Translations under genes and position numbers: made by a program
The notes under the pieces: generated by a model
Told to the model about the DNA's origin: nothing
What the model saw: the letters and a program-made list of their open reading frames with translations, nothing else
Database searches by the model: none
Source: Shinella yambaruensis
Lineage (GTDB): Bacteria; Pseudomonadota; Alphaproteobacteria; Rhizobiales; Rhizobiaceae
Assembly (NCBI RefSeq): GCF_022899355.1
Contig: NZ_JALJCK010000013.1
Location: 124,001-188,000, forward strand
Direction: 5' to 3'
Length of the DNA: 64,000 nucleotides
In this document: positions 1 through 64,000 of the stretch, one piece after another
Layout of the letters: each line of letters starts with the position of its first letter
Numbering within the stretch: the stretch's first letter is position 1

Positions 1-193
1 TCTTTTCGATCTGTTCCCCCGTGATGACGGTGACGGCACGGCCGGATTTCTTGAGGTCCACCGAGGTCAGGCCGTCGGTGATGACGATCTCGTCGAGATC
101 GGTCGGCGTATCGGCCGCGGCCCTTTCCTGGGCGTAAACCGGCGGACACAGCGCGATAACGAGCAGGGAGGCCCCCGCCAGGTGCTTCTTCAT
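1..193 (-). CDS. TonB-dependent outer-membrane receptor, N-terminal part (probable corrinoid receptor)
   Basis: Only the first 64 codons are inside the window; the gene runs off the left edge. The product starts with a clear signal peptide (MKKH, hydrophobic core, Ala-Gln cleavage region near residue 22). A plug-like stretch follows, with LDEIVIT resembling a TonB box and then VTVITGEQIEK, the usual opening of the plug domain of BtuB/FepA-type receptors. The cobalamin riboswitch about 150 nt upstream on the same strand makes a vitamin B12 or other corrinoid receptor likely. Such proteins import the ligand across the outer membrane using TonB energy. The ligand is inferred from the riboswitch, since the barrel is not visible. 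Confidence 0.8.
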   Translation of the reverse strand, partial: MKKHLAGASLLVIALCPPVYAQERAAADTPTDLDEIVITDGLTSVDLKKSGRAVTVITGEQIEK

Positions 194-347
194 CTTTCCC
201 CCAAGGCAGGACGCGCCTGCACGGTTTTCCACCGCGGGCGAGGGAGGATCATGGAAAAGCAGGCACTTTCCCGAACCGTCCACCGGCGCGGCGACATCGT
301 CGACAATGTCACCGCTACGGACGGCCGCGCCCGGACACACCCCGTAT

Positions 348-545
348 CCTGGCATGGGTGACCGGCACAGGCAGGTCTCCTGACTTCCGCGTCGTCGCTA
401 TCCTCGCCTTCCCGTGCAGAGCGCACAGTGGCATCGTGAGGCAAGCTCGGCGGTTACAGTTGCGGGGGCAGCCACGGTCTCGGCCCCTGATGGGTAATCC
501 TCACCGTGTTCCCTTTTCATCCGTCGGGCTGACGGAACCTGTGTC
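348..545 (-). promoter_or_regulatory. Cobalamin (AdoCbl-type) riboswitch
   Basis: Read on the minus strand, this leader shows the conserved cobalamin-riboswitch blocks in order. They are a GGTGAGGATTACCC-like stretch near 505-490, CCCCGCAACTGTAA near 467-454, the GCCACTG B12 box near 433-427, GGGAAGGCGAG near 415-405, and the diagnostic GGAAGTCAGGAGACCTGCC near 390-372. It precedes the TonB receptor at 193. In this class, ligand binding in the leader usually represses expression by hiding the ribosome binding site or forming a terminator. Reading frames crossing it are not genes. The ends are approximate. Confidence 0.93.
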
Positions 546-948
546 GCGAACAAAGTTTATTGGCGGTTGCGAAGCCCGGTCAAGGGGCATAAGGCCGTAC
601 CCACAGTCATGGGGGGCAGAAATTGACCGGCTAACGGCGCCAGCGCCAACGCCGTCAGGATCATGCCACCGGGGAAGGCATACGGCCGGCTCCGCAGGGA
701 GCGAGCCTTATGGGTCCGATGCTTACCGCGCCGAGTTGGGGCCGAGGCGTGCCGTGGTGGGTGCGCTCCCCTGCCCTTGTGAACCTGGTGACGGAGGCCA
801 CGAAGTGCGCCGGCACGAGTTCGATGCCATAGCGGCCTTCCTGACCCGGACGGCATAGGCCGGTTGGGTCAGTCGTCCCGCCGCCGGTCTTGGAGTGGTC
901 GGCTGGCCGGTGCGCACGCCGCGGGCACGGGAAGGTCGTGCAGGCGCA
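546..948. other. Intergenic stretch, no supported gene
   Basis: About 400 nt between the riboswitch and the RES toxin. Both strands carry open frames, but none has a recognisable domain, a good ribosome binding site or a convincing codon pattern. The promoter of the riboswitch transcript should lie near its left end, around 546-600 on the minus strand, though no strong hexamer pair was recognised. Confidence 0.5.
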
Positions 949-1455
949 TCAGGCCGTCGATGGATGCAGCCGCGTGTCCAGGGCGAAGCTTTCCTGGAAT
1001 TTCAGGGCATAGGTGCCCGGCGCGGCGCCTGCGAGAAAGATCAGGTTCCAGCTGTGCGGCGAGACCGCGCTGGGGATCGCGACGAAACGGTGCCGTCGCA
1101 GCAGGTCGTCGCCGAAGGCCTGCTGGCCCGCGCCGGGAATGCCCGGGCGCAGCCAGTTGGGATTGGGCACCGTTTGCGGATCGACGACGTGGACATCGCC
1201 GATATCGGCAATGACGGCGGCCGTCATGCGATGGGCCACCGTGTCGAGCGCACGAAATCCCTTGTGGACCGCGACTTCGAGAATTGCGGTCGCAGGATCG
1301 AGCGAGCAGTAGACCGCGCGCGTGCCCTTGCTGTTCCAGCGGCCGCCCACGCGGTAGGCGCCTTCGCCGCTATCCCAGCTCGGGGCATGGATAGCCTGAT
1401 CGAGCCGCCACGCGACCAGCTCGCTCCCGCCGAGCGCGATGGGCAGAACGGTCAT
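949..1455 (-). CDS. RES-domain toxin of a type II toxin-antitoxin pair
   Basis: 168 aa, matching the usual size of RES toxins. The family signature is visible: a conserved Arg in YRVGGRWN (about residues 38-45), a Glu in AILEV (about 60) and a Ser in the IPSAVSP...N block (about 127). Characterised RES toxins such as MbcT act in the cytoplasm by degrading NAD+, halting growth. The ATG start overlaps the antitoxin stop in an ATGA arrangement, so the two are translationally coupled. I recognise the family with confidence; that this copy is active is inferred from the intact frame and intact partner. Confidence 0.9.
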   Translation of the reverse strand: MTVLPIALGGSELVAWRLDQAIHAPSWDSGEGAYRVGGRWNSKGTRAVYCSLDPATAILEVAVHKGFRALDTVAHRMTAAVIADIGDVHVVDPQTVPNPNWLRPGIPGAGQQAFGDDLLRRHRFVAIPSAVSPHSWNLIFLAGAAPGTYALKFQESFALDTRLHPSTA

Positions 1456-1934
1456 GCGTAGACGCCGTATTCCAGGCGGTCGAGATGATCCTCGACCAGC
1501 TCCACGCCGGCAGGCGTGCCGAGAAGGTCGATGGGGCGGCGCTGGTCGAGCCCGATGGCCGGCCGCTCCAGCCATTGCTCGGCTTCCGCCTGCGATCCGA
1601 AAATATCCGTCGCCTTTGCGAGAATCTCGGCGAATTTCCAGGTCCGGCCGCTCTGTTCCAGGCTGAGCGGCTTGGAGGGCGTGTCCTTCCGCCGCTGCCA
1701 GGTGCGCAGGCTCATGCCCACGGCCTTTTCGAGCGATTCGTTCTTGCCGATGAAGACGAGATTGCCGACAAGGTGATCCAGCGCCGATGCGGGCAGGCCG
1801 TGCAGAAGCAGTTCGTGCGCGTCGAGCGCATTGGTCAGGCGGCGCGACAGGATGCGCGAACCGCCGAGCAGGGCTTCGATTTTCTGCAGTTCGCCACCGG
1901 TTGCTGCCTGCGATGCTTTTGCTGCGACGGCCAT
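1452..1934 (-). CDS. Xre/MbcA/ParS-family antitoxin (DUF2384 type)
   Basis: 160 aa. The N-terminal half is helical and Xre-like, with a tryptophan-containing helix (SLRTWQRRK). The C-terminal half carries the DUF2384/ParS toxin-binding region: AEILAKATDIFGSQAEAEQWLERPAIGL, split here by wording, is typical of antitoxins that cap RES toxins. An ATG at 1940 directly abuts the GGGAGA ribosome binding site, which leaves no spacing. The in-frame ATG at 1934 has a 6-nt spacer and is preferred. It overlaps the toxin gene by 4 nt and should neutralise the toxin and repress the operon. Confidence 0.86.
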   Translation of the reverse strand: MAVAAKASQAATGGELQKIEALLGGSRILSRRLTNALDAHELLLHGLPASALDHLVGNLVFIGKNESLEKAVGMSLRTWQRRKDTPSKPLSLEQSGRTWKFAEILAKATDIFGSQAEAEQWLERPAIGLDQRRPIDLLGTPAGVELVEDHLDRLEYGVYA

Positions 1935-1949
1935 GGCCATTCTCCCGCG

Positions 1950-1993
1950 TCATCTGTCGCTTGGAATATGTCATCTGTCGCATGCAATTTCAA
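1950..1993 (-). promoter_or_regulatory. Promoter and phased operator repeats of the Xre-RES operon
   Basis: On the minus strand a -35-like TTGAAA (1993-1988), a 17-nt spacer and a -10-like CATATT (1970-1965) precede the antitoxin. An 11-bp element, GCGACAGATGA, occurs twice, at 1981-1971 and 1960-1950. The copies start exactly 21 bp apart (two helical turns) and flank the -10. This is the layout expected for an autorepressing antitoxin that binds one face of the DNA. The repeats are directly visible; the binding protein is inferred. Confidence 0.7.
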
Positions 1994-2036
1994 GGCCTGG
2001 ATCGCATCCGGGGCGTCTGCGGAATATGGATCCGGC

Positions 2037-3119
2037 CTAGTGCACCATGAAGCGCGAACTGAAGGGCAGGCTTGCGGCGCCGACGGCTTTCGGGGCTGCG
2101 GATGTCCTTCCCACGACGGCGCTCACCGAGGGGATTTCCTGCCGGATGAGGCTGCACAATGCCTCGCAGATCTCGGTGGGGACGAAGGACGAGAGCACGA
2201 CAGTCTTAAGCTCGATGAATTGCAGGAGAGATTGCGTCAGCTGGATGAGGCTTTCCGCGCAGGCCTGCTGCCAGGCCGCGAGGGCCGGCCCCATGGGCGG
2301 CCATGACGGAACCTCTCCCCAGAGCTTTTCCGCCAGCGTGCTGCCGGAGGGCAGGGCGCGTTCCAGCGCGAGCACGCCGACATCGTAGCTCAGCGGCGAA
2401 TTGCCGTTGTAGATCTGGTGGTTGAGCACGAGGCGGCCGTGCAGGCGGGCGCCGAGATAGAAGAACAGGAAGTCCTGCAACTGCCGCGCCGTGCCGAACA
2501 GGCTTTCGCCACCAGCCGCCGCCGTGATGTCGTTCTGCACGAAAACCGGCAGGCCGAGCTCGGCCTCCAGATGGCGGTGCAGCACGTCATGGTCCGGGCC
2601 GGAGCGGATCGGCGGGGTGGGCAGCGCCAGGCCGACGCCGGCGATGCGCGCCTGCCGGCTTTCCGAAAGACCGGCGATGGCCTGGTGGATTTCGAGTGCC
2701 AGGGCTTCCGGCGCGTCGAACGTATCGGCCGCCCTGTGCGGCATCACGCGGTGATGCTGCACATTGCCGATGAAATCGACAACGACGATGTGGGTGTTGC
2801 GGTAGCCGACGCTGACGCCGACGGAATAGGCGCCCTCGGAATTCAGCATGAGGGGCGTCGTCGGCGGGCCGACGCGGCCCTTCTGCGCGGCGCCGCGCAC
2901 GACAAGGCCCTCCTGTTCGAGCGAGCGCACGATCACGGAGATCGTCTGCGCCGAAAGGCCGGTCTTCTCGCCGATCTCGAGGCGGGTCGTCGCTTCGTTC
3001 TGCAGCAGCAGCGAGAGCACCAGACGCTCGTTGTGGCTGCGCACGCTCAGCGAGTTGAGGCCGCTGGCGCGGTCCGCGATGCGGAGCGGGTTGGGCGGCG
3101 CGAAACGCATGTCAGGCAT
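2037..3119 (-). CDS. ROK-family transcriptional regulator
   Basis: 360 aa. An N-terminal winged helix-turn-helix (about residues 25-85, RSHNERLVLSLLLQNEATT then IGEKTGLSAQTISVIVRSL) is followed by a ROK sugar-kinase-like domain. That domain has PLMLN and GVSVGYRNTHIVVVD strands and a VQNDITAAA segment, as in NagC/XylR/Mlc relatives. The canonical zinc-finger motif of ROK kinases is not obvious, in keeping with a regulator. The ATG at 3119 has a GGGGAG site 7 nt upstream. The gene follows the esterase gene on the same strand, 44 nt apart, and is divergent from a sugar ABC operon it most likely represses in the absence of a sugar inducer. Confidence 0.85.
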   Translation of the reverse strand: MPDMRFAPPNPLRIADRASGLNSLSVRSHNERLVLSLLLQNEATTRLEIGEKTGLSAQTISVIVRSLEQEGLVVRGAAQKGRVGPPTTPLMLNSEGAYSVGVSVGYRNTHIVVVDFIGNVQHHRVMPHRAADTFDAPEALALEIHQAIAGLSESRQARIAGVGLALPTPPIRSGPDHDVLHRHLEAELGLPVFVQNDITAAAGGESLFGTARQLQDFLFFYLGARLHGRLVLNHQIYNGNSPLSYDVGVLALERALPSGSTLAEKLWGEVPSWPPMGPALAAWQQACAESLIQLTQSLLQFIELKTVVLSSFVPTEICEALCSLIRQEIPSVSAVVGRTSAAPKAVGAASLPFSSRFMVH

Positions 3120-3163
3120 GGGCGCGCTCCCCGGCAAGGGCGATGACGGTGCTGTGGAAACGC

Positions 3164-3814
3164 CTAGGCATCCGGCCACCCGATCGCCAGCACTTCCTGG
3201 GCAAGCGCCTCGCCGAGCTGGCGGTGCGCCTGTTCGTCGATATGAAAGCCATCGGCCGGTGAGCACCGGCAGACCGTGCCGGCATCGAAGAAATGGGCCT
3301 CCAGCGAATCCGCCATGATCTCGAATTCCAGCGCAAGCCTGCGGGATTTCTCCTGCGCGCCGGAGAAGATCGATTCCCATTCCCTCAGATCGTCCAGCAT
3401 CGGCGGCGGGGCGACGATCATGATCTCCGGATCGTGGCCGGCCGGGCCGGGGGACAGCTCGCGGATGTCGTGCACCAGGCAACCGATACCCATGGCGACC
3501 TCGGACGGCGGCATGTTGAAGCGCCGTTTCAGGTCGTTGGTGCCGAGCATGATGATGATGAGGTCGAGCGGCGCGTGGCTCTGCAGGCAGGGGCGCAGAT
3601 AGGTCCGGCCATTCTTCAAGGCGCCCTCGATCGGGTCGTCATGCACCGTCGTGCGGCCGCTGAGGCCCTCCTCGATGACCTGCCAGCCGGGGCCGAGCTG
3701 ACCTTCGAGAACGCCGGCCCATCGCTGTTCCCGGCGATAGCGCTCGAGCGGCCCGCGGCCGGGAATCTGGCCATGGGTGTTGGAATCCCCGAAGCATAGA
3801 ACGGTCCGCGTCAC
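3164..3814 (-). CDS. SGNH/GDSL hydrolase (arylesterase/acyltransferase-like)
   Basis: 216 aa. The SGNH blocks are present: block I CFGDSNTHG with the nucleophilic Ser near residue 11, block III LGTND near 94, and a C-terminal DGFHID with the catalytic Asp/His. I place the start at GTG 3814, because GGAGGAGACA lies just upstream and the resulting length equals that of the paralogue at 8685-9341. A longer frame to 3901 would run through the operator palindrome. It is a relative of the MsAcT-type esterases, but the block I residues THG replace the TWGW of its paralogue. It probably removes acyl groups from the sugar handled by the neighbouring transporter (inference). Confidence 0.85.
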   Translation of the reverse strand: MTRTVLCFGDSNTHGQIPGRGPLERYRREQRWAGVLEGQLGPGWQVIEEGLSGRTTVHDDPIEGALKNGRTYLRPCLQSHAPLDLIIIMLGTNDLKRRFNMPPSEVAMGIGCLVHDIRELSPGPAGHDPEIMIVAPPPMLDDLREWESIFSGAQEKSRRLALEFEIMADSLEAHFFDAGTVCRCSPADGFHIDEQAHRQLGEALAQEVLAIGWPDA

Positions 3815-3893
3815 TGTCTCCTCCACCGGGCCGTATGCCCGTAATTGCGGTTGAGATTTCGCATCCACAGGGGCGATTTGCAAGGACGGTAGA

Positions 3894-3914
3894 TTATTCA
3901 TTCAGTCTGAATAA
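3894..3914. promoter_or_regulatory. ROK-type operator palindrome
   Basis: TTATTCA-N7-TGAATAA, a perfect 7-bp inverted repeat, with an overlapping inner palindrome ATTCAG-T-CTGAAT. The outer TTATT...AATAA spacing resembles operators of NagC/XylR-type ROK proteins. It lies between the divergent esterase/ROK pair and the ABC operon, 3 bp from the plus-strand -35. A ROK repressor bound here could control both directions. Confidence 0.65.
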
Positions 3915-3917
3915 CTA

Positions 3918-3946
3918 TTGACAGCCGAAAGCGCCAGTGGTTTTGT
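3918..3946 (+). promoter_or_regulatory. Promoter of the ribose-type ABC operon
   Basis: A perfect -35 TTGACA (3918-3923) is followed by a 17-nt spacer and a weak -10 TTTTGT (3941-3946). It lies 133 nt upstream of the binding-protein gene and next to the ROK-like palindrome. The weak -10 and adjacent operator fit a regulated promoter. Confidence 0.5.
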
Positions 3947-4078
3947 GTTGGCCGGAGGAGAGTTTCAGGTCGTTTCAAAGGCTGCGGGCGAGCACCGGAC
4001 ATGGGTCGCGGGCTGGTGGTGCCGCATGCCTTCCGGCCGGCCTTGGCCTCTTTGGACGCCAGCTTTTGGAGGAGAAGT

Positions 4079-5155
4079 ATGAGCAGCATCATCAGGAAAA
4101 TCGGCCTGTCGGTTCTGTTGGCCGGCGTGGTCTTCGCAACGAACAGCCTGGCGCAGGACGTGCCTCTGCTCGACGGCGTGACGACCCGCGCGGACAACAA
4201 TCCGACGGTGGAAGAGGGCAAATACAAGAAGGATGCCCCCTGGGTCATCGGCATGAGCAGCTTCGGCGTCAACGCCAATACCTGGACGGTGCAGGTGGCA
4301 CACGAGGCGCAGGCCGCCGCCGACCGCGACACGCGCATTTCCAAGTTCATCCTGCTCGATGCCGGCTTCGACCAGAAGAAGCAGGTCGCCGATATCGAGG
4401 ACCTGATCGCCCAGAAGGTGGATGCGATCATCGTCCAGCCGGTCACCTCGACCTCGGCCAATGCCAGCATCGAGAAGGCCGTGGCGGCGGGCATCCCCGT
4501 CGTGCTGCACACGGGCCGCATCGAATCCGATGCCTATACGACGGAAATCCAGGGCGGCGCCGAGCATTTCGGCAAGGTCATGGGCGATTTCCTCGTCAAG
4601 GAGCTCGGCGGCAAGGGCAATATCTGGGTGCTGCGCGGCCTTGCCGGGCATCCGGAGGACACGAACCGCTACAACGGCCTGAAGCAGGCGCTCGAAGGCA
4701 GCGAGATCACGATCACCGCCGAGGAGCACGGCGACTGGCAATATGACAAGGCCAAGAAGGTCTGCGAGACGCTTTATCTCAACGACCCCGATGTCGCCGG
4801 CATCTGGTCGTCGGGCGCGGACATGACGCGCGCCTGCGTCGATGTCTTCAAGCAGTTCGGGGCAGCCATTCCGCCGATCTCCGGCGAGGGCAACAACGGC
4901 TTCTTCGGCCAGTGGATCGCCGACGGCTTCAAGTCGGTCTCGTCCGAATACAGCCCCGCCCAGGGCGCTGCCGGCATCCGCGCCGCCGTCGCCCTCCTGG
5001 AAGGCAAGGCGCTCCACAAGCACTACGACTACAACCCGCCGGGCTGGGATCTTGAAAAGGTCAAGAAATACTACCGCGACGACCTTTCGGCCAATGTCTG
5101 GTGGCCGTCGGAGCTCTCCGAGGATCAGCTCAAGCAGTTCTACGCCAAGCAGTAG
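4079..5155 (+). CDS. Periplasmic sugar-binding protein of a ribose-type ABC transporter
   Basis: 358 aa. The signal peptide (residues 1-25, ending SLAQD) is followed by a periplasmic-binding-protein type I fold of the RbsB/XylF kind (VIGMSSFGVNANTW, then DLIAQKVDAIIVQPVTST and AGIPVVLHTGR). It captures a sugar in the periplasm and delivers it to the two membrane proteins encoded downstream. The ATG at 4079 has TGGAGGAGA directly upstream; an in-frame start at 4001 would mask the signal peptide. The substrate cannot be read from sequence. The flanking esterases suggest an acylated or esterified sugar, which is inference only. Confidence 0.88.
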   Translation: MSSIIRKIGLSVLLAGVVFATNSLAQDVPLLDGVTTRADNNPTVEEGKYKKDAPWVIGMSSFGVNANTWTVQVAHEAQAAADRDTRISKFILLDAGFDQKKQVADIEDLIAQKVDAIIVQPVTSTSANASIEKAVAAGIPVVLHTGRIESDAYTTEIQGGAEHFGKVMGDFLVKELGGKGNIWVLRGLAGHPEDTNRYNGLKQALEGSEITITAEEHGDWQYDKAKKVCETLYLNDPDVAGIWSSGADMTRACVDVFKQFGAAIPPISGEGNNGFFGQWIADGFKSVSSEYSPAQGAAGIRAAVALLEGKALHKHYDYNPPGWDLEKVKKYYRDDLSANVWWPSELSEDQLKQFYAKQ

Positions 5156-5169
5156 GCGCGCCGCGCGGG

Positions 5170-5189
5170 AGGCGGGCGATCACCCGCCT
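5170..5189 (+). terminator. Intercistronic hairpin after the binding-protein gene
   Basis: AGGCGGG-N6-CCCGCCT forms a 7-bp G+C stem 15 nt after the binding-protein stop and 26 nt before the ATPase start. There is no T-run. Such hairpins commonly stabilise the upstream message or attenuate readthrough, so the binding protein is made in excess. Confidence 0.5.
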
Positions 5190-5214
5190 TCCACCGTCAC
5201 GGCGGGGGGAATCC

Positions 5215-6708
5215 ATGTCGCATCTCATTGAAATGTCCGGAATATCCAAGGCATTCGGCGGCAGCGTCGCACTTCGTGACGTGTCGCTGGCACTGGCGCC
5301 TGGCACCGTGCACGCCCTGATGGGCGAGAACGGCGCCGGCAAGTCGACGCTGATGAAGATCCTTGCCGGCGTGCATCAGCCGGACAGCGGCGAGATCCGC
5401 CGCGCGGGCCGCCCCGTCGCCTTTGCCAATCCGCGCGCCGCGCTGGAAGCGGGCATCTCGACGGTGTTCCAGGAGCTGTCGCTGCTGCCCAACATGACGA
5501 TCGCGGAAAACATGTTCCTCGGTCGCGAGCCGGCCGGCCGTCTTGGCGGCATCGATCGGCGGCGCATGCGGCAGGAGACGAAGGGCGCGCTCGCCCGCCT
5601 CGGCCTGACGCTCGATCCGGACATGCTGGTCTCCGAACTGTCCATCGCCGAGCGGCAGTTCGTCGAGATCGCCCACGGCATCGATGCGGATGCCGACGTC
5701 TTCATCCTCGACGAGCCGACCGCCGCGCTCAACGCCGCCGACGTCGAGATCCTCAACCGGCATATCCGCGCGCTGCGCGATGCCGGCAAGGCCATCGTCT
5801 ACATCTCCCATCGCATGGACGAGATCTTTGCGATCTGCGACGTGGTCACGGTGCTGAAGGACGGCCAGCGCGTCGGCACGAAGCCGCTCGCCGAGATGAC
5901 GCCGGCCTCGTTGATCGCAATGATGGTCGGGCGCGAGCTGCAGGACCTCTTCCCGGAACGGGGCGAAGGAACAGGCGTGGCCGCGCTCTCGGTTTCCGGG
6001 CTGCGGCTCGATGCGGCGGCGCGGCCGTTTTCGTTTACGGTCGAAAAGGGCGAGATCGTCGGCTTCGCCGGGCTGGAAGGGCAGGGCCAGCAGAAGGCGC
6101 TGCGGGCACTGGTCGGGCAATTCGCGCCCGTTGAAGGCGTGGTGTCCCGGCGCGGCAAAACCATCCGCCTGCCCGTGGCGAAGGAAAGCGGCGTGCGGCA
6201 TTGGCAGGCGCTCGGCGGGGCGTTCGTGCCCGAGGATCGCAAGGACGAGGGACTGTTCCTCGGCCATTCCGTCGGCCAGAACATCGTCGCGGCGCTGCAT
6301 GCCGGCCGGCCGGCGCTGAAGGCAGCCAGGCGCTACGGCACCGTCATCGCCGAGACGATGCGCCGGCTGAACATCAAGGCTTCGGGTCCGTCCGCCCCTG
6401 TCGGCGCGCTTTCCGGCGGCAACCAGCAGAAGGTGTTGCTGGGCCGCTACCTCGCCACCGATGCCGACCTCCTCCTGATCGAGGAGCCGACGCGCGGCGT
6501 CGATGTCGGCGCCAAGGCGGAAATCTACCGGATCCTGCGCGATTTCGCCGAGGCGGGCGGCGCCGTGCTCGTGCTCTCGCGCGAGACGGTCGAGCTCATC
6601 GGCCTCTGCGACCGCCTCTACGTGATCCACGGCAATACCGTCGTGTCGGAAATGCGGGCCAGGGATGCGACCGAGCACGGCATTCTCGACGCGGCTCTCA
6701 GCGCATGA
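5215..6708 (+). CDS. Ribose-type ABC transporter, duplicated ATP-binding protein
   Basis: 497 aa, the normal length for RbsA/MglA/XylG proteins with two nucleotide-binding halves. The first half has Walker A GENGAGKST (about 39-47), the divergent signature LSIAERQFVEIA and Walker B VFILDEPTAAL. The second half has the degenerate P-loop usual in this family (GLEGQGQQ), signature LSGGNQQKVLLG and LLLIEEPTRGVD. It energises uptake by the two permeases. The ATG at 5215 follows GGCGGGGGGA. The gene lies between the binding protein and the permeases in one operon. Confidence 0.93.
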   Translation: MSHLIEMSGISKAFGGSVALRDVSLALAPGTVHALMGENGAGKSTLMKILAGVHQPDSGEIRRAGRPVAFANPRAALEAGISTVFQELSLLPNMTIAENMFLGREPAGRLGGIDRRRMRQETKGALARLGLTLDPDMLVSELSIAERQFVEIAHGIDADADVFILDEPTAALNAADVEILNRHIRALRDAGKAIVYISHRMDEIFAICDVVTVLKDGQRVGTKPLAEMTPASLIAMMVGRELQDLFPERGEGTGVAALSVSGLRLDAAARPFSFTVEKGEIVGFAGLEGQGQQKALRALVGQFAPVEGVVSRRGKTIRLPVAKESGVRHWQALGGAFVPEDRKDEGLFLGHSVGQNIVAALHAGRPALKAARRYGTVIAETMRRLNIKASGPSAPVGALSGGNQQKVLLGRYLATDADLLLIEEPTRGVDVGAKAEIYRILRDFAEAGGAVLVLSRETVELIGLCDRLYVIHGNTVVSEMRARDATEHGILDAALSA

Positions 6709-6724
6709 CGGAATGGACCGCCCG

Positions 6725-7699
6725 ATGAACCCTTCTTCTTCCTCCCTCTTCGGAAAACTGCTGGCGGGCCGTGGCAGCCGGCAGGGCCTCTGGCTGCTGC
6801 CGCTCGTCATCGCGCTTGCCATGGCGCTCTGGCTCGCGGCGGCCACCAGCCAGTTCGGCCAGTGGAGCAACCTTGCCAATCTCGTCGCGCAGGGCATGCC
6901 GCTGCTCATCACCGCGGTCGGGCAGATGTTCGTCGTGCTCGTCGGCGGGCTGGATCTGTCCATCGGCTCCGTCGTCAGCTTCACCACGGCGATCCTTGCG
7001 CTCGACCTGCCGGGCGTCATCACCCTTCCCGGCGTCTTCCTGCTTGCCGCGCTGATCGGCGCGACCAACGGCTACTGCATCACCCGGCTCAACGTGCACC
7101 CGATCGTCGCGACGCTGTCCATGCAATATGTCGTGCTCGGCATCACCCGCGTGCTGCGTCCGGTCTCGGGCGGCGCGGTGCCGGATGGCGTGCGCTGGAT
7201 GGTCGAGGGAACGTTTCTCGGCCTTCCGCTGCCGGTCTTCTGGGGCATCGCCACGATCCTTCTCGCCTGGAAGCTGCTTTACGGCTCGCGCTACGGCCTG
7301 CATCTCTTCGCCATCGGCGGCGGCGTTGCCTCGGGCTCGAGCGATGCGGCACGCAACTTCGGCATTCCCGCCAGCCGCAACATCATGCTCGCCTATGTGA
7401 TCTGCTCGCTCTTTGCCGCTCTTGCCGGCGTGTTCCTTGCCGGGCGCATCGTCTCGGGGGATCCGAACGTCGGCCTGCTGATGGAGCTCGACGCCATCAC
7501 GGCGGTCGCGATCGGCGGCACGCAGCTTTCCGGCGGCGTCGGCAGCCTGCATGGCACCATCATCGGCGTTGCGGTGCTCGCGCTGCTCTCCAACGGCATG
7601 AACCTGCTCAACGTTACCCCCTTCGTCCAGACGGCGGTCAAGGGCGTCCTGCTCCTGGCGGTCGTCGCGCTCCAGTCGCGCAAGAAGATCGGACTGTGA
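6725..7699 (+). CDS. Ribose-type ABC transporter permease 1
   Basis: 324 aa with eight to ten hydrophobic segments, typical of RbsC/BPD_transp_2 permeases. Family landmarks include GLDLSIGSV (about residues 78-86) and the C-terminal ELDAITAVAIGGTQLSGGVGS. It forms half of the inner-membrane channel with the product of the next gene. The start is ATG 6725, 16 nt after the ATPase stop. Confidence 0.92.
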   Translation: MNPSSSSLFGKLLAGRGSRQGLWLLPLVIALAMALWLAAATSQFGQWSNLANLVAQGMPLLITAVGQMFVVLVGGLDLSIGSVVSFTTAILALDLPGVITLPGVFLLAALIGATNGYCITRLNVHPIVATLSMQYVVLGITRVLRPVSGGAVPDGVRWMVEGTFLGLPLPVFWGIATILLAWKLLYGSRYGLHLFAIGGGVASGSSDAARNFGIPASRNIMLAYVICSLFAALAGVFLAGRIVSGDPNVGLLMELDAITAVAIGGTQLSGGVGSLHGTIIGVAVLALLSNGMNLLNVTPFVQTAVKGVLLLAVVALQSRKKIGL

Positions 7700-7701
7700 C
7701 C

Positions 7702-8652
7702 ATGTCGGCTTTCGTCAGCTCGCCTCTCTTCCGGCGGATTTCCAAGGTCCCGCCATCCTATTACCTGCTCGCCGCGCTGCTCGTCATCCTCTTCGTCGCG
7801 CGCCCGCAGATGCTCAACGCCAATGTGCTCGGCGTCTTCGTGCGCCAGGTCGTGCCGCTCGGCATCCTCGTGCTCGGCCAGCTTCTGGTGATGCGGGTGA
7901 AGTCGATCGACCTCTCGGGTGGCGGCATCATCCTTCTCATCAACTATTGCATCTCGTCCGGCATCTTTCCCGGCGCCTCGCTCGGTTTCTACGTCGCGCT
8001 CGCGCTGGCGACCGGCCTTGCCATCGGCCTCTTCAACGGCCTGATGGTGGCCAAGCGCCGCGTTTCGGCGGTCATCGTCACGCTGGCGCTCTCCATCGTG
8101 CTCGTCGGCTTCGTGCAATACCTTTCGAGCGGCAAGCCGCCGGGCGACGTGCCGAAAATCTTCGGCGAGCTGTTCAACACCCGCTTCATTGGCCTGCCGA
8201 GCCCGGTTCTCTTCTGGATCGCGCTCACCGCGCTGATGGCGCTGCTGCTGTCGCAGACCGTCTTCGGCCGTTTCGTCGCCGCCGTCGGGGAAAGCATGCC
8301 GGCCGCGCATTTTTCCGGCGTGCCGGTGGAGCGCACGGTGATCCTCGCCCACACGCTCGCCGGCCTCATGGCCGCGCTTGCCGCGCTCGTCCAGACGGCC
8401 TCCATCGCCGTCGGCAGCGTGCGCGTCGGGCTCGACCTGCCGATTCTCTCGGTCGCCGCGACCATTCTCGGCGGCGTCGTCTTCGGGCGGGGCGAGGGCG
8501 GCGTCTGGGGGCCGTTCTTCGGCGTGCTCTGCTTCGCCTTCCTCTTCGTCGTCATGACGATGTTCGGCGTGGGCGACGCCGGCAAGCTCGTCGCCCAGGG
8601 CCTGATCATCCTGCTCGCGGCCATTTTCTACGGCCTTCGCGCCGGCAAGTGA
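7702..8652 (+). CDS. Ribose-type ABC transporter permease 2
   Basis: 316 aa, second BPD_transp_2 permease of the operon. It has KSIDLSGGGIILLINYC instead of the usual DLSVG motif, and DLPILSVAATILGGVVFGRGEGG near the C-terminus. The ATG at 7702 begins two bases after the stop of permease 1, so translation is coupled. Two different permeases with one fused ATPase imply a heterodimeric channel. Confidence 0.92.
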   Translation: MSAFVSSPLFRRISKVPPSYYLLAALLVILFVARPQMLNANVLGVFVRQVVPLGILVLGQLLVMRVKSIDLSGGGIILLINYCISSGIFPGASLGFYVALALATGLAIGLFNGLMVAKRRVSAVIVTLALSIVLVGFVQYLSSGKPPGDVPKIFGELFNTRFIGLPSPVLFWIALTALMALLLSQTVFGRFVAAVGESMPAAHFSGVPVERTVILAHTLAGLMAALAALVQTASIAVGSVRVGLDLPILSVAATILGGVVFGRGEGGVWGPFFGVLCFAFLFVVMTMFGVGDAGKLVAQGLIILLAAIFYGLRAGK

Positions 8653-8684
8653 CAACAACCGACAGCCATTCAAGGAGGACGTCA

Positions 8685-9341
8685 ATGGCGGACAAGCGCT
8701 CAATCCTGTGCTTTGGAGACTCGCTGACATGGGGCTGGATCCCGGTGAAGGAATCCGCACCGACCCTGCGCTATCCCTATGAGCAACGCTGGACCGGGGC
8801 CATGGCCGCAAGGCTCGGCACGGGCTACCATATCATCGAGGAAGGCCTCAGCGCCCGCACCACCAGCCTCGACGACCCGAACGACACGCGGCTCAACGGC
8901 AGTGCCTATCTTCCCGCCGCGCTCGCCAGCCACCTGCCGCTCGATCTCGTCATCATCATGCTGGGCACGAACGACACGAAGTCCTACTTTCATCGTACGC
9001 CCTACGAGATCGCCAACGGCATGGGCAAGCTCGTCGGCCAGGTGCTGACCTCGGCCGGCGGCGTCGGCACGCCCTATCCGGCGCCGCGGGTGCTCGTCGT
9101 CGCCCCGCCGCCGCTGGCGCCGATGCCCGACCCGTGGTTCGAGGGCATGTTCGGCGGCGGCTACGAGAAGTCGAAGCAGCTGGCCGGCCTCTACAAGGCA
9201 CTTGCCGATTTCATGAAGGTCGAGTTCCTGGCCGCCGGCGACCACGTCGCCACCGATGGCGTCGACGGCATTCATTTCTCGGCGGAAACCAATATCAAGC
9301 TCGGGCACGCCATCGCGGACAAGGTCGCGGCGTTGTTCTGA
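8685..9341 (+). CDS. MsAcT-like SGNH arylesterase/acyltransferase
   Basis: 218 aa. Block I CFGDSLTWGW with Ser at about residue 12, block III MLGTND at about 95, the GGVGTPYPAPRVLVV(A)PPPLAPMP region, and a C-terminal TDGVDGIHF with catalytic Asp and His. This pattern, including EEGLSARTT and DPRLNG-like segments, closely matches from memory the octameric Mycobacterium smegmatis acyltransferase/perhydrolase MsAcT and its rhizobial relatives. It has no signal peptide, so it is cytoplasmic. It is the last gene of the ABC operon (33 nt after permease 2, AAGGAGG before the ATG) and a paralogue of the esterase at 3164-3814. A role in deacylating the imported sugar is inferred. Confidence 0.9.
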   Translation: MADKRSILCFGDSLTWGWIPVKESAPTLRYPYEQRWTGAMAARLGTGYHIIEEGLSARTTSLDDPNDTRLNGSAYLPAALASHLPLDLVIIMLGTNDTKSYFHRTPYEIANGMGKLVGQVLTSAGGVGTPYPAPRVLVVAPPPLAPMPDPWFEGMFGGGYEKSKQLAGLYKALADFMKVEFLAAGDHVATDGVDGIHFSAETNIKLGHAIADKVAALF

Positions 9342-9346
9342 GCAAG

Positions 9347-9377
9347 GCCACTCCGGCTCCTCCCCGGCCGGAGTGGC
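9347..9377 (+). terminator. Terminator hairpin of the ABC-esterase operon
   Basis: GCCACTCCGGC-N9-GCCGGAGTGGC forms a perfect 11-bp stem 6 nt after the esterase stop. No strong T-tract follows, as is common in high-G+C genomes. Confidence 0.7.
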
Positions 9378-9565
9378 ACCTTCCCAGGCCTCGTTCCTGT
9401 CGAATGTCGGCAGGGCCGGCCGCTGTCGCGCTGCATCATGTCATTTGGGTGCTTGCCGCTGCTCTTCCCGGTGGATTTCCTCGCACAGGCAATTCCACCG
9501 GTCCGGCCGGGCGGCTAAGGTGCCGCTGCCATTGCCAGGGGACTGCACATGCGGAGAGCGGCCGA

Positions 9566-10879
9566 ATGACGACAATCACAGTGGACGCGGTCCTCGACCG
9601 TGCCGGCGCCGGCGCCTATCAGCGGCGGCTTCTGGCGATCTTCGGCCTGGTCTGGACGGCCGATGCGATGCAGGTGCTCGCGGTCGGTTTTACGGCGGCA
9701 TCGATCGCCGCCACGTTCGGCCTCACGGTTCCGCAAGCCTTGCAGACCGGCACGCTCTTCTTCCTCGGCATGCTCGTCGGCGCCGCGGGTTTCGGCAGGC
9801 TTGCGGACCGCATAGGCCGGCGACGGGTTCTGGTCGTCACGGTCGCCTGCGATGCGCTCTTCGGCACGCTGTCGGTCTTCGCGCCGGATTTCACCATCCT
9901 GCTCGTGCTGCGGTTCCTCACCGGCGTGGCCGTGGGCGGCACGCTGCCCGTCGACTATGCGATGATGGCGGAGTTCCTGCCGGCCAGGAATCGCGGCCGC
10001 TGGCTGGTCATGCTCGAAGGGTTCTGGGCCGTCGGTACGCTCATCGTCGCGCTTGTCGCCTGGGCCGTCAGCCTTGCGGGCATCGCGGACGGCTGGCGCT
10101 ACATCTTCGCGGCGACGGCCCTTCCGGCGCTCATCGGCATCGGCTTGCGCTTCCTGGTGCCCGAATCCCCCCTCTACCTCTTGCGCCTGGGGAGGACGCA
10201 GGAGGCGAAGGCCGTCCTCGACAGGATCCTCGTTGCCAATGGCAAGGCGCCGCTGGCGGCGGATGTGCCCCTGGTCTCGCCGCCCGTCGTCGGTAAACCC
10301 GGCATCTTCGGCGCCGATCTGCGCCAGCGCAGCCTGATGATCCTGGCAATCTGGTTTCTCGTCTCCGTCTCCTATTACGGTGTCTTCACCTGGCTGCCGC
10401 CAAGGCTGGCGGGGGAGGGCTTCGGCTTCGTCCGGGGATACGGCTTCCTCGTTTTCCTCGCGCTGGCCCAGATACCCGGCTATGCGCTGGCCGCCTACGG
10501 CGTGGAGACATGGGGACGCCGGCCGACGCTGACGGGCTTCTGCCTGCTGTCGGCGCTGGGATGCCTGCTGTTCGTCGTCGCCGGAACGGGGATGCTGATC
10601 GGTGCGTCCCTGTTGCTCATGAGCTTCGCCCTGCTCGGCACCTGGGGCGCGCTCTATGCCTTTACGCCGGAGCTCTATCCCACGGCGTCGCGGGCGACGG
10701 GCATGGGCACGGCAGGCGCCGTGGCCCGGCTCGGCGGCTTGCTGGCGCCGTCCTTGACGGGGCTTGTCGTGGAGCAGAGTTTCGGCCTTGCCATCGGCAT
10801 CTTTGCCGGCCTTCTCGTCGCCGCCGCGGTCGCGGCCTTCCTGATCGATGCGGAGACACGGCAGGCATCGCTGGCCTGA
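9566..10879 (+). CDS. MFS transporter of the metabolite:H+ symporter/SV2-like type
   Basis: 437 aa with twelve predicted membrane segments. The first-half MFS motif is GRLADRIGRRRVLVV (about residues 79-93), and the second half carries ETWGRRPTL. RFLTGVAVGGTLPVDYAMMAEFLP and FTPELYPTASRATGMGTAGAVARLGG are typical of the sugar-porter-like/NiaP/SV2 branch. It moves a small metabolite with protons across the inner membrane; the substrate is unknown. It stands alone, with 224 nt upstream and 150 nt downstream free of genes. Confidence 0.87.
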   Translation: MTTITVDAVLDRAGAGAYQRRLLAIFGLVWTADAMQVLAVGFTAASIAATFGLTVPQALQTGTLFFLGMLVGAAGFGRLADRIGRRRVLVVTVACDALFGTLSVFAPDFTILLVLRFLTGVAVGGTLPVDYAMMAEFLPARNRGRWLVMLEGFWAVGTLIVALVAWAVSLAGIADGWRYIFAATALPALIGIGLRFLVPESPLYLLRLGRTQEAKAVLDRILVANGKAPLAADVPLVSPPVVGKPGIFGADLRQRSLMILAIWFLVSVSYYGVFTWLPPRLAGEGFGFVRGYGFLVFLALAQIPGYALAAYGVETWGRRPTLTGFCLLSALGCLLFVVAGTGMLIGASLLLMSFALLGTWGALYAFTPELYPTASRATGMGTAGAVARLGGLLAPSLTGLVVEQSFGLAIGIFAGLLVAAAVAAFLIDAETRQASLA

Positions 10880-11029
10880 ACCGGCCCCAACCCGGCGAAA
10901 TCCTGCGGCAAAGGCGGGGAGCGGCAAAGCGCTGCCTGCTCTGCCTCGGCGCAGCGCAGCCGGCATCGCGCCCCTTGTGCTGCTGGGGCGCATCATGCCA
11001 TTAGGACGTCTTCCTGCGGAGACTGGTAC

Positions 11030-12082
11030 ATGATCACGAACACAATGGCCGGACGACCATGGAAGAGCCTGGTGTTTGTTGCATCCCTTTTCCTGTGGAC
11101 ATCGGCACATGCAACGCCCGTGCTCGTCGTGGATGCCGACAATCATCGGGTGCTGCATGCGGAGGATGCCGGGGTGCCCTGGTATCCCGCCTCGACGACC
11201 AAGCTCATGACGGCGCTCGTCGTGTTCGAAGCGATCCGCGCCGGCGAGGTGACCCTGACGACACCCGTCACCATGACCCGCAACGCAACGAAGCAGGCCT
11301 TCCTGGAATCCGGCCTCACCCTCGGTCGGACGATGACGCTCGAAGACGCGCTCTTTGCCATGATCACCGCCTCGGCAAACGATGTCGCCGTGGCGCTGGC
11401 GGAGGCGGTGGCCTCCGATGAGGCCTCCTTCGTTCGACGCATGAACGAGACGGCGGCGCGCATCGGGCTCACCGGCACGCATTTTTCCAATCCGAACGGC
11501 CTGTTCGACCGGAGTAACTATACGACGGCGCGCGATCTAGCGGTTCTCGGCATGGAAGTGGACCGGCTGTTCCCGGAATATCGCCGCTTCTTTCTGGCGT
11601 CGGCCGTCACGATCGACGGCAAGGAGATCAAGTCGAACAACCTGCTCTTGACCCGCTTCAGCGGCACCATCGGTATGAAGACCGGCTTCCTGTGCGCATC
11701 CGGGCGGAATTTCGTCGGACTGGCGACGCGCAATGGAAAACGCGTGATGGTGGTCGTTCTGGGCGCGACGACCGAACGGGAACGCAACGAACGGTCGGCG
11801 CAATACCTGACGGAGGCCTTCGATGGCCGCCTGTCTTCCGATGCGGGACTTCTGGAAGACCTTAAGAACCGGACCGATGTCGCGCCGCAGGACATGCGCA
11901 TCCTTCTCTGCACCGACAAGAGCGCGGCCTACGAGGCGAGCCGGAACGCGCTCTATCCGATGGGCCTGCCGGGTCACGAGACCTATCTGCAGGACGAGGT
12001 GCCGGGGCAGGTCCGCGTGATCAGCACCTGGGCCGTGGACAATGCGGACGACGTGCCGATACCCACGCGCCGTCCTTCCTGA
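11030..12082 (+). CDS. D-alanyl-D-alanine carboxypeptidase (penicillin-binding protein, S11 family)
   Basis: 350 aa. The signal peptide (about 1-29, WTSAHAT) precedes a DacA-type domain with all three active-site motifs: STTK (nucleophile Ser, about residue 55), SAN (about 113) and MKTG (about 214-217). The enzyme trims the terminal D-Ala from peptidoglycan stem peptides in the periplasm. At 350 aa it lacks most of the C-terminal extension and amphipathic anchor of PBP5 (about 400 aa), so it may be soluble. GCGGAG lies 8 nt before the ATG. Monocistronic. Confidence 0.9.
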   Translation: MITNTMAGRPWKSLVFVASLFLWTSAHATPVLVVDADNHRVLHAEDAGVPWYPASTTKLMTALVVFEAIRAGEVTLTTPVTMTRNATKQAFLESGLTLGRTMTLEDALFAMITASANDVAVALAEAVASDEASFVRRMNETAARIGLTGTHFSNPNGLFDRSNYTTARDLAVLGMEVDRLFPEYRRFFLASAVTIDGKEIKSNNLLLTRFSGTIGMKTGFLCASGRNFVGLATRNGKRVMVVVLGATTERERNERSAQYLTEAFDGRLSSDAGLLEDLKNRTDVAPQDMRILLCTDKSAAYEASRNALYPMGLPGHETYLQDEVPGQVRVISTWAVDNADDVPIPTRRPS

Positions 12083-12109
12083 CCGCTGCAACGAACCGCT
12101 TGGCGGCGC

Positions 12110-12127
12110 CCGCCCTCCAAGGGGCGG
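12110..12127. terminator. Short hairpin between convergent genes
   Basis: CCGCCC-N6-GGGCGG, a 6-bp G+C stem in the 49-nt gap between the carboxypeptidase and the convergent monooxygenase. It could serve both strands. The stem is short, hence modest confidence. Confidence 0.4.
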
Positions 12128-12131
12128 CCCT

Positions 12132-13367
12132 TCATGAGGATGCGGCCTCGCGTTGCCGGGCGATGTGGCCTGCCAGATGGTCGGCATCGTGCCAGACGCC
12201 CCAGATGAAGGACGAGGCGCGCCGCGACAGCCAGGGCAGCCCGAGGAAATAGAGGCCCGGCACCTTGGAGACGCCGCGCTCGTGCACCGGCCGTCCCTTC
12301 TCGTCGAAGGCGTCGATCTTCATCCAGCCGTAATCGACCGCATAGCCGGTTGCCCACAGGATCGTCGTGACGCCGGCCTCGCGGAGGTCCAGCGTGAGCA
12401 GCGGATCGGTCACGCAGGCCGGGTCGGGCTCCAGGATGCGCGCGGCGGGCTCTTCCGGCAGGTCGAGGCCGTTGCGGGCGGCATAGTCGTCGGCGCGGTC
12501 GAGCAGGGAGAGATAGTTGGCGTCGCCGAGCGCGATGTTCCGGGCGAGATCCGGCGCGAATGTCATCACGCCGTTCCGGAAGGCCTCGGCGCGGCCGACG
12601 AGCGTCATGCCGCGCGCCGCGAGTCGGCGGAAGTCGACCGTCTGCCCGCCATAGGCGCCGCTGACCGCGATCGTGACATGTTCCGTATTGGGGGCGGGGA
12701 CCTTGAGGTCCCAGATGCCGAGCGCGCCCAGCCACCAGCAGAAGTCGCGCCCGCGATAGCGCCGCGGCGGGCGGTCGTGCGGGCCGACGGAGAGATAGAC
12801 GCGCCGGCCCGCGCGCAGCAGCTCGTCTGCGATCTGCGTGCCGGACGAGCCGGCGCCGATCACCAGCACCGCGCCTTCGGGCAGCTGGCCCGGATTGCGG
12901 TACGTGTTGGAATGCATCTGCCGGATGCGGGCCTCGGCCGGCACGACGGCCGGGATGACCGGGCGCTGGAAGGCGCCGGTGGCGGAGACCACGCGTCTCG
13001 CCTCGATCACGCCGTCGGACGTCTCGGCACGAAAGGCGTCGCCCTCCTTGCGCAGGACCCTGACCTCGACGCCGCAGCGGATGGGCGCCTTGATCTTCTC
13101 CGCATAGGTGACGAAGTAGTCGGCCACCTGTTCCTTGGAGGCAAAGGCGTCGCCGTCGAGCCCTTCGAAGGTCATGCCGGGGAAGCGGTCGTGCCAGGCG
13201 GGGCCGTTGGCAACGAGGGAGTCCCAGCGGGCGCTGCGCCAGCTTTCGGCAATCCTGCCTTTTTCGATCACGAGATGGGGAACGCCGCGTTTGCCGAGAT
13301 GCTCGCTCATCGCGACGCCGGCCTGGCCGGCACCGATGACGAGCGTGTCCACTTTTTCCACTGGCAT
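12132..13367 (-). CDS. Flavin-containing monooxygenase (class B, YUCCA/FMO-like)
   Basis: 411 aa. The FAD-binding Rossmann motif GAGQAG lies at residues 12-17 and a second, NAD(P)H-binding motif GAGSSG near 170. An FMO-like HSNTYRNP segment lies near 152, and ATGYAVDY precedes the C-terminus. Class B monooxygenases insert one oxygen atom into nucleophilic carbon, nitrogen or sulfur substrates using NADPH. The tryptophan-rich FCWWLGALGIW segment is as in proteins often annotated as indole-pyruvate or Baeyer-Villiger type. The substrate is unknown. GAGGAAAGCGGC precedes the ATG. Confidence 0.85.
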   Translation of the reverse strand: MPVEKVDTLVIGAGQAGVAMSEHLGKRGVPHLVIEKGRIAESWRSARWDSLVANGPAWHDRFPGMTFEGLDGDAFASKEQVADYFVTYAEKIKAPIRCGVEVRVLRKEGDAFRAETSDGVIEARRVVSATGAFQRPVIPAVVPAEARIRQMHSNTYRNPGQLPEGAVLVIGAGSSGTQIADELLRAGRRVYLSVGPHDRPPRRYRGRDFCWWLGALGIWDLKVPAPNTEHVTIAVSGAYGGQTVDFRRLAARGMTLVGRAEAFRNGVMTFAPDLARNIALGDANYLSLLDRADDYAARNGLDLPEEPAARILEPDPACVTDPLLTLDLREAGVTTILWATGYAVDYGWMKIDAFDEKGRPVHERGVSKVPGLYFLGLPWLSRRASSFIWGVWHDADHLAGHIARQREAASS

Positions 13368-13929
13368 GCCGCTTTCCTCTTCCCTTGCCGGAGCGTCGAC
13401 CTTGCAGCCGACCCATGCCGATTTGTGTAGTGGAAGGCGAAAGAGGCGGACATGAGCGTTTGGTTCAGCGCTGGTTAGGCGGCCGCTAAGCTCGCCCCTG
13501 GATCATGATTTATGTATACAATTATTCTCTGCTTTCATTGAATAAAACCGGAGATTTGTGAGCGAGCTGGGCTTCTTCACCCGCCGTAGGTTCGCACGCC
13601 GTACATTTTTCAGCAGAAGATTTTCGGAGAACGACTCGCTCCGTACAAAAAGGTGGCCTCAGATTGGAGACGCCAGGATGGGGTTTCATATCATATCGTG
13701 CACGCTTAACATTTGAAAAATAATAAAAAATCTAAGGATCTTGGATGGTGGTGCCGAGCCGGGAGCGGCTGGCTGCTTCTTTTCCGGGGCTCGTCTCGAA
13801 GTGGAAGCGGAAAGGCAATTCTGGCCATCCTTGGCATAATCGCATGCATGATTGTTGCAAATATTTGCATACAATATTGACAGATGTGATAGCTTGTAGG
13901 ACGCTTGGTCAAATGGCCAAGAGGAAAGC
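13368..13929. other. A+T-rich intergenic region between monooxygenase and polyamine-type operon
   Basis: A 562-nt stretch, clearly richer in A+T than its surroundings, holding the divergent promoters. ATGTATACAA near 13512 and GCATACAA near 13868 resemble GntR-family half-sites. A perfect palindrome lies at 13856-13869 (separate entry). The open frames across 13686-13991 have no recognisable content and poor start signals. The low G+C may reflect a lost gene or a foreign insertion, but no remnant is identifiable. Confidence 0.5.
13856..13869. promoter_or_regulatory. Perfect 14-bp palindrome before the potABCD-type operon
   Basis: TGCAAATATTTGCA is self-complementary and directly abuts a -10-like TACAAT at 13870-13875, about 55 nt before the ATPase start. 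It is a likely operator for whichever regulator governs polyamine or amino acid uptake; no adjacent regulator gene is obvious. Confidence 0.45.
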
Positions 13930-14997
13930 ATGACCCAGGTGCCCCCATCCCCAGCGGTTTCGATCCGGACGGTTTCCAAGAGCTTCGGCAAGGGAATCTA
14001 TGCCTTTCGCGTGCTCGACGATGTCTCGCTCGACATAGGACGGCGCGAGTTCTTCACACTGCTCGGGCCGTCCGGCTGCGGCAAGACCACGCTGCTGCGG
14101 CTGATCGCCGGTTTCGAGACGGCCGATAGCGGCGCCATCGCCATCGAGGGCGAGGACGTCACGGCAAGACCGCCGTTCCACCGTCCCGTCAACACCGTGT
14201 TCCAGAGCTATGCGCTGTTCCCGCACCTGACGGTGGAGCAGAACGTCGCCTTCGCGCTCGAGGAGCAGGGCATGGCGCGCGATGCGATCCGCAGGCGCGT
14301 CGGCGAGGCGCTGGAGATGATGCGCATGGGCGCCTTCGCCAGGCGTCGCCCGGCCGAGCTGTCCGGCGGCCAGCAGCAGCGCGTGGCGCTTGCCCGCGCA
14401 CTGGCGCCGCGGCCGCGGGTGCTCCTCTTGGACGAGCCGCTTTCGGCGCTCGACCTGAAGCTGCGCAAGGAAATGCAGATCGAGCTGAAGATGCTGCAGG
14501 AGGAGGCGGGCATCACCTTCCTCTTCGTCACGCACGACCAGGAGGAGGCGCTTACGCTCTCCGATCGCGTCGCCGTCATGCAGTCCGGCAGGATCCTCCA
14601 GATGGGGTCGCCGCGCGAGATCTACGAGGCGCCGACCCACCGTTTCGTCGCCGACTTCATCGGCGACATCAACCTGCTCGATGGCGAGGCGCTGCCGGGC
14701 GGCGGCGTTCGCCTCGATAGCGGCACCGTGCTGCCGGCCGCGCATGCCGCGTCCGGCCGGGTGACGGTCGCCATCCGCCCTGAGCGGGCGCGGCTGGTGC
14801 CGGCCGGTACGGGGGCGCTGGAGGCGACGCTCGTCCATTCCGCCTATCTCGGCACCGCCATGCTGCACAAGCTCGAGCTGCCTGTCGGCGGCACCTTCCT
14901 GCTGCGCCAGTCCGATCCCGCCGAGGCCGCGCCGGAAGCGGGACGCCGCGTCGGCCTTTCGCTGCCCGGCGAGGCGCTGCGGGTGCTCGCGCAATGA
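13930..14997 (+). CDS. potA: Spermidine/putrescine-type ABC transporter ATPase
   Basis: 355 aa. Walker [10 protein letters not shown] (about 46-54), signature [15 protein letters not shown], Walker [13 protein letters not shown] and H-loop [10 protein letters not shown] are followed by a C-terminal TOBE-type regulatory domain. This is the PotA/FbpC layout. The start follows GAGGAAAGC. It is the first gene of a four-gene operon and overlaps the next by 4 nt. PotA-like systems import polyamines, but relatives also carry amino acid derivatives. The nearby dadA/alr genes leave the substrate open. Confidence 0.9.
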
Positions 14998-15866
14998 GCG
15001 TCGCCTTTCGCCGTCTCTGCCTCCTGTCGCCGGCCCTTCTTGTCATCCTGCTTTTGGTCGGCGTGCCGCTGTGCCTCATGGCCTGGGTCTCGCTGCTCGA
15101 CAAGGGCGGCAGTGCCGGGGTCGACTGGTCGTCCGCTCCCTCGGCGGCGAACTATGTGCGCCTCGTCTGGGAGGAGGATTTCGACGGAACGATGATCCTC
15201 AACACCGGCTATCTGTTGATCTTCCTGCGGTCGGTGGCGCTCGCCGCCGTCACCACCGTGCTCAGCCTTGCGCTCGGCCTGCCGGTGGCACTGTGGATGG
15301 CGAGCCTTTCGCGCACCGGGCGCGACGTCATGCTGCTGCTGATCACCATTCCGTTCTGGACGAACCTTCTGGTGCGCAACTACGCCTGGCTGATCATCCT
15401 ACGCGAGGACGGCTGGGTCTCGCAATTCGTCAACATGCTCTCGCCCTGGCCGGTGCAACTGCTCTACAACGATGCGGCGGTGGCGATCGGGCTCACCTAT
15501 TCCTTCCTGCCCTTCACCATCCTGCCGCTCTACACGGTGTTCGAGAAGTTCGACTGGCGCCTGCTGGAGGCCGCGCACGATCTCGGCGCGACGCGCCGGC
15601 GGGCGCTGCGCCGGGTCGTGCTGCCGATCGCCACGCCCGGCATCGTGGCCGGCGCGCTGCTCGTCTTCATTCCCTGCCTCGGCGCCTTCGTCACGCCGGC
15701 GCTGCTCGGCGGCGGCAAGACGCTGATGCTCGGCAACATCATCCAGATGCAGTTCGGCGCCTCGCGCAACTGGCCCTTCGGGGCAACGCTCGCGGTCGTG
15801 CTGCTCGCCATCATGCTCGTCGTGATGACCGCCATGGCGCTCTGGCGCAACAGGAGGACCGCATGA
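14994..15866 (+). CDS. potB: Spermidine/putrescine-type ABC permease (PotB-like)
   Basis: 290 aa with about six membrane segments. The cytoplasmic EAA loop that docks on the ATPase reads [20 protein letters not shown] (about residues 192-211). ATGA overlap with the ATPase upstream and with the next permease downstream indicates tight co-translation. Confidence 0.9.
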
Positions 15867-16636
15867 GCCCGCGGCGTTTCCCCTTCACGCGCGAAACCGC
15901 GCTGCTCGTGCTGGCCTATCTCTACGTGCCGGTCGCGGTGTTGATCGTCTATTCGTTCAATGCCAATCGCACGGCGACGGTCTGGACCCATGCCTCGGTG
16001 GACTGGTACGGCCGCATCCTCGTCAATCCCTCGATCCAGGCGGCGGCCTGGAACTCGCTGGTCATCGCGGTCTGCGCCGCCACGGCCGCGACCGTCCTCG
16101 CGCTGCTGGCGGCGCTTGCGACCCGCCGCGCCTTTCTCGGCCGCGGCGCCTCGGAGGCGGTGCTCAACATGCCGCTGATCCTGCCGGAGATCGTGGTGGC
16201 GGTCGCCACGCTCATCCTTTTCGTCTCGCTCGGCGTGAAGCTCGGGCTCGGCGCGATGGTGGCGGCTCACACCGCCTTCTGCATCCCCTTCGCCTACCTG
16301 CCGATCCGCGCGCGGCTGGAGGGCATCAGCGGCACCTACGAGGAGGCAGCGCACGACCTTTACGCCAACCGCGTCCGCACCTTCCGCCGGGTGACGATGC
16401 CGCTGCTCTGGCCCGGTGTCATGGCCGGCTTCACGCTCGCCTTCGTCACCAGCCTCGACGACTTCCTGACCTCGTTCTTTCTCGCCGGCCCCGGCATGAC
16501 GACGCTGCCCGTCTACATCTTCTCCGCCATCCGCGCGGGCATCTCGCCGGAGATCAACGCGATCTCGGCGGTCATGCTGGTCGTCTCGGTCCTGCTCGTG
16601 TCGCTTTCGTTTTTCCTCGGCCGCCTGCGCCGATAA
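15863..16636 (+). CDS. potC: Spermidine/putrescine-type ABC permease (PotC-like)
   Basis: 257 aa, six-segment binding-protein-dependent permease. It opens with a long hydrophobic helix ending VYSFNANRT, the PotC hallmark. The EAA loop is EAAHDLYANRVRTFRRVTMP. The ATG at 15863 overlaps the potB stop. SLDDFLTSFFLAGPGMTTLP is characteristic of PotC proteins. Confidence 0.9.
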   Translation: MSPRRFPFTRETALLVLAYLYVPVAVLIVYSFNANRTATVWTHASVDWYGRILVNPSIQAAAWNSLVIAVCAATAATVLALLAALATRRAFLGRGASEAVLNMPLILPEIVVAVATLILFVSLGVKLGLGAMVAAHTAFCIPFAYLPIRARLEGISGTYEEAAHDLYANRVRTFRRVTMPLLWPGVMAGFTLAFVTSLDDFLTSFFLAGPGMTTLPVYIFSAIRAGISPEINAISAVMLVVSVLLVSLSFFLGRLRR

Positions 16637-16651
16637 CCTGGAGGAGCTGCA

Positions 16652-17701
16652 ATGTCCCTGAAATCCTGCCTCGGCGCGGCCTTTGCCGCCGTCGCCCTTC
16701 TTGCGTCGCCCGCGGGCGCGCAGGATGCGGAAAAGACGCTCTATTTCTACAACTGGACCGACTACTACCCGGTCGAGCTTCTGGCGAAGTTCGAGAAGGA
16801 GACGGGCATCAAGGTCATCCTCGACGGCTATGACAGCAACGACACGCTGCTCGCCAAGCTGCAGTCGGGCGGTGCCTCCTACGATGTGATCGTGCCCAGC
16901 GATTATGTCATCCCCGGCCTTGTCAAGGACGGGCTGCTGATGAAGATCGACACGCATGCGATGTCGAACTACGCCCATATGAAGGATGCCTTCAAGAACC
17001 CGGAATTCGACCCCAGGCACGAATATTCCGCGCCCTATCTGTGGGGCGTCACCGGCCTTGCCTATGACAGCGCCCAAGTGCCGGGCGGCATGCTGGAGCC
17101 GAGCTGGAAGGAGTATTTCGAGCCGCGGCCGGAGCTCGCCGGCAAGATTGCCGCGCTCGACACCGCAAGCGACGAGATCCTCGCCGCCTCGCTCTATCTC
17201 GGCATTCCGCAGTGCACGGAGAGCAACGAGGATGCCGCCCGCATCCTGGCGCTGTTGCAGGCGCAGAAGGAGAAGCTGAAGCTCTACAGCTCCGACAGCA
17301 CCGTCGACCGCATGGCCTCGGGCGAGGTGGCGATGCACCATCTGTGGAACGGCGCCACGGCGCGGGCCACCGCCCAGCGCGATACGATCCGCTTCCTCTA
17401 TCCGAAGGAGGGGACGCCGATGTTCCGTGACAATTTCGCGGTTCCCGCCAATGCGCCCCATCCGGAAAACGCGAAGATCTTCATCAACTGGATGATGGCG
17501 CCGGAAAACGCCGCGGCCGTCTCCAACGCCATCGCCTATGCCAATGCCATGAAGTCCGACGAGTTCCTGAGCGACCAGTGGCGCAAGATGGATGCCATCA
17601 ACATGCCCGAGGATTTCGCCTCGCGCCTCGTGGCCACGCAGGATTGCAACGGCAAGGCCCGCGAGCTGCGCGACCGCATCTGGACGCGCCTGAAGGGTTG
17701 A
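16652..17701 (+). CDS. potD: Spermidine/putrescine-type periplasmic binding protein (PotD-like)
   Basis: 349 aa. The signal peptide (1-24, ending AGAQD) is followed by TLYFYNWTDYYPVELLAKF, the PotD/PotF opening strand, and YDVIVPSDYVI. It captures the substrate in the periplasm. Aromatic and acidic residues usual in the polyamine pocket are present (NWTDYY, YDSND), but specificity cannot be assigned. GGAGGAG lies before the ATG, 15 nt after potC. Confidence 0.9.
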   Translation: MSLKSCLGAAFAAVALLASPAGAQDAEKTLYFYNWTDYYPVELLAKFEKETGIKVILDGYDSNDTLLAKLQSGGASYDVIVPSDYVIPGLVKDGLLMKIDTHAMSNYAHMKDAFKNPEFDPRHEYSAPYLWGVTGLAYDSAQVPGGMLEPSWKEYFEPRPELAGKIAALDTASDEILAASLYLGIPQCTESNEDAARILALLQAQKEKLKLYSSDSTVDRMASGEVAMHHLWNGATARATAQRDTIRFLYPKEGTPMFRDNFAVPANAPHPENAKIFINWMMAPENAAAVSNAIAYANAMKSDEFLSDQWRKMDAINMPEDFASRLVATQDCNGKARELRDRIWTRLKG

Positions 17702-17714
17702 CGCCGCAGAGACC

Positions 17715-17737
17715 GCGCGGCCCTTCGCGGGCCGCGC
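17715..17737. terminator. Hairpin between convergent potD and dadA
   Basis: GCGCGGCCC-N5-GGGCCGCGC, a perfect 9-bp G+C stem in the 46-nt gap between convergent genes. It can work in both directions. Confidence 0.65.
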
Positions 17738-17747
17738 CGGTGCGATT

Positions 17748-18998
17748 TCAGGCGTAACGCGCGACGGCGAGGTCGGTGGCGTCGATCTCCGGCTTCCGGC
17801 CGGAAACGAGGTCGGCGATGACGCGGGCCGAGCCGGAGCTCATCGTCCAGCCGAGCGTGCCGTGGCCGGTGTTGAGGAAGAGGCCGGCGACCTTGGTCGG
17901 GCCGATGATGGGCGTGCCGTCCGGCGTCATCGGGCGAAGGCCCGACCAGAAGCTCGCCTTCGACACGTCGCCGCCGGGGAAGAGATCGGTGACGGAATGC
18001 TGCAGCGTCAGGCGGCGGGGTTCGCCGAGGTCGTTGGTATAGCCGGAGATCTCGGCCATGCCGCCGACGCGGATGCGGTCGCCGAGGCGGGTGATGGCGA
18101 TCTTGAAGGTCTCGTCCATCACGGTCGATTCCGGTGCGCGCGCGGCATCGGTGATCGGGATCGTCAGCGAATAGCCCTTGACCGGATAGACCGGCAGGCG
18201 GATGCCGTGCGGGCGAACGAGGAGCGGCGAGAAACTGCCGAGCGCGACGACCACGGCGTCGGCCGCGAGCACTCCGTGGGCGGTGACGACGCCGCGGACA
18301 CGGCCGCCGTCCACGTCGAGCCCCCGGATGATGCTGCCATAGTTGAAGGTGACGCCGAGTGCCGCGGCCTTCGCCGCCAGCGCATTGGCGAACTTGAAGC
18401 AGTCGCCGGTCTCGTCCTTCGGCGTCAAAAGGCCGCCGACGATCTTTTCGCGCACATGTTTCAGCGCGGGTTCGACGCGGATGCAGCCCTCGGGGTCGAG
18501 CACTTCATAGGGAAAGCCGTCGGCGGCGAGCGCCTTGACGTCCTTGGCCGAGGCGTCGAGCTGGGCTTCGGTGCGAAAGAGCTGCAGCGTGCCCTGCATG
18601 CGCTCGTCGTAGGTTATGCCGGTTTCCGCGCGCAGCGCGGCGAGCGAGATGCGGCTGTAGTCGGCAAGGCGCAGCATGCGGCTCTTGTTGAGGGCATAGC
18701 GGGCCGAGGTGCAGTTGCGCAGCATCTGCGTCATCCAGGACAGCATGGCCATGTCGACCTTGGGGCGCAGGATCAGCGGCGCATGCTGCATGAACAGCCA
18801 CTTCATCGCCTTCATCGGAATGCCGGGCGCGGCCCAGGGCGAGCAATAGCCGAAGGAGACCTCGCCGGCATTGGCAAAGCTCGTCTCGAGCGCCGGGCCG
18901 GGCTGGCGGTCGACGACCGTGACCTCGTGGCCGGCGCGGACAAGCTGGTAGGCCGAGGTGACGCCGACGATGCCGGCGCCGAGAACGATGACTTTCAT
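17748..18998 (-). CDS. dadA: D-amino acid dehydrogenase small subunit
   Basis: 416 aa. The FAD-binding motif [15 protein letters not shown] is at the N-terminus, followed by the DadA-typical [19 protein letters not shown]. Near the C-terminus [18 protein letters not shown] closes the FAD site. It oxidises D-amino acids, chiefly D-alanine, to 2-oxo acids and passes electrons to the respiratory chain at the membrane. It lies 27 nt downstream of alanine racemase on the same strand, giving the classic racemase plus dehydrogenase module for L-alanine use. Confidence 0.93.
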
Positions 18999-19025
18999 GA
19001 TGTCCTCATTGGGGAAGAAAATGGC

Positions 19026-20156
19026 TCAGCGGTACTGCCGCCGGTAGCGTTGGCCGAGGCCGGTCAGGATTTCGTAGGCAATGGTGCCGGCATCGCGCGC
19101 CACGTCCTCAAGGCCCTGGTTGGGGCCGAGGATCTCGACGCGGCTGCCGAGCGTGAGGCGGCCCTCCGGCAGGGCGGAGATGTCGATCGTGATGCTGTCC
19201 ATCGACACGCGCCCGACGATGGGCAGTCGCACGCCGTCGCAATAGGCGGCGCCCCGGCCCGAGAGGCTGCGGGGCAAGCCGTCGGCATAGCCCGCGGCGA
19301 TGGTGGCAAGGCGCGCCGGACCGGCCGTGACATGGCTGGCGCCGTAGCCGACGCGCGTGCCGGAGGGCACGCTGCGGGTCTGCACCACGGCGACGTCGAG
19401 GCTGACGACCGGCTCCATCGGGTTCGCCCGGCCGGCGGTCGGCGCGCCGCCATAGAGCGCGATGCCGGGGCGGGCAAGCACGCCGTGATAGGCCTTGCCG
19501 AGAAAGATGCCGCCCGAATTGGCAAAGCAGACGTCGAGGCCGGGAAATTCCGCCGCAACGCGCTCCATCTCGGTGCGCTGGTCTTCGTTCTGTTCGCTCT
19601 GCGCATCGTCGGCGGAGGCGAGGTGGCTCATCAGGAACAGGACGTCGATGCCGCCGGCGCTGACGAGGCCGGCAAGCGCCGCGCGCTCCTCCGGCGGCAC
19701 GCCGAGGCGCGACATGCCGGTGTCGAATTGCAGCCCCGCCGGCAGCGTGCGGCCGAGGGCCTTCGCCATGCCGCTCCACGCGTGCCACTGTTCCAGCGAA
19801 TTGACGACCGGTACGATGTTGTCGCGGGCACAGGCGTTTTCGTTGCCGGGCTGCAGGCCGTTCAGCACGAAGACCGCGGCGTCGGCCGCCAGAAGCGGGC
19901 GCAGGCGAAGCGCCTCGACGAACTGCGCGACGAAGAAGTGGCGGCAGCCATGGGCGTAGAGTTTCTCGGCCACCCAGCCGGCGCCGAGCCCGTAGGCATC
20001 GGCCTTGACGACGGCAGCCGCGCGCGCCGGGGCGACCTCGGCGGCGAGCTTTTCATAGTTGCGGGCGAGCGCCCCGAGATCGATGCCGAGATAACCCGAT
20101 GCGCCGTCGATCACGGTCGTTCCGCCGGTCCTGTCCCGTAGTATGCCGCCGTCCAT
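19026..20156 (-). CDS. alr: Alanine racemase, catabolic (DadX-like)
   Basis: 376 aa. The PLP lysine lies in VVKADAYGLGAG (about residue 39). The second catalytic base is the Tyr of RVGYGASHV (about 260), and a C-terminal SMDSITIDI stretch is typical of the family. It interconverts L- and D-alanine in the cytoplasm. Operon position upstream of dadA and a divergent Lrp-type gene indicate the catabolic DadX role, although sequence alone does not separate it from a biosynthetic Alr. GGAGGGGG lies 6 nt before the ATG. Confidence 0.92.
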   Translation of the reverse strand: MDGGILRDRTGGTTVIDGASGYLGIDLGALARNYEKLAAEVAPARAAAVVKADAYGLGAGWVAEKLYAHGCRHFFVAQFVEALRLRPLLAADAAVFVLNGLQPGNENACARDNIVPVVNSLEQWHAWSGMAKALGRTLPAGLQFDTGMSRLGVPPEERAALAGLVSAGGIDVLFLMSHLASADDAQSEQNEDQRTEMERVAAEFPGLDVCFANSGGIFLGKAYHGVLARPGIALYGGAPTAGRANPMEPVVSLDVAVVQTRSVPSGTRVGYGASHVTAGPARLATIAAGYADGLPRSLSGRGAAYCDGVRLPIVGRVSMDSITIDISALPEGRLTLGSRVEILGPNQGLEDVARDAGTIAYEILTGLGQRYRRQYR

Positions 20157-20281
20157 CCCAAGCCCCCTCCGTTGCGCGAAGCCTAGTGAAACGATCGTGA
20201 AATTGCCGAGGAAACAGCGATTGATTATTGCGTCAAAGCATGATTTTTGAACGAAACGACCACGATCTGGAATGATCTGCC

Positions 20282-20746
20282 ATGGCCGCCCTCGACGCGA
20301 TCGACCGCAACATCCTCCGGCTCCTGCGGCTTGATGCGCGCATGAGCAATGCCAGCCTTGCGGCCGATGTCGGCCTTTCCCCGTCCGCCTGCCTTCGCCG
20401 GATCAAGCTGATGGAGCAGGCGGGCGTCATTCGCGGCTACACGGCGCTGGTGGACACGTCGAATGTCGAGGCGAGCATCGCCGTCATCATCAACATCACG
20501 CTGGAGCGACAGACGGAGGACCATCTCGACCGCTTCGAGGCGGCGGTGCGCAAGCATCCGGAAATCCGCGAATGCTTCCTGATGACGGGCGGTTCGGACT
20601 ACCTGCTGCGCGTCGAGGTGGCCAATGCGGGCGAGTTCGAGCGCATCCACAAGGAAATCCTCTCGGCCATGCCGGGTGTCTCGCGAATCCATTCGAGCTT
20701 CGCGATCCGCAACGTGCTGGCGACGCGGCCGCGGGGGCGGCGATAG
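20282..20746 (+). CDS. Lrp/AsnC-family transcriptional regulator
   Basis: 154 aa. N-terminal helix-turn-helix (DRNILRLLRLDARMSNASLAADV, then SPSACLRRIKLME) and C-terminal RAM/AsnC ligand domain (VRKHPEIRECFLMTGGSDYLLRV). It is transcribed divergently from alr-dadA with 125 nt between starts, so it is the probable alanine-responsive activator of that operon (DadR/BkdR-like). Length and domain order are normal. Confidence 0.88.
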   Translation: MAALDAIDRNILRLLRLDARMSNASLAADVGLSPSACLRRIKLMEQAGVIRGYTALVDTSNVEASIAVIINITLERQTEDHLDRFEAAVRKHPEIRECFLMTGGSDYLLRVEVANAGEFERIHKEILSAMPGVSRIHSSFAIRNVLATRPRGRR

Positions 20747-20761
20747 GCGCCATCTCGGGCG

Positions 20762-21511
20762 TCAGGTCCGGCCGCCGTAGTATTTCTCCGCGATGCCGCG
20801 GGCGGCGGCGGCGGCCTTGCGGCCGATCTCGTGCATGCGGGCCATGTCGGCGCGCGCGGTCGGCGCCGCCACCGCCAGCGCGCCCATCGGCCGCCCGCCG
20901 GGCGTGAGGATCGGCGCTGCGGCGCTGATGACGCCGATCTCGAAGCCCTGCTGGCTGATCGAATAGCCCCGCTCCACCGTTTCGCGCAGGAGCGTGCGCA
21001 CGGCGCCCGCATCCGTGGCCGTATGGGCGGAAAAGCGCTCCAGCGGCCGCGCCAGCGCACGGTCGATCTCGCCGGGCGGTAGGAAGGCGAGATAGGCGAG
21101 CCCCGAAGCGGTGGCATGGAAGGGCAGCACGGCCCCGGGATCGACGATCACGCGGTGCGCCTGCGCGGAATCCTCCACATGGATGGTGGAGAGCCGCCCG
21201 CCGGAAAATTCCGACAGGTGCACCGTCTCGCCGGCCTCTTCCGCCAGCGCCTTGACGAAGGGGGCGGCCACGGCGACGAAGGGGAAACGCGCCTGGCGCA
21301 GGCGCGCCAGCCGGACGGGTGCCGCGCCGAGACGGTAGCGGCGCGTCTCCTCGTCCTGTTCCACGAAGCCGTGTCTTTCCAGCTCCACCAGAAAGCGCCG
21401 CGCCGTCGCCTTGTCGAGCGCGGAAAGCCGCGCGAGGTCGCTGAGGCCGATATCCTTGTCGAGTTCGGAAATCAGGTCGAGGAGGGAAAGGGCCTTTCCG
21501 ATGGTGCTCAT
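20762..21511 (-). CDS. IclR-family transcriptional regulator
   Basis: 249 aa. N-terminal winged helix (IGKALSLLDLISELDKDIGLSDLARLSALDKATARRFLVEL, shown here only to mark residues 3-43) and C-terminal IclR effector domain with GLAYLAFLP near 145 and SISQQGFEIGVISAAAPI near 195. The ATG at 21511 has GGAG 6 nt upstream; the earlier TTG at 21547 has no comparable signal. It is divergent from the APC permease operon and sits beside a GGTTCA-N5-TGAACC palindrome repeated at the decarboxylase promoter, so it is the candidate regulator of the whole island. Confidence 0.87.
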   Translation of the reverse strand: MSTIGKALSLLDLISELDKDIGLSDLARLSALDKATARRFLVELERHGFVEQDEETRRYRLGAAPVRLARLRQARFPFVAVAAPFVKALAEEAGETVHLSEFSGGRLSTIHVEDSAQAHRVIVDPGAVLPFHATASGLAYLAFLPPGEIDRALARPLERFSAHTATDAGAVRTLLRETVERGYSISQQGFEIGVISAAAPILTPGGRPMGALAVAAPTARADMARMHEIGRKAAAAARGIAEKYYGGRT

Positions 21512-21600
21512 GCTGCGCTCCGCGGCGTTGTGTCTGTCTTCTCGCAAGGAGCCAGTTCCCGCTTTCTGCCTTTCCTGTTCCGCACGCGCGACATATCGAG

Positions 21601-21681
21601 ATACTTAACATGAGAAATAACTTGACGGCGGAACTGGCTTTTGCAAATCTATAATTAAAATACTGGTTCAAATATTGAACC
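21601..21681 (+). promoter_or_regulatory. Conserved promoter/operator module A (permease operon)
   Basis: Ordered blocks: ATACTTAACATG at 21601, TAACTTGAC at 21618-21626, TTGCAAATCTATAAT at 21641-21655, and the 17-bp palindrome GGTTCA-N5-TGAACC at 21665-21681. The same blocks at nearly the same spacing occur on the minus strand at 26618-26537, before the decarboxylase. The palindrome is the best candidate for the IclR-family operator. The blocks are directly visible; which protein binds is inferred. Confidence 0.75.
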
Positions 21682-21781
21682 TCAAGGAAAATGTTTCGTG
21701 GGAACCGCCGTCGCCTCGGCACGGCATCGGACAAGCGGCTGCCGGACGCATGAAGGCGGCCGCCAGGATGGGAGCAAGATC

Positions 21782-23233
21782 ATGACAGAACACAGCGTGC
21801 CGCCCGGCGGCGCGAACCAGTTGCGCAAGAACAGCCTCGGCGTCGGGGCGGTCACATTCCTCGTCGTCTCGGCGGCCGCGCCGCTGACGGCGGTTGCCGG
21901 CGGCGTGCCGCTGTCGATGATGCTGGGCAACGGCCCGGGCATTCCGCTGACCTTCGCCTTCGTGACGACGGTGCTGCTGCTCTTCGCTATCGGCTATGTC
22001 GCCATGGCCCGGCATATCAGCAATGCCGGCGCCTTCTATGCCTATACGGCGCAGGGCCTCGGCGGCCTTGCCGGCGGCGCCGCGGCGCTCGTCGCCATCC
22101 TCGCCTACAATGCCATGCAGATCGGCGTCTTCGGCCTGTTCGGCGCCGCCACGGCCGGCTTCCTCGCCGGCTACGGCCTCGACCTGCCCTGGTGGGTCTG
22201 GACCTATATCGGCATAGCCCTCGTCGCGGTCTTCGGCTATCGGCGAGTGGATTTTTCCGCCCGCGTGCTCGCTGTGCTCGTCGTGCTGGAATATCTCGTC
22301 GTGCTGGTCATAGACGCCGCCATCCTCGTGAAGGGCGGCGACAGCGGCCTTTCCGCCGCGCCCTTCACGCCGTCGGCCTTCTTCTCGGGCACGCCGGCCA
22401 TCGGCATCCTGTTCTGCTTTGCCGCCTTCATCGGCTTCGAGGCGACGACCATCTACAGCGAAGAGGCCCGCGAGCCGGAAAAGACCGTGCCGCGCGCCAC
22501 CTACATCTCCGTTCTGATCATCGGCCTCTTCTACATGCTGACCTCCTGGCTGATGGTCAACGGCGCGGGCGTCGACAAGCTGGTGCCGGAAATCCAGGGC
22601 CTCGCCGACCCGACCACCTTCCTCTTCGGCCTGGCGGACCGCTATGTCGGCGGTGGCATCACTACCATCATGAGCATCCTCTTCATCACCAGCCTCTTTG
22701 CCGGCGTCGTCGCCTTCCACAACGGCGTCGCCCGCTATCTCTACGTCGCCGGCCGCGAGGGCCTGCTGCCCAGAGCGCTCGGCGTCACCCATCCGGTGTT
22801 CCAGAGCCCGCATGCCGGCTCGGTCGTGCAGACGGTGATCGCCGTCGCCGTCGTCGCGCTCTTCGCCTTCACAGGGCAGGATCCGGTGCTGGCACTGTTC
22901 TCCTGGCTCACCAATGTCGGTACGCTGGCGATCATCCTGCTGATGGCGCTGACCGCCTTCTCCATCGTCGCCTTCTTCGGCCGCAATCCGGGCCTCGAAG
23001 GCAACCGCGTCGTCACGACGGTTCTGCCGGTGCTGACGGGCCTTATCCTCCTGGCGCTGGTCTTCTACATTGCCACGAATTTCGGCGCGCTGGCCGGTGC
23101 GGAGGGGGCGCTTGCGGTGTTCCTGCCGGGCCTCGTGCTGATCGCCGCGATCATCGGCCTCCTGTGCGCCTTGCGCCTGAAGGCGGGCGATGCCGGTGCC
23201 TTTGCCCGGCTCGGCGTCCGCCGGGAAGTGTGA
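21782..23233 (+). CDS. APC-superfamily amino acid permease
   Basis: 483 aa with twelve hydrophobic segments. N-terminal GVGAVTFLVVSAAAPLTAVAGGVP is the substrate-site helix of APC family members close to APA/ABT-type amino acid permeases. FIGFEATTIYSEEAREPEKTVPRATY (about residues 215-240) is the diagnostic TM6 to loop segment. It imports an amino acid or amine across the inner membrane with protons. It is first in an operon with the aldehyde dehydrogenase, 46 nt away. Confidence 0.88.
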   Translation: MTEHSVPPGGANQLRKNSLGVGAVTFLVVSAAAPLTAVAGGVPLSMMLGNGPGIPLTFAFVTTVLLLFAIGYVAMARHISNAGAFYAYTAQGLGGLAGGAAALVAILAYNAMQIGVFGLFGAATAGFLAGYGLDLPWWVWTYIGIALVAVFGYRRVDFSARVLAVLVVLEYLVVLVIDAAILVKGGDSGLSAAPFTPSAFFSGTPAIGILFCFAAFIGFEATTIYSEEAREPEKTVPRATYISVLIIGLFYMLTSWLMVNGAGVDKLVPEIQGLADPTTFLFGLADRYVGGGITTIMSILFITSLFAGVVAFHNGVARYLYVAGREGLLPRALGVTHPVFQSPHAGSVVQTVIAVAVVALFAFTGQDPVLALFSWLTNVGTLAIILLMALTAFSIVAFFGRNPGLEGNRVVTTVLPVLTGLILLALVFYIATNFGALAGAEGALAVFLPGLVLIAAIIGLLCALRLKAGDAGAFARLGVRREV

Positions 23234-23239
23234 GAATCC

Positions 23240-23261
23240 GGGTGGCGCTCCGGCGCCACCC
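23240..23261 (+). terminator. Intercistronic hairpin between permease and aldehyde dehydrogenase
   Basis: GGGTGGCGC-tccg-GCGCCACCC, a perfect 9-bp stem with a tetraloop, 6 nt after the permease stop and 18 nt before the next ATG. It is probably an mRNA-stability or attenuation element rather than a full stop. Confidence 0.55.
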
Positions 23262-23279
23262 GTCCTTGAAGGAAAGACC

Positions 23280-24758
23280 ATGCAGGAAAAGATCGAAGCG
23301 CTCCGCAACCTCGCCGTCGCGCCGCGGGCGCTGTTCATAAACGGTATCCGGCAGGACCCGGCGGATGGCGCGGTGCTGGATGTCGTCTCGCCCATCGACG
23401 GGCGCAGGCTGACGACCATCGCGGATGCCGGCGCGGAGGATATCGACCGGGCGGTGAAGGCCGCCCGCGTCGCCTTCGAAAGGGGCCGCTGGGCGAAGGC
23501 GGTGCCGGCCGAGCGCAAGCGGGTGCTGCTGAGGATCGGCGAGCTGATCGAGAAACATGCCCTGGAACTCGCCGTGCTCGGCGTGCGTGACAACGGCACC
23601 GAGATTTCCATGGCGCTGAAGGCCGAACCCGGCAGCGCCGCCGGCACGTTCCGCTACTATGGCGAGGCGATCGACAAGGTCTATGGCGAGATCGCGCCGA
23701 CGGCCGGCGACATCCTCGGCCTCGTCCACCGCGAGCCGGTCGGCGTCGTCGGTGCCATCGTGCCGTGGAATTTCCCGCTGATGATCGGCGCGTGGAAGAT
23801 TGCCCCGGCGCTTGCGGCCGGCAATTCCGTCGTGCTGAAGCCGGCGGAGGCCGCCTCGCTGACACTGCTGCGCCTTGCCGAACTTTGCGCCGAGGCCGGG
23901 CTGCCGGAGGGCGTGCTGAACGTCGTGACCGGCCGTGGCGCGGTGGCCGGGGAGGCGATGGGCCTGCATCCGGATATCGACGTGCTGGTCTTCACCGGCT
24001 CAGGCCCCGTCGGCCGGCGCCTGCTCGAATATTCCGCCCGTTCCAACCTGAAGCGTGTCTATCTGGAGCTCGGCGGCAAGTCGCCGAACATCGTCTTCGC
24101 CGACGCGCCGGACCTCGACCGCGCGGCCAAGGTCTCGGCCTATGGCATCTTCCGCAATTCGGGGCAGGTCTGCGTGGCCGGCTCGCGGCTGCTCGTCGAG
24201 CGCTCCATCGCGGAGGAATTTTCGCAGAAGGTGGCCGAGATCGCCGCCGCGATGACGGTCGGCGATCCGCTGCTGTTGACCACCGAGGCGGGCGCCGTCT
24301 CCAGCGAGGCCCAGCTCGGCAAGAATCTCGGCTTTGCCGAACAGGCGCTTTCCGAGGGCGCCAGGCTGCGCACCGGCGGCAAACGTGTCCTTGCCGAGAC
24401 CGGCGGCTTCTACATGCAGCCCACCGTCTTCGACGTCACGCCGGACATGACGCTCGCCCGCGAGGAGGTTTTCGGGCCGGTCCTCTCCATCATCCCCTTC
24501 GACAGCGAGGAGGAGGCCTTGCGCATCGCCAACGGTACGGATTACGGCCTCGCCTCGGCCGTGTGGACCGCCGACCTGTCACGGGCGCATCGCATGGTGC
24601 GCGGCATCCGCGCCGGCGTTGTGCATGTCAACACCTATGGCGGGGCCGACAACACCGTGCCGCTCGGCGGCGTTCGCCAGTCCGGCAACGGGCACGACAA
24701 GTCCCTGCACGCGCTGGACAAGTATCTCGACCTGAAGACGGCCTGGATCCAGCTCTAG
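23280..24758 (+). CDS. NAD(P)-dependent aldehyde dehydrogenase
   Basis: 492 aa, normal family length. PWNFPLMIGAWKIAPALAAGN (about 160-180), FTGSGPVGRRLL, the general-base Glu in LELGGKSPNIVF (about 263) and the nucleophilic Cys in SGQVCVAGSRLL (about 297) are all present. It oxidises an aldehyde to a carboxylate in the cytoplasm. It is closest in feel to gamma-glutamyl-gamma-aminobutyraldehyde or betaine aldehyde dehydrogenases (PuuC-like), so it may act on the aldehyde formed from an amine by the neighbouring PLP enzymes. Confidence 0.92.
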   Translation: MQEKIEALRNLAVAPRALFINGIRQDPADGAVLDVVSPIDGRRLTTIADAGAEDIDRAVKAARVAFERGRWAKAVPAERKRVLLRIGELIEKHALELAVLGVRDNGTEISMALKAEPGSAAGTFRYYGEAIDKVYGEIAPTAGDILGLVHREPVGVVGAIVPWNFPLMIGAWKIAPALAAGNSVVLKPAEAASLTLLRLAELCAEAGLPEGVLNVVTGRGAVAGEAMGLHPDIDVLVFTGSGPVGRRLLEYSARSNLKRVYLELGGKSPNIVFADAPDLDRAAKVSAYGIFRNSGQVCVAGSRLLVERSIAEEFSQKVAEIAAAMTVGDPLLLTTEAGAVSSEAQLGKNLGFAEQALSEGARLRTGGKRVLAETGGFYMQPTVFDVTPDMTLAREEVFGPVLSIIPFDSEEEALRIANGTDYGLASAVWTADLSRAHRMVRGIRAGVVHVNTYGGADNTVPLGGVRQSGNGHDKSLHALDKYLDLKTAWIQL

Positions 24759-24759
24759 A

Positions 24760-24898
24760 ACCGATCGACATTCAGTCCATGCCGGTCTGCAAATGGCGCT
24801 TTTCCGCGCTTCCGGTGCTCACATACGTTCAGTACGCTGTGCTCCGGGTCGCGGAAAACCACCATTTTCGCCACGGCCTGAACTGAATGTCGATCGGT
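24760..24898. repeat. RIME-like long intergenic palindrome
   Basis: The 141-nt gap between two convergent genes is a single large hairpin. The outer arms ACCGATCGACATTCAGT (24760-24776) and its perfect complement (24882-24898) enclose further paired blocks: ATGCCGG/GGCC, AAATGG/CCATTT and TTTTCCGCG/CGCGGAAAA. It has the size and symmetry of the Rhizobium intergenic mosaic elements dispersed in Rhizobiaceae genomes. It should also act as a bidirectional terminator. Confidence 0.7.
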
Positions 24899-24899
24899 C

Positions 24900-26312
24900 C
24901 TAGGCGTCTTCCAGCGAGCGGGCGATTTCCGTGATGACCGTGAAGGCGGTGTCCGCGTCGCCGCGGGTCATCTCGAACTGGCCGGCCTGGAAGCGGATGG
25001 CGATGCGGCCGTCGACGCGGGTCTGTGTCAGGTAGATGCGGCCATCGTCGTTGATGGCGTTGACGAGGGCGATATTGTGCCGGTCGGCCTCCGCGCCGCC
25101 CTTGTGGCGGAAAGAGAAGAGCGAGAGCACCGGCTCGCTGACGATCTCGAAATCCGGCTCGCCGGCAAGACGCTCCGCCAGTTCCCTCGACCAGGCGACG
25201 TGGTTGCGGATCATCGTGCGCAGCCCTTCGAGGCCGTGGTAGCGCAGCAGGAACCACAGTTTCAGCGCGCGGAAGCGGCGGCCGAGCGGCACGGACCATT
25301 CGGAATAGTTGATGATGCCGTCATGGCCGTGGGTCTTCAGGTATTCCGGCTGGATGGCCAGCGTGCGCACCTGGTCCTCGGGGCTGCGGATGAACTGCAC
25401 CGAGCAGTCGAAATTGGCGCCGAGCCATTTGTGCGGGTTGAAGACGATGGAATCGGCCGCCTCGACGCCCTCCCAGAGCTCGCGGAATTCGGGGCAGATC
25501 ATGGCCGAGCCCGCCCACGCGGCATCGACATGCAGGTAGAGGCCATGCGCCTTGGCCACTGCCGCCACAGCGCGGATCGGGTCGCAGGCGCCGATGGAGG
25601 TACCGCCGGTGCAGGCGATGACGCCGGCCGGGATGTGGCCAGCGGCACGGTCCGCGCGGATCGCGGCGTCGAGCGCCTCGGGGTCCATGCCGTTGAGGGG
25701 GCCCTTGGTCGGGATGCGCACGAGGTTCGCTTCGCCGATGCCGGCAATCCAGATCGCCCGGTCGATGGAGGTGTGCACCTGCTTCGACGCATAGACGCGC
25801 ACCGCCCCGTGCGCCGCCAGCCCCTCGCTGTTGCCTTTCCAGCCGAGCGCCTTCTCGCGTATGACCAGCACGGCGGCGAGCGTCGCGGTGGAGGCGGAAT
25901 CCTGGATGACGCCGGAAAAGCCGTCCGGCAGGCCGAGCGCCTGGCGCAGCCAGTCGACCACCCGCGTCTCGAGCTCGGTGGCGGCCGGCGAGGTCTGCCA
26001 GAGCATGCACTGGGCGGCGACGGAGGTGACGAGATAGTCGGCAATCACCGAAACGGGGGCGGCATTGGCCGGGAAATAGGCGAAGAAGCGCGGATGCTGC
26101 CAATGGGTGAGGCCATCGGGAATGATGCGCTCGAAATCCGCGAAGATCGCCTCCATCGCCTCGCCGTCTTCGGGGGGCGCACTGGCGATCTGCCGGGCGA
26201 TGTCGCCCGGCTTCGTCTGCGCCCGCACCGGCCGGTCGCGCAGGCCCGCGCGGTAGTCGGCGCCCCAGTCGGCGGCCGTTCGCGACCACTTGCGGAATTC
26301 TTCGCTGTCCAT
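24900..26312 (-). CDS. PLP-dependent group II amino acid decarboxylase (aromatic-type)
   Basis: 470 aa. HVDAAWAGSA (Asp contacting the PLP ring, about residue 270) and the PLP lysine in FNPHKWLGANFDCS (about 300) identify the DDC/TDC/glutamate-decarboxylase group. The N-terminal HWQHPRFFAYFPAN and SPAATELETRVVDWL are typical of aromatic-L-amino-acid decarboxylases. It removes CO2 from an amino acid to give an amine. CAGGAG precedes the ATG. Its promoter shares module blocks with the permease promoter, so amino acid import and decarboxylation are probably co-regulated. The substrate is unknown. Confidence 0.9.
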   Translation of the reverse strand: MDSEEFRKWSRTAADWGADYRAGLRDRPVRAQTKPGDIARQIASAPPEDGEAMEAIFADFERIIPDGLTHWQHPRFFAYFPANAAPVSVIADYLVTSVAAQCMLWQTSPAATELETRVVDWLRQALGLPDGFSGVIQDSASTATLAAVLVIREKALGWKGNSEGLAAHGAVRVYASKQVHTSIDRAIWIAGIGEANLVRIPTKGPLNGMDPEALDAAIRADRAAGHIPAGVIACTGGTSIGACDPIRAVAAVAKAHGLYLHVDAAWAGSAMICPEFRELWEGVEAADSIVFNPHKWLGANFDCSVQFIRSPEDQVRTLAIQPEYLKTHGHDGIINYSEWSVPLGRRFRALKLWFLLRYHGLEGLRTMIRNHVAWSRELAERLAGEPDFEIVSEPVLSLFSFRHKGGAEADRHNIALVNAINDDGRIYLTQTRVDGRIAIRFQAGQFEMTRGDADTAFTVITEIARSLEDA

Positions 26313-26681
26313 CTCTTGCTCCTGTCTGGCGCTACGCAGTTCTCGGTGTTCGTCCGTCGATTTGCAAGGCCCGTGAAGGGGCCTGCAATCCGAGCTTGCC
26401 GTGCGCGGTTTCCGCAGGGTATCCGCACGAATATATTTAACGCGTTAATAATTTTTTGGTGCCTGTCAAGCCCGCGACGGAGCATCTGTCGATGCGGCTG
26501 CGAGCGCCGCGGTTGCGACGGGAAAACTTATTTTATGGTTCAATATATGAACCAATGCTTCAAATATAGACTTGCAAGCGGCGGCACTTCCTGTCAAGTT
26601 AATTCGCATGTTAAGTATATTGGTCGCGACACCCGAAGAGCTGCTGCGGGCGGAGCCGGACTTAGCGGGAGGAGAACGGAA
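26313..26681. other. Divergent promoter region of the decarboxylase and the Tm-1/aminotransferase operon
   Basis: A 369-nt A+T-richer gap. Its minus-strand content is module B (separate entry). The plus-strand promoter for the 26682-32450 genes must lie at about 26560-26650; TATATT-like sequence occurs near 26616-26621, but no good -35 could be paired with it. No reading frame with recognisable content. Confidence 0.5.
26537..26618 (-). promoter_or_regulatory. Conserved promoter/operator module B (decarboxylase)
   Basis: Read on the minus strand it gives ATACTTAACATG, TAACTTGACA, TTGCAAGTCTATATT and the palindrome GGTTCA-N5-TGAACC (26553-26537). Order and spacing match module A at 21601-21681 (82 against 81 nt). 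The palindrome half-sites are identical; only the five central bases differ. It lies about 225-305 nt upstream of the decarboxylase start. Confidence 0.75.
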
Positions 26682-26897
26682 ATGCACGTCGACGACATGG
26701 CCCGGATGCCGCGGGGCTCTTTGTCCACACCGGATATCGAGATGGAGCTGACGCAGGCCGTGCCGGCCCGCTATCCTCCGGCGGGAGACCGTCTTGGCAG
26801 CGAGACGGCATGCCACGTCTTGCGCCGGCCGGATGCACCTTCGGGGCAGGTCAGGCGATTTGTCCCGCTGTTCGTATCGAGGAGGAATGGTCGATGA
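26682..26897 (+). CDS. Small uncharacterised protein or translated leader
   Basis: 71 codons starting at an ATG with a strong GGGAGGAGAACGGAA site. The stop overlaps the ATG of the Tm-1-like gene in an ATGA arrangement, so translation here would be coupled to the operon. No domain is recognised; the product has no membrane segment and is rich in Arg and Pro toward the C-terminus. Codon use looks native in the first half and poorer in the second. It could be a true small protein, a coupling leader, or the eroded start of a lost gene. Confidence 0.45.
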   Translation: MHVDDMARMPRGSLSTPDIEMELTQAVPARYPPAGDRLGSETACHVLRRPDAPSGQVRRFVPLFVSRRNGR

Positions 26898-28150
26898 GCG
26901 CGAGCGCCCGTCTGCCCCATATTCTGGTGATCGGCACCGGTGATACCAAGAGCGAGGAGCTCCTGTTCATGGCCGATGTCATCGGCAAGGCCGGGGGCGT
27001 TCCCGTTCTGGTCGATGTCAGCGTGCTCGGCGACCCGCCCTATGTGCCGGACCATTCCAAGCACGACATCGCCGCCGCGGCCGACACCACCATGGAGGCG
27101 ATCACCGGCAGCGGCGACGAGAACACCGCCATGGCGCTGATGGCAAAGGGCGCCGCGGCGCTGGTGCGCCGGCTTTCGGAGGCGGGGGAGGTGGACGGCA
27201 TGATCGCGCTCGGCGGCTCGCTCGGCACGGACCTCGCCCTCGACGTCGCCGCCGTGCTGCCGCTCGGCGTGCCGAAGTTCATCGTCTCCACCATCGCTTA
27301 TTCCCATCTCCTGCCGCCGGAGCGCATCGCGCCCGACCTGATGATGATCCTGTGGGCCGGCGGGCTCTACGGCCTCAACCCGATCTGCCGGGCGGTGCTG
27401 TCGCAGGCTTCGGGCGCGGTCGTGGGCGCAGCCAAGGCCGGCGAGCGGCCCGCCCGCCAGCGCCCGCTGGTGGGCATGACCTCGCTCGGCTCCTCCTGCC
27501 TCAGCTACATGAAGCTGCTGAAGCCGGAGCTGGAGCGGCGTGGCTACGACGTCGCCGTGTTCCATTCCACCGGCATGGGCGGGCGCGCCTATGAGGCGGT
27601 GGCGGCGCAGCGGGGCTTTGTCGCCGTCTTCGATTTCTGCATCCAGGAGGTGACCAATGCGCAGAACGGCTCTGTCGCCGTCTCCGGGCCGGACCGTCTG
27701 GAAAATGCCGGCCGCGCCGGCATTCCGCAGATCGTCGCGCCCGGGGCCGTCGACATGGTGGACATGCCCGCCTGGCAGGAGACGCCGGACCGCTTCGCCG
27801 GCCGGCCCTATCATGCGCACAACCGGCTGATCGCCTCCGTCACCGTCTCGCCCGACGAGCGCCGTGCGGTCGCCCGCGTCGTCGCCGCCAAGCTGGAGGG
27901 GGCGAGCGCCCCCGTCGCCTTCCTGCTGCCGACGAAGGGCATCCAGGAATGGGACCGGGAGGGCGAGCCGCTGCACGAACCGGACGCGCTGGAGGCCTTC
28001 CTCGACGAGATGCGCCGGGCCGTGCCGGCCTCCGTCGCCTTCGAGGAGGTCGACGCGCATATCAACGCCCCGGACTTTGCCGAAAGAGCGCTGGAAATCT
28101 TCGACCGCTGGGTGGCCGAAGGCATCGTCGAGAAGGGACAGGCGGCATGA
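26894..28150 (+). CDS. Tm-1-like ATP-binding family protein (UPF0261)
   Basis: 418 aa, normal for UPF0261. N-terminal ILVIGTGDTKSEELLFMADVI, GGSLGTDLALDVAAVLPLGVPKFIVST and the C-terminal LLPTKGIQEWD block (about residues 340-350) are family marks. Plant Tm-1 binds a viral replicase and ATP; bacterial members have no settled biochemical role and often occur in catabolic clusters. GGAGGAATGGTCG precedes the ATG. It overlaps the next gene by 4 nt, so it belongs to the amine island. Confidence 0.85.
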   Translation: MSASARLPHILVIGTGDTKSEELLFMADVIGKAGGVPVLVDVSVLGDPPYVPDHSKHDIAAAADTTMEAITGSGDENTAMALMAKGAAALVRRLSEAGEVDGMIALGGSLGTDLALDVAAVLPLGVPKFIVSTIAYSHLLPPERIAPDLMMILWAGGLYGLNPICRAVLSQASGAVVGAAKAGERPARQRPLVGMTSLGSSCLSYMKLLKPELERRGYDVAVFHSTGMGGRAYEAVAAQRGFVAVFDFCIQEVTNAQNGSVAVSGPDRLENAGRAGIPQIVAPGAVDMVDMPAWQETPDRFAGRPYHAHNRLIASVTVSPDERRAVARVVAAKLEGASAPVAFLLPTKGIQEWDREGEPLHEPDALEAFLDEMRRAVPASVAFEEVDAHINAPDFAERALEIFDRWVAEGIVEKGQAA

Positions 28151-28800
28151 CAGAGGCCAGGCGGGCATTGATCCTCGATTTCGGCGGCGTCGTCACCCGC
28201 ACGCTGTTCGAAACGCATGACATCACCGAGCGGGCGCTCGGCCTGCCGGCCGGCACGCTGACCTGGCGTGGTCCCTTCGACCCGGCCAGCGATCCGCTCT
28301 GGCAGTCGATGCAGGCGCGAGAAATCACCGAGCGCGACTACTGGATGATGCGCACGCGGGAGGTCGGCGCGCTGCTCGGCGAGGATTGGACGGACATGAA
28401 GACCTTCGTGCAGCGGGCGCGCGGGGCCGATCCCGAACTCGTTTTGCGCCCCGAGGCGCGTGATGCGATCCTGAAAGCCAGCGAAGCCGGGCTGAAGCTC
28501 GCCATCCTCTCCAACGAGCTCGACCTCTTCTACGGCGAGAGCTTCCGCAGGCGCTTCCCGCTGATCGACCTTTTCGACGTCATCGTCGATGCGACATACA
28601 CGAAGATCCTGAAGCCCGATCCGCGCGCCTATGAACAGGTGCTGGCGGAACTCGCTCTCAGCCGTGCCGACTGCGTCTTCGTCGACGACCAGAAGAAGAA
28701 CATCGAGGGCGCGGCGGCCGTCGGCCTTCCCCATGTGCATTTCGACGTGACGCGGCCTGCGGAAAGTTATGCGCAGGCGCTGAACATGCTTGGACTTTGA
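28147..28800 (+). CDS. HAD-superfamily hydrolase-like protein
   Basis: 217 aa. HAD motif I would be ILDFGGVVTR (about residues 8-17): the nucleophile Asp is present but the second Asp is replaced by Gly-Val, as in YihX/epoxide-hydrolase-N-terminal-like HADs. Motif II ILSNE, motif III K in KILKPDPRAYE and motif IV CVFVDDQKKNIEGA are intact. Relatives with DFGGV remove phosphate from sugar or amine phosphates. ATGA overlap with the upstream gene and 11 nt to the next suggest it handles a phosphorylated intermediate of the same pathway (inference). Confidence 0.85.
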   Translation: MTEARRALILDFGGVVTRTLFETHDITERALGLPAGTLTWRGPFDPASDPLWQSMQAREITERDYWMMRTREVGALLGEDWTDMKTFVQRARGADPELVLRPEARDAILKASEAGLKLAILSNELDLFYGESFRRRFPLIDLFDVIVDATYTKILKPDPRAYEQVLAELALSRADCVFVDDQKKNIEGAAAVGLPHVHFDVTRPAESYAQALNMLGL

Positions 28801-28811
28801 AAGGATATCCC

Positions 28812-30176
28812 ATGCGCGATTCCAACTTCCTGATCGAGAACAATGCCCGTCATCTCTGGCATCCCATGGCGCATCCGGCGGAAATGCAGGCCAAGCCCCC
28901 GCGCATCATCAATGCGGGCGAGGGCGTTTCTGTGGTGGATATCCATGGCAAGACGGTGCTGGATGCCGTCGGCGGCCTGTGGAACGTCAACCTCGGTTAT
29001 TCCTGCGAGCCGGTGAAGAAGGCGATCCGCGACCAGCTCGACGAGCTGCCCTATTATTCCACCTTCCGCGGCACCACCAATTCGCCGCTGATCGAACTGT
29101 CCTATGAACTGGCGGCGTTCTTCAGGGAGGACGGGCTCACCCGGGCCTTCTTCACCTCGGGCGGCTCGGATTCCGTCGATACGGCGCTGCGGCTCGCCCG
29201 TCAGTTCCACAAGATCAACGGCCAGCCGGAGCGCACCAAGTTCGTGGCGCTGAAGAAGGGCTATCACGGCACGCATTTCGGCGGCGCCTCGGTCAATGGC
29301 AATGCCAATTTCCGCCGCAACTACGAGCCGCTGCTGCCCGGCGTGTTCCACCTTGCAGCGCCCTATCCCTATCGCAACCCCTTCAACACGGCCGATCCGG
29401 TGGAGATCGCCCAGGCGATCGCCCGCCAGTTCGAGGACGAGATCGCCTTCCAGGGCGCCGACACCATCGCCGCCTTCATCATGGAGCCGGTGCTCGGCGC
29501 CGGCGGCGTCATCGTGCCGCACGAGACCTTCATGCCGCTGATGCGCGCGATCTGCGACAGGCACGGTATCCTCCTCATAGCCGATGAGGTCATCACCGCC
29601 TTCGGCCGCACCGGGGCCTGGACCGGTTCGCGCGGCTTTGGCGTCAAGCCCGACATGATGACCACCGCCAAGGCGATCACCAACGGCTACTTCCCCTTCG
29701 GCGCGGTGATGATCGCGGACAAGGTCGCCGGTGTCTTCGAAGCCAACAGGGATTCCTTCGGGACCATCGGCCACGGCTACACCTATTCCGGCCATCCGGT
29801 CGGCGCGGCGGCGGCGCTGGCAACGCTGAAGGAAACCGCCCGGATCGACACAGCCGCCAATGCCGCCGCGCGCGGCGCCGAGCTGATCGCCGGGCTGGAA
29901 GACCTGAAGGCGAAGCACGAACTGGTCGGCGACGTGCGCGGGAAGGGGCTGATGGCCGCGCTGGAGCTCGTCTCCGACCGCCGGACGAAGAGCGCGGCCG
30001 CCAAGGACGTGGTGCAGAAGGTCTATGATGCCGCCTATGACGAGGGCGTGATGGTCCGCACGTCGGGCGCCAATGTCATCCTCTCGCCGCCGCTCGTCAT
30101 CACGGCGGCCGATGTGCAGAAGATCGTCTCGGCGCTGGATGCGGGGCTGTCGGCAGCACGAGGGGTGTCGCCATGA
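28812..30176 (+). CDS. Class III (omega-amino) aminotransferase
   Basis: 454 aa. Fold type I class III signature with GVIVPHETFMPLM, LLIADEVITAFGRTG and the PLP lysine in TTAKAITNGYFPFGAV (about residue 286). N-terminal HLWHPMAHPAEM resembles putrescine-pyruvate (SpuC) and beta-alanine-pyruvate aminotransferases. It would move an amino group from an omega-amino compound to pyruvate or a 2-oxo acid, giving an aldehyde for the aldehyde dehydrogenase at 23280. The ATG at 28812 is preferred over an upstream TTG because AAAGGA lies just before it. It overlaps the next gene by 4 nt. Confidence 0.9.
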   Translation: MRDSNFLIENNARHLWHPMAHPAEMQAKPPRIINAGEGVSVVDIHGKTVLDAVGGLWNVNLGYSCEPVKKAIRDQLDELPYYSTFRGTTNSPLIELSYELAAFFREDGLTRAFFTSGGSDSVDTALRLARQFHKINGQPERTKFVALKKGYHGTHFGGASVNGNANFRRNYEPLLPGVFHLAAPYPYRNPFNTADPVEIAQAIARQFEDEIAFQGADTIAAFIMEPVLGAGGVIVPHETFMPLMRAICDRHGILLIADEVITAFGRTGAWTGSRGFGVKPDMMTTAKAITNGYFPFGAVMIADKVAGVFEANRDSFGTIGHGYTYSGHPVGAAAALATLKETARIDTAANAAARGAELIAGLEDLKAKHELVGDVRGKGLMAALELVSDRRTKSAAAKDVVQKVYDAAYDEGVMVRTSGANVILSPPLVITAADVQKIVSALDAGLSAARGVSP

Positions 30177-31456
30177 CCGATGTGCAGGCCCTGCGCGCCC
30201 GCCGCGAGCGGCTGCTCGGCCGCAACATGTCGCTCTTCTACGATGACCCGGTGCATCTGGTGAGGGGCGAGGGCGTCTGGCTGTGGGATGCGGACGGGCG
30301 ACGGTATCTCGACTGCTACAACAATGTGCCGCATGTCGGCCATTGCCATCCGCGGGTGGTCGAGGCGATCTACCGGCAGGCGTCGATGCTCAACACCCAT
30401 ACACGCTACCTGCACGAGGGCATTCTCGACTATGTCGAGCGGCTGACGGCGACCTTCCACAGGAGCCTCGACACGGCGATCCTCACCTGCACCGGCAGCG
30501 AGGCCAACGACGTGGCCCTGCGCATGGCGCAGGCGGTGACCGGCCGGACGGGCGTCATCGCCACCGACTTCACCTATCACGGCAACACGACGGCGGTCTC
30601 GCAGCTCTCGACGCGCATGCCGCCGGTCGGCGGCTATGGCGGGCATGTGCGCCATGTGCCGGCGCCGGATGCCTATCGTCCGCTTGGCGGAGAGGGCGGA
30701 GAGGCCTTCGCCGAGGCCTGGGCCGCCACGGTGGAGGCGGCGATCGCCGCGCTGCAGGAAAGCCCGTTCGGCTTCTCCGCGCTGATCATCGACCCCTTCT
30801 TCGCCAATGAGGGTTTTCCGGACCTGCCGGCGGATTTCCTCGCACCCGCCGTCAAGGCTGTCAGGAAGGCCGGCGGCCTTGTCATCTGCGACGAGGTTCA
30901 GCCCGGTTTCGGCCGCACCGGCACGCATTTCTGGGGGCATCAGAAGGCCGGCATCCTCCCCGATATCGTCACCCTCGGCAAGCCGATGGGCAACGGCCAT
31001 CCGGTCGGTGGTGTCGTGGCGGCATCCGAAACGCTGAATGCCTTCCGCAAGGCGTTCCGCTACTTCAACACCTTCGGCGGCAATCCGGTCTCCTGCGCGG
31101 CGGCCATGGCCGTTCTCGACGTGCTGGAGGAGGAGAAGCTGCAGGAGAACGCGCTTCATGTCGGCACCCATGCCCGCGAGGGGCTGCAGAAGCTGGCGGA
31201 CAAGCATGGGCTGATCGGCAATGTGCGCGGCAGCGGCCTGTTCTTCGGCGCGGAACTGGTGCTCGACCGGCAGGAAAAGACGCCGGCCTCGGACATCGCC
31301 ACGCGGGTGATCAACGGCATGCGCGAGCGCGGCGTCTTGATGGGCAAGCTCGGCATCCACCAGAACGCCACTAAGATCCGCCCGCCTATGCCCTTTTCCC
31401 GGGAGAATGCCGACCTGATGCTGGCGGTGCTCGACGACGTGCTGAGCGGGCTGTGA
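30173..31456 (+). CDS. Class III PLP enzyme, ethanolamine-phosphate/hydroxylysine phospho-lyase-like
   Basis: 427 aa. VGHCHPRVVEAIYRQ, NTHTRYLHEGILDYVERLTATF and the PLP-lysine segment LGKPMGNGHPVGGVV (about residue 268) match the AGXT2L1/AGXT2L2 branch. Characterised members of that branch are not transaminases but lyases that remove phosphate and ammonia from O-phosphoethanolamine or 5-phosphohydroxylysine. The next gene encodes a kinase of exactly the type that makes such substrates. ATGA overlap upstream; 4 nt to the kinase. Branch assignment is by pattern recognition. Confidence 0.84.
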   Translation: MTDVQALRARRERLLGRNMSLFYDDPVHLVRGEGVWLWDADGRRYLDCYNNVPHVGHCHPRVVEAIYRQASMLNTHTRYLHEGILDYVERLTATFHRSLDTAILTCTGSEANDVALRMAQAVTGRTGVIATDFTYHGNTTAVSQLSTRMPPVGGYGGHVRHVPAPDAYRPLGGEGGEAFAEAWAATVEAAIAALQESPFGFSALIIDPFFANEGFPDLPADFLAPAVKAVRKAGGLVICDEVQPGFGRTGTHFWGHQKAGILPDIVTLGKPMGNGHPVGGVVAASETLNAFRKAFRYFNTFGGNPVSCAAAMAVLDVLEEEKLQENALHVGTHAREGLQKLADKHGLIGNVRGSGLFFGAELVLDRQEKTPASDIATRVINGMRERGVLMGKLGIHQNATKIRPPMPFSRENADLMLAVLDDVLSGL

Positions 31457-31460
31457 CGCG

Positions 31461-32450
31461 ATGGACGACATGATCGCGGCCCTGACGGCCCGGGCGGCGG
31501 GCGCCCTTCTTCATTGGAACCTGCCGGACCAAGTGCCCGAACTCTTGAAATACCGCGAGAACGCGGTCTTCAAGGTTCACCTGCGCGACGGCCGGCCGGC
31601 GGCCTTGCGGCTGCACCCCCCGGCCTATCATTCGCCGGCGGCGCTCGCCTCGGAACTCGCCTTCATGGCGGCGTTGCGCGAAAAAGGCATCGCCGTGCCG
31701 CTGCCCATCGCCGCGCCGGACGGCAGCCTGCTTGCCGCCTTGCCATCTCCGGCGCCGGGCGAACCACATTATGCCGACCTGATCGACTGGATGGAGGGCG
31801 AGCCACTCGGCGATACGGGCGCTCCGCTTCCCCGGGGCGGCCGGGATTTGCCGGCGCTCTTTGGCGCCATCGGCCGGGAGATGGCGCGCCTGCACGATGC
31901 GGCCGATGCCTTCGTGCGGCCGGCCGGGTTCGAGCGTCCAGCCTGGGATGTCGAGGGGTTGCTGGGCGAAGCGCCCTTCTGGGGCCGGTTCTGGGATTGC
32001 CCGGTCATCACGCCGGTGCAGCGGGATGCCCTGGCGCGCCTGCGCGCCCGCCTCCTGCCGCGGTTTTCGGCGCTGGCGCCGGGGCTGGACTACGGCCTGA
32101 TCCATGCCGACCTGGTCCGCGAAAATGTCCTCGTGGCGGGAGGCGCCGTCGCCTTCATCGATTTCGACGATTGCGGCTTCGGCTTCCGGCTGTTCGATCT
32201 GGCCACCGCGCTGCTGCGCAACCGGCACGAACCCGACTATCCGCAATTGCGTGCGGCCCTGCTGGAGGGATATGCCGCCGTCCGGCCGCAGGCGGAGGCG
32301 GAGTTCCGGCACTTGCCGCTGTTCCTGCTGCTGCGCGCGCTCACCTATATCGGCTGGGCGGCGGCGCGGCCGGAGCTTCCGGACAATCCCGCGCGCCTGC
32401 AGCGCTATCTTGGCGACATGGAGACGCTTGCGCGGGATCTCGGCCTTTGA
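31461..32450 (+). CDS. Aminoglycoside phosphotransferase/hydroxylysine-kinase-like small-molecule kinase
   Basis: 329 aa. APH/choline-kinase fold: ATP lobe with ENAVFKVHLRDGRPAALRL, catalytic loop IHADLVRENVL (about residues 214-224) and metal-binding AFIDFDDCG (about 231-239). Close in layout to hydroxylysine kinase (AGPHD1) and homoserine kinase II-like proteins. It would phosphorylate a hydroxyl on an amino compound so that the preceding phospho-lyase-like enzyme can eliminate the phosphate. Last gene of the operon; a convergent AraC gene follows 10 nt later. Nucleotide donor unknown. Confidence 0.85.
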   Translation: MDDMIAALTARAAGALLHWNLPDQVPELLKYRENAVFKVHLRDGRPAALRLHPPAYHSPAALASELAFMAALREKGIAVPLPIAAPDGSLLAALPSPAPGEPHYADLIDWMEGEPLGDTGAPLPRGGRDLPALFGAIGREMARLHDAADAFVRPAGFERPAWDVEGLLGEAPFWGRFWDCPVITPVQRDALARLRARLLPRFSALAPGLDYGLIHADLVRENVLVAGGAVAFIDFDDCGFGFRLFDLATALLRNRHEPDYPQLRAALLEGYAAVRPQAEAEFRHLPLFLLLRALTYIGWAAARPELPDNPARLQRYLGDMETLARDLGL

Positions 32451-32460
32451 CGGCAGTCCG

Positions 32461-33471
32461 TCAGCGCGGATCGGCCTTGCGCACGGCCGTCGGCACGATG
32501 CCGAAGCGGCGGCGGAAGGCGGTGGCGAAATTGGCGGCGCTGGTATAGCCGGCGATCGCGCTCGCCTCCTGCACGGTGACGTTTTCCCGGTCGAGGGCGG
32601 CAAAGGCGCGCTCCAGCCGGATATTGCGTACATAGTCGAAGACGCTGCGGTTTTCCGCGACGCGGAACAGGCGTTGCAGGCCGCTCGCGCTGATGCCGGC
32701 CTCGCGCGCGATCGTTTCCACGCTCAGCGCTTCGGTGGCGCGGGCCGCGATGAAGTCCCGGGCGCGGCCGAGGCAGATCGCGTCCTGCCGGCTCAGCAGC
32801 GTGCCGCCCGCCCCGCGCCGGTCGGCCTGCAGCACCGCCGCCATCGTCTCCGCCACGAGCTCGACGGCGCGGCCTTCGAGATAGAGGTCGCGCAGTTCGG
32901 GAATGAGCGGCGAGGGGCTGAAGATCTGCCGCACCAGCTCCATCATGCGCGGCGTCAGCGTCCAGCGGTGCTCGCTGAGGTGATCGCGCAGCAGCCGCGC
33001 GCCGCCCGTCGTATCCGCCACGGCTTCCAGCGCGTCGCGGTGCAGCCATTCCGGCGTTGCGGAGACCACGAGATGGCGCAGGTGCTGGCCGCCGCGCGAG
33101 GCGCGTTCGAAATTTTCCGGGCAGGCATTCATGATCGCCACGCCGCGCACCGCGCTGCGGTCCGCCTGGAAGGCAAAGCGGCGGTCGCCGATCGAAAGAT
33201 CGACGCTGCCTTCCAGGAAGAAGATGCAGGAAAGCTCCTCCGGCAGGAGCGAGGTGGCCGTGAAGGCCCGCTCCTCAATCGCGTCGCTGACATGCAGGAC
33301 GAGGCCGCGGCGCAGCTCCCTGTGCAGGAACTTACCCTTCATCAGCGTGTCGTCGGGCGAAAGCCGGTCGTCGGGGCTGTCGAAGGCGATGCCCTCGTGG
33401 CGCAGGAAATCGCGCACGCGCACGCGGCCCCCCTTGCCCTCGTTTCCGGCGTTGCCAGGTGCGGCCGCCAT
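32461..33471 (-). CDS. AraC-family regulator of siderophore uptake (PchR/RhrA-like)
   Basis: 336 aa. The C-terminal double helix-turn-helix reads LSVETIAREAGISASGLQRLF then VQEASAIAGYTSAANFATAFRRRFG. The N-terminal sensing domain has SCIFFLEGSVDLSIGDRRF, resembling PchR-type regulators that sense ferric siderophores. The frame is open to 33615, but that part covers a direct-repeat operator. The ATG at 33471, with AAGGA 6 nt upstream, gives the normal family length. It is divergent from the siderophore receptor and probably activates it when the cognate siderophore is present. Confidence 0.85.
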   Translation of the reverse strand: MAAAPGNAGNEGKGGRVRVRDFLRHEGIAFDSPDDRLSPDDTLMKGKFLHRELRRGLVLHVSDAIEERAFTATSLLPEELSCIFFLEGSVDLSIGDRRFAFQADRSAVRGVAIMNACPENFERASRGGQHLRHLVVSATPEWLHRDALEAVADTTGGARLLRDHLSEHRWTLTPRMMELVRQIFSPSPLIPELRDLYLEGRAVELVAETMAAVLQADRRGAGGTLLSRQDAICLGRARDFIAARATEALSVETIAREAGISASGLQRLFRVAENRSVFDYVRNIRLERAFAALDRENVTVQEASAIAGYTSAANFATAFRRRFGIVPTAVRKADPR

Positions 33472-33559
33472 CCCCTGTCCTTCACTGTTCCGGTCACCGG
33501 CATTGCGCAGGATGACCCGTGATTGGTGATCGAATTCCGGCACCGCGCGGAGATTTGCC

Positions 33560-33592
33560 GGTGCGCAAAGGCATCTGCGCGGTGCGCAAAGG
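33560..33592. promoter_or_regulatory. AraC-type direct-repeat operator
   Basis: GGTGCGCAAAGG occurs at 33560-33571 and 33581-33592, starts 21 bp apart. Same-face direct repeats are the usual binding format of AraC/PchR monomer pairs. They lie between the divergent regulator and receptor genes and next to the iron box. Confidence 0.65.
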
Positions 33593-33636
33593 TGCCGACA
33601 TTGTCCGTCGTGCAAGTGTTGCCCTAGAGATAGCTT

Positions 33637-33659
33637 AACTTGATTTACGAGGTCAAGTT
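33637..33659. promoter_or_regulatory. RirA-type iron-responsive operator (IRO box)
   Basis: AACTTGA-N9-TCAAGTT, a perfect 7-bp inverted repeat that contains the TGA-N9-TCA core of the rhizobial IRO motif recognised by RirA under iron sufficiency. It lies 34 nt upstream of the receptor ATG, where binding would block expression. Confidence 0.75.
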
Positions 33660-33693
33660 TAGGAAAAGGCTATCGGACGGTGGGACCGCGATC

Positions 33694-35916
33694 ATGAGAT
33701 TGGCAGAAGAGACGGTGGGAGCAACGGAGAGGGCGGGGCGCGCGATCTGGCGCAGGCACCTGTGGCTGGCCGCGACCGTGGCGCTGGCGGGGTTTGCCGG
33801 CCCGGCACAGGCGCAGGAGGCCGGCGCGACGGCGCTCCAGACGATCACCGTCGAGGGCGGCGAGGACAACCCGAAGGGGCCGGACCAGGGCATCGTCGCA
33901 AAGCGCAGCCTCAGCGCCTCCAAGACGGACACGTCCCTGCTCGAAACGCCGCAGGCGGTCAGCGTCGTCACGCGCGACCAGATGGATGCGCAGGGCGTGA
34001 ACACGGTCGCCGAGGCGCTGCGCTATACGCCGGGCGTGCATCCTGATCCGAACGGCTACGACATCCGCTACGACTGGCTCTATATCCGCGGCTTCAACGC
34101 CTATGGCACGATGTGGCTCGACGGGCTCATTCTGCCGGGCGACCCGAGCAACTATGCGACGCCGAGCGTCAATGCCTTCGCGCTGGAACGCATCGACGTC
34201 ATCAAGGGGCCGGCCTCCGTGCTCTACGGCAGCACCGTGCCGGGCGGCCTCATCAACCAGGTGAGCAAGCGTCCGCAGGCGACGGCGCACAACGAGGTGG
34301 GCCTCCAGACCTCCTCGCACGGCGGCGTGCAGGCGACGCTCGACATGACCGGCCCGCTGACCGAGGACGGCGACTGGCTCTACCGCCTCGTCGCGCTCGG
34401 CAAGAACATGGGCAGCCAGGTCGACCGGGAACGGGAGAAGCAGCTGATGCTGGCGCCGAGCCTCACCTGGTCGCCCACCGACCAGACCACGCTCACGCTC
34501 TATGGCTACTACCAGAAGGATCGCCCGACCTTCAGCCCGCGCTTCTACCCCGCCGTCGGCACGCTGATCGACAATCCGACCGCACGCGTGCCGCGCGACA
34601 TCTATCTCGGCGATCCCAATGCGGATGTCTTCGACCGGGATTTCTATGCCCTCGGCTATGAATTCGAGCATGAGTTCAACGAGACCTTCACGGTGCGGCA
34701 GAACCTGCGCTACAGCCGCTCCGACCAGAACATGTTCCTCGTCCTCGTCAACCCGGCCTTTGCCTGGCAGCCGGACGGGCACACGCTCAACCGCGCCTCG
34801 GCGATTTCCGACGACTGGGTCTCGGCCTTCAATGTCGACACGCAGCTCGAAGCCCGCTTCGATACGGGCGCGCTCGACCATACGATGCTCTTCGGCCTCG
34901 ATTACCTGAAGGCGACGTCCTCCACCAATTTCGGAAATGCCATCGCCGGCGTGCCGCCGCTCGACCTCTTCGACCCGCGCTACGGCGAGGTGGACATCCC
35001 CGTGCCGGCCATCCAGCGCTCCGGCCTGCAGGAGCAGCAGCAGATCGGTTTCTACATGCAGGACCAGATCCGCTACGACAACTGGGTGGGTACCTTCGGC
35101 CTGCGCTACGACCTGTCCGAGATCGACAGCACGAACCGCCTTGCCGGCACGCCGACCGTGACGACACAGGACCGGGAGCTGACCTGGCGCGCGGGCCTCA
35201 CCTATCTCTTCGACAACGGTCTTGCGCCCTATGCCAGCTACGCCACTTCGTTCCTGCCGACGCTCGGCACGGATCGTGACGGCAATCCCTTCCGGGCGCA
35301 GACGGCCGAGCAGTATGAGATCGGCCTGAAATACGAGCCCCCGGGCGGCCGCGGCATGATCACCGCCTCGCTCTTCGACCTGACGCTCGACAATGCCCTG
35401 ACGCCGGACCCGGCCGATATCCTGTTCGACGTGCAATCGGGCCGGCAGCGGGTGCGGGGTCTGGAGATCGAGGGCAAGTACGAGCTGACGCCGGAGCTCG
35501 ACCTTCTCGCCGCCTATGCCTATTCCCATTCCGAAGTGCTGAAGTCCAACAATCCCATCGAGCTCGGCCGTGAGGTGCTGCGCCTGCCCGAGCATCAGGG
35601 CAGCGTCTGGCTCAGCTATCGGCCGGTCTTCGCCGACGGGCTGACGCTCACCGGGGGCGTGCGGGCCATGTCCTCCTACCAGACGGACAGCACCTACAAG
35701 GCGGAGCTGCGCATTCCTGGCCGGGCGCTCGTCGATATCGGCGCGGAATACGATTTCGGCGCCATCGACAAGGACTTTTCCGGCACGAAGCTTCGGGTCA
35801 ACATCACCAACCTGTTCGACAAGGAGTACGTCTCCCATTGCCTCAACAGCACCGGCGGAAGCTGCAACTACGGCGCGGGCCGTGCCATCACCGCGAGCCT
35901 GAAATATTCGTGGTGA
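33694..35916 (+). CDS. TonB-dependent siderophore receptor
   Basis: 740 aa, normal length. The signal peptide (about 1-41, GPAQAQEA) is followed by a plug domain (TPQAVSVVTRDQMDAQG, RIDVIKGPASVLYGSTVPGGLINQVSKRP) and a long beta-barrel ending in the classic terminal strand ASLKYSW with aromatic last residue. FhuA/FpvA/FoxA type. It imports a ferric siderophore across the outer membrane. The stop overlaps the GTG of the following binding-protein gene. Controlled by the adjacent IRO box and AraC protein. Confidence 0.92.
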   Translation: MRLAEETVGATERAGRAIWRRHLWLAATVALAGFAGPAQAQEAGATALQTITVEGGEDNPKGPDQGIVAKRSLSASKTDTSLLETPQAVSVVTRDQMDAQGVNTVAEALRYTPGVHPDPNGYDIRYDWLYIRGFNAYGTMWLDGLILPGDPSNYATPSVNAFALERIDVIKGPASVLYGSTVPGGLINQVSKRPQATAHNEVGLQTSSHGGVQATLDMTGPLTEDGDWLYRLVALGKNMGSQVDREREKQLMLAPSLTWSPTDQTTLTLYGYYQKDRPTFSPRFYPAVGTLIDNPTARVPRDIYLGDPNADVFDRDFYALGYEFEHEFNETFTVRQNLRYSRSDQNMFLVLVNPAFAWQPDGHTLNRASAISDDWVSAFNVDTQLEARFDTGALDHTMLFGLDYLKATSSTNFGNAIAGVPPLDLFDPRYGEVDIPVPAIQRSGLQEQQQIGFYMQDQIRYDNWVGTFGLRYDLSEIDSTNRLAGTPTVTTQDRELTWRAGLTYLFDNGLAPYASYATSFLPTLGTDRDGNPFRAQTAEQYEIGLKYEPPGGRGMITASLFDLTLDNALTPDPADILFDVQSGRQRVRGLEIEGKYELTPELDLLAAYAYSHSEVLKSNNPIELGREVLRLPEHQGSVWLSYRPVFADGLTLTGGVRAMSSYQTDSTYKAELRIPGRALVDIGAEYDFGAIDKDFSGTKLRVNITNLFDKEYVSHCLNSTGGSCNYGAGRAITASLKYSW

Positions 35917-37058
35917 GCGCTTCGCATCGAACCGGGACGAGCGGAGGGGGCGCCGGCTTGCCGGCGGCCCTCTGTCGGCTGTCGCTCCTGTTGCTGCTGG
36001 CGTTTCCGGCATTCGCCTTGCCGGCGCGGGCCGAGATCCTGCTGTCGGATGCCGCCGGGCGCAGCGTGCGCCTTGCGGAGCCGGCGCGTCGCATTGTCAC
36101 GAACGAAAGCCTGCTGCTCCTCTCGCTCGCCCTTGTCGATCCCGATCCCGTCGCGCGCATCGCCGGCTGGGCCGCGCCGCAGCGCATCGATCGCGGCATG
36201 TACGAGGCCTATCGCCGGCGCTTCCCGGCCATCGACGCCATCCCCACCGTCGGCGCCGTGCTGCCGGGGAAGACCTCTGTCGAGGCGATCCTCTCGGTCA
36301 AGCCGGACCTTTTCGTCGTCTCCATCTGGGAGAGCGGCTGGACGGAGGCGGCCGCGACGCTGGAGGCGGCGGGCGTGCCCGTCATCTTCCTCGACGGACC
36401 TGTCAATGACGGCAAGGGACCGGCGGAAACGACCGCCTTTTCCGTCACGCTGCTTGCCGCCGCCATTGGCCAGGAGGCGAAGGGCAGGGCGTTCGGCGAT
36501 TTCCTGCGCGAACGCTACCGGCGCATCACGGAGCGCACGGCGAGGGCGAAGCCGGTTTCCGTGCTGGTCGATGCCCATGCGGGGGCTACGTGCTGCTCGA
36601 CGCCCGGAAAGGGCAACCGCATGACGGATTATCTGCGGCTTGCGGGCGGCGAGAGCATCGGCGCGGATGTGCCGGGTTATGACGGCCAGCTCAGCCCGGA
36701 ATTCGTGCTCGGCGCGGATCCCACGGTCTATATCGCGACCGGCGGCCCGCATCTTGCCGCCCAGGGCGGGCTCGTGCTCGGCGGCGATGTCGATGCCGAA
36801 AGCGCGCGAAAATCCTTCGCGGGCATTCTCGGCAAGGGCCTGCGCGACGGGCTGACGGCGGTGCAGCAGGGCCGGGCGCATGCGGTGTCGCACCAGCTGT
36901 CGATCTCGGTTCTCAACATCCTCGTCTTCGAGTGTTTCGCGAAGTGGATGCACCCCGATCTCTTCGCGGACGTCGATCCCGCCAAGACGCTCGCCAAGAT
37001 CAACGACCGTTTCCTGGCGGTGCCGCTGGAGGGCACCTTCTGGATCGACGCGCAATAG
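35913..37058 (+). CDS. Periplasmic ferric-siderophore-binding-like protein (FecB/FhuD fold)
   Basis: 381 aa. Signal peptide (hydrophobic core about residues 15-32, LPARAEI), then a PBP type III fold: ARRIVTNESLLLLSLALVD, KTSVEAILSVKPDLFVVS and FVLGADPTVYIAT. The GTG start at 35913 overlaps the receptor stop (GTGA), implying translational coupling. An unusual ATCCSTPGKGNRM segment (about 224-236) carries adjacent cysteines; this occurs in a subgroup of such proteins found with siderophore reductases. No ABC permease or ATPase gene accompanies it here. Confidence 0.82.
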   Translation: MSASHRTGTSGGGAGLPAALCRLSLLLLLAFPAFALPARAEILLSDAAGRSVRLAEPARRIVTNESLLLLSLALVDPDPVARIAGWAAPQRIDRGMYEAYRRRFPAIDAIPTVGAVLPGKTSVEAILSVKPDLFVVSIWESGWTEAAATLEAAGVPVIFLDGPVNDGKGPAETTAFSVTLLAAAIGQEAKGRAFGDFLRERYRRITERTARAKPVSVLVDAHAGATCCSTPGKGNRMTDYLRLAGGESIGADVPGYDGQLSPEFVLGADPTVYIATGGPHLAAQGGLVLGGDVDAESARKSFAGILGKGLRDGLTAVQQGRAHAVSHQLSISVLNILVFECFAKWMHPDLFADVDPAKTLAKINDRFLAVPLEGTFWIDAQ

Positions 37059-37067
37059 GAAAGAGAG

Positions 37068-38147
37068 ATGCACGCAAGACAGTACACCGCCCGGGCGCGG
37101 ATCGCCCTGCGCAATCCCGCTCCCGTCATCGCGGAATTCTGCGACCACATGCAGGAGCACAATGCAGAAGTGAGCGAGGGGCCGACCGGCCCGCTGCTTC
37201 GGCTCGGGAGCATCCGCGCGCAGTTCTCGCGCGAGGGCGAGGCGACGCTGGTCGATGTCGCCGCGCCGGATCTCGAAGGGCTCTATCTCGCCCGCATGGC
37301 CGTCGCCTCGCACATCCTGGAATTTGCCGGCGACGATCCGCCGGCCATCACCTGGACGGGCGATGGCGGGGAGATCGTCCGCCCGCCGAACTTCCAGATA
37401 CTCAAAGTCGTCGCCTGCCGGACGCTGACGCCGCATATGCGCCGCCTGACGCTGTCCGGCGAAAACGTCGCGCGGTTCGCCGGGCTGGACGCGCTGCATC
37501 TCAATCTCATGGTACAGCGGCCGGAGGCGGGCGAACCGCAATGGCCGCATGTCGGCGCGAACGGGGTGATTGCCTGGGAGAAACCCGAGCTGCGCCCGCT
37601 GATGCGCAAATATACGGTGCGCTCCGTCGATCTGGCCGCCGGCACGCTCGATATCGATTTCGTGCTCCATGCGGATGCAGGTCCCGGCTCCGGCTTTGCG
37701 GCGGCCGCGGCTGTCGGCGACCGGATCGGCGTGGTTGGTCCCGGTGGCGGCGGCCTCGTTGCGGCCGACTGGTATCTCTTCGCCGGCGACGAGACGGCGC
37801 TGCCGGCCATCGCCCGCATGCTGGAAAACCTGTCGGCAGGCGCACGCGGCCGGGTCTTCATCGAGGTTGCGGATGCCGGCGAGGTCCAGGTCCTCGCGCC
37901 GCCGCCCGCGGTCATCGTCGAATGGCTGTTCCGCGATGGCCGGCCAGCGGGCAGCACGAACCTGCTGATCGATGCCGTGCGGTCCGTGGCATTCCCGATG
38001 GATGGCGAGGCCGTCTATGTCTGGGCGGGCTGCGAGTTCGAAGCCTTCCGGGCGATCCGCAGCTTCGCGCGGCAGGAAAGGCGCCTTTCCAACACCGAGC
38101 ACCTCGTCGTTTCCTACTGGCGTCGCGGGCGCGCGGAAGAGGACTAG
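37068..38147 (+). CDS. Siderophore-interacting FAD/NAD(P)H reductase with N-terminal DUF2218
   Basis: 359 aa. Residues about 1-90 match the DUF2218 module (EFCDHMQEHNAEVSEG then ARMAVASHILEFA). The rest is a ViuB/SIP reductase: FAD-binding strands near LTPHMRRLTLSG, LRPLMRKYTVRSVD, and the NAD(P)-binding ADWYLFAGDETALPAIARMLE (about 235-255). It releases iron in the cytoplasm by reducing the ferric siderophore. The domain fusion is a known SIP architecture. It ends the receptor operon, with the start 9 nt after the binding protein. Confidence 0.9.
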   Translation: MHARQYTARARIALRNPAPVIAEFCDHMQEHNAEVSEGPTGPLLRLGSIRAQFSREGEATLVDVAAPDLEGLYLARMAVASHILEFAGDDPPAITWTGDGGEIVRPPNFQILKVVACRTLTPHMRRLTLSGENVARFAGLDALHLNLMVQRPEAGEPQWPHVGANGVIAWEKPELRPLMRKYTVRSVDLAAGTLDIDFVLHADAGPGSGFAAAAAVGDRIGVVGPGGGGLVAADWYLFAGDETALPAIARMLENLSAGARGRVFIEVADAGEVQVLAPPPAVIVEWLFRDGRPAGSTNLLIDAVRSVAFPMDGEAVYVWAGCEFEAFRAIRSFARQERRLSNTEHLVVSYWRRGRAEED

Positions 38148-38517
38148 AGCCGGCCGCAGCGGCATCGCTTCGGTGCCGGACAATCCAGGTAAAACAAGGT
38201 TTCGGAGTAGCTCCGGATGCGTGCCGGCAATATCCGGCTTTTGCGTCGTCGATTGCGGTGCGAAAGCCGGGCTTCCATGAATAGTTATGTCTTTGGAATG
38301 ATGGTCTTCTAATATTTCTCCGGCGTAATATGAATTAATCCTGTATTTTTTGTTTATTTTATACGAAGTTCTTCAATTCGTTATATTTATAAAAATACAT
38401 CGATAATTGATGTTTTACAAGTATATTCATGAGTGAAAGTGGAAAGTTTATTTCACTTTATTTTCATTGGGGCGATGCTAGTATCACGACGATGATTGGT
38501 ATCGGAGGACGCATACC
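38148..38517. other. A+T-rich intergenic and promoter region of the nap operon
   Basis: A 370-nt gap, strongly A+T-rich from about 38280 to 38470. The first 100 nt after the SIP stop contain an imperfect palindromic stretch with CCGGACAATCCAGGTAAAACAAGG, which looks like a degraded copy of the repeat at 43931. The rest holds the nap promoter, an FNR-like site (separate entry) and an inverted repeat AGTGAAA-N12-TTTCACT near 38432-38457. No gene seen. Confidence 0.5.
38407..38420. promoter_or_regulatory. Possible FNR/FixK-type site before napE
   Basis: TTGAT-N4-TACAA matches eight of ten conserved positions of the TTGAT-N4-ATCAA anaerobox. It lies 98 nt before the napE start. Nap operons are often under FNR/FixK or NnrR control, but one imperfect site in A+T-rich DNA is weak evidence. 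Confidence 0.3.
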
Positions 38518-38709
38518 TTGTCTGACGTCGCCCCGGAACAACTGACGCCACAAACGCCCGGATCACGCCGGCGGCGCGAGCTTATCACGTTCTTCGTCCT
38601 TGCTTTCGGCATCTGGCCCATCGTCGCCGTCGGTGTCGTCGGCGGCTACGGCTTCCTCGTCTGGATGTTCCAGATCCTCTATGGGCCGCCCGGTCCGCCG
38701 GGCCATTGA
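38518..38709 (+). CDS. napE: Periplasmic nitrate reductase accessory protein NapE
   Basis: 63 aa with one membrane helix (about residues 24-52, ITFFVLAFGIWPIVAVGVVGGY...). SRRRRELITFFVLAFG is typical of NapE. The best start is TTG at 38518 with CGGAGGA upstream. Its role is not settled; it heads the nap operon in many alphaproteobacteria. Confidence 0.82.
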   Translation: MSDVAPEQLTPQTPGSRRRRELITFFVLAFGIWPIVAVGVVGGYGFLVWMFQILYGPPGPPGH

Positions 38710-38719
38710 GGGGAAGGCC

Positions 38720-39220
38720 ATGACGCAGCAAGTCCTTTCCAGGCGGAATTTCCTGCGCGGCGGAAGGCATGACGCGACCGCCCGCATCCGTCCGCCCGGC
38801 ATCGCGGAGCACGCCCTTGCCGCCTGCACGGGCTGCGGGTCGTGCGTGGAGCACTGTCCCACCGGCGTGATACGCCTCACTGACGATTTGCCCGTGCTCG
38901 ATTTTGCGGCGGCGGAATGCACCTTCTGCGGTGCCTGCGCGGAGCACTGTCCCGAGCCGGTGTTCGCCGATGGCGTCGCCGGCCGCTTCGATCATGTCGT
39001 CGCCATCGCGTCCTCCTGCCTGCCGTTCCAGGGTGTCGACTGTCAGGCCTGCCGGGACGCCTGTCCGGCGGAGGCGATCCGCTTCCGTCCGGTGCGCGGC
39101 GGCCCCTTCGCGCCGCAGCTTGTGGCCGAGGCCTGCACCGGCTGCGGCGCCTGCATTTCCGTCTGTCCGGCCGGCGCGGTCGCCATCGCGCCCCGCAGCG
39201 TGGAGGTGGCCTATGCCTGA
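38720..39220 (+). CDS. napF: Ferredoxin-type protein NapF
   Basis: 166 aa. Four-cluster ferredoxin layout: CTGCGSCVEHCPTG (about 34-47), CTFCGACAEHCPEP (about 64-77), a looser CQACRDACP, and CTGCGACISVCPAG. Cytoplasmic NapF interacts with the NapA precursor and is thought to help load or reactivate its iron-sulfur cluster. It starts 10 nt after napE and overlaps napD by 8 nt. Confidence 0.92.
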   Translation: MTQQVLSRRNFLRGGRHDATARIRPPGIAEHALAACTGCGSCVEHCPTGVIRLTDDLPVLDFAAAECTFCGACAEHCPEPVFADGVAGRFDHVVAIASSCLPFQGVDCQACRDACPAEAIRFRPVRGGPFAPQLVAEACTGCGACISVCPAGAVAIAPRSVEVAYA

Positions 39221-39497
39221 TGGGCGCCGCTATCACATTTCAAGCGCGGTGATCGCCGTCAGGCCGGACTTCATGGTGGGCGTGCTCGAGGCGCTTGCCG
39301 GCTTTGCCAATGTCGAGGTGCACGGCTGCGACAAGGGCAGGATCGTCGTGGTCATCGAGGGGCCGAGCACCGGCGTGCTCGGGGATACGCTGATGCGCAT
39401 CTCCGTCCTCGACGGCGTGATCGCGGCGAACATGGTTTTCGAACATGTCGAATTGGAAGAGGACGAGGTGCATGGGCAGCGAACTGACGCGGCGTGA
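39213..39497 (+). CDS. napD: NapA signal-peptide chaperone NapD
   Basis: 94 aa, normal size. [23 protein letters not shown] and [23 protein letters not shown] are NapD marks. It binds the twin-arginine leader of NapA so that export waits for cofactor insertion. It overlaps napF by 8 nt and napA by 26 nt; the long overlap with napA couples chaperone and client synthesis. Confidence 0.92.
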
Positions 39498-41976
39498 CAT
39501 CCTGAAGGCCCAGGCGGCGGGCGTCGCGGCGGCGGCGGCGGGCATCGCGCTTCCCGCTGCCGCGCAGCCGGTTCCGGGCGGGGTGAGCGCGCTGGAGATC
39601 AAATGGGACAAGGCGCCCTGCCGCTTCTGCGGCACCGGCTGCGGCGTCATGGTGGGCGTCAAGGAGGGCAAGGTCGTCGCCACGCACGGCGACATGCAGG
39701 CCGAGGTCAACCGCGGCCTCAACTGCATCAAGGGCTATTTCCTCTCGAAGATCATGTACGGCTCCGACCGCCTGACGGCGCCGCTCCTGCGCAGGCGGAA
39801 CGGCGTCTATGCCAAGGACGGCGAGTTCGAGCCGGTGACCTGGGAAGAAGCCTTCGACGTGATGGCCGAACAGGCCAAGAAGGTGCTGAAGGAAAAGGGG
39901 CCGACCGCCGTCGGCATGTTCGGCTCCGGCCAGTGGACGATCTTCGAGGGCTATGCTGCGACAAAGCTGATGCGCGCCGGCTTCCGCTCGAACAATCTCG
40001 ACCCGAATGCCCGCCACTGCATGGCATCGGCCGCCGTCGCCTTCATGCGCACCTTCGGCATGGACGAGCCGATGGGCTGCTACGACGACTTCGAGCATGC
40101 CGACGCCTTCGTGCTCTGGGGCTCGAACATGGCGGAGATGCACCCGATCCTGTGGACGCGCATCGCCGACCGGCGGCTCGGCAACGAGCATGTGCGGGTG
40201 GCGGTGCTGTCCACCTTCACCCACCGCTCCATGGACCTCGCCGATATCCCGATGGTCTTCAAGCCGGGCACGGATCTGGTGATTCTCAACTACATCGCCA
40301 ACCACATCATCCAGTCCGGCCGGGTGAACGAGGATTTCGTGCGCAATCACACGAAGTTCGTGCGCGGCGTCACCGATATCGGCTACGGCCTCAGGCCGGA
40401 CAATCCGGTGGAGGTGAATGCCGCCAATTCCGCCGATCCGGGCAAGACGGAGCCGATGGACTACGAGGCCTTCAAGGCTTTCGTCGCGGAATACACGCTG
40501 GAAAAGGCGGTCGAGATGACCGGCGTCGAGGCCGGCTTCCTCAGGCAGCTCGCCGAGCTCTATGCGGATCCCGACCGCAAGGTCATGTCGCTCTGGACCA
40601 TGGGCTTCAACCAGCATGTGCGCGGCGTCTGGGCGAACCAGATGGTCTATAACCTCCATCTTTTGACGGGAAAGATTTCCGAGCCCGGCAACAGCCCCTT
40701 CTCGCTGACCGGCCAGCCTTCGGCCTGCGGCACGGCGCGCGAGGTCGGCACCTTCGCGCACCGCCTGCCCGCCGACATGGTGGTGACGAACCCGGAACAC
40801 CGCAAGCATGCCGAAGAGATCTGGCGCGTGCCGCATGGCATCATTCCGGAAAAGCCCGGCTATCATGCCGTCCAGCAGGACCGCATGCTTCGCGACGGCA
40901 AGCTCAATTTCTACTGGGTGCAGGTCAACAACAACGTCCAGGCCGGCCCGAACACCTCGAACGAGACCTATCAGGGCTACCGCAATCCGGAAAACTTCAT
41001 CGTCGTGTCGGATGCCTATCCGACGATCACGGCGATGAGCGCCGACCTCATCCTTCCCGCCGCCATGTGGGTGGAGAAGGAGGGCGCCTACGGCAATGCC
41101 GAGCGGCGCACCCATGTCTGGCACCAGCTCGTGCAGGCGCCGGGCGAGGCGCGCTCCGATCTCTGGCAGATGGTCGAGTTCTCCAAGCGCTTCACCACGG
41201 ACGAGGTCTGGCCGGCGGAGCTTCTCGCCGCCAACCCGGATTATAAGGGCAAGACGCTCTATCAAGTGCTCTTCGCCGAGAGCGACGTCGCGAAATTTTC
41301 AATCGACGAGGTTAAGCCCGAGCACGCCAACAACGAGGCACAGCATTTCGGCTTCTACATCCAGAAGGGCCTCTTTGAGGAATATGCCGCCTTCGGCCGC
41401 GGCCATGGCCACGACCTTGCACCCTATGACACCTATCACGAGGTGCGCGGCCTGCGCTGGCCGGTGGTCGACGGCAAGGAGACGCTGTGGCGCTATCGCG
41501 AAGGGTACGATCCCTATGTGAAACCCGGCGAGGGCGTGAAGTTCTACGGCAACAAGGACGGCAAGGCCGCGATCATCGCCGTGCCCTACGAGCCGCCGGC
41601 CGAATCCCCGGACGACGAATACGACATCTGGCTCGTCACGGGCCGCGTGCTGGAGCACTGGCATTCCGGTTCGATGACCATGCGCGTCCCCGAGCTCTAC
41701 AAGGCCTTCCCCGGCGCGCGCTGCTTCATGAATGCCGACGATGCGCGCAAGCGCGGCCTCAACCAGGGATCGGAGATCCGCATCATCTCGCGGCGCGGCG
41801 AGATCCGCTCGCGCGTCGAGACGCGCGGGCGCAACCGCATGCCGCCGGGCGTGATCTTCGTGCCGTGGTTCGATGCCAGCCAGCTCATCAACAAGGTCAC
41901 GCTCGACGCCACCGACCCCATCTCGAAACAGACGGATTTCAAGAAATGCGCAGTCAAGATCGAACCCGTCGCCTGA
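39472..41976 (+). CDS. napA: Periplasmic nitrate reductase catalytic subunit NapA
   Basis: 834 aa, normal length. The twin-arginine leader TRRDILKAQ (residues 6-14) is followed by an Ala-rich stretch and cleavage near PAAAQP. The [4Fe-4S] ligands are in [13 protein letters not shown] and GLNCIKGY, and the Mo-coordinating Cys lies in NARHCMASA. It reduces nitrate to nitrite in the periplasm with a Mo-bis-MGD cofactor. Translation starts inside napD; GAGGACGAGG precedes the ATG. Confidence 0.96.
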
Positions 41977-42437
41977 CCCCGAGCCCCGGATGGATTTTCG
42001 CCGCGATCGGCGTGGCGGTGCTCGCCACCGGCGCCATGGCACAGATGGTGCCGCAGCTTTCCGGCCCGCAGGGCGACGCGATGCAGACCCTGCCGGCCGA
42101 TCCCCTGCCGAAATGGGTCATCGACGACATCCGCCGCATGCGCGCCTATCCGGAACAGCCGCCGGTCATCCCGCATTCGATCGACGGCTACCAGCTGTCG
42201 GTCAACGCCAACCGCTGTCTTTCCTGCCACAAGCGTGAATTCTCGCAGGATGCCGGCGCGCCGATGATCAGCATCACCCACTACATGACGCGCGAGGGCC
42301 AGATGCTCGCCGACGTCTCGCCGCGGCGCTATTTCTGCACCGCCTGCCATGTGCCGCAGGCCGATCACAAGCCGCTCGTCGAGAACACGTTCAAGGACAT
42401 GAGCGACATGGGCGTCACCAAGGCGGGAAGCGAGTGA
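41946..42437 (+). CDS. napB: Periplasmic nitrate reductase dihaem cytochrome NapB
   Basis: 163 aa. Signal peptide (about 1-32, ATGAMAQM), then two CXXCH haem sites, CLSCH and CTACH, with distal His residues ([11 protein letters not shown] and [10 protein letters not shown]). It passes electrons from NapC to NapA. It overlaps napA by 31 nt and shares TGATG with napC. Confidence 0.94.
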
Positions 42438-43144
42438 TGGTGGCGCGCATCAAGGCCGTCCTCGCCTGGGTCTGGACCATTCTGACCACGCCTGCGGCGA
42501 CCCTCAGCCTCGCCTTCCTGACGCTCGGCGGCTTCGTCGGCGGCGTCATGTTCTGGGGCGCCTTCAACACCGCGCTGGAGCTGACGAACACGGAGAAGTT
42601 CTGCACCTCGTGCCATGAGATGCGGGACAACGTCTACCAGGAGCTGACCAACACGGTGCATTTCACCAACCGCTCCGGCGTGCGCGCCTCCTGTCCGGAT
42701 TGCCATGTGCCGCATGAATGGACCGACAAGATCGCCCGCAAGATGCAGGCCTCGAAGGAGGTCTGGGGCAAGATCTTCGGCACGATCAACACGCGCGAGA
42801 AATTCCTCGACCATCGGCTGGAGCTTGCCCAGCATGAATGGGCGCGGCTGAAGGCGAACGACAGCCTGGAATGCCGCAACTGTCATTCGGCCGTCGCGAT
42901 GGATTTCACCAAGCAGACCCAGCGCGCGGCCGATATCCACGCCAGGTTCCTCCTGCCCGGCAAGGCGACGTGCATCGACTGCCACAAGGGCATCGCCCAC
43001 GAGCTGCCCAACATGGAGGGCGTCGATCCCGGCTGGAAGATGCCGCGCGAACTGGAGGGCGAAGAGCTTCCCGCGGCGTCCAACGGGGCGATCGAAGATC
43101 TGCGCAAGGCGGTGGCGAGCGCGCATGGCGCGATGACGTTCTAG
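42437..43144 (+). CDS. napC: Membrane-anchored tetrahaem cytochrome NapC
   Basis: 235 aa. One N-terminal membrane helix (about residues 22-45) and four CXXCH motifs: CTSCH, CPDCH, CRNCH and CIDCH. NapC/NirT family quinol dehydrogenase that feeds electrons from the quinol pool to NapB. I choose ATG 42437, overlapping the napB stop, over the GTG three nt earlier; both are in frame. Last gene of napEFDABC. Confidence 0.94.
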
Positions 43145-43161
43145 TTCCGGGAGCTTGAGCG

Positions 43162-43911
43162 CTATGGCCGCTTCTGCGCCAGCGTATCCGTCAGGCGGCT
43201 GCGGCCGACGCGGATGACGGTTTCCATGGCGCGCCGCGCGCCGTCCTCGTCGCGCCGGCGGATCTCCTCGACGATGCGCATGTGGCTTGCGGCGACGTCG
43301 CCGATCTTGATGTGGTCGGCGGCGGGCGAGGAGAGCTTGAAGATGCCGGCCAGCGCCGCCTCGATGAGGCTGCCCACCGTGCGCATGAAGGGATTGCGTG
43401 CCGCATCGATGACGCTGAGGTGGAAACGCAGGTCGGCGAGCGCCAGGGTCTCCGGCGTGTGGGCCGGGTCGCCCATGGCGACGGCGAGTAGCATCATCTG
43501 GTTGATGTCGGCCTCGCTCGCGTGACGGGCGGCAAGGGCGGCGGCCTGCGGCTCGAAGCCGAGGCGGATCTCGCTGAGATGAACGAGGAACTGCTCGTCC
43601 ACGCCGACCGCGAAATGCCAGGTGAGGATGTCGCTGTCGAAGAGGTTCCACTGGGTCTTTGCGGTGACGCGCGTGCCGATGCGGGCGCGCGGCACGACCA
43701 GCCCCTTGGCCGCCAGCGTCTTCATCGCTTCACGCAGCACCGTGCGCGAGACGCCGAAGCGGGCTTCGAGATCCGCATCGCCGGGCAGCGTGGCACCCAC
43801 CGGAAACTCGCCGGCGACGATCGCCCTGCCGAGCTCGCCCACGACCTGCGAGTGGCTGGTGCGGGCCACGGGTCCGTTCATCATCGTTTCGAGCAGGCCC
43901 TTCTTGCGCAC
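43162..43911 (-). CDS. FadR-type GntR-family regulator (FCD domain)
   Basis: 249 aa. N-terminal winged helix (LPGDADLEARFGVSRTVLREAMKTL) and C-terminal FCD domain with the metal-site pattern LRFHLSVIDAARNPF and DVAASHMRIVEEIRRRD. The GTG at 43911 has GAGGA upstream; the internal ATGs near 43884 have no such signal. It is on the same strand as, and just downstream of, the YtfQRT-YjfF genes, separated by a repeat element. It probably controls that sugar uptake system. Confidence 0.85.
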   Translation of the reverse strand: MRKKGLLETMMNGPVARTSHSQVVGELGRAIVAGEFPVGATLPGDADLEARFGVSRTVLREAMKTLAAKGLVVPRARIGTRVTAKTQWNLFDSDILTWHFAVGVDEQFLVHLSEIRLGFEPQAAALAARHASEADINQMMLLAVAMGDPAHTPETLALADLRFHLSVIDAARNPFMRTVGSLIEAALAGIFKLSSPAADHIKIGDVAASHMRIVEEIRRRDEDGARRAMETVIRVGRSRLTDTLAQKRP

Positions 43912-43930
43912 CGGTCCGTCCTCGCATCGA

Positions 43931-44033
43931 GCAATTCCAGCAAAGGTGCGAAGCGGTTTTGCGTCCGGAATTGCGTTAAAACAAAAGGCTAGAGCGCTTT
44001 CGCGTTCTGAAGAAAAGCGGAAGTGCTCTAGCC
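43931..44033. repeat. Rhizobiales dispersed intergenic repeat with two hairpins
   Basis: First hairpin: GCAATTCC (43931-43938) with GGAATTGC (43967-43974). Second: GGCTAGAGC (43987-43995) with GCTCTAGCC (44025-44033), extended inward by imperfect pairing. The wording AGCGGTTTTGCGTCCGGAAT followed by AAAACAAA and AGAGCGCTTT is the well-known pattern of repeats scattered in Rhizobium, Brucella and Ochrobactrum genomes. It separates the sugar transporter genes from their regulator and may terminate or process that transcript. Confidence 0.75.
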
Positions 44034-44073
44034 GCCGGGGTTTCGGGTACGGGCGAGGGCGGCGGGACGCATG

Positions 44074-45042
44074 TCAGGCATGCCGCCTCCGCCGGTCCGT
44101 CGCGAGGATCAGGCCCTTCTGGAGCAGGATGAAGGCGAAGAGCAGGAGGCCGATCAGGATCTTCGTCCACCAGCTCGACAGCGAGCCGTCGAAAGTGATG
44201 TAGGTCTGGATGAGGCCCTGGATGAGGATGCCGACCAGCGTGCCGGCGACGAAGCCGGAACCGCCCGTCAGGAGCGTGCCGCCGATGACGACCGCGGCGA
44301 TGGCGTCGAGTTCTACGCCAACCGTGGCCAGCGAATAGCCGGCGGAGGTGTAGAGCGAGAAGACGATGCCGGACAGACCCGCGAGGAAGCCGGAGAGGGC
44401 ATAGATCATCACCGTCGTGCGCCCGATCGGCACGCCCATCAGCCGCGCCGTCGCCGTGCCGCCGCCAAGCGCGTAGATGTTGGCGCCGAAGCGGGTGCGG
44501 TGGGCGATCAGGATGCCGGCAGCGAAAACGAGGAGCATCAGGCCACCGATGAGGGTGATGCGTCCGCCGCCGGGCAGCTTGTAATAGACACTCTTCAGCG
44601 TGGCGTAGAAGGGATGCTTGATCGGGATCGAATCGATCGACAGCACGAAGGCCATGCCGCGCGCCAGGAACATGCCGGCAAGCGTGACGATGAAGGGCGG
44701 CATTTCGAGGTGATGGATGATCGCGCCCATCAAGGCGCCGAAGGCCGTGGTGACGGCAAGCGCCAGCACGAAGGCGGCAAGCGGATGGATCGCGGTCGAT
44801 TGCAGCAGCACGGCGAGAAGGACGCCGGTGAAGGCGATGACCGCGCCGATGGAAAGATCGATGCCGCCGGACAGGATCACGAAGGTCATGCCGACCGCCG
44901 CGATGCCGAGGAAGGCATTGTCCGTCAGCAGGTTGCCGATCACCCGCGTCGACAGCATGTTCGGATATTGCGCGATGCAGACGGCATAGGCGATGAGGAA
45001 GATCGCGATCGTGGCGGTGAGGGGGAGATAACGCGGGTTCAT
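44074..45042 (-). CDS. yjfF: Sugar ABC transporter permease YjfF
   Basis: 322 aa, about ten hydrophobic segments of the BPD_transp_2 family. VILSGGIDLSIGAVIAFTG and VELDAIAAVVIGGTLLTGGSG are typical, and order and length match YjfF of the galactofuranose system. It overlaps ytfT by 4 nt. It forms the channel with YtfT. Confidence 0.87.
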   Translation of the reverse strand: MNPRYLPLTATIAIFLIAYAVCIAQYPNMLSTRVIGNLLTDNAFLGIAAVGMTFVILSGGIDLSIGAVIAFTGVLLAVLLQSTAIHPLAAFVLALAVTTAFGALMGAIIHHLEMPPFIVTLAGMFLARGMAFVLSIDSIPIKHPFYATLKSVYYKLPGGGRITLIGGLMLLVFAAGILIAHRTRFGANIYALGGGTATARLMGVPIGRTTVMIYALSGFLAGLSGIVFSLYTSAGYSLATVGVELDAIAAVVIGGTLLTGGSGFVAGTLVGILIQGLIQTYITFDGSLSSWWTKILIGLLLFAFILLQKGLILATDRRRRHA

Positions 45043-46064
45043 TTCGTCTCCTCGCCCGTCTTGCTTGCCGCCGCCTGCGGGCGGGAGAGGAAGACGAAGG
45101 CCGACTGCGCGCGCGGCGACTGGATGACGAGGATCAGCACGATGATCGCCGCCTTGATGATCAGGTTGAATTCGGGCGGGAAACCGGACAGCAGGATGCC
45201 CGTGTTGATCGACTGGATGATGAGCGCGCCGAGCAGCGAGGCGGCGATGGAAAAACGCCCGCCGAGCAGCGAGGTGCCGCCGACGACGACGGCGAGGATC
45301 GCGTCGAGCTCCAGCCAGAGGCCGGCATTGTTGGCATCCGCGCCGCGGATGTCTGCGGCGGCGATGATGCCGGCGAGCGCGGCGCAGAGGCCCGAGAGCA
45401 CATAGGCGGCGATCAGCAGCACGCCGGTGGAAACGCCCGAGAGCATGGAGGCGCGCCGGTTGACGCCGAGCGCCTCGATGAGCATCCCGAGCGCCGTGCG
45501 CCGCACGATGAGCGCCACGGCAAGGCCGAAGACCAGCCAGATGACGACGGGCATGGGCAGCCCGAGGAACGACCCGCTGCCGATGAAGATGAGGCCGGAA
45601 TCGTTGAAGGTGAGGATCGCCCCCTCGGTGATGAGCTGGGCGATGCCGCGGCCGGCGACCATCAGCACCAGGGTCGCGATGATCGGCTGGATATCGAGAA
45701 CGGCGACGAGGAGGCCGTTCCACAGGCCGCACAGGAGGCCGGTGCCGATGGTGATGAGCAGCGTCATCGCCAGCCCGTAACCCGCCGTGATGCAGGCGGC
45801 GGCGACAGCCCCGCAGATCGCCATGACGGCGCCGACCGACAGGTCGATGCCCTTGGTGGCGATCACCACCGTCATGCCGATCGCCAGCAGAGCCACCGGT
45901 GCGCCGCGGTTGAGGATGTCGATGAGGCTGCCATAGAGCCGGCCATTCTGCATTTCGAGGCGGAAGAAGCCCGGAAAGGCGATCGACACCATCAGGAGGA
46001 TGACGACGAGCGCGGCGACCTGCGGAAAGAGCCTGACGGCATAGGTTTTCAAGGTCGTGTTCAT
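45039..46064 (-). CDS. ytfT: Sugar ABC transporter permease YtfT
   Basis: 341 aa. MTVVIATKGIDLSVGAVMAICG and LELDAILAVVVGGTSLLGGRF identify the BPD_transp_2 fold. Position between the ATPase and YjfF is that of YtfT. 4-nt overlaps on both sides show tight coupling. Confidence 0.87.
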   Translation of the reverse strand: MNTTLKTYAVRLFPQVAALVVILLMVSIAFPGFFRLEMQNGRLYGSLIDILNRGAPVALLAIGMTVVIATKGIDLSVGAVMAICGAVAAACITAGYGLAMTLLITIGTGLLCGLWNGLLVAVLDIQPIIATLVLMVAGRGIAQLITEGAILTFNDSGLIFIGSGSFLGLPMPVVIWLVFGLAVALIVRRTALGMLIEALGVNRRASMLSGVSTGVLLIAAYVLSGLCAALAGIIAAADIRGADANNAGLWLELDAILAVVVGGTSLLGGRFSIAASLLGALIIQSINTGILLSGFPPEFNLIIKAAIIVLILVIQSPRAQSAFVFLSRPQAAASKTGEETK

Positions 46065-47581
46065 GGATCGGCCCTCCCGGCGGAAGCGGCGATTGCCTCG
46101 ACGATGCCGTCCGTGGTGACCGCGCTGCCAGTGAGTTCGGCGACATGCGCCCGGTCGCGCAGCACGATGACGCGGCTGGAATAGGCGACCAGCTCTTCGA
46201 GTTCGGAGGAGATGACGATCAGCGACATGCCTTTCTCGCACAGGGATTCGATGAGGCGGATGATTTCCGCATGCGCGCCGACATCGATGCCGCGCGTCGG
46301 CTCGTCGAGGATGAGGAAATCCGGATTGGTGGCGAGCCAGCGGGCGAGGATCGCCTTCTGCTGGTTGCCGCCGGAGAGCAGCTTGATCGGCTTCTCGCGG
46401 TCGCTCGTGCGGATGTCGAGCGCCTTTATGTAGTGGTCCGCCAGCCGGTCCTGCTCGCCGCGGCTGATCGGCCGGGCCCAGCCGCGTCGGGCCTGGAGGG
46501 CGAGCGCGATGTTCTCGCGTACGGAAAGGTCGCCGACGATGCCATCGACCTTGCGGTCTTCCGGGCAGAAGCCGAATTTCTCGCGGATGGCGGCGCGGGG
46601 GGACGAGAGGTCGAGCGTCCGGCCGTCTCTCTCCGCCGTGCCGCTGTCGGCGCGCTCGGCGCCGAAGAGGATCTCGGCCGTCTCCGTGCGGCCGGAGCCG
46701 AGCAGGCCGGCAATGCCGACGACCTCGCCCGCGCCGACATCGAGGTCGAACGGCTGGATATGGCCCTTGCGGCCGAAACCCCGGAAGCGGAAGCGCACGG
46801 GGCCGGCCTCGCCCTTCGCGCCGTGCTCGCCCGCCACTTCCTGCACCAGTTCGCGGCCGAGCATCATGGCGATCAGGTCGCGGCGCGGCAGGTCGGCGGT
46901 CTCGCGCGTGCCGACGAGCTGGCCATTGCGCAGCACGGTGATGCGGTCGGAAATCGCGTAGACCTGCTCGAGGAAGTGGGTGATGAACACGATGCCGAGG
47001 CCGCGCTCCTTCAGCCGTCGCACGATGCGGAACAGCATCGCCACCTCGTGCGTGTCGAGGCTGGCGGTCGGCTCGTCGAGGATCAGCACCTTGCCCGACA
47101 GGTCGACCGCGCGGGCGATGGCGACGACCTGCTGCACGGCGACGGAATAGGCGGCAAGTTCGGCGGTGACGTCGATGTCAAGGTCGTATTCGGCAAGCAG
47201 CGCCCTTGCCCGGCGGTTCATCTCGCGGGCGTCGACGAGGCCGAAGCGCTTCGGCTGGCGGCCGAGGAAGAGGTTTTCGGCGACCGTCAGGTTCGAAAGC
47301 AGGTTCACTTCCTGGTAGACGGTGCCGATGCCGAGGTTCTGGGCCTCCAGCGTGCTCTGCGGATCGACGTCGGCGCCATCGACGAGGATGCGCCCGCCGT
47401 CGCGGCGATAGGCCCCGGTGAGGCACTTGACGAGCGTCGACTTGCCCGCGCCGTTTTCGCCGAGCAGGGCATGCACCTCGCCGCGCCGCAGAGAGAAATC
47501 GACGCGGTTCAGTGCCTTGGCGCCCGGAAAGATCTTGTCGATCCCCGTCGCCGAAAGAATATAGGAACTGGCAGGCTGCAT
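46061..47581 (-). CDS. ytfR: Sugar ABC transporter fused ATPase YtfR
   Basis: 506 aa with two nucleotide-binding halves. The first has GENGAGKSTLVKCL, LAAYSVAVQQVVAIA and VLILDEPTASLD; the second has the degenerate GLLGSGRTETAE, LSGGNQQKAILARWL and FLILDEPTRGID. Standard ribose-type arrangement. Confidence 0.9.
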   Translation of the reverse strand: MQPASSYILSATGIDKIFPGAKALNRVDFSLRRGEVHALLGENGAGKSTLVKCLTGAYRRDGGRILVDGADVDPQSTLEAQNLGIGTVYQEVNLLSNLTVAENLFLGRQPKRFGLVDAREMNRRARALLAEYDLDIDVTAELAAYSVAVQQVVAIARAVDLSGKVLILDEPTASLDTHEVAMLFRIVRRLKERGLGIVFITHFLEQVYAISDRITVLRNGQLVGTRETADLPRRDLIAMMLGRELVQEVAGEHGAKGEAGPVRFRFRGFGRKGHIQPFDLDVGAGEVVGIAGLLGSGRTETAEILFGAERADSGTAERDGRTLDLSSPRAAIREKFGFCPEDRKVDGIVGDLSVRENIALALQARRGWARPISRGEQDRLADHYIKALDIRTSDREKPIKLLSGGNQQKAILARWLATNPDFLILDEPTRGIDVGAHAEIIRLIESLCEKGMSLIVISSELEELVAYSSRVIVLRDRAHVAELTGSAVTTDGIVEAIAASAGRADP

Positions 47582-47637
47582 GGTCCCGACCCGGATGAGG
47601 ATGGCCGCCCGCAGCCTAGGAGGCGAACGGGCCTGGC

Positions 47638-47677
47638 GGAGGCCCCGCGCCCGGCCATTGGCCGGACACGGGGCTCC
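47638..47677 (-). terminator. Large intercistronic hairpin after ytfQ
   Basis: An inverted repeat with outer GGAGGCCCCG/CGGGGCTCC and inner CCGGCCA/TGGCCGG lies 10 nt beyond the ytfQ stop, in the 105-nt gap before ytfR. It is the expected element for making more binding protein than membrane components. Confidence 0.6.
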
Positions 47678-47686
47678 AGGGTGAGA

Positions 47687-48649
47687 TCAGTAGCCGAGGC
47701 CCTTCTTCTCCTCGTAGACCTTCGCCGGATCGTCAGCCTGCGTATAGAGCTTCGATTCGGTCTGGATCCACTTCGGCGGTGCCTTGCCGTCCTTGCGGAA
47801 GGCGTCGAGGGCGTCGAAGGCGGGGCCTGCCATGTTGGGCGTCAGCTCGACCGTGGCATTGGCTTCGCCGGCAGCCATCGCCTGGAAGATGTCGGGCACG
47901 GCGTCGATCGAGACGACGAGGATGTCGGTGCCCGGCTTCAGGCCGGCTTCCTTGATCGCCTGGATGGCGCCGACGGCCATGTCGTCGTTGTGGGCATAGA
48001 GCGCGCAGATGTTCTTGCCGCCGTCCTCCGCCTTCAGGAAGCTCTCCATGACTTCCTTGCCCTTGGTGCGGGTGAAGTCGCCGGTCTGGCTGCGGACGAT
48101 CTTCAGGTTGTCATGGCCGGCGAGTGCTTCCTCGAAGCCCTTCTTGCGGTCGATGGCGGGCGAGGAACCGGTCGTGCCCTGGAGCTCGACGACGTTGCAC
48201 GGCTTGCCGGCTACCGTGTCGACCAGCCACTTGCCCGCGACATTGCCCTCGTGCACGAGGTCGGAGGTGACGGCGGTCAGGTAGAGGTTGTCGGGGGCGT
48301 CGACCGTGCGGTCGAGCAGGATGACCGGGATTTCCGCATCCTTGGCTTCCTGCAGCACCTCGTCCCAGCCGGTTGCCACGACCGGGGCGACGAGAATGGC
48401 GTCGACGCCCTGCGCGATGAAGGAGCGCAGGGCCTTGATCTGGTTTTCCTGCTTCTGCTGCGCATCGGCGAATTTCAGGTCGATGCCGCGCTGTTCGGCC
48501 TGCTGCTTGGTGAGCGTCGTCTCGGCGGCGCGCCAGCCGGACTCGGACCCGATCTGCGAAAAGCCGACGGTCAGCTCGGCCGCGGATGCGGCGCTGAACA
48601 TCGAGGCAGCAAGGATCGTGGCACTCGCGAGTGCGATTTTGAATTTCAT
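47687..48649 (-). CDS. ytfQ: Periplasmic sugar-binding protein YtfQ
   Basis: 320 aa. Signal peptide (1-23, SAASAAEL) and PBP type I domain. ELTVGFSQIGSESGWRAAETT is the YtfQ opening, and VVATGWDEVLQEAKDAEIPVILLDR continues the match. E. coli YtfQ binds galactofuranose; this one binds that or a related sugar. GGGAGGACATC precedes the ATG. Confidence 0.9.
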   Translation of the reverse strand: MKFKIALASATILAASMFSAASAAELTVGFSQIGSESGWRAAETTLTKQQAEQRGIDLKFADAQQKQENQIKALRSFIAQGVDAILVAPVVATGWDEVLQEAKDAEIPVILLDRTVDAPDNLYLTAVTSDLVHEGNVAGKWLVDTVAGKPCNVVELQGTTGSSPAIDRKKGFEEALAGHDNLKIVRSQTGDFTRTKGKEVMESFLKAEDGGKNICALYAHNDDMAVGAIQAIKEAGLKPGTDILVVSIDAVPDIFQAMAAGEANATVELTPNMAGPAFDALDAFRKDGKAPPKWIQTESKLYTQADDPAKVYEEKKGLGY

Positions 48650-49231
48650 GATGTCCTCCCAAAGAAAGCTGCTCCTCAGCAGCGAAGGTAAAACATCATA
48701 TTGTATTACTATTGTAAACCATCAAATTTGCGGTGCCGGGAATTTCTTTGCGTGGAGGCGGGCAGGGGCGCGAATTGCCGGATGGGTTCTGCAAGCTGTT
48801 TCAAGGGCTTGTCGGCGAATGCGAAAGATCGCCTGCCTTGCGGCGGAAACATTGAACGCGCGCTGGAACAGGCGCCGCTGCCGTTCGCGAGCCCATGCTG
48901 GCGGGCAAGGCGGCGAACAGAAGAACGAGGGCCCGACAGGGATGCCGGCGAAACCGTGGAACGGGCAAGGGTCCCACAGTGGATAGCCGATCGATGATTC
49001 GCCCATGCGATCGGAGCATGCACGCGCTCGGGGCCGGTGCTGCCGAGATATGGCCGGAACCTCGACGACGGCAAAGCGGAGCGCTCTCGTCGAAACAGGG
49101 CGAACCATCTGGTCTACAAGCGGGGCAATTGCCTTTGGAATGCAACATTGCCGTTCTTTCCTTCCCCGGGGAAGGGGAAGCAGGCGGGGGCATTCCCACA
49201 GGGGATCGGTTTATAAGGGGCTTCCGGTTTC
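48650..49231. other. Intergenic region upstream of ytfQ
   Basis: 582 nt. The part next to ytfQ (48690-48720) is A+T-rich and holds its minus-strand promoter, with a direct repeat ATTGTA at 48700-48705 and 48711-48716 (11-bp period) as a possible operator. The remaining 500 nt has open frames on both strands but no recognisable protein, start signal or RNA motif. It may be the debris of a lost gene. Confidence 0.45.
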
Positions 49232-49933
49232 TTACCGGCCGGCGCCTTCCAGCGTCTCGCTGACGCGCTCCCAGGCCTTTTTCAGGTGGCGTCCCAGAAC
49301 TTCGGACAGCCGGTCGGCATCGCGCGCCTCCAGCGCGGCGACCATTTCCTCGTGCTCGCCGACCGCGGCCGCCCATTTCTCGGCGCCCTCGTGGCCGACG
49401 AAGCGGATGCGCTTCAGCCGGGTCTGCAGCATGCCGTGCACCTCGGCCAGCGCGGCATTGCCGGAAATGGCGACGATTCGCGTGTGGATCGCCTGGTTGA
49501 GCTTGTAATATTCCAGGCGGTCGCCCGCCTTGTAATGCCGGACCATGCGGTCGTGCAGGGCGCGGATTTCCGCGATCTCCTCATCGCGCGCGCTCGCGCA
49601 GGCAAGCCTGCCGGCCAGTTCCTCCAGCGTGGCGAGGACCGACAGCATGTCCTTGACGTCCTTCGCCCCGAAGCGCTTCACGACGGCGCCGCGGCTGGGA
49701 ACGAGCTCGACCAGGCCTTCGCTCGCCAGATACTTGATGGCCTCGCGCAGGGGAGTGCGCGAAACGCCGAGCATCTGGCCGAGCTGGCCTTCGTTGAGGC
49801 GCGTTCCCGGCGACAGGTGCCCCTCGATGATCATGTCGCGCAGGCGGCCGACGAGCGTGTCGTGCAGCGCCGTGCGGCGGATCGGTTCCGGCAGGCTGCT
49901 TTCCGGGAGCCCCAAGCTTCTGATCTCATCCAT
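49232..49933 (-). CDS. GntR-family regulator (FCD domain)
   Basis: 233 aa. Winged helix with LVGRLRDMIIEGHLSPGTRLNEGQLGQMLGVSRTPLREAIKYL, here spanning about residues 27-69, followed by an FCD ligand domain (ALHDRMVRHYKAGDRLEYYKLNQAIHTRIV). The frame is open further upstream, but that part overlaps the divergent promoter, so I start at ATG 49933. It is divergent from pdxA2 and faces a set of symmetric GCTGCAT sites, so it is the probable regulator of the pdxA2-tct-kinase operon. Confidence 0.85.
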   Translation of the reverse strand: MDEIRSLGLPESSLPEPIRRTALHDTLVGRLRDMIIEGHLSPGTRLNEGQLGQMLGVSRTPLREAIKYLASEGLVELVPSRGAVVKRFGAKDVKDMLSVLATLEELAGRLACASARDEEIAEIRALHDRMVRHYKAGDRLEYYKLNQAIHTRIVAISGNAALAEVHGMLQTRLKRIRFVGHEGAEKWAAAVGEHEEMVAALEARDADRLSEVLGRHLKKAWERVSETLEGAGR

Positions 49934-50029
49934 GTCTTTGATCTTGCGTCTTTCAGGTCCGGCCCGAGGGCGCCGGCCGCGTTGGCGATTTGGTGCGAGC
50001 ATGGAGAGCCGGGACGATGGCGTCAATAA

Positions 50030-50106
50030 AAAATGCTGCATACAGAATACAAAAGACTTGATGCAGCATTTTGGATGCCGTATGAAAGCTGCATACAGAA
50101 TGCAGC
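50030..50106. promoter_or_regulatory. Multi-site operator of the pdxA2-tctCBA operon
   Basis: A full palindrome GCTGCAT-N5-ATGCAGC lies at 50088-50106, directly against the pdxA2 ribosome binding site. A second copy of GCTGCATACAGAAT begins at 50035, 53 bp upstream (about five turns). A separate 12-bp inverted repeat AAAATGCTGCAT/ATGCAGCATTTT occupies 50030-50041 and 50061-50072. Such arrays of spaced half-sites suit a GntR/FCD repressor that loops or clamps the promoter. Confidence 0.7.
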
Positions 50107-50120
50107 GGAGGAGCTTCATC

Positions 50121-51155
50121 ATGACCGAGAGCGCAAAAGACGCGCGTCCCGTTATCGCGCTCGCCATGGGCGACCCGGCCGGCATCAGCCCCGAGCTGAC
50201 CGCCCGCATCATTGCGCTCGACGACGTCAAGGCCGCGGCCCATCTCGTGGTGATCGGCGATTGCCGCATTCTCGACGAGGGCGCGAAGGCGGCCGGCCTC
50301 GACCTCGACCTGGAGGCCGCAACGCTCGAGACCTTCGGTGCGGCGGGCGGCGAGCGCCATGTCTTCATCGACCTTGCCCATCTCGATCCGGCGGATGTGG
50401 TGCGCGGTGAGGCGACGCTTGCCGGCGGCACCTTCGCGACGACCAATTTCCGCGCCGCGCTGCAGCTTGCCGATCAGGGCAAGGCCGGGGCCGTCTGCTT
50501 CACGCCCTTCAACAAGAAGGCCATGCGCTACGCCTATCCGGGTTATGACGACGAAATCCGCTTCGTCGCCGACGTCATCGGCTTCACCGGCAAGGTCCGC
50601 GAGTTCAACGTGCTGGAAAAGGTCTGGAATGCGCGCGTCACCTCGCACATTCCGCTGAAGGACGTGGCGGCGGCGCTTTCGGTCGAGGCGATCCTCGCCG
50701 AGATCGAGCTCACCGCGGCCTGCCTGCGCAATGCCGGCTACGACAATCCGCGCATCGCCGTTGCGGGCCTCAACCCGCATGCCGGCGACGGCGGTTCCTT
50801 CGGCATGGAGGAGATCGACATCATCGAGCCTGCCGTCGCGGCGGCGAAGGCGCGCGGTTTCGATGTCGAGGGTCCGTTCCCGGCCGATACCGTCTTCCTG
50901 CGCGCCCTGAAGGACGGCTTCCAGGCGGTCATGACCATGTATCACGACCAGGGCCAGATCGCGATGAAGCTCATGGGCTTCGACAAGGGCGTCACCATGA
51001 TGGGCGGCCTGCCGTTCCCGCTCTGCACGCCGGCCCACGGCACGGCCTATGACATTGCCGGCAAGGGCATTGCCGATGTCGGGGCGAGCCGCGAGGCGCT
51101 GCTTCTGGCCGCGCGCATGGCGAAAAAGGCCGCCGCGCTTTCGGCCGCCGCCTGA
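50121..51155 (+). CDS. pdxA2: PdxA2-type 4-phospho-threonate/erythronate dehydrogenase
   Basis: 344 aa. GDPAGISPELT near residue 18, a metal-binding His in TSHIPLK and in GLNPHAGDGG, and MYHDQGQIAMKLMGFDKGV define the PdxA family. Characterised PdxA2 enzymes act on phosphorylated four-carbon sugar acids: NAD-dependent oxidation and decarboxylation to dihydroxyacetone phosphate. Genomic context with tricarboxylate-type transport and GntR control excludes vitamin B6 synthesis as the likely role. GGAGGAG lies 7 nt before the ATG. No DUF1537 acid-sugar kinase is nearby, which is unusual. Confidence 0.87.
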   Translation: MTESAKDARPVIALAMGDPAGISPELTARIIALDDVKAAAHLVVIGDCRILDEGAKAAGLDLDLEAATLETFGAAGGERHVFIDLAHLDPADVVRGEATLAGGTFATTNFRAALQLADQGKAGAVCFTPFNKKAMRYAYPGYDDEIRFVADVIGFTGKVREFNVLEKVWNARVTSHIPLKDVAAALSVEAILAEIELTAACLRNAGYDNPRIAVAGLNPHAGDGGSFGMEEIDIIEPAVAAAKARGFDVEGPFPADTVFLRALKDGFQAVMTMYHDQGQIAMKLMGFDKGVTMMGGLPFPLCTPAHGTAYDIAGKGIADVGASREALLLAARMAKKAAALSAAA

Positions 51156-51177
51156 CCTGTCGAATTTTTGAGGTATA

Positions 51178-51202
51178 CCGGCACGGAGGAGGTTCGTGCC
51201 GG
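51178..51202 (+). terminator. Hairpin between pdxA2 and tctC
   Basis: CCGGCACG-N9-CGTGCCGG, an 8-bp stem whose loop contains GAGGAGG, 23 nt after the pdxA2 stop. It may shape the tctC leader or attenuate readthrough. Confidence 0.45.
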
Positions 51203-51225
51203 GATCATCCCAACGGAGGAGCAAG

Positions 51226-52218
51226 ATGAAAAAGTCCCTTACCATTGCCTGCATCGTCGCGGCCGCATCGGGCGTCGCCCTGCCGGCCTTCGCCTTCGAG
51301 CCGGAGCGCCCGGTCGAATTCGTCGTCACGGCCGGCCCCGGCGGCGGCACGGATATCTTCGCCCGCACCATCCAGTCGATCATCGCCAAGTACGAGCTGA
51401 TGAAGGCGCCGGTGGTGGTGACCAACAAGGGCAGCGCCGGCGGCGCGGAGGGCTTCGTCTATGCCGCGACCGCAAAGGGCGATGCTCACAAGCTGACCTT
51501 CGGCACGAACAATGCCTATCTGCTGCCCGTGCGCGCCAAGGTGCCCTACACCGCCGCCGACCTGACGCCGGTCGCCGCGCTCGCTTCCGACGAATTCGTG
51601 CTCTGGGTCAACGGCAAGTCCGAGATCAAGACGGCCGCCGATTTCGTCGAGAAAGCCAAGGCGGCGCCGGGCACGCTGAAGGTCGCCGGCAGCCAGTCCA
51701 AGGACGTCGACCAGATCCTCACCTCGATGATCAACGAGGCGACCGGTGCCGATATCGGCTACGTTCCGTTCAAGAGCGGCGGCGAGGCGGCCGTGCAGCT
51801 TGCCGGCGATCACGTCGCGGCCAATGTCAACAATCCGAGCGAGAATCTCGGCCAGTGGCAGGCCGGCATGGTCAGGCCGGTCTGCGTCTTCAAGTCGGAA
51901 AAGCTGAAGAGCGATGCGAAGGTGGCCGGCGACCAGGGCTGGGCGGACATCCCGACCTGCAAGGACAGCGGCATCGCCATCGACAACTACGCCATGCCGC
52001 GCACCGTCTGGCTTGCCGCCGGTGTCGAGCCGGAGGTTGTCAGCTTCTATGCGGATGTCCTGAAGAAGGTGTCCGAGACGCCGGAATGGCAGAAATATCT
52101 TGCCGACACCTCGCAGTCCGGCACCTATATGAGCGGCACGGAGTTTGCGGACTTCATCAAGAAGAACGAAGCCGCCGTCAGCGCCGTGCTGAAGCGCGAA
52201 GGCTGGCTTGCGAACTGA
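51226..52218 (+). CDS. tctC: Tripartite tricarboxylate transporter binding protein (TctC family)
   Basis: 330 aa. Signal peptide (1-24, LPAFAFEP), then PVEFVVTAGPGGGTDIFARTI, the Bug/TctC ligand loop, and VAGSQSKDVDQILTSMI. It binds a carboxylated substrate in the periplasm. The lack of a DUF1537 kinase means the ligand cannot be guessed beyond an acidic small molecule, perhaps a sugar acid. CGGAGGAGCA precedes the ATG. Confidence 0.88.
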   Translation: MKKSLTIACIVAAASGVALPAFAFEPERPVEFVVTAGPGGGTDIFARTIQSIIAKYELMKAPVVVTNKGSAGGAEGFVYAATAKGDAHKLTFGTNNAYLLPVRAKVPYTAADLTPVAALASDEFVLWVNGKSEIKTAADFVEKAKAAPGTLKVAGSQSKDVDQILTSMINEATGADIGYVPFKSGGEAAVQLAGDHVAANVNNPSENLGQWQAGMVRPVCVFKSEKLKSDAKVAGDQGWADIPTCKDSGIAIDNYAMPRTVWLAAGVEPEVVSFYADVLKKVSETPEWQKYLADTSQSGTYMSGTEFADFIKKNEAAVSAVLKREGWLAN

Positions 52219-52235
52219 ACCTCCCAAGGTTCCGC

Positions 52236-52257
52236 GCGGATGCCCCACGGCATCCGC
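52236..52257 (+). terminator. Intercistronic hairpin after tctC
   Basis: GCGGATGCC-ccac-GGCATCCGC, a perfect 9-bp stem with a tetraloop, 17 nt past the tctC stop. It sits after the binding-protein gene like the hairpins at 5170 and 47638, suggesting the same dosage control. Confidence 0.6.
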
Positions 52258-52282
52258 ACCCCCTTTCGGAAAGGTCTGATCC

Positions 52283-52783
52283 ATGCGTGAGAACAGCGCG
52301 AATGGGCTTTCCCGTTTCGCCATGGAAACGGGCGTCGCCCTCCTGACGGGCGCCTTCGGCATCGCCGTCGCCTACGGCTCGATAGAGGCCGGCGCGGGCT
52401 GGACGGAGATGGGGCCGGATGCCGGCTATTTCCCCTTCTATATCGGCCTGCTGATCGTCTTCGGCAGCGCGATGAACCTCGTCTACGCTGTCGTCAAGCA
52501 TCGCGGCAGCGGCGAGATCTTCGTCGACATGGCGCGCTTCAAGGTCGTGCTCGGCTTCCTGCTGCCGCTCGTCGCCTTCGCCGCGGTCTCCACCCTCCTC
52601 GGCCTCTATGTCGGCACGGCGCTCTACATCGCCGGAACGATGACCTTCCAGGGCAAGTACAAGTGGTGGGCCGGCCTTGCCGCGGGCATGGGCGTCGCCC
52701 TCTTCTTCTTCGTCATTTTCGAGATCGGCTTCAAGGTTCCGCTCCTGAAGGGTCCGGTCGAGGCCTTCTTCGGGATCTACTGA
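52283..52783 (+). CDS. tctB: Tripartite tricarboxylate transporter small membrane subunit (TctB)
   Basis: 166 aa with four hydrophobic segments. GPDAGYFPFYIGLLIVFGSAM near residue 50 is the TctB signature. It partners the large TctA channel. 33 nt separate it from tctA. Confidence 0.85.
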   Translation: MRENSANGLSRFAMETGVALLTGAFGIAVAYGSIEAGAGWTEMGPDAGYFPFYIGLLIVFGSAMNLVYAVVKHRGSGEIFVDMARFKVVLGFLLPLVAFAAVSTLLGLYVGTALYIAGTMTFQGKYKWWAGLAAGMGVALFFFVIFEIGFKVPLLKGPVEAFFGIY

Positions 52784-52816
52784 TCGCGCGAGGGCGCCGG
52801 TCTTCGGAGGAAAGAC

Positions 52817-54355
52817 ATGGAAAATATCGGTCTTCTCATGGATGGCTTCGGCCATATCCTGAGCTTCAACCACATCCTGCTCATGATGCTCGGCGTCACG
52901 CTCGGCATCCTGGTGGGCGTGCTGCCCGGCCTCGGGGCGCCGAACGGCGTGTCGCTGCTCCTGCCGCTCACCTTCTCGATGGATCCGATCTCGGCCATCA
53001 TCCTGCTCTCCTGCATGTATTGGGGCGCGCTCTTCGGCGGGTCGACGACCTCCATCCTCTTCAACATTCCGGGCGAGCCCTCTTCCGTCGCCACCACCTT
53101 CGACGGCTATCCGATGGCCAAGAAGGGCGAGGCGAGCCGGGCGTTGACGCTCGCCTTCGTCTCGGCCGGCCTCGGCGCGCTTGCCGGCGTCGTGATGATC
53201 ACGCTGCTTTCCGGCTGGGTCGCCAATTTCGCGCTGCGCTTCTCCTCGCCGGAATATTTCGCCGTCTATTTCCTCGCCTTCGCAAGCTTCATCTCGATGG
53301 GCGCCCAGTCGCCGTTCAAGACGCTCGTCTCCATGATGATCGGCTTCGCGCTCGCCTCCGTCGGCATGGACACGATCTCGGGCAACCTGCGCCTGACCTT
53401 CGACATTCCCGAACTCATCAAGGGCGTCTCGTTCCTCATCGCCGTCATGGGTCTCTTCGGCATCGGCGAACTGCTGCTGACCACGGAGGAGGGGCTGCGC
53501 TTCGAGGGCATCAAGGCACGCGTGAGGCTCGTCGAGATCGGCCGCACGCTGGTCGAGATGCCGCGCTACTGGTTCACCATTGCCCGCTCCACGCTGATCG
53601 GCATCTGGATGGGCATCACGCCCGCCGGCCCGACGGCGGCCTCCTTCATGAGCTACGGCGTCGCCCGCCGCTCGGCCCGCGACAAGTCGCAATTCGGCAA
53701 GGGCGATCCGCGCGGCGTCGTCGCGCCGGAGACGGCCGACCATTCCGCCGGCACCTCCGCGCTGCTGCCCATGCTGGCGCTCGGCGTTCCGGGCTCGGCC
53801 ACCGCGGCGGTCATGATGGGCGGCCTGATGATCTGGGGCCTCACGCCCGGCCCGACGCTCTTCACCGACCGGCCGGATTTCGTCTGGGGCCTGATCGCCT
53901 CCATGTATCTCGGCAACATCGTCGCCGTCGTGCTGGTGATCGCCACCGTGCCACTCTATGCCTCGATCCTGCGCGTGCCCTTCGCCATCATCGGGCCGAT
54001 CATCGTCGCCATCATCCTGTCCGGCGCCTACCAGGTCGGCAATGCCGTCAGCGACATGTGGCTGGTGCTTGTCTTCGGCCTCCTCGGCTATGTCTTCAAG
54101 AAGCTCGATTATCCGCTTGCCCCGCTCGTGCTTGCCATGGTGCTCGGCGACAAGGCGGAGGATGCCTTCCGGCAGTCCATGCTCTTGTCCGGCGGCCAGC
54201 TCTCGGTCTTCTGGTCGAACGGGCTGGTGACGACGCTGATGCTGGTCGGCCTTGCGCTGCTCTTCTCGCCGCTCGTCTTCTGGCTTCTCGGCATCTCGCG
54301 CCGCCGCCGGCTCGGCGTTCCCAAGTCCCCGCAGGACGGCACGCCTGCGGTCTGA
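52817..54355 (+). CDS. tctA: Tripartite tricarboxylate transporter large membrane subunit (TctA)
   Basis: 512 aa with about twelve membrane segments. GVTLGILVGVLPGLGAPNGVSLLLPLTF (about 30-57) and a second half containing GTSALLPMLALGVPGSATAAVMMGGLMIWGLTPGP show the duplicated TctA signature. It moves the substrate with sodium or protons. Confidence 0.92.
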   Translation: MENIGLLMDGFGHILSFNHILLMMLGVTLGILVGVLPGLGAPNGVSLLLPLTFSMDPISAIILLSCMYWGALFGGSTTSILFNIPGEPSSVATTFDGYPMAKKGEASRALTLAFVSAGLGALAGVVMITLLSGWVANFALRFSSPEYFAVYFLAFASFISMGAQSPFKTLVSMMIGFALASVGMDTISGNLRLTFDIPELIKGVSFLIAVMGLFGIGELLLTTEEGLRFEGIKARVRLVEIGRTLVEMPRYWFTIARSTLIGIWMGITPAGPTAASFMSYGVARRSARDKSQFGKGDPRGVVAPETADHSAGTSALLPMLALGVPGSATAAVMMGGLMIWGLTPGPTLFTDRPDFVWGLIASMYLGNIVAVVLVIATVPLYASILRVPFAIIGPIIVAIILSGAYQVGNAVSDMWLVLVFGLLGYVFKKLDYPLAPLVLAMVLGDKAEDAFRQSMLLSGGQLSVFWSNGLVTTLMLVGLALLFSPLVFWLLGISRRRRLGVPKSPQDGTPAV

Positions 54356-54394
54356 TCCGCCGGCTCCCCGCCTTTTCCGCACCAGGAGTTCGTC

Positions 54395-55333
54395 ATGACC
54401 GTTCCGGCGCCCGCATGGACCCGTGAAACCTGGCCGATCGCGGCCGCGATGATCCAGTATCCGAACCTCCTGGCGGATGGCCGTTCGGTGCAGGACCAGT
54501 CCGTCGAGGAATGGGCCGCGACGCTCGACGACGTCGTCGATGCCGGCTTCACCGAGCTCGACCCGACGGACAGCTGGCTGCGGCTCGCCGATCTTTCGCC
54601 GGCGCGGCTCGATGCCTTCATGGCGCTGGTGCGCTCGCTCGGCCTGACGATCCCGGCGATCTCGATCTCCCGCCGCAGCGTCATCGATGCCGTCCACGGC
54701 GATGCCTATCTCGCCTATGGCCACCGCGTCATCGACACGGCGAAGGCGATCGGCGCGGGCGCCGTCTCCTTCGGCCTCTTCGAGCCGCTGACGGTGGGGC
54801 AGAAGAAGGCGCTCTGGTTCTGGACGGTCGATGGCCCGTGCAATCCCGATGATCCGGCCGTCTGGCAGAAGGCCGTCGCGCGCATCCGCGAGCTCGGTCG
54901 CCATGCCGAGGAGCTCGGCATCGAGATGGCGCTGGAAATGTACGAGGACACCTATCTCGGCACGGCGGACAGCAGCGTGCGCTTCGTCGAGGCGGTCGGC
55001 CTGCCGAATGTCGGCATCAATGCGGATATCGGCAACCTCATCCGCCTGCACCGCCCCGTGGAGCACTGGCAGGAGATGATGGAGAAGGTCGCGCCCTTCG
55101 CGAAATACTGGCACGTCAAGAACTATACGCGCACGGAGGATCCGGGAACGGGGGCGATCGTCACCCATCCGGCGCCGCTGGAGACCGGCATCATCAATTA
55201 CCGCGCCGCCATCCGCATGGCGCTTGCGCACGGCTTCCGCAGCGCCTTCCTTTGCGAGCACTACGGCGGCGATGGCCTTTCGGTCTCGGCCGCCAACCGC
55301 GATTACCTGCGACGCATCCTGCCGCGCCGCTGA
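54395..55333 (+). CDS. Xylose-isomerase-like TIM-barrel protein
   Basis: 312 aa. Sugar phosphate isomerase/epimerase fold (AP_endonuc_2 type): AGFTELDPTDSWL, IEMALEMYEDTYLG with the metal-ligand Glu, VGINADIGNLIRLH, YWHVKNYTR and FLCEHYGGDG. Metal ligands Glu/Asp/His/Glu are plausible in these blocks. Relatives include epimerases, dehydratases and the 3-oxo-isoapionate decarboxylase type. Between tctA (39 nt) and the DhaK-DhaL kinase (35 nt), so a step between uptake and phosphorylation is likely. Confidence 0.8.
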   Translation: MTVPAPAWTRETWPIAAAMIQYPNLLADGRSVQDQSVEEWAATLDDVVDAGFTELDPTDSWLRLADLSPARLDAFMALVRSLGLTIPAISISRRSVIDAVHGDAYLAYGHRVIDTAKAIGAGAVSFGLFEPLTVGQKKALWFWTVDGPCNPDDPAVWQKAVARIRELGRHAEELGIEMALEMYEDTYLGTADSSVRFVEAVGLPNVGINADIGNLIRLHRPVEHWQEMMEKVAPFAKYWHVKNYTRTEDPGTGAIVTHPAPLETGIINYRAAIRMALAHGFRSAFLCEHYGGDGLSVSAANRDYLRRILPRR

Positions 55334-55368
55334 CAAGACGATCCAGCACAAGACGAGGGACGATCACC

Positions 55369-57069
55369 ATGACCACCATCTTCGATGCACCGGAGGATTT
55401 CGCGGCCACCGCCCTTGCCGGCTTTGCCGATCTCTACAGCCGCCATGTCCGCCTCGTGCGCGGCGGCGTGGTGCGGGCGACGCGGGTGCCGAAGGGTAAG
55501 GTCTCGGTCGTCGTCGGCGGCGGTTCGGGGCATTATCCGGCCTTTGCCGGCTATGTCGGCCCGGGCATGGCGGACGCGGCGGTTGCCGGCGACGTCTTCG
55601 CCTCGCCCTCGACGGCGGCGGTCGCCCGCGTCTGCCGGCAGGCCGATCACGGTGGCGGCATCCTGCTCGGCTTCGGCAACTATGCCGGCGACGTGCTGAA
55701 TTTCGGTGTCGCCGCCGAGCGTCTCAGGGCCGAGGGCATCGATGTCCGCATCGTTCCCGTCACCGATGACGTGGCGAGCGCGCCGGCCGAGGCGCATGGA
55801 AAGCGCCGCGGCATTGCGGGCGATCTTGCCGTGTTCAAGGTCGCGGGCGCGGCGGCGGAAGCCGGCCTTTCCCTCGACGAGGTGGAGCGCATCACGCGCC
55901 ATGCCAACGACCGCACCGTCTCCTTCGGCGTCGCCTTCGACGGCTGCACCTTGCCGGGCGCCGGCGGCCCGCTCTTCACCGTGCCGAAGGGCCGCATGGC
56001 GCTCGGCCTCGGCATCCATGGCGAACCGGGCATCCGCGAGGAGACCGTCGTGCCGGCGAAGGATCTTGCGGCCCTCCTCGTCGAAAGGCTTCTTGCCGAG
56101 CGCCCGCAGGGCGTCACGCGCGTGGCAGTGGTGCTGAACGGCCTCGGCGCCACGAAATACGAGGAGCTCTTCGTCCTCTGGACCGCGATCTCCGGGCTGC
56201 TGAAGGCGGCAGGGCTGGAGATCGTGGCGCCCGAGGCGGGGGAATATGTCACCAGCCTCGACATGCAGGGCTGCTCGCTGACGCTGATGTGGCTGGATGC
56301 GGAGCTCGAAACCTACTGGACCGCGGCCTGCGATGCGCCCGTCCTCCGCCGCGGCGGCGAGATCCGCACGGAGCGTGCCACCGACGCCATCGTCAACGAG
56401 GATGCGGCGCCGACCTTCGGCCCGTCCTCGGCCGCCTCGCGCAAGGACGCGGCCTGCATCGCAAGGCTTCTCGGCCTTGCCGCGAAAGGGTTGAAGGACG
56501 CGGAGGACGAGCTGGGCCGCATCGACGCGCAGGCCGGCGACGGCGACCATGGCCAGGGCATGCGCCGCGGCTCCGCTGCCGCCGAGGACGCCGTCGGGCA
56601 GGCACTCGCCGCCGGTGCCGGCGCCGCGAGCACGCTTGCGGTCGCCGGCGATGCCTGGGCGGACCGGGCGGGCGGCACGTCAGGTGCCATCTGGGGCCTG
56701 CTGCTGCGCGCCTGGAGCAACGCGCTTTCCGACGATGCCGTTCTCGATGACGCCGCCGTGGTCAGGGGCGCGCGTCTTGCGCTCGATGCCGTGACGCGGC
56801 TTGGCCGCGCCCGCGTCGGTGACAAGACCCTCGTCGATGCGCTCGTGCCCTTCGTCGAGACGCTGGAGGCGTCGTTTGCGGCCGGCAAGCCGCTGAAATC
56901 CGCCTGGACCGATGCCGCAGCCGCTGCGACGGCAGCGGCCGACGCCACCGCCGCGCTGACGCCGAAACTCGGCCGTGCCCGCCCGCTCGCCGAACGCAGC
57001 ATCGGCCATCCGGACGCCGGCGCGATCTCGCTGGCGCTGGTCGCAAGGATCATCGGCGAGGCTATCTGA
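55369..57069 (+). CDS. Dihydroxyacetone kinase-family fusion (DhaK-DhaL), erythrulose-kinase-like
   Basis: 566 aa. DhaK half (about 1-330): GGGSGHYPAFAGYVG and the covalent-binding His in LGLGIHGEPGI (about residue 220). DhaL half (about 370-566): IDAQAGDGDHGQGMRRG with the three ADP-Mg aspartates and GGTSGAIWGLLL. Single-chain DhaK-DhaL proteins use ATP to phosphorylate dihydroxyacetone, erythrulose (DerK/LerK) or similar ketoses. ATG 55369 follows GAGGGACGATC. Last gene of the operon. Confidence 0.87.
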   Translation: MTTIFDAPEDFAATALAGFADLYSRHVRLVRGGVVRATRVPKGKVSVVVGGGSGHYPAFAGYVGPGMADAAVAGDVFASPSTAAVARVCRQADHGGGILLGFGNYAGDVLNFGVAAERLRAEGIDVRIVPVTDDVASAPAEAHGKRRGIAGDLAVFKVAGAAAEAGLSLDEVERITRHANDRTVSFGVAFDGCTLPGAGGPLFTVPKGRMALGLGIHGEPGIREETVVPAKDLAALLVERLLAERPQGVTRVAVVLNGLGATKYEELFVLWTAISGLLKAAGLEIVAPEAGEYVTSLDMQGCSLTLMWLDAELETYWTAACDAPVLRRGGEIRTERATDAIVNEDAAPTFGPSSAASRKDAACIARLLGLAAKGLKDAEDELGRIDAQAGDGDHGQGMRRGSAAAEDAVGQALAAGAGAASTLAVAGDAWADRAGGTSGAIWGLLLRAWSNALSDDAVLDDAAVVRGARLALDAVTRLGRARVGDKTLVDALVPFVETLEASFAAGKPLKSAWTDAAAAATAAADATAALTPKLGRARPLAERSIGHPDAGAISLALVARIIGEAI

Positions 57070-57095
57070 CCGGTCGATATTGCAGTTCCGGAAAC

Positions 57096-57118
57096 GGCCC
57101 GGCGATTTTTGCCGGGCC
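57096..57118. terminator. Terminator between convergent operons
   Basis: GGCCCGGC-N7-GCCGGGCC, a perfect 8-bp stem with a T-rich loop, between the kinase and the convergent permease. Upstream, ACCGGTCGATATT (57070-57082) loosely resembles the outer arm of the RIME-like element at 24760. Confidence 0.65.
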
Positions 57119-57146
57119 CGTGCGGGCCGTCCTGCCTCCAGCTGCG

Positions 57147-58409
57147 TCAGGCTCTCAAGGCGGCCGCCGGGCTGAGGCGAAGAGCCGAGAGCGCTGGTAC
57201 GATCGACACCAGCACCGCAAGAGCGGCGAACCACATCGCCAGCGAGAGATCCGCCCGCGTGAATTCCACGGGCATATGAACCGCCGTCGCGGAGGCGAGG
57301 GCGGCGGAGATGGCCCATGCCGCGCCATAGCCGATGGCAAGGCCGAGGGCGAAACCGGCCAGCAGCAGCAGGAAGAGTTCGCCCCAGACGATTGCGAAGA
57401 CCGCCCGCCGCGGGGCGCCAAAGGCCCTGAGCGCCCCGATCTGCCGCCGGCGGGCGCCGACATGCATGATCGTGACGAGCAGGATGGCGGCGACGACGAT
57501 CGCCTGCGTGGCGATGGCGATCGCGAGCAGCAGGCTGCGGGCATCGCCGAGCGTCGCATAGAGACGGGTCAGCACTTCGGCGGGGAACACGGCGAGCGTC
57601 GTCTCGCTGCGATATTCCTGGCGCAGGCGGTAGGCGTCGCCCATGGTCTTCGGCTTGACGAGGACGGCGGGGATGCCGGGCGTTTCGGCATCGAAATGTT
57701 CGTCGAGCGCCGCGTCCGGCTCGACATGGACCGCGTGGTCATGATCCTCCGCCGCGGCACCGTCTGGCGCTTCGTCGCCGTGGTCGTGCCCGTGTTCGGC
57801 CTCCGCTCCCATGCCGTGCAATTGCCAGACGGCCCGGATCGGTACGAGGATCGCCCGGTCCCAGGCGGTGCCGGTCGGCGCCATGCGGCCGCGCACCGTA
57901 TAGGCGAGTTCGACATGGGTATGGCCGCCGCTATCGGCCGCGCCGTGCATCGGCTTGATCTGCGCGCCGAGGCGCATCGGCACGTCGGCGCCGATCACCG
58001 CCTCGCCGAGGCGGGCGAAGATAGCCCCTTCCGCAAGCGTCGGCGACAGGGCGGTGACCAGCGCCGTCGTCGTGCCGACGACCGGGCGGCCATCGGCGGA
58101 ATCGCCGAAGCCGACGGGGGCGGCGAAGGAAACGCGCGGGTCCCGCGCGAGCTTTTCCAGCACGGCGCCGGACATCAGGGGCAGGGGGGATGGCTGGAGG
58201 AAGACGGCCGACAGGGCAAGCTGCGTCTCGCTGCCGGCGGCGCCGACGACGAGGTCGAACTTTTCCGCCGCCCGCGCGCTGCCGAGCCGCACGGCCCGCT
58301 CCTGCAGCGTGACGGCGACGCTGAGCGCGACCGAAAGCGCGATCAGCACGACGACGGCGAGCGCGCCGCCCTTGAACCGGCGAAGATCGGCGAGGATGAA
58401 GCCCATCAT
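57147..58409 (-). CDS. FtsX-like ABC permease with a histidine-rich periplasmic loop
   Basis: 420 aa. One N-terminal membrane helix (about 15-35), a large periplasmic domain, then three C-terminal helices ending in LSPAAALRA: the MacB/FtsX layout. A loop near residues 205-230 is packed with HGHDHGDE and EDHDHAVH, a probable zinc or other divalent-metal site. It matches the third member of the Pseudomonas PA4064-PA4066 set from memory. The ATG overlaps the ATPase stop. Confidence 0.85.
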   Translation of the reverse strand: MMGFILADLRRFKGGALAVVVLIALSVALSVAVTLQERAVRLGSARAAEKFDLVVGAAGSETQLALSAVFLQPSPLPLMSGAVLEKLARDPRVSFAAPVGFGDSADGRPVVGTTTALVTALSPTLAEGAIFARLGEAVIGADVPMRLGAQIKPMHGAADSGGHTHVELAYTVRGRMAPTGTAWDRAILVPIRAVWQLHGMGAEAEHGHDHGDEAPDGAAAEDHDHAVHVEPDAALDEHFDAETPGIPAVLVKPKTMGDAYRLRQEYRSETTLAVFPAEVLTRLYATLGDARSLLLAIAIATQAIVVAAILLVTIMHVGARRRQIGALRAFGAPRRAVFAIVWGELFLLLLAGFALGLAIGYGAAWAISAALASATAVHMPVEFTRADLSLAMWFAALAVLVSIVPALSALRLSPAAALRA

Positions 58410-59092
58410 GCCGCTTCCGCCTTCCCGGCGTCCTCGATGATGCGGCCGCCGTCGAGGACGATATGCCGGCCGATGCGCTCCACCAGGGCCGGGTCGTGGG
58501 TCACGACGAGCAGCGTGGCACCCTCCGCGCGGGCAAGCCGCACGATGAGGTCGGCCACCTCGCCGCCGATGCGGCGGTCGAGGCTCGCCGTCGGTTCGTC
58601 GGCGACGATCACGCCGGGTTTCGGCAGCAGCGCCCGCGCCACCGCCACGCGCTGCATCTCGCCGCGCGACAGCGTCTCGATGGGCTGGCCGGGGCGGGCA
58701 ATGCCGCTGATTTCGAGCAGGTGGAGGGCGCGTTCGCGCTCGCCCGGCTTCAGGCGGCGGGCGAGCCGCACCGGCAGCACGACGTTCTCGTAGGCCGAAA
58801 GGCCGGGGAAGAGGTGGAAATCCTGCATCACGAGGCCGATATGGGCGGCGCGGAAGGCATCGCGCCGGCCGGTGGGCAGACGGGTGATCTCCGTGTCCCC
58901 CCAGCAAACGGATCCCCGCGTTGCGGGCTCCAGCCCGGTGACGACATTGACCAGCGTGCTCTTGCCCGAGCCGGAGGCGCCCGTGATCGCGAGCCCGCCG
59001 CCGGCGGGAAGGTGCAGGTTTTCGATGGAAAGCACAGGCGTATCGAGGCCGGGAAAGCGCATCTCCAGGGCGGCAATATCGAGCGCGAGCAT
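58406..59092 (-). CDS. LolD/MacB-type ABC ATPase
   Basis: 228 aa. Walker A GASGSGKST (about 37-45), Q-loop VMQDFHLFPGL, signature LSRGEMQRVAVARALL (Arg replaces the first Gly, as in many LolD-like proteins), Walker B GVIVADEPTASLD and H-loop VTHD. It powers the FtsX-like permease. It starts 2 nt after the DUF3299 stop and overlaps the permease by 4 nt. Confidence 0.9.
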   Translation of the reverse strand: MLALDIAALEMRFPGLDTPVLSIENLHLPAGGGLAITGASGSGKSTLVNVVTGLEPATRGSVCWGDTEITRLPTGRRDAFRAAHIGLVMQDFHLFPGLSAYENVVLPVRLARRLKPGERERALHLLEISGIARPGQPIETLSRGEMQRVAVARALLPKPGVIVADEPTASLDRRIGGEVADLIVRLARAEGATLLVVTHDPALVERIGRHIVLDGGRIIEDAGKAEAA

Positions 59093-59094
59093 CG

Positions 59095-59559
59095 TCAGAC
59101 CGTCTCGAATGCGGCATCGCGCAGGCGCAGCTGGCTGACGAATCCGGTTTCGGGATCGACCCACGAGCCGTATTCCAGCATGCCCCGCGCCTCGATCGGC
59201 GCATTGTACTGCACGAAGGTCTGTTTTTCGGCGAGATAGACGACGAGGATATTGTCCGGCCAGTCGGCATCCGAGGAGCAGAAGGGGCAGAGCGACATCG
59301 GGATTTCGGTGAGCACGAAGAAATTCGCCTCGGCCTTCAGCGGCGGGGCCATGAAACCCTTCATGGCGACCTCCCGCCCGTTCAGCCGCTTCACCTTGTC
59401 GGAGAATTCGAGGCCGAGCACGCCGAAACTCTTGTAGAGTTCGCCGAAGCCGAGCGTTTCGCCGGCAAGGGCCGGGCGGGAAAGGGCGAGAGCGGGCAAG
59501 GCCGCCAGCGCGCAAAGCAGCCGGCGCCTCTCGAACGACACGCGGTCCATCTGCGTCAT
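59095..59559 (-). CDS. DUF3299 secreted protein
   Basis: 154 aa. N-terminal ERRRLLCALAALPALALSRPALA is a signal sequence, with three arginines that would suit Tat or Sec export. The mature part has LNGREVAMKGFMAPPLKAEANFFVLTEIP..., then CPFCSSDADWPDN (about 113-125), the DUF3299 cysteine block. In Pseudomonas the homologue PA4066 accompanies a Zur-controlled ABC exporter. Probably periplasmic; exact role unknown. Confidence 0.82.
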   Translation of the reverse strand: MTQMDRVSFERRRLLCALAALPALALSRPALAGETLGFGELYKSFGVLGLEFSDKVKRLNGREVAMKGFMAPPLKAEANFFVLTEIPMSLCPFCSSDADWPDNILVVYLAEKQTFVQYNAPIEARGMLEYGSWVDPETGFVSQLRLRDAAFETV

Positions 59560-59591
59560 GGCCAGGCCTCCTTCTTTATCGGCAGGAGCGT

Positions 59592-59617
59592 GGACAGGCG
59601 GCGCGGGCCGCCTGCCC
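59592..59617 (-). terminator. Hairpin between alkaline phosphatase and the exporter genes
   Basis: CAGGCGGC-N4-GCCGCCTG core stem (59595-59614) extended by GG/CC, 15 nt past the phosphatase stop on the minus strand. A partial terminator that may separate phosphatase and exporter expression. Confidence 0.55.
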
Positions 59618-59631
59618 AGCAAGGTCTGGTG

Positions 59632-61386
59632 TCATTCCTTCGGCACGCCGAGCGCGAAGGCATCGGCCAGCACGCGGTAGACGTCGCTCTGCTCCATGTA
59701 GCCGCGGAACCCTTCCGAGCCGGGACCTGCGGCCTGCAGCACGACGTCGTCCACGGCATGCACGCCCGTGTCGCCTTCCTTCGGGATGTTACCCTCGACG
59801 AAGACGGCGCCGGGCACATCCTTGTAGGCCTCGTTGGCGACGTATTCCTTCGCCTCGTTCTGCACGGCCGGCACGAACGGGCCGTCCAGCTTCGGGCGGA
59901 AGGTCTCGTAATGATCCGGGCCGTTGTTGGCGGCCAGGAACAGGCGGCGCGAGACGTCGATGCGGTCCGGATAGCCGTCGCCGTCCTTGTCCTCGTAGTT
60001 CGGGAAGCCGGCATCGTCATAGGTGCCGACCTTCTCGCGCATCACCTCGCCGGGCTTCTCGTCATCGACCGTGCCGATGATGGCGACGCCGTGCGTGTGG
60101 TCGCCGGTCACGACGATCAGCGTGTCCGGGTTCTTCTCGGCGAATTCGCGGGCAACGCCGACGGCCTTGTCGAACTCGATCGTCTCGACAAGCGCGCGGT
60201 CCCAGTCGAGCGGGTGGCTCATCTTGTCGACCGACGCGGCCTCCACCATCACGAAGAAGCCTTCCGGGTTCTTGGAAAGCTTGTCGAGCGCGGCCCTGGT
60301 CATGTCGACGAGGCCGGGCTGGCTCGGGAACTTGTCGACGGTGCCCTTCTTGAGGAATTCGCGGTCGAGGGTCACATCCAGATTGCCGGTGTGGAACAGG
60401 CCGAGCAGACGCTCCTGGTTCGATCCTGCGGCCGCGGCGAGCTCGGCCTTGTCGGTCGCGATTGCATAATCGGCATTACGGAACTCGGCGATATAGTCCT
60501 TGTCGTCCTTGCGCTTGGAGCCCGGCACATCCTTGGAGAGGAAATAGGCCGAGCCGCCGCCGAGCAGGACGTCCGGCTTGACGTCGAGCATCATGCCGAC
60601 GATCTCGGCCTTGTCGGCACGCTTGCGCGTATGGGCGACGAGCGCGGCGGGTGTCGCATCCTGAAGTTCCGAGGTGGAGACGATGCCGATGGACTTTTTG
60701 GTGTTCCGGCGCAGCGCCTCGGCAATGGTCTCGACCTTCGGGTCGTCGAGGCTTGCCGGCGTGCGGTCGGCGTAGACGCCGAGTGCGTTGACGCGCGACT
60801 TGTGGCCGGTCATGTAGGCCGACATGGTGTTGGCACTGTCCGTGGCGATCGAATGGGTGGAGGACGTGCCGATGAAGGCGACCGGCGGGATGTCGTCCAT
60901 CGCCAGACGGCCGTTCGCCTTGCCCTCGGTCATGCCCTTGGACATGATGCGCGCGCCGGTGCGGTGGGCGACGGACAGGCCGTCGGCGATCAGGAAGATG
61001 ATGTTCTTCGCCTTCGGCTGGGCGGCGGTCTCGTAGACCTCCCAGTTGACCGACTGCGTTTCGCCGCCGGCGGAAACCTCGACCGTGTAGGCGCCGGCCG
61101 TGCCGATCGCCAGGTCGCGCAGGATGAGCGCCGAACCCAGCACCTTGTCCTCGGCGCCCTTTTCCTCCGCGACGAATTCGGCGGCCTTGCCGAAGACGTC
61201 GGCATAGTCCTTGCCGTTGACGGTGACCTTCACGTCTTCCGGTGTCACGACCGCATCGAACTCGACCTTGAAGTCGAATGGCGAGCCGACGAGGATCGTC
61301 GCGCGATCGATGGGGTAGACGGTTGCGGCGTTTGCAGTGCCGGCCAGGATCGTTGCCGATGCCAGGGCGAGGATGAGTTCACGCAT
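59632..61386 (-). CDS. phoA: PhoA-type alkaline phosphatase with N-terminal extra domain
   Basis: 584 aa. Signal peptide (1-20, AGTANAAT), then about 100 residues of beta-rich, Ig-like sequence. The phosphatase domain begins at NIIFLIADGLS (metal Asp), has the nucleophile in ATDSANTMSAYMTG (about residue 178), EGFFVMVEAASVD, and the zinc ligands in VTGDHTHG. It frees phosphate from organic esters in the periplasm and needs zinc and magnesium. It is longer than E. coli PhoA (about 470 aa). Preceded by a Pho box. Confidence 0.88.
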   Translation of the reverse strand: MRELILALASATILAGTANAATVYPIDRATILVGSPFDFKVEFDAVVTPEDVKVTVNGKDYADVFGKAAEFVAEEKGAEDKVLGSALILRDLAIGTAGAYTVEVSAGGETQSVNWEVYETAAQPKAKNIIFLIADGLSVAHRTGARIMSKGMTEGKANGRLAMDDIPPVAFIGTSSTHSIATDSANTMSAYMTGHKSRVNALGVYADRTPASLDDPKVETIAEALRRNTKKSIGIVSTSELQDATPAALVAHTRKRADKAEIVGMMLDVKPDVLLGGGSAYFLSKDVPGSKRKDDKDYIAEFRNADYAIATDKAELAAAAGSNQERLLGLFHTGNLDVTLDREFLKKGTVDKFPSQPGLVDMTRAALDKLSKNPEGFFVMVEAASVDKMSHPLDWDRALVETIEFDKAVGVAREFAEKNPDTLIVVTGDHTHGVAIIGTVDDEKPGEVMREKVGTYDDAGFPNYEDKDGDGYPDRIDVSRRLFLAANNGPDHYETFRPKLDGPFVPAVQNEAKEYVANEAYKDVPGAVFVEGNIPKEGDTGVHAVDDVVLQAAGPGSEGFRGYMEQSDVYRVLADAFALGVPKE

Positions 61387-61439
61387 GGGAGGAGCCTCTC
61401 TTGAGCGGTGCGTTGGCCCCCTGCGCATAGAAAGCCTGG

Positions 61440-61468
61440 ATGACAGGCGTATTACACGGCCGTGACAC
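61440..61468 (-). promoter_or_regulatory. Pho box upstream of the alkaline phosphatase
   Basis: On the minus strand GTGTCAC, TGTAAT-type and CTGTCAT heptamers lie at 61468-61462, 61457-61451 and 61446-61440, each separated by 4 nt (11-bp period). This is the tandem CTGTCAT-N4 format recognised by PhoB, in three units, 54 nt upstream of the start codon. A weaker fourth unit may lie at 61479-61473. Confidence 0.78.
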
Positions 61469-61483
61469 TCCTGTGATCGTCGC

Positions 61484-62110
61484 TCAAACCGGGCCTCGCT
61501 CGATCGATGGATGGAAGACGGGCCGATAGCCGGCACTGAGGGCCATGACCGTCGACGGCGGCGTCAGCACGGCATCCGCGCTGTCGAGGCGTTGCGGTAG
61601 GGCGTAGCCTTCGGCGGTCCAGCGGTGGGCGAGGCCGGCACGAAGCGTGAAGGCGTGCCCGCCCGCCGCCACGACGGCGCCGTCGGGAAGCGCCGCCAGC
61701 GGCCCGGCGATCGGGTGCAGGCGCTTGCTCCGGCGCTCCAGGCGTTCGCCGTGCAGGACGGCATCCATTGCGCCGGCGGCTGGCGGCGGCTCGTCCTTCG
61801 CCGATGCCCAGCATGCCTGGAAGCGCTGCGCTGCCTCCCTGCGGCAGAAGAAGCAGGGCCGATGGCCGGCGGCAAGTGCGACCGCCTCGTCGAGGAAGAA
61901 CAGCTCGGTCCAGCTCCGCCCTCCCATCACCTCCCGGCGGCGGCCCTGGAAGTCGCAGAGGCAGACCAGCCAGGCCCTGGACGCCCAACGCTTCGAAAGC
62001 AGCGTCTTCGTCGCCGGGTCATGGATGATGCCGCGATTGCCGGTAAAGAGGCCGCGCTGCGGGAGCGCGACGATCTCGCCGAAGGGGGTGACGCGGTTTT
62101 GAAGGGGCAT
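61484..62110 (-). CDS. Conserved hypothetical protein with CFFCR motif
   Basis: 208 aa. No named domain recognised. Visible features are RGLFTGNRGIIHDPATKTLL, LVCLCDFQGRRREVMGGRSWTELFFLDEAVALAAGHRPCFFCRREAA (residues about 49-95, with four cysteines in two CXC/CXXC pairs) and a C-terminal LTPPSTVMALSAGYRP. The pattern is familiar from Rhizobiales hypothetical proteins. The cysteine pairs could bind zinc. It lies upstream of the Pho box on the same strand and appears to be monocistronic. Confidence 0.7.
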   Translation of the reverse strand: MPLQNRVTPFGEIVALPQRGLFTGNRGIIHDPATKTLLSKRWASRAWLVCLCDFQGRRREVMGGRSWTELFFLDEAVALAAGHRPCFFCRREAAQRFQACWASAKDEPPPAAGAMDAVLHGERLERRSKRLHPIAGPLAALPDGAVVAAGGHAFTLRAGLAHRWTAEGYALPQRLDSADAVLTPPSTVMALSAGYRPVFHPSIERGPV

Positions 62111-62235
62111 GGTGCTCCACCGGGATCAGGGACGATGCGCCATCCTATCCCCAAGCGGCACTCGTCGTCTTCCTTTCAAGGCGCGGCTCGATCGCAGCCG
62201 CCTGTGCCGTTCCGACGCCGCGGCCCGTGCAGGGC

Positions 62236-63348
62236 TCACAATAGGCCGAGATGGGTCGCAAGCTCGCGCGCCGCCGCCGCGCCCGCGCGGTTGGCGCCGA
62301 TGGTGGAGGCGGAGGGGCCGTAGCCGACGAGATGGATGCGCGGGTCCTTCCCGACCTGCGTGGCGAGGCGTCCGGCCATGACGATGCCGCCCTTCTCCCC
62401 GCGCAATTGCAGGGGGGCGAGATGGTCGAGCGAGCTGCGAAAGCCGGTCGCCCAGAGGATGACATCGGCCCTCTGCTCCGTGCCGTCCGGCCAGCGCACG
62501 CCGTTCGCGGTGATCTCGCTGAACATGGGCAGGCGCTTCAGTGCGCCGCGCGCGGCGGCGGCCCGCAGCGCCGGTGTCCAGGGAATGCCGGTGACGGAGA
62601 CGACGGAGCCCGGGACCAGGCCGTTGCGCACCTTGTCCTCGACGATGGCGACGGCCGCGCGGCCGTCTTCCGGCGTGAACGGCGTATCGCGGAACTGCGG
62701 TTCGCGGCGCGTGACCCAGCTTGTCGTCGTCACCTTGGAGATCTCGTCGAGATGCTGGAGCGCGGAAATGCCGCTGCCGACGATGACGACATGCTGGCCC
62801 GCGAATTCATCGGCCGTGCGGTAGTCGCGGGAATGAAGCTGCCGGCCCTGGAACAGCGCGGCACCGGGATAGTCCGGGATCTGCGGGCTTTCCCAGGTTC
62901 CGGTGGCATTGATGAGGCCGCGGGCCGAAAAGGCCTCGCGATCCGTCTCCACCCGCAGCCGCTCGAAGCGGTCGCAGACCACCTTGACCGTGACCGGACG
63001 ATAGACCGGCAGCCGGAACCGCTCCTCGTAGGCGGCGAAATAATCGGGCACCGCCACGGAGGCCTTGGCCTCGGTCTCCCCCGCCGGCACCACTTCGGAA
63101 AAGCCCATGCCCGGCAAGTCGTGCACACGGTTGACCGTGCTCAGCGTCAACGAGGGCCAGCGGTGCTGCCAGGCGCCACCGGGCTTCTCGTTCCTGTCGA
63201 GAACGATGAAGTTGCGGCCCGGCTTGAGGCCGAGTTTCAGGAGATGGTAGGCCGAGGACAACCCCGCCTGGCCGGCGCCGATGACCACGATGTCGATCTT
63301 GATGGCGGCACGCAGGCTCGCCTCGTTCGCTGGCGTTGCGGATGGCAA
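62236..63348 (-). CDS. Flavin-dependent monooxygenase/oxidoreductase (FMO-like)
   Basis: 370 aa. IVVIGAGQAGLSSAYHLL (FAD site, about residues 20-37), FSARGLINATGTW, HVVIVGSGISALQHL (second Rossmann motif, about 181-195) and ILWATGFRSSLDHL. It uses NAD(P)H and FAD to oxidise an unknown substrate. The start is uncertain: no in-frame ATG lies close to the first strand, and TTG 63348 (GGGGATCGAC upstream) gives a sensible N-terminus. Less than 35% similar by eye to the monooxygenase at 12132. Confidence 0.8.
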   Translation of the reverse strand: MPSATPANEASLRAAIKIDIVVIGAGQAGLSSAYHLLKLGLKPGRNFIVLDRNEKPGGAWQHRWPSLTLSTVNRVHDLPGMGFSEVVPAGETEAKASVAVPDYFAAYEERFRLPVYRPVTVKVVCDRFERLRVETDREAFSARGLINATGTWESPQIPDYPGAALFQGRQLHSRDYRTADEFAGQHVVIVGSGISALQHLDEISKVTTTSWVTRREPQFRDTPFTPEDGRAAVAIVEDKVRNGLVPGSVVSVTGIPWTPALRAAAARGALKRLPMFSEITANGVRWPDGTEQRADVILWATGFRSSLDHLAPLQLRGEKGGIVMAGRLATQVGKDPRIHLVGYGPSASTIGANRAGAAAARELATHLGLL

Positions 63349-63480
63349 GTCGATCCCCGTTGCTTCGGCTGCGCGAGCCCTCCGATACCCTATTCCCGCC
63401 CCGGACGAAACCGGGATCCTTTCGGGACGGTCACGTCGTTCGCGCGTGTTGCTCGGCCTTGGCCAGGATTGCGTAACCGC

Positions 63481-63657
63481 ACGGACGGCGCCTTCAGCCT
63501 TGAGGCCGAGAGCGACGCGACGGTTCTGGTGCTGAGCGGTGCGCCGCTCGGCGAGCCGGTCGCCATGCGCGGCCCCTTCGTCATGAACACGCCGGAAGAA
63601 TTGCAGCAGGCCTTTGCAGATTTCCGCGCCGGCAGGTTCCGCCCGATCGCCGCCTGA
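63481..63657 (+). pseudogene. Pirin family, C-terminal fragment
   Basis: The last 58 codons of a pirin-like protein remain in frame: TDGAFSLEAESDATVLVLSG, APLGEPVAMRGPFVMNTPEEL, FADFRAGRFRP. The GPFVMNT and FRAGRF blocks are the C-terminal signature of pirins such as YhaK. The N-terminal 80% and the start are missing; the sequence upstream belongs to the promoter side of the monooxygenase on the other strand. Remnant of a deletion. Confidence 0.8.
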
Positions 63658-63697
63658 TCCCCAGCGTGTCCTCGACGCCCCTCGCCCGAGGCAGACC

Positions 63698-63719
63698 GGG
63701 CCGGAAATGTTTCCGGCCC
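63698..63719. terminator. Hairpin after the pirin remnant
   Basis: GGGCCGGAAA-tg-TTTCCGGCCC, a perfect 10-bp inverted repeat 40 nt past the pirin stop. Probably the old terminator of that gene. Confidence 0.65.
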
Positions 63720-63720
63720 C

Positions 63721-63804
63721 TGCCCCACCAACGGTCAGCGCCCGGTCACCGATGTCGACGACACCGTCTTGCTGCTGATCGACCACCAGAGCGTCCTGTT
63801 CCAG
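63721..63804 (+). pseudogene. Isochorismatase-like hydrolase (YcaC type), N-terminal fragment
   Basis: A short frame reads VTDVDDTVLLLIDHQSVLF then QTVAD, the N-terminal strand and catalytic-Asp region of YcaC-type cysteine hydrolases. No start codon is present in frame upstream, and similarity stops about 25 codons later, where the converging LysR gene begins. Cut at both ends. Confidence 0.65.
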
Positions 63805-63837
63805 ACCGTTGCCGATTCTTCGTTTCGCTGGATGCCC

Positions 63838-64000
63838 TCAGCCATCGGCCCCGGCGCCCTGCCAGGTTCCCACCAGCATGCGCCGGAAATGTTCGGCGGC
63901 GGGCGAGAGCGTGGCGGCGCGGCGGCGCACGATGCCGATGGTTCGGGAAATCCGGGGAGCGCCCAGCGGCCGCGTGACGATGATGGGGTGGTCAGGCCCC
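63838..64000 (-). CDS. LysR-family regulator, C-terminal part
   Basis: 54 codons up to the stop; the gene continues beyond the right edge. PLGAPRISRTIGIVRRRAATLSPAAEHFR marks the end of a LysR substrate-binding domain (CynR-like), split here by description at residues about 10-40 of the visible part. LysR genes are commonly neighbours of YcaC and pirin genes, in line with the remnants beside it. Whether the rest is intact cannot be seen. Confidence 0.78.
   Translation of the reverse strand, partial: GPDHPIIVTRPLGAPRISRTIGIVRRRAATLSPAAEHFRRMLVGTWQGAGADG

What the first reader, a model, noticed from the sequence alone, without database searches (positions are those of the whole stretch)
20762..32450. 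Candidate undescribed amino acid/amine pathway: decarboxylase, kinase and phospho-lyase in one IclR-linked island
Seen: an IclR regulator, APC permease, aldehyde dehydrogenase, group II PLP decarboxylase, Tm-1-like protein (UPF0261), HAD protein, an omega-aminotransferase, an AGXT2L-like class III enzyme and an APH/hydroxylysine-kinase-like kinase. The last genes are joined by ATGA overlaps or 4-11 nt gaps. Known: AGXT2L1/AGXT2L2 with a dedicated kinase remove a hydroxyl as phosphate with loss of ammonia (ethanolamine and hydroxylysine breakdown). Inference: an imported amino acid is decarboxylated to a hydroxy-amine, phosphorylated, eliminated to an aldehyde, then oxidised or transaminated. 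UPF0261 and the HAD protein have no assigned step in any such route.
Basis: partly seen in the sequence, partly recalled or inferred. Interest (0 to 1): 0.72.

Follow-up and report, generated by a model that had tools for sequence, protein, structure and literature searches.

The report
Plant-associated bacteria's aromatic amine breakdown island
This stretch of DNA looks like a set of genes that lets soil and root bacteria eat aromatic amines, probably including octopamine- or noradrenaline-like ones whose hydroxyl group is first tagged with phosphate and then removed; no experiment has tested it yet.

Summary
The genes are confirmed; the proposed pathway is partly right. The class III enzyme at 30173-31456 falls in the phospho-lyase clade, not among transaminases, and its kinase is in 75 of 80 relatives' loci. 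The decarboxylase is in 10 of 80, on the opposite strand, and not a conserved part.

The key evidence lies outside the window. In 35 of 80 relatives the island adjoins homoprotocatechuate (hpa) genes; 0 of 27 loci of other phospho-lyase clades have any. The host genome has its hpa cluster on another contig. So the aldehyde made is most likely 4-hydroxy- or 3,4-dihydroxyphenylacetaldehyde, and the kinase/lyase substrate a beta-hydroxylated phenolic ethylamine (octopamine/noradrenaline type). The kinase's best solved match is an aminopropanol kinase, acting on a smaller beta-amino alcohol.

UPF0261 co-occurs with hpaD in 15 of 17 genomes (2.2 expected), also without the lyase; one solved relative holds acetovanillone. 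Substrates are inferred, not shown. New variant of a known kind.

The parts
20762..21547 (-). IclR regulator, probable island regulator (ATG start at 21511 more likely)
   Evidence: Pfam IclR_C and HTH_IclR; in 53 of 80 relatives' loci
21782..23233 (+). APC permease, probable amine or amino acid importer
   Evidence: Pfam AA_permease_2; 26 of 80; other loci carry TctABC-type transporter genes
23280..24758 (+). Aldehyde dehydrogenase, inferred to oxidise the aryl-acetaldehyde to the arylacetate
   Evidence: Aldedh; best NCBIfam matches PuuC, betaine-aldehyde and phenylacetaldehyde (StyD) dehydrogenases, all below cut-off; 54 of 80
24900..26312 (-). Group II PLP decarboxylase of the aromatic amino acid type; optional part
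   Evidence: PDB best match DOPA decarboxylase 7xin, 393 bits; 10 of 80; with hpa genes in 6 of those 10 and in L082-L084
26894..28150 (+). UPF0261 (Tm-1-like) protein, step unknown; tied to hpa rather than to the lyase
   Evidence: NF002676 714.7 bits over cut-off 556; 58 of 80; 15 of 17 genomes with it have hpaD; relative 9mpy with bound acetovanillone
28147..28800 (+). HAD-IA hydrolase, step unknown
   Evidence: Pfam Hydrolase; 38 of 80; ATGA overlap with UPF0261
28812..30176 (+). Class III omega-aminotransferase, inferred tyramine/dopamine-type amine transaminase
   Evidence: PRK07481 782.7 bits over cut-off 575; PDB omega-transaminase 5lh9 430.7 bits; groups with transaminases; 56 of 80
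30173..31456 (+). Class III PLP phospho-lyase (LYASE), inferred to release phosphate and ammonia from the phosphorylated beta-hydroxy amine
31461..32450 (+). APH-fold small-molecule kinase (KIN), inferred to phosphorylate the beta-hydroxyl
   Evidence: Pfam APH; HxDxxxxN in 76 of 76; best solved match 6ef6 by sequence and fold; 75 of 80

Best explanation
A plasmid-type catabolic island for phenolic (aromatic) biogenic amines that feeds the homoprotocatechuate (hpa) meta-cleavage pathway. Two entries lead to one aldehyde. Entry 1 (inferred): the kinase phosphorylates the beta-hydroxyl of an octopamine- or noradrenaline-type amine, H2N-CH2-CH(OH)-aryl, and the PLP phospho-lyase removes phosphate and ammonia, giving 4-hydroxy- or 3,4-dihydroxyphenylacetaldehyde. 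Entry 2 (inferred): the omega-aminotransferase makes the same aldehyde from tyramine or dopamine, which the optional decarboxylase can make from tyrosine or DOPA. The aldehyde dehydrogenase oxidises it to (di)hydroxyphenylacetate, which HpaBC and HpaDEFGHI carry to pyruvate and succinate semialdehyde (end products recalled). IclR regulates; APC (or TctABC) imports. Shown here: gene identities, clade membership, conservation and linkage. Not shown: any substrate or reaction.
For: LYASE in the phospho-lyase clade; PLP Lys270 and Asp240 in 81 of 81, KIN catalytic motif in 76 of 76. KIN in the stretch in 75 of 80 named relatives, directly downstream of LYASE in 74 of them. Two or more hpa genes in the fetched stretch in 35 of 80 (31 of the 59 that are at least 20 kb long); 30 of these 35 have at least one of hpaB/D/G/H. 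0 of 27 loci of other phospho-lyase clades show any hpa gene at the same thresholds, although 11 of the 27 lie in genomes that have hpaD elsewhere. 11 nearest-neighbour junction types between island and hpa genes, 11 of the 35 loci being KIN then hpaF on one strand 60-71 nt apart. In Rhizobium etli pRetNXC12e the set runs IclR-UPF0261-HAD-AT-LYASE-KIN-hpaF-hpaE-hpaD-gabD-hpaG-hpaH-hpaI (hpaF and hpaG named by me from their products). hpa identities by NCBIfam in L066: HpaD, HpaE, HpaH, HpaR over cut-off. Own genome has hpaB,C,D,E,F,G,H,I,R on contig C2. KIN's best solved match is an aminopropanol kinase.
Against: No substrate was tested. In the host genome the island and the hpa cluster are on different contigs (C4 and C2). 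45 of 80 relatives show fewer than 2 hpa genes in the fetched stretch (28 of these 45 at least 20 kb long). Five of the 35 rest on hpaE/F/R only (L126, L149, L165, L167, L168). HpaB, HpaC and HpaG are below their NCBIfam cut-offs and HpaF had no match. Two of 8 sampled genomes of the order with this LYASE clade (G256, G280) have no hpaD at the threshold; G256 has hpaE/F/R beside the island, G280 hpaG/hpaH beside its decarboxylase on another contig. Assigning the kinase/lyase branch to beta-hydroxylated amines is inference from the chemistry of the families. The second-best fold match of KIN, amicoumacin kinase, is close behind in fold (TM 0.75 against 0.81) though not in sequence.
Confidence: 0.68

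Rival explanations
1. One reading: an imported (beta-hydroxy) aromatic amino acid is decarboxylated to the hydroxy-amine, then phosphorylated and eliminated.
For: In the window and in the three Shinella loci of the scan (L093, L094, L096) the decarboxylase sits inside the island; across 297 genomes it co-occurs with UPF0261 in 14 of 17 and with the lyase clade in 5 of 8. A decarboxylase of the DOPA/tyrosine type could in principle take beta-hydroxytyrosine or droxidopa.
Against: Decarboxylase in 10 of 80 relatives' loci, on the opposite strand here; in G198, G150 and G256 the lyase clade occurs without it (E 1e-60); it is in hpa clusters of G202 and G093, which show no lyase at E 1e-130; in 7 loci of genus g3 (L075-L081) it stands in an unrelated conserved context (families read in L078 only).
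Confidence: 0.1
2. The kinase and lyase degrade a small amino alcohol (ethanolamine or 1-amino-2-propanol) or hydroxylysine, and only share regulation or a plasmid with hpa.
For: Characterised phospho-lyases of the family act on phosphoethanolamine and phosphohydroxylysine (PMC8154272, passages and reference list); the nearest solved kinase is named aminopropanol kinase.
Against: The genome holds two other lyases of the family, one grouping with ETNPPL (L092, 100/95) and one in another clade (L002), so such roles may be taken; hpa linkage 35 of 80 against 0 of 27; the clade has invariant residues N212, F215, P216, R292 in 81 of 81 that are rare in 23 other lyases.
Confidence: 0.15
3. The class III enzyme is an ordinary transaminase and the kinase is an unrelated antibiotic-type phosphotransferase.
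For: Public annotation names it 'aspartate aminotransferase family protein'.
Against: Tree and PDB scores; kinase with the lyase in 75 of 80.
Confidence: 0.03

Closest known systems
ETNPPL (AGXT2L1) / PHYKPL (AGXT2L2) and A1RDF1-type class III phospho-lyases (PDB 6tor, 5g4i)
   Same: Same clade, same catalytic lysine and NNVxHVGH stretch, paired with a small-molecule kinase
   Different: Separate subclade (22 rows, 100/100) with invariant residues of its own, linked to hpa genes; substrate presumably an aryl amino alcohol
Microcompartment-associated aminopropanol kinase (PDB 6ef6)
   Same: Best kinase match by sequence (134 bits) and fold (TM 0.81); kinase for H2N-CH2-CH(OH)-R
   Different: 29% identity; predicted R is a phenol ring, not methyl; microcompartment shell genes were not searched for
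Homoprotocatechuate (hpa) pathway fed by tyramine/dopamine
   Same: hpa genes by NCBIfam and by public annotation
   Different: Adds a kinase/phospho-lyase entry for beta-hydroxylated amines, and UPF0261 and HAD proteins of unknown role. Growth of Pseudomonas aeruginosa on octopamine and noradrenaline through (di)hydroxyphenylacetate is recalled (Cuskey and Olsen, 1980s; not read)
UPF0261 protein Saro_1862 of Novosphingobium aromaticivorans (PDB 9mpy, acetovanillone bound)
   Same: Same family, 171 bits, 32% identity in the Foldseek match; bound ligand is a phenol
   Different: Its pathway was not looked up; its paper was not found or read. TM-score to the model (0.58-0.59) is lower than that of plant Tm-1 chains (0.66-0.76), although its E-value and sequence score are better

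Membership tests
Class III PLP phospho-lyases (ETNPPL/PHYKPL/A1RDF1) | Groups with the phospho-lyases rather than with transaminases | tested here: met
   47-row clade 100/100 against 10 transaminases; bits 411.6/354.4 against 195.9. The place of 5g4i inside the clade is unresolved (long branch)
Class III PLP phospho-lyases (ETNPPL/PHYKPL/A1RDF1) | PLP lysine and aspartate kept | tested here: met
   K270 and D240 in 81 of 81
Class III PLP phospho-lyases (ETNPPL/PHYKPL/A1RDF1) | Releases phosphate and ammonia from a phosphorylated amino alcohol | not testable with these tools
   Needs enzyme assay
Class III transaminase (for 30173-31456) | Groups with transaminases | tested here: not met
APH-fold amino alcohol kinases | APH fold and HxDxxxxN catalytic motif | tested here: met
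   Pfam APH; 76 of 76; fold match 6ef6
APH-fold amino alcohol kinases | Phosphorylates a beta-amino alcohol | not testable with these tools
   Needs enzyme assay
Microcompartment-associated aminopropanol utilisation | Shell proteins in the cluster | not tested
   No shell-protein search was made
Homoprotocatechuate (hpa) pathway island | hpa ring-cleavage genes in the host genome | tested here: met
   HpaD, HpaB, HpaH homologues at 85, 89 and 76% to L066; HpaD over its cut-off; hpaB,C,D,E,F,G,H,I,R in L090
Homoprotocatechuate (hpa) pathway island | Island linked to hpa in the host genome | tested here: not met
   Island on contig C4, hpa on C2; linked in 35 of 80 relatives
UPF0261 / Tm-1 family | Both UPF0261 domains | tested here: met
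   PF06792 and PF23189
UPF0261 / Tm-1 family | TIM-barrel (TBST, PF09370) partner, a frequent companion per PMC5028733 | tested here: not met
   No PF09370 in the host genome, one UPF0261 gene
Aromatic amino acid decarboxylase (group II) | Closest to DOPA/tyrosine/tryptophan decarboxylases | tested here: met
   7xin 393 bits, 6eei 334; diaminobutyrate and glutamate types at about 131 and 113 or less. Substrate not testable here

The most novel reading that the evidence does not exclude
A dedicated kinase/phospho-lyase route for beta-hydroxylated phenolic ethylamines (octopamine, noradrenaline, synephrine) in rhizobia and roseobacters, in which UPF0261 is a catalytic partner acting on the phenolic compound, perhaps with the HAD protein as a put-on/take-off phosphate pair as in acetovanillone breakdown. 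This would give the bacterial UPF0261 family a metabolic role, possibly its first (the work behind PDB 9mpy, which I could not read, may have proposed one).
Probability: 0.2. Interest if true: 0.78.

Novelty: new variant of a known kind. Interest (0 to 1): 0.6.

Why it matters
If right, it explains how rhizobia, roseobacters and relatives could remove the side-chain hydroxyl of octopamine/noradrenaline-type amines, names the genes, and gives simple tests. It also re-labels an enzyme that public annotation calls 'aspartate aminotransferase family protein', and ties the uncharacterised UPF0261 family to phenol catabolism by two independent lines (co-occurrence with hpaD; a relative crystallised with acetovanillone).

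Tried and rejected
Rejected: the linear decarboxylase-first route as the general reading. Rejected: lyase as ordinary transaminase. Considered less likely: an ethanolamine, aminopropanol or hydroxylysine route. A stop reported inside hpaH of the host proved to be the normal end of an open frame. The first gene caller, trained on window genes, failed on several loci (L063-L065, L083, L084); re-trained per locus, and still imperfect in, for example, L090, L096 and L135, so presence counts use tblastn, not gene calls. A PHROGs scan of the kinase found nothing. Literature: ten searches, seen as listings of titles and abstract beginnings, two of them cut (20 of 58,434 listed; 15 of 27); none of the listed entries names a kinase/phospho-lyase route for aromatic amines. 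The library lacks most subscription journals, so this is weak evidence of absence. Papers opened: PMC8154272 (passages), PMC5028733 (passages), PMC9618137 (abstract and passages). Recalled, not read: Cuskey and Olsen on Pseudomonas aeruginosa, work on aminopropanol breakdown and the papers behind the 6ef6 and 5g4i structures; the name A1RDF1 for 5g4i is recalled too.
Full report
WHAT IS THERE. Units read from strands: IclR (-); APC-ALDH (+); decarboxylase (-); UPF0261-HAD-AT-LYASE-KIN (+); then an AraC gene and siderophore genes that seem to belong to the next region. The same order, with a lyase 98.8% identical, is on plasmid pbSHIWSC3 of Shinella sp. WSC3-e, so the window probably comes from a Shinella-like megaplasmid (inference).

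WHAT THE CLASS III ENZYME IS. Its best solved relatives are a phospholyase (5g4i, 411.6 bits) and ethanolamine-phosphate phospho-lyase (6tor, 354.4 bits); the next scores 195.9. In a maximum-likelihood tree of 57 proteins the phospho-lyase clade (47 rows) separates at 100/100 from 10 transaminases of the host genome, including the neighbouring AT; the window clade (22 rows) is itself 100/100 (the position of 5g4i is unresolved because of a long branch). The PLP lysine and aspartate are kept in 81 of 81. N212, E213, F215, P216 and R292 are invariant in these 81 and occur in at most 10% of 23 lyases of other clades; E213 is, however, shared by 5g4i. The genome holds two further lyases of the family: a 1033-aa protein that matches the fusion family PRK06148 over its length and groups with 6tor, and an 867-aa protein of another clade whose first half matched nothing at the threshold used.

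THE KINASE. It has the APH fold, and HxDxxxxN in 76 of 76. By sequence (134 bits against 41 for the next) and by fold (E 1.0e-17, TM 0.81) its best solved match is 6ef6, titled aminopropanol kinase of a microcompartment; amicoumacin kinase follows closely in fold (TM 0.75). 1-amino-2-propanol is H2N-CH2-CH(OH)-CH3, the same arrangement as octopamine with a methyl in place of the phenol ring.

CONSERVATION. Presence in the fetched stretch at fixed identity thresholds: KIN 75 of 80 (directly downstream of LYASE in 74; missing in L154, L157, L161, L162, L164), UPF0261 58, AT 56, ALDH 54, IclR 53, HAD 38, APC 26, decarboxylase 10. KIN, ALDH, AT and UPF0261 are all present in 48 of 80. In 24 to 29 of 91 loci given to there are genes of three clusters that Pfam reads as TctA, TctB and TctC on one representative each, many of them in Rhodobacterales loci.

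THE LINK TO hpa. Neighbours in relatives are homoprotocatechuate genes: in L066, HpaR, HpaE, HpaD and HpaH score over their NCBIfam cut-offs; HpaB and HpaG are best matches below cut-off; HpaC is below cut-off and second to RutF; HpaF had no match at that threshold, but public annotation names the R. etli homologue 5-carboxymethyl-2-hydroxymuconate Delta-isomerase. Two or more hpa genes lie in 35 of 80 loci (31 of the 59 long ones); 30 of the 35 hold at least one of hpaB, D, G, H, while L126, L149, L165, L167 and L168 rest on hpaE/F/R only. All 35 have KIN. As control, 27 loci of other phospho-lyase clades (all 26 other-clade matches and L092; same order; 23 of them 20 kb, the others 18, 17, 15.5 and 4.6 kb) have none, and 11 of the 27 lie in genomes with hpaD elsewhere. 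Nearest island/hpa neighbours fall into 11 junction types, some of them variants of one layout (with or without hpaR between), but KIN-hpaF, KIN-hpaH, UPF0261-hpaR, AT-hpaR and ALDH-hpaR are different layouts. Linkage is seen in 11 of 24 named genera, 8 of 24 if the five weak loci are left out; 27 of the 80 loci carry no genus name. In the R. etli plasmid the genes run KIN-hpaF-hpaE-hpaD-gabD-hpaG-hpaH-hpaI on one strand. The host's own hpa genes are on another contig.

MODULES. Among 297 genomes of the order, this LYASE clade is in 8, UPF0261 in 17, hpaD in 39, the decarboxylase in 48; UPF0261 and hpaD together in 15 (2.2 expected), LYASE and UPF0261 in 8 of 8, LYASE and hpaD in 6 of 8, decarboxylase and hpaD in 17 (6.3 expected) (from; relatedness is not corrected for). 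Four genomes without the LYASE at E 1e-130 have IclR-APC-ALDH-UPF0261-HAD-AT about 1 kb from hpaB (L211-L214; what lies in that kilobase was not read). So the AT/UPF0261/HAD/ALDH module is found with hpa on its own, and KIN-LYASE looks like an added branch. The decarboxylase is with hpa genes in six named loci and in L082-L084, also where the LYASE was not found (G202, G093), which suggests tyrosine or DOPA as its substrate rather than a place upstream of the kinase. In seven loci of genus g3 of the sample (Mesorhizobium-like by the high identity of its hpa proteins to those of named Mesorhizobium loci) it stands in an unrelated conserved context.

MECHANISM (inferred). Beta-hydroxy arylethylamine -> (KIN, ATP) phosphate ester -> (LYASE) aryl-acetaldehyde + ammonia + phosphate -> (ALDH) (di)hydroxyphenylacetate -> HpaBC where needed -> homoprotocatechuate -> HpaD,E,F,G,H,I. 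Tyramine/dopamine join through AT. Six loci add a DAO/GCV_T flavoprotein (L063, L117, L125, L129, L152, L166), four of them with an FMN oxidoreductase too (L063, L125, L129, L152); if the flavoprotein removes N-methyl groups (recalled for such proteins), this would suit N-methyl amines such as synephrine.

UPF0261. A model of the window protein (mean pLDDT 92.5) has as best Foldseek E-value 9mpy, a UPF0261 protein of Novosphingobium aromaticivorans with bound acetovanillone; the sequence search agrees (171 against 139 bits for plant Tm-1). Against this, the TM-score to 9mpy (0.58-0.59) is lower than to the full-length Tm-1 chains (0.66-0.76), perhaps from a domain movement. The host has one UPF0261 gene and no TIM-barrel partner gene; a survey found UPF0261 in 97.4% of bacterial genomes that have that partner (PMC5028733, passages), which does not say how often UPF0261 stands alone. 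In acetovanillone breakdown a phenol phosphate is put on and later removed by a phosphatase (PMC9618137, abstract and passages; UPF0261 does not occur in its text). That UPF0261 and HAD do something similar here is speculation.

VERDICT. Known chemistry, apparently a new substrate class and context.

Noticed in passing
26894-28150 and relatives: UPF0261 of this subfamily tracks hpaD in 15 of 17 genomes and lies by hpa genes even where kinase and lyase were not found; a solved relative holds acetovanillone.
   Followed up: partly
L084, L120, L134, L140, L148, L151, L172: A P450 and a glutamine-synthetase-like protein, in some with a 2Fe-2S ferredoxin, sit near the island or near hpa/decarboxylase genes; perhaps a gamma-glutamylation route for amines (gene clusters; families read on one representative each).
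   Followed up: no
L063, L117, L125, L129, L152, L166: DAO/GCV_T flavoprotein near UPF0261, in 4 of the 6 with an FMN oxidoreductase; would fit N-methyl amines.
   Followed up: partly
L075-L081: In seven genomes of one genus the decarboxylase sits in an unrelated conserved context (families read in L078: ATP-grasp, Alpha-E, transglutaminase, DeoR, DAO, ABC).
   Followed up: partly
17748-20746: DadA, alanine racemase and Lrp genes lie next to the island, as in the Shinella plasmid; probably a separate D-amino acid unit.
   Followed up: no
32461 onward: An AraC gene and a TonB siderophore receptor follow, as in pbSHIWSC3, where nap nitrate reductase genes come next.
   Followed up: no
plasmid records: 79 plasmid records carry a lyase at E 1e-120 or better, 50 of them at 80% identity or more; 15 of the 79 are typed conjugative.
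   Followed up: no
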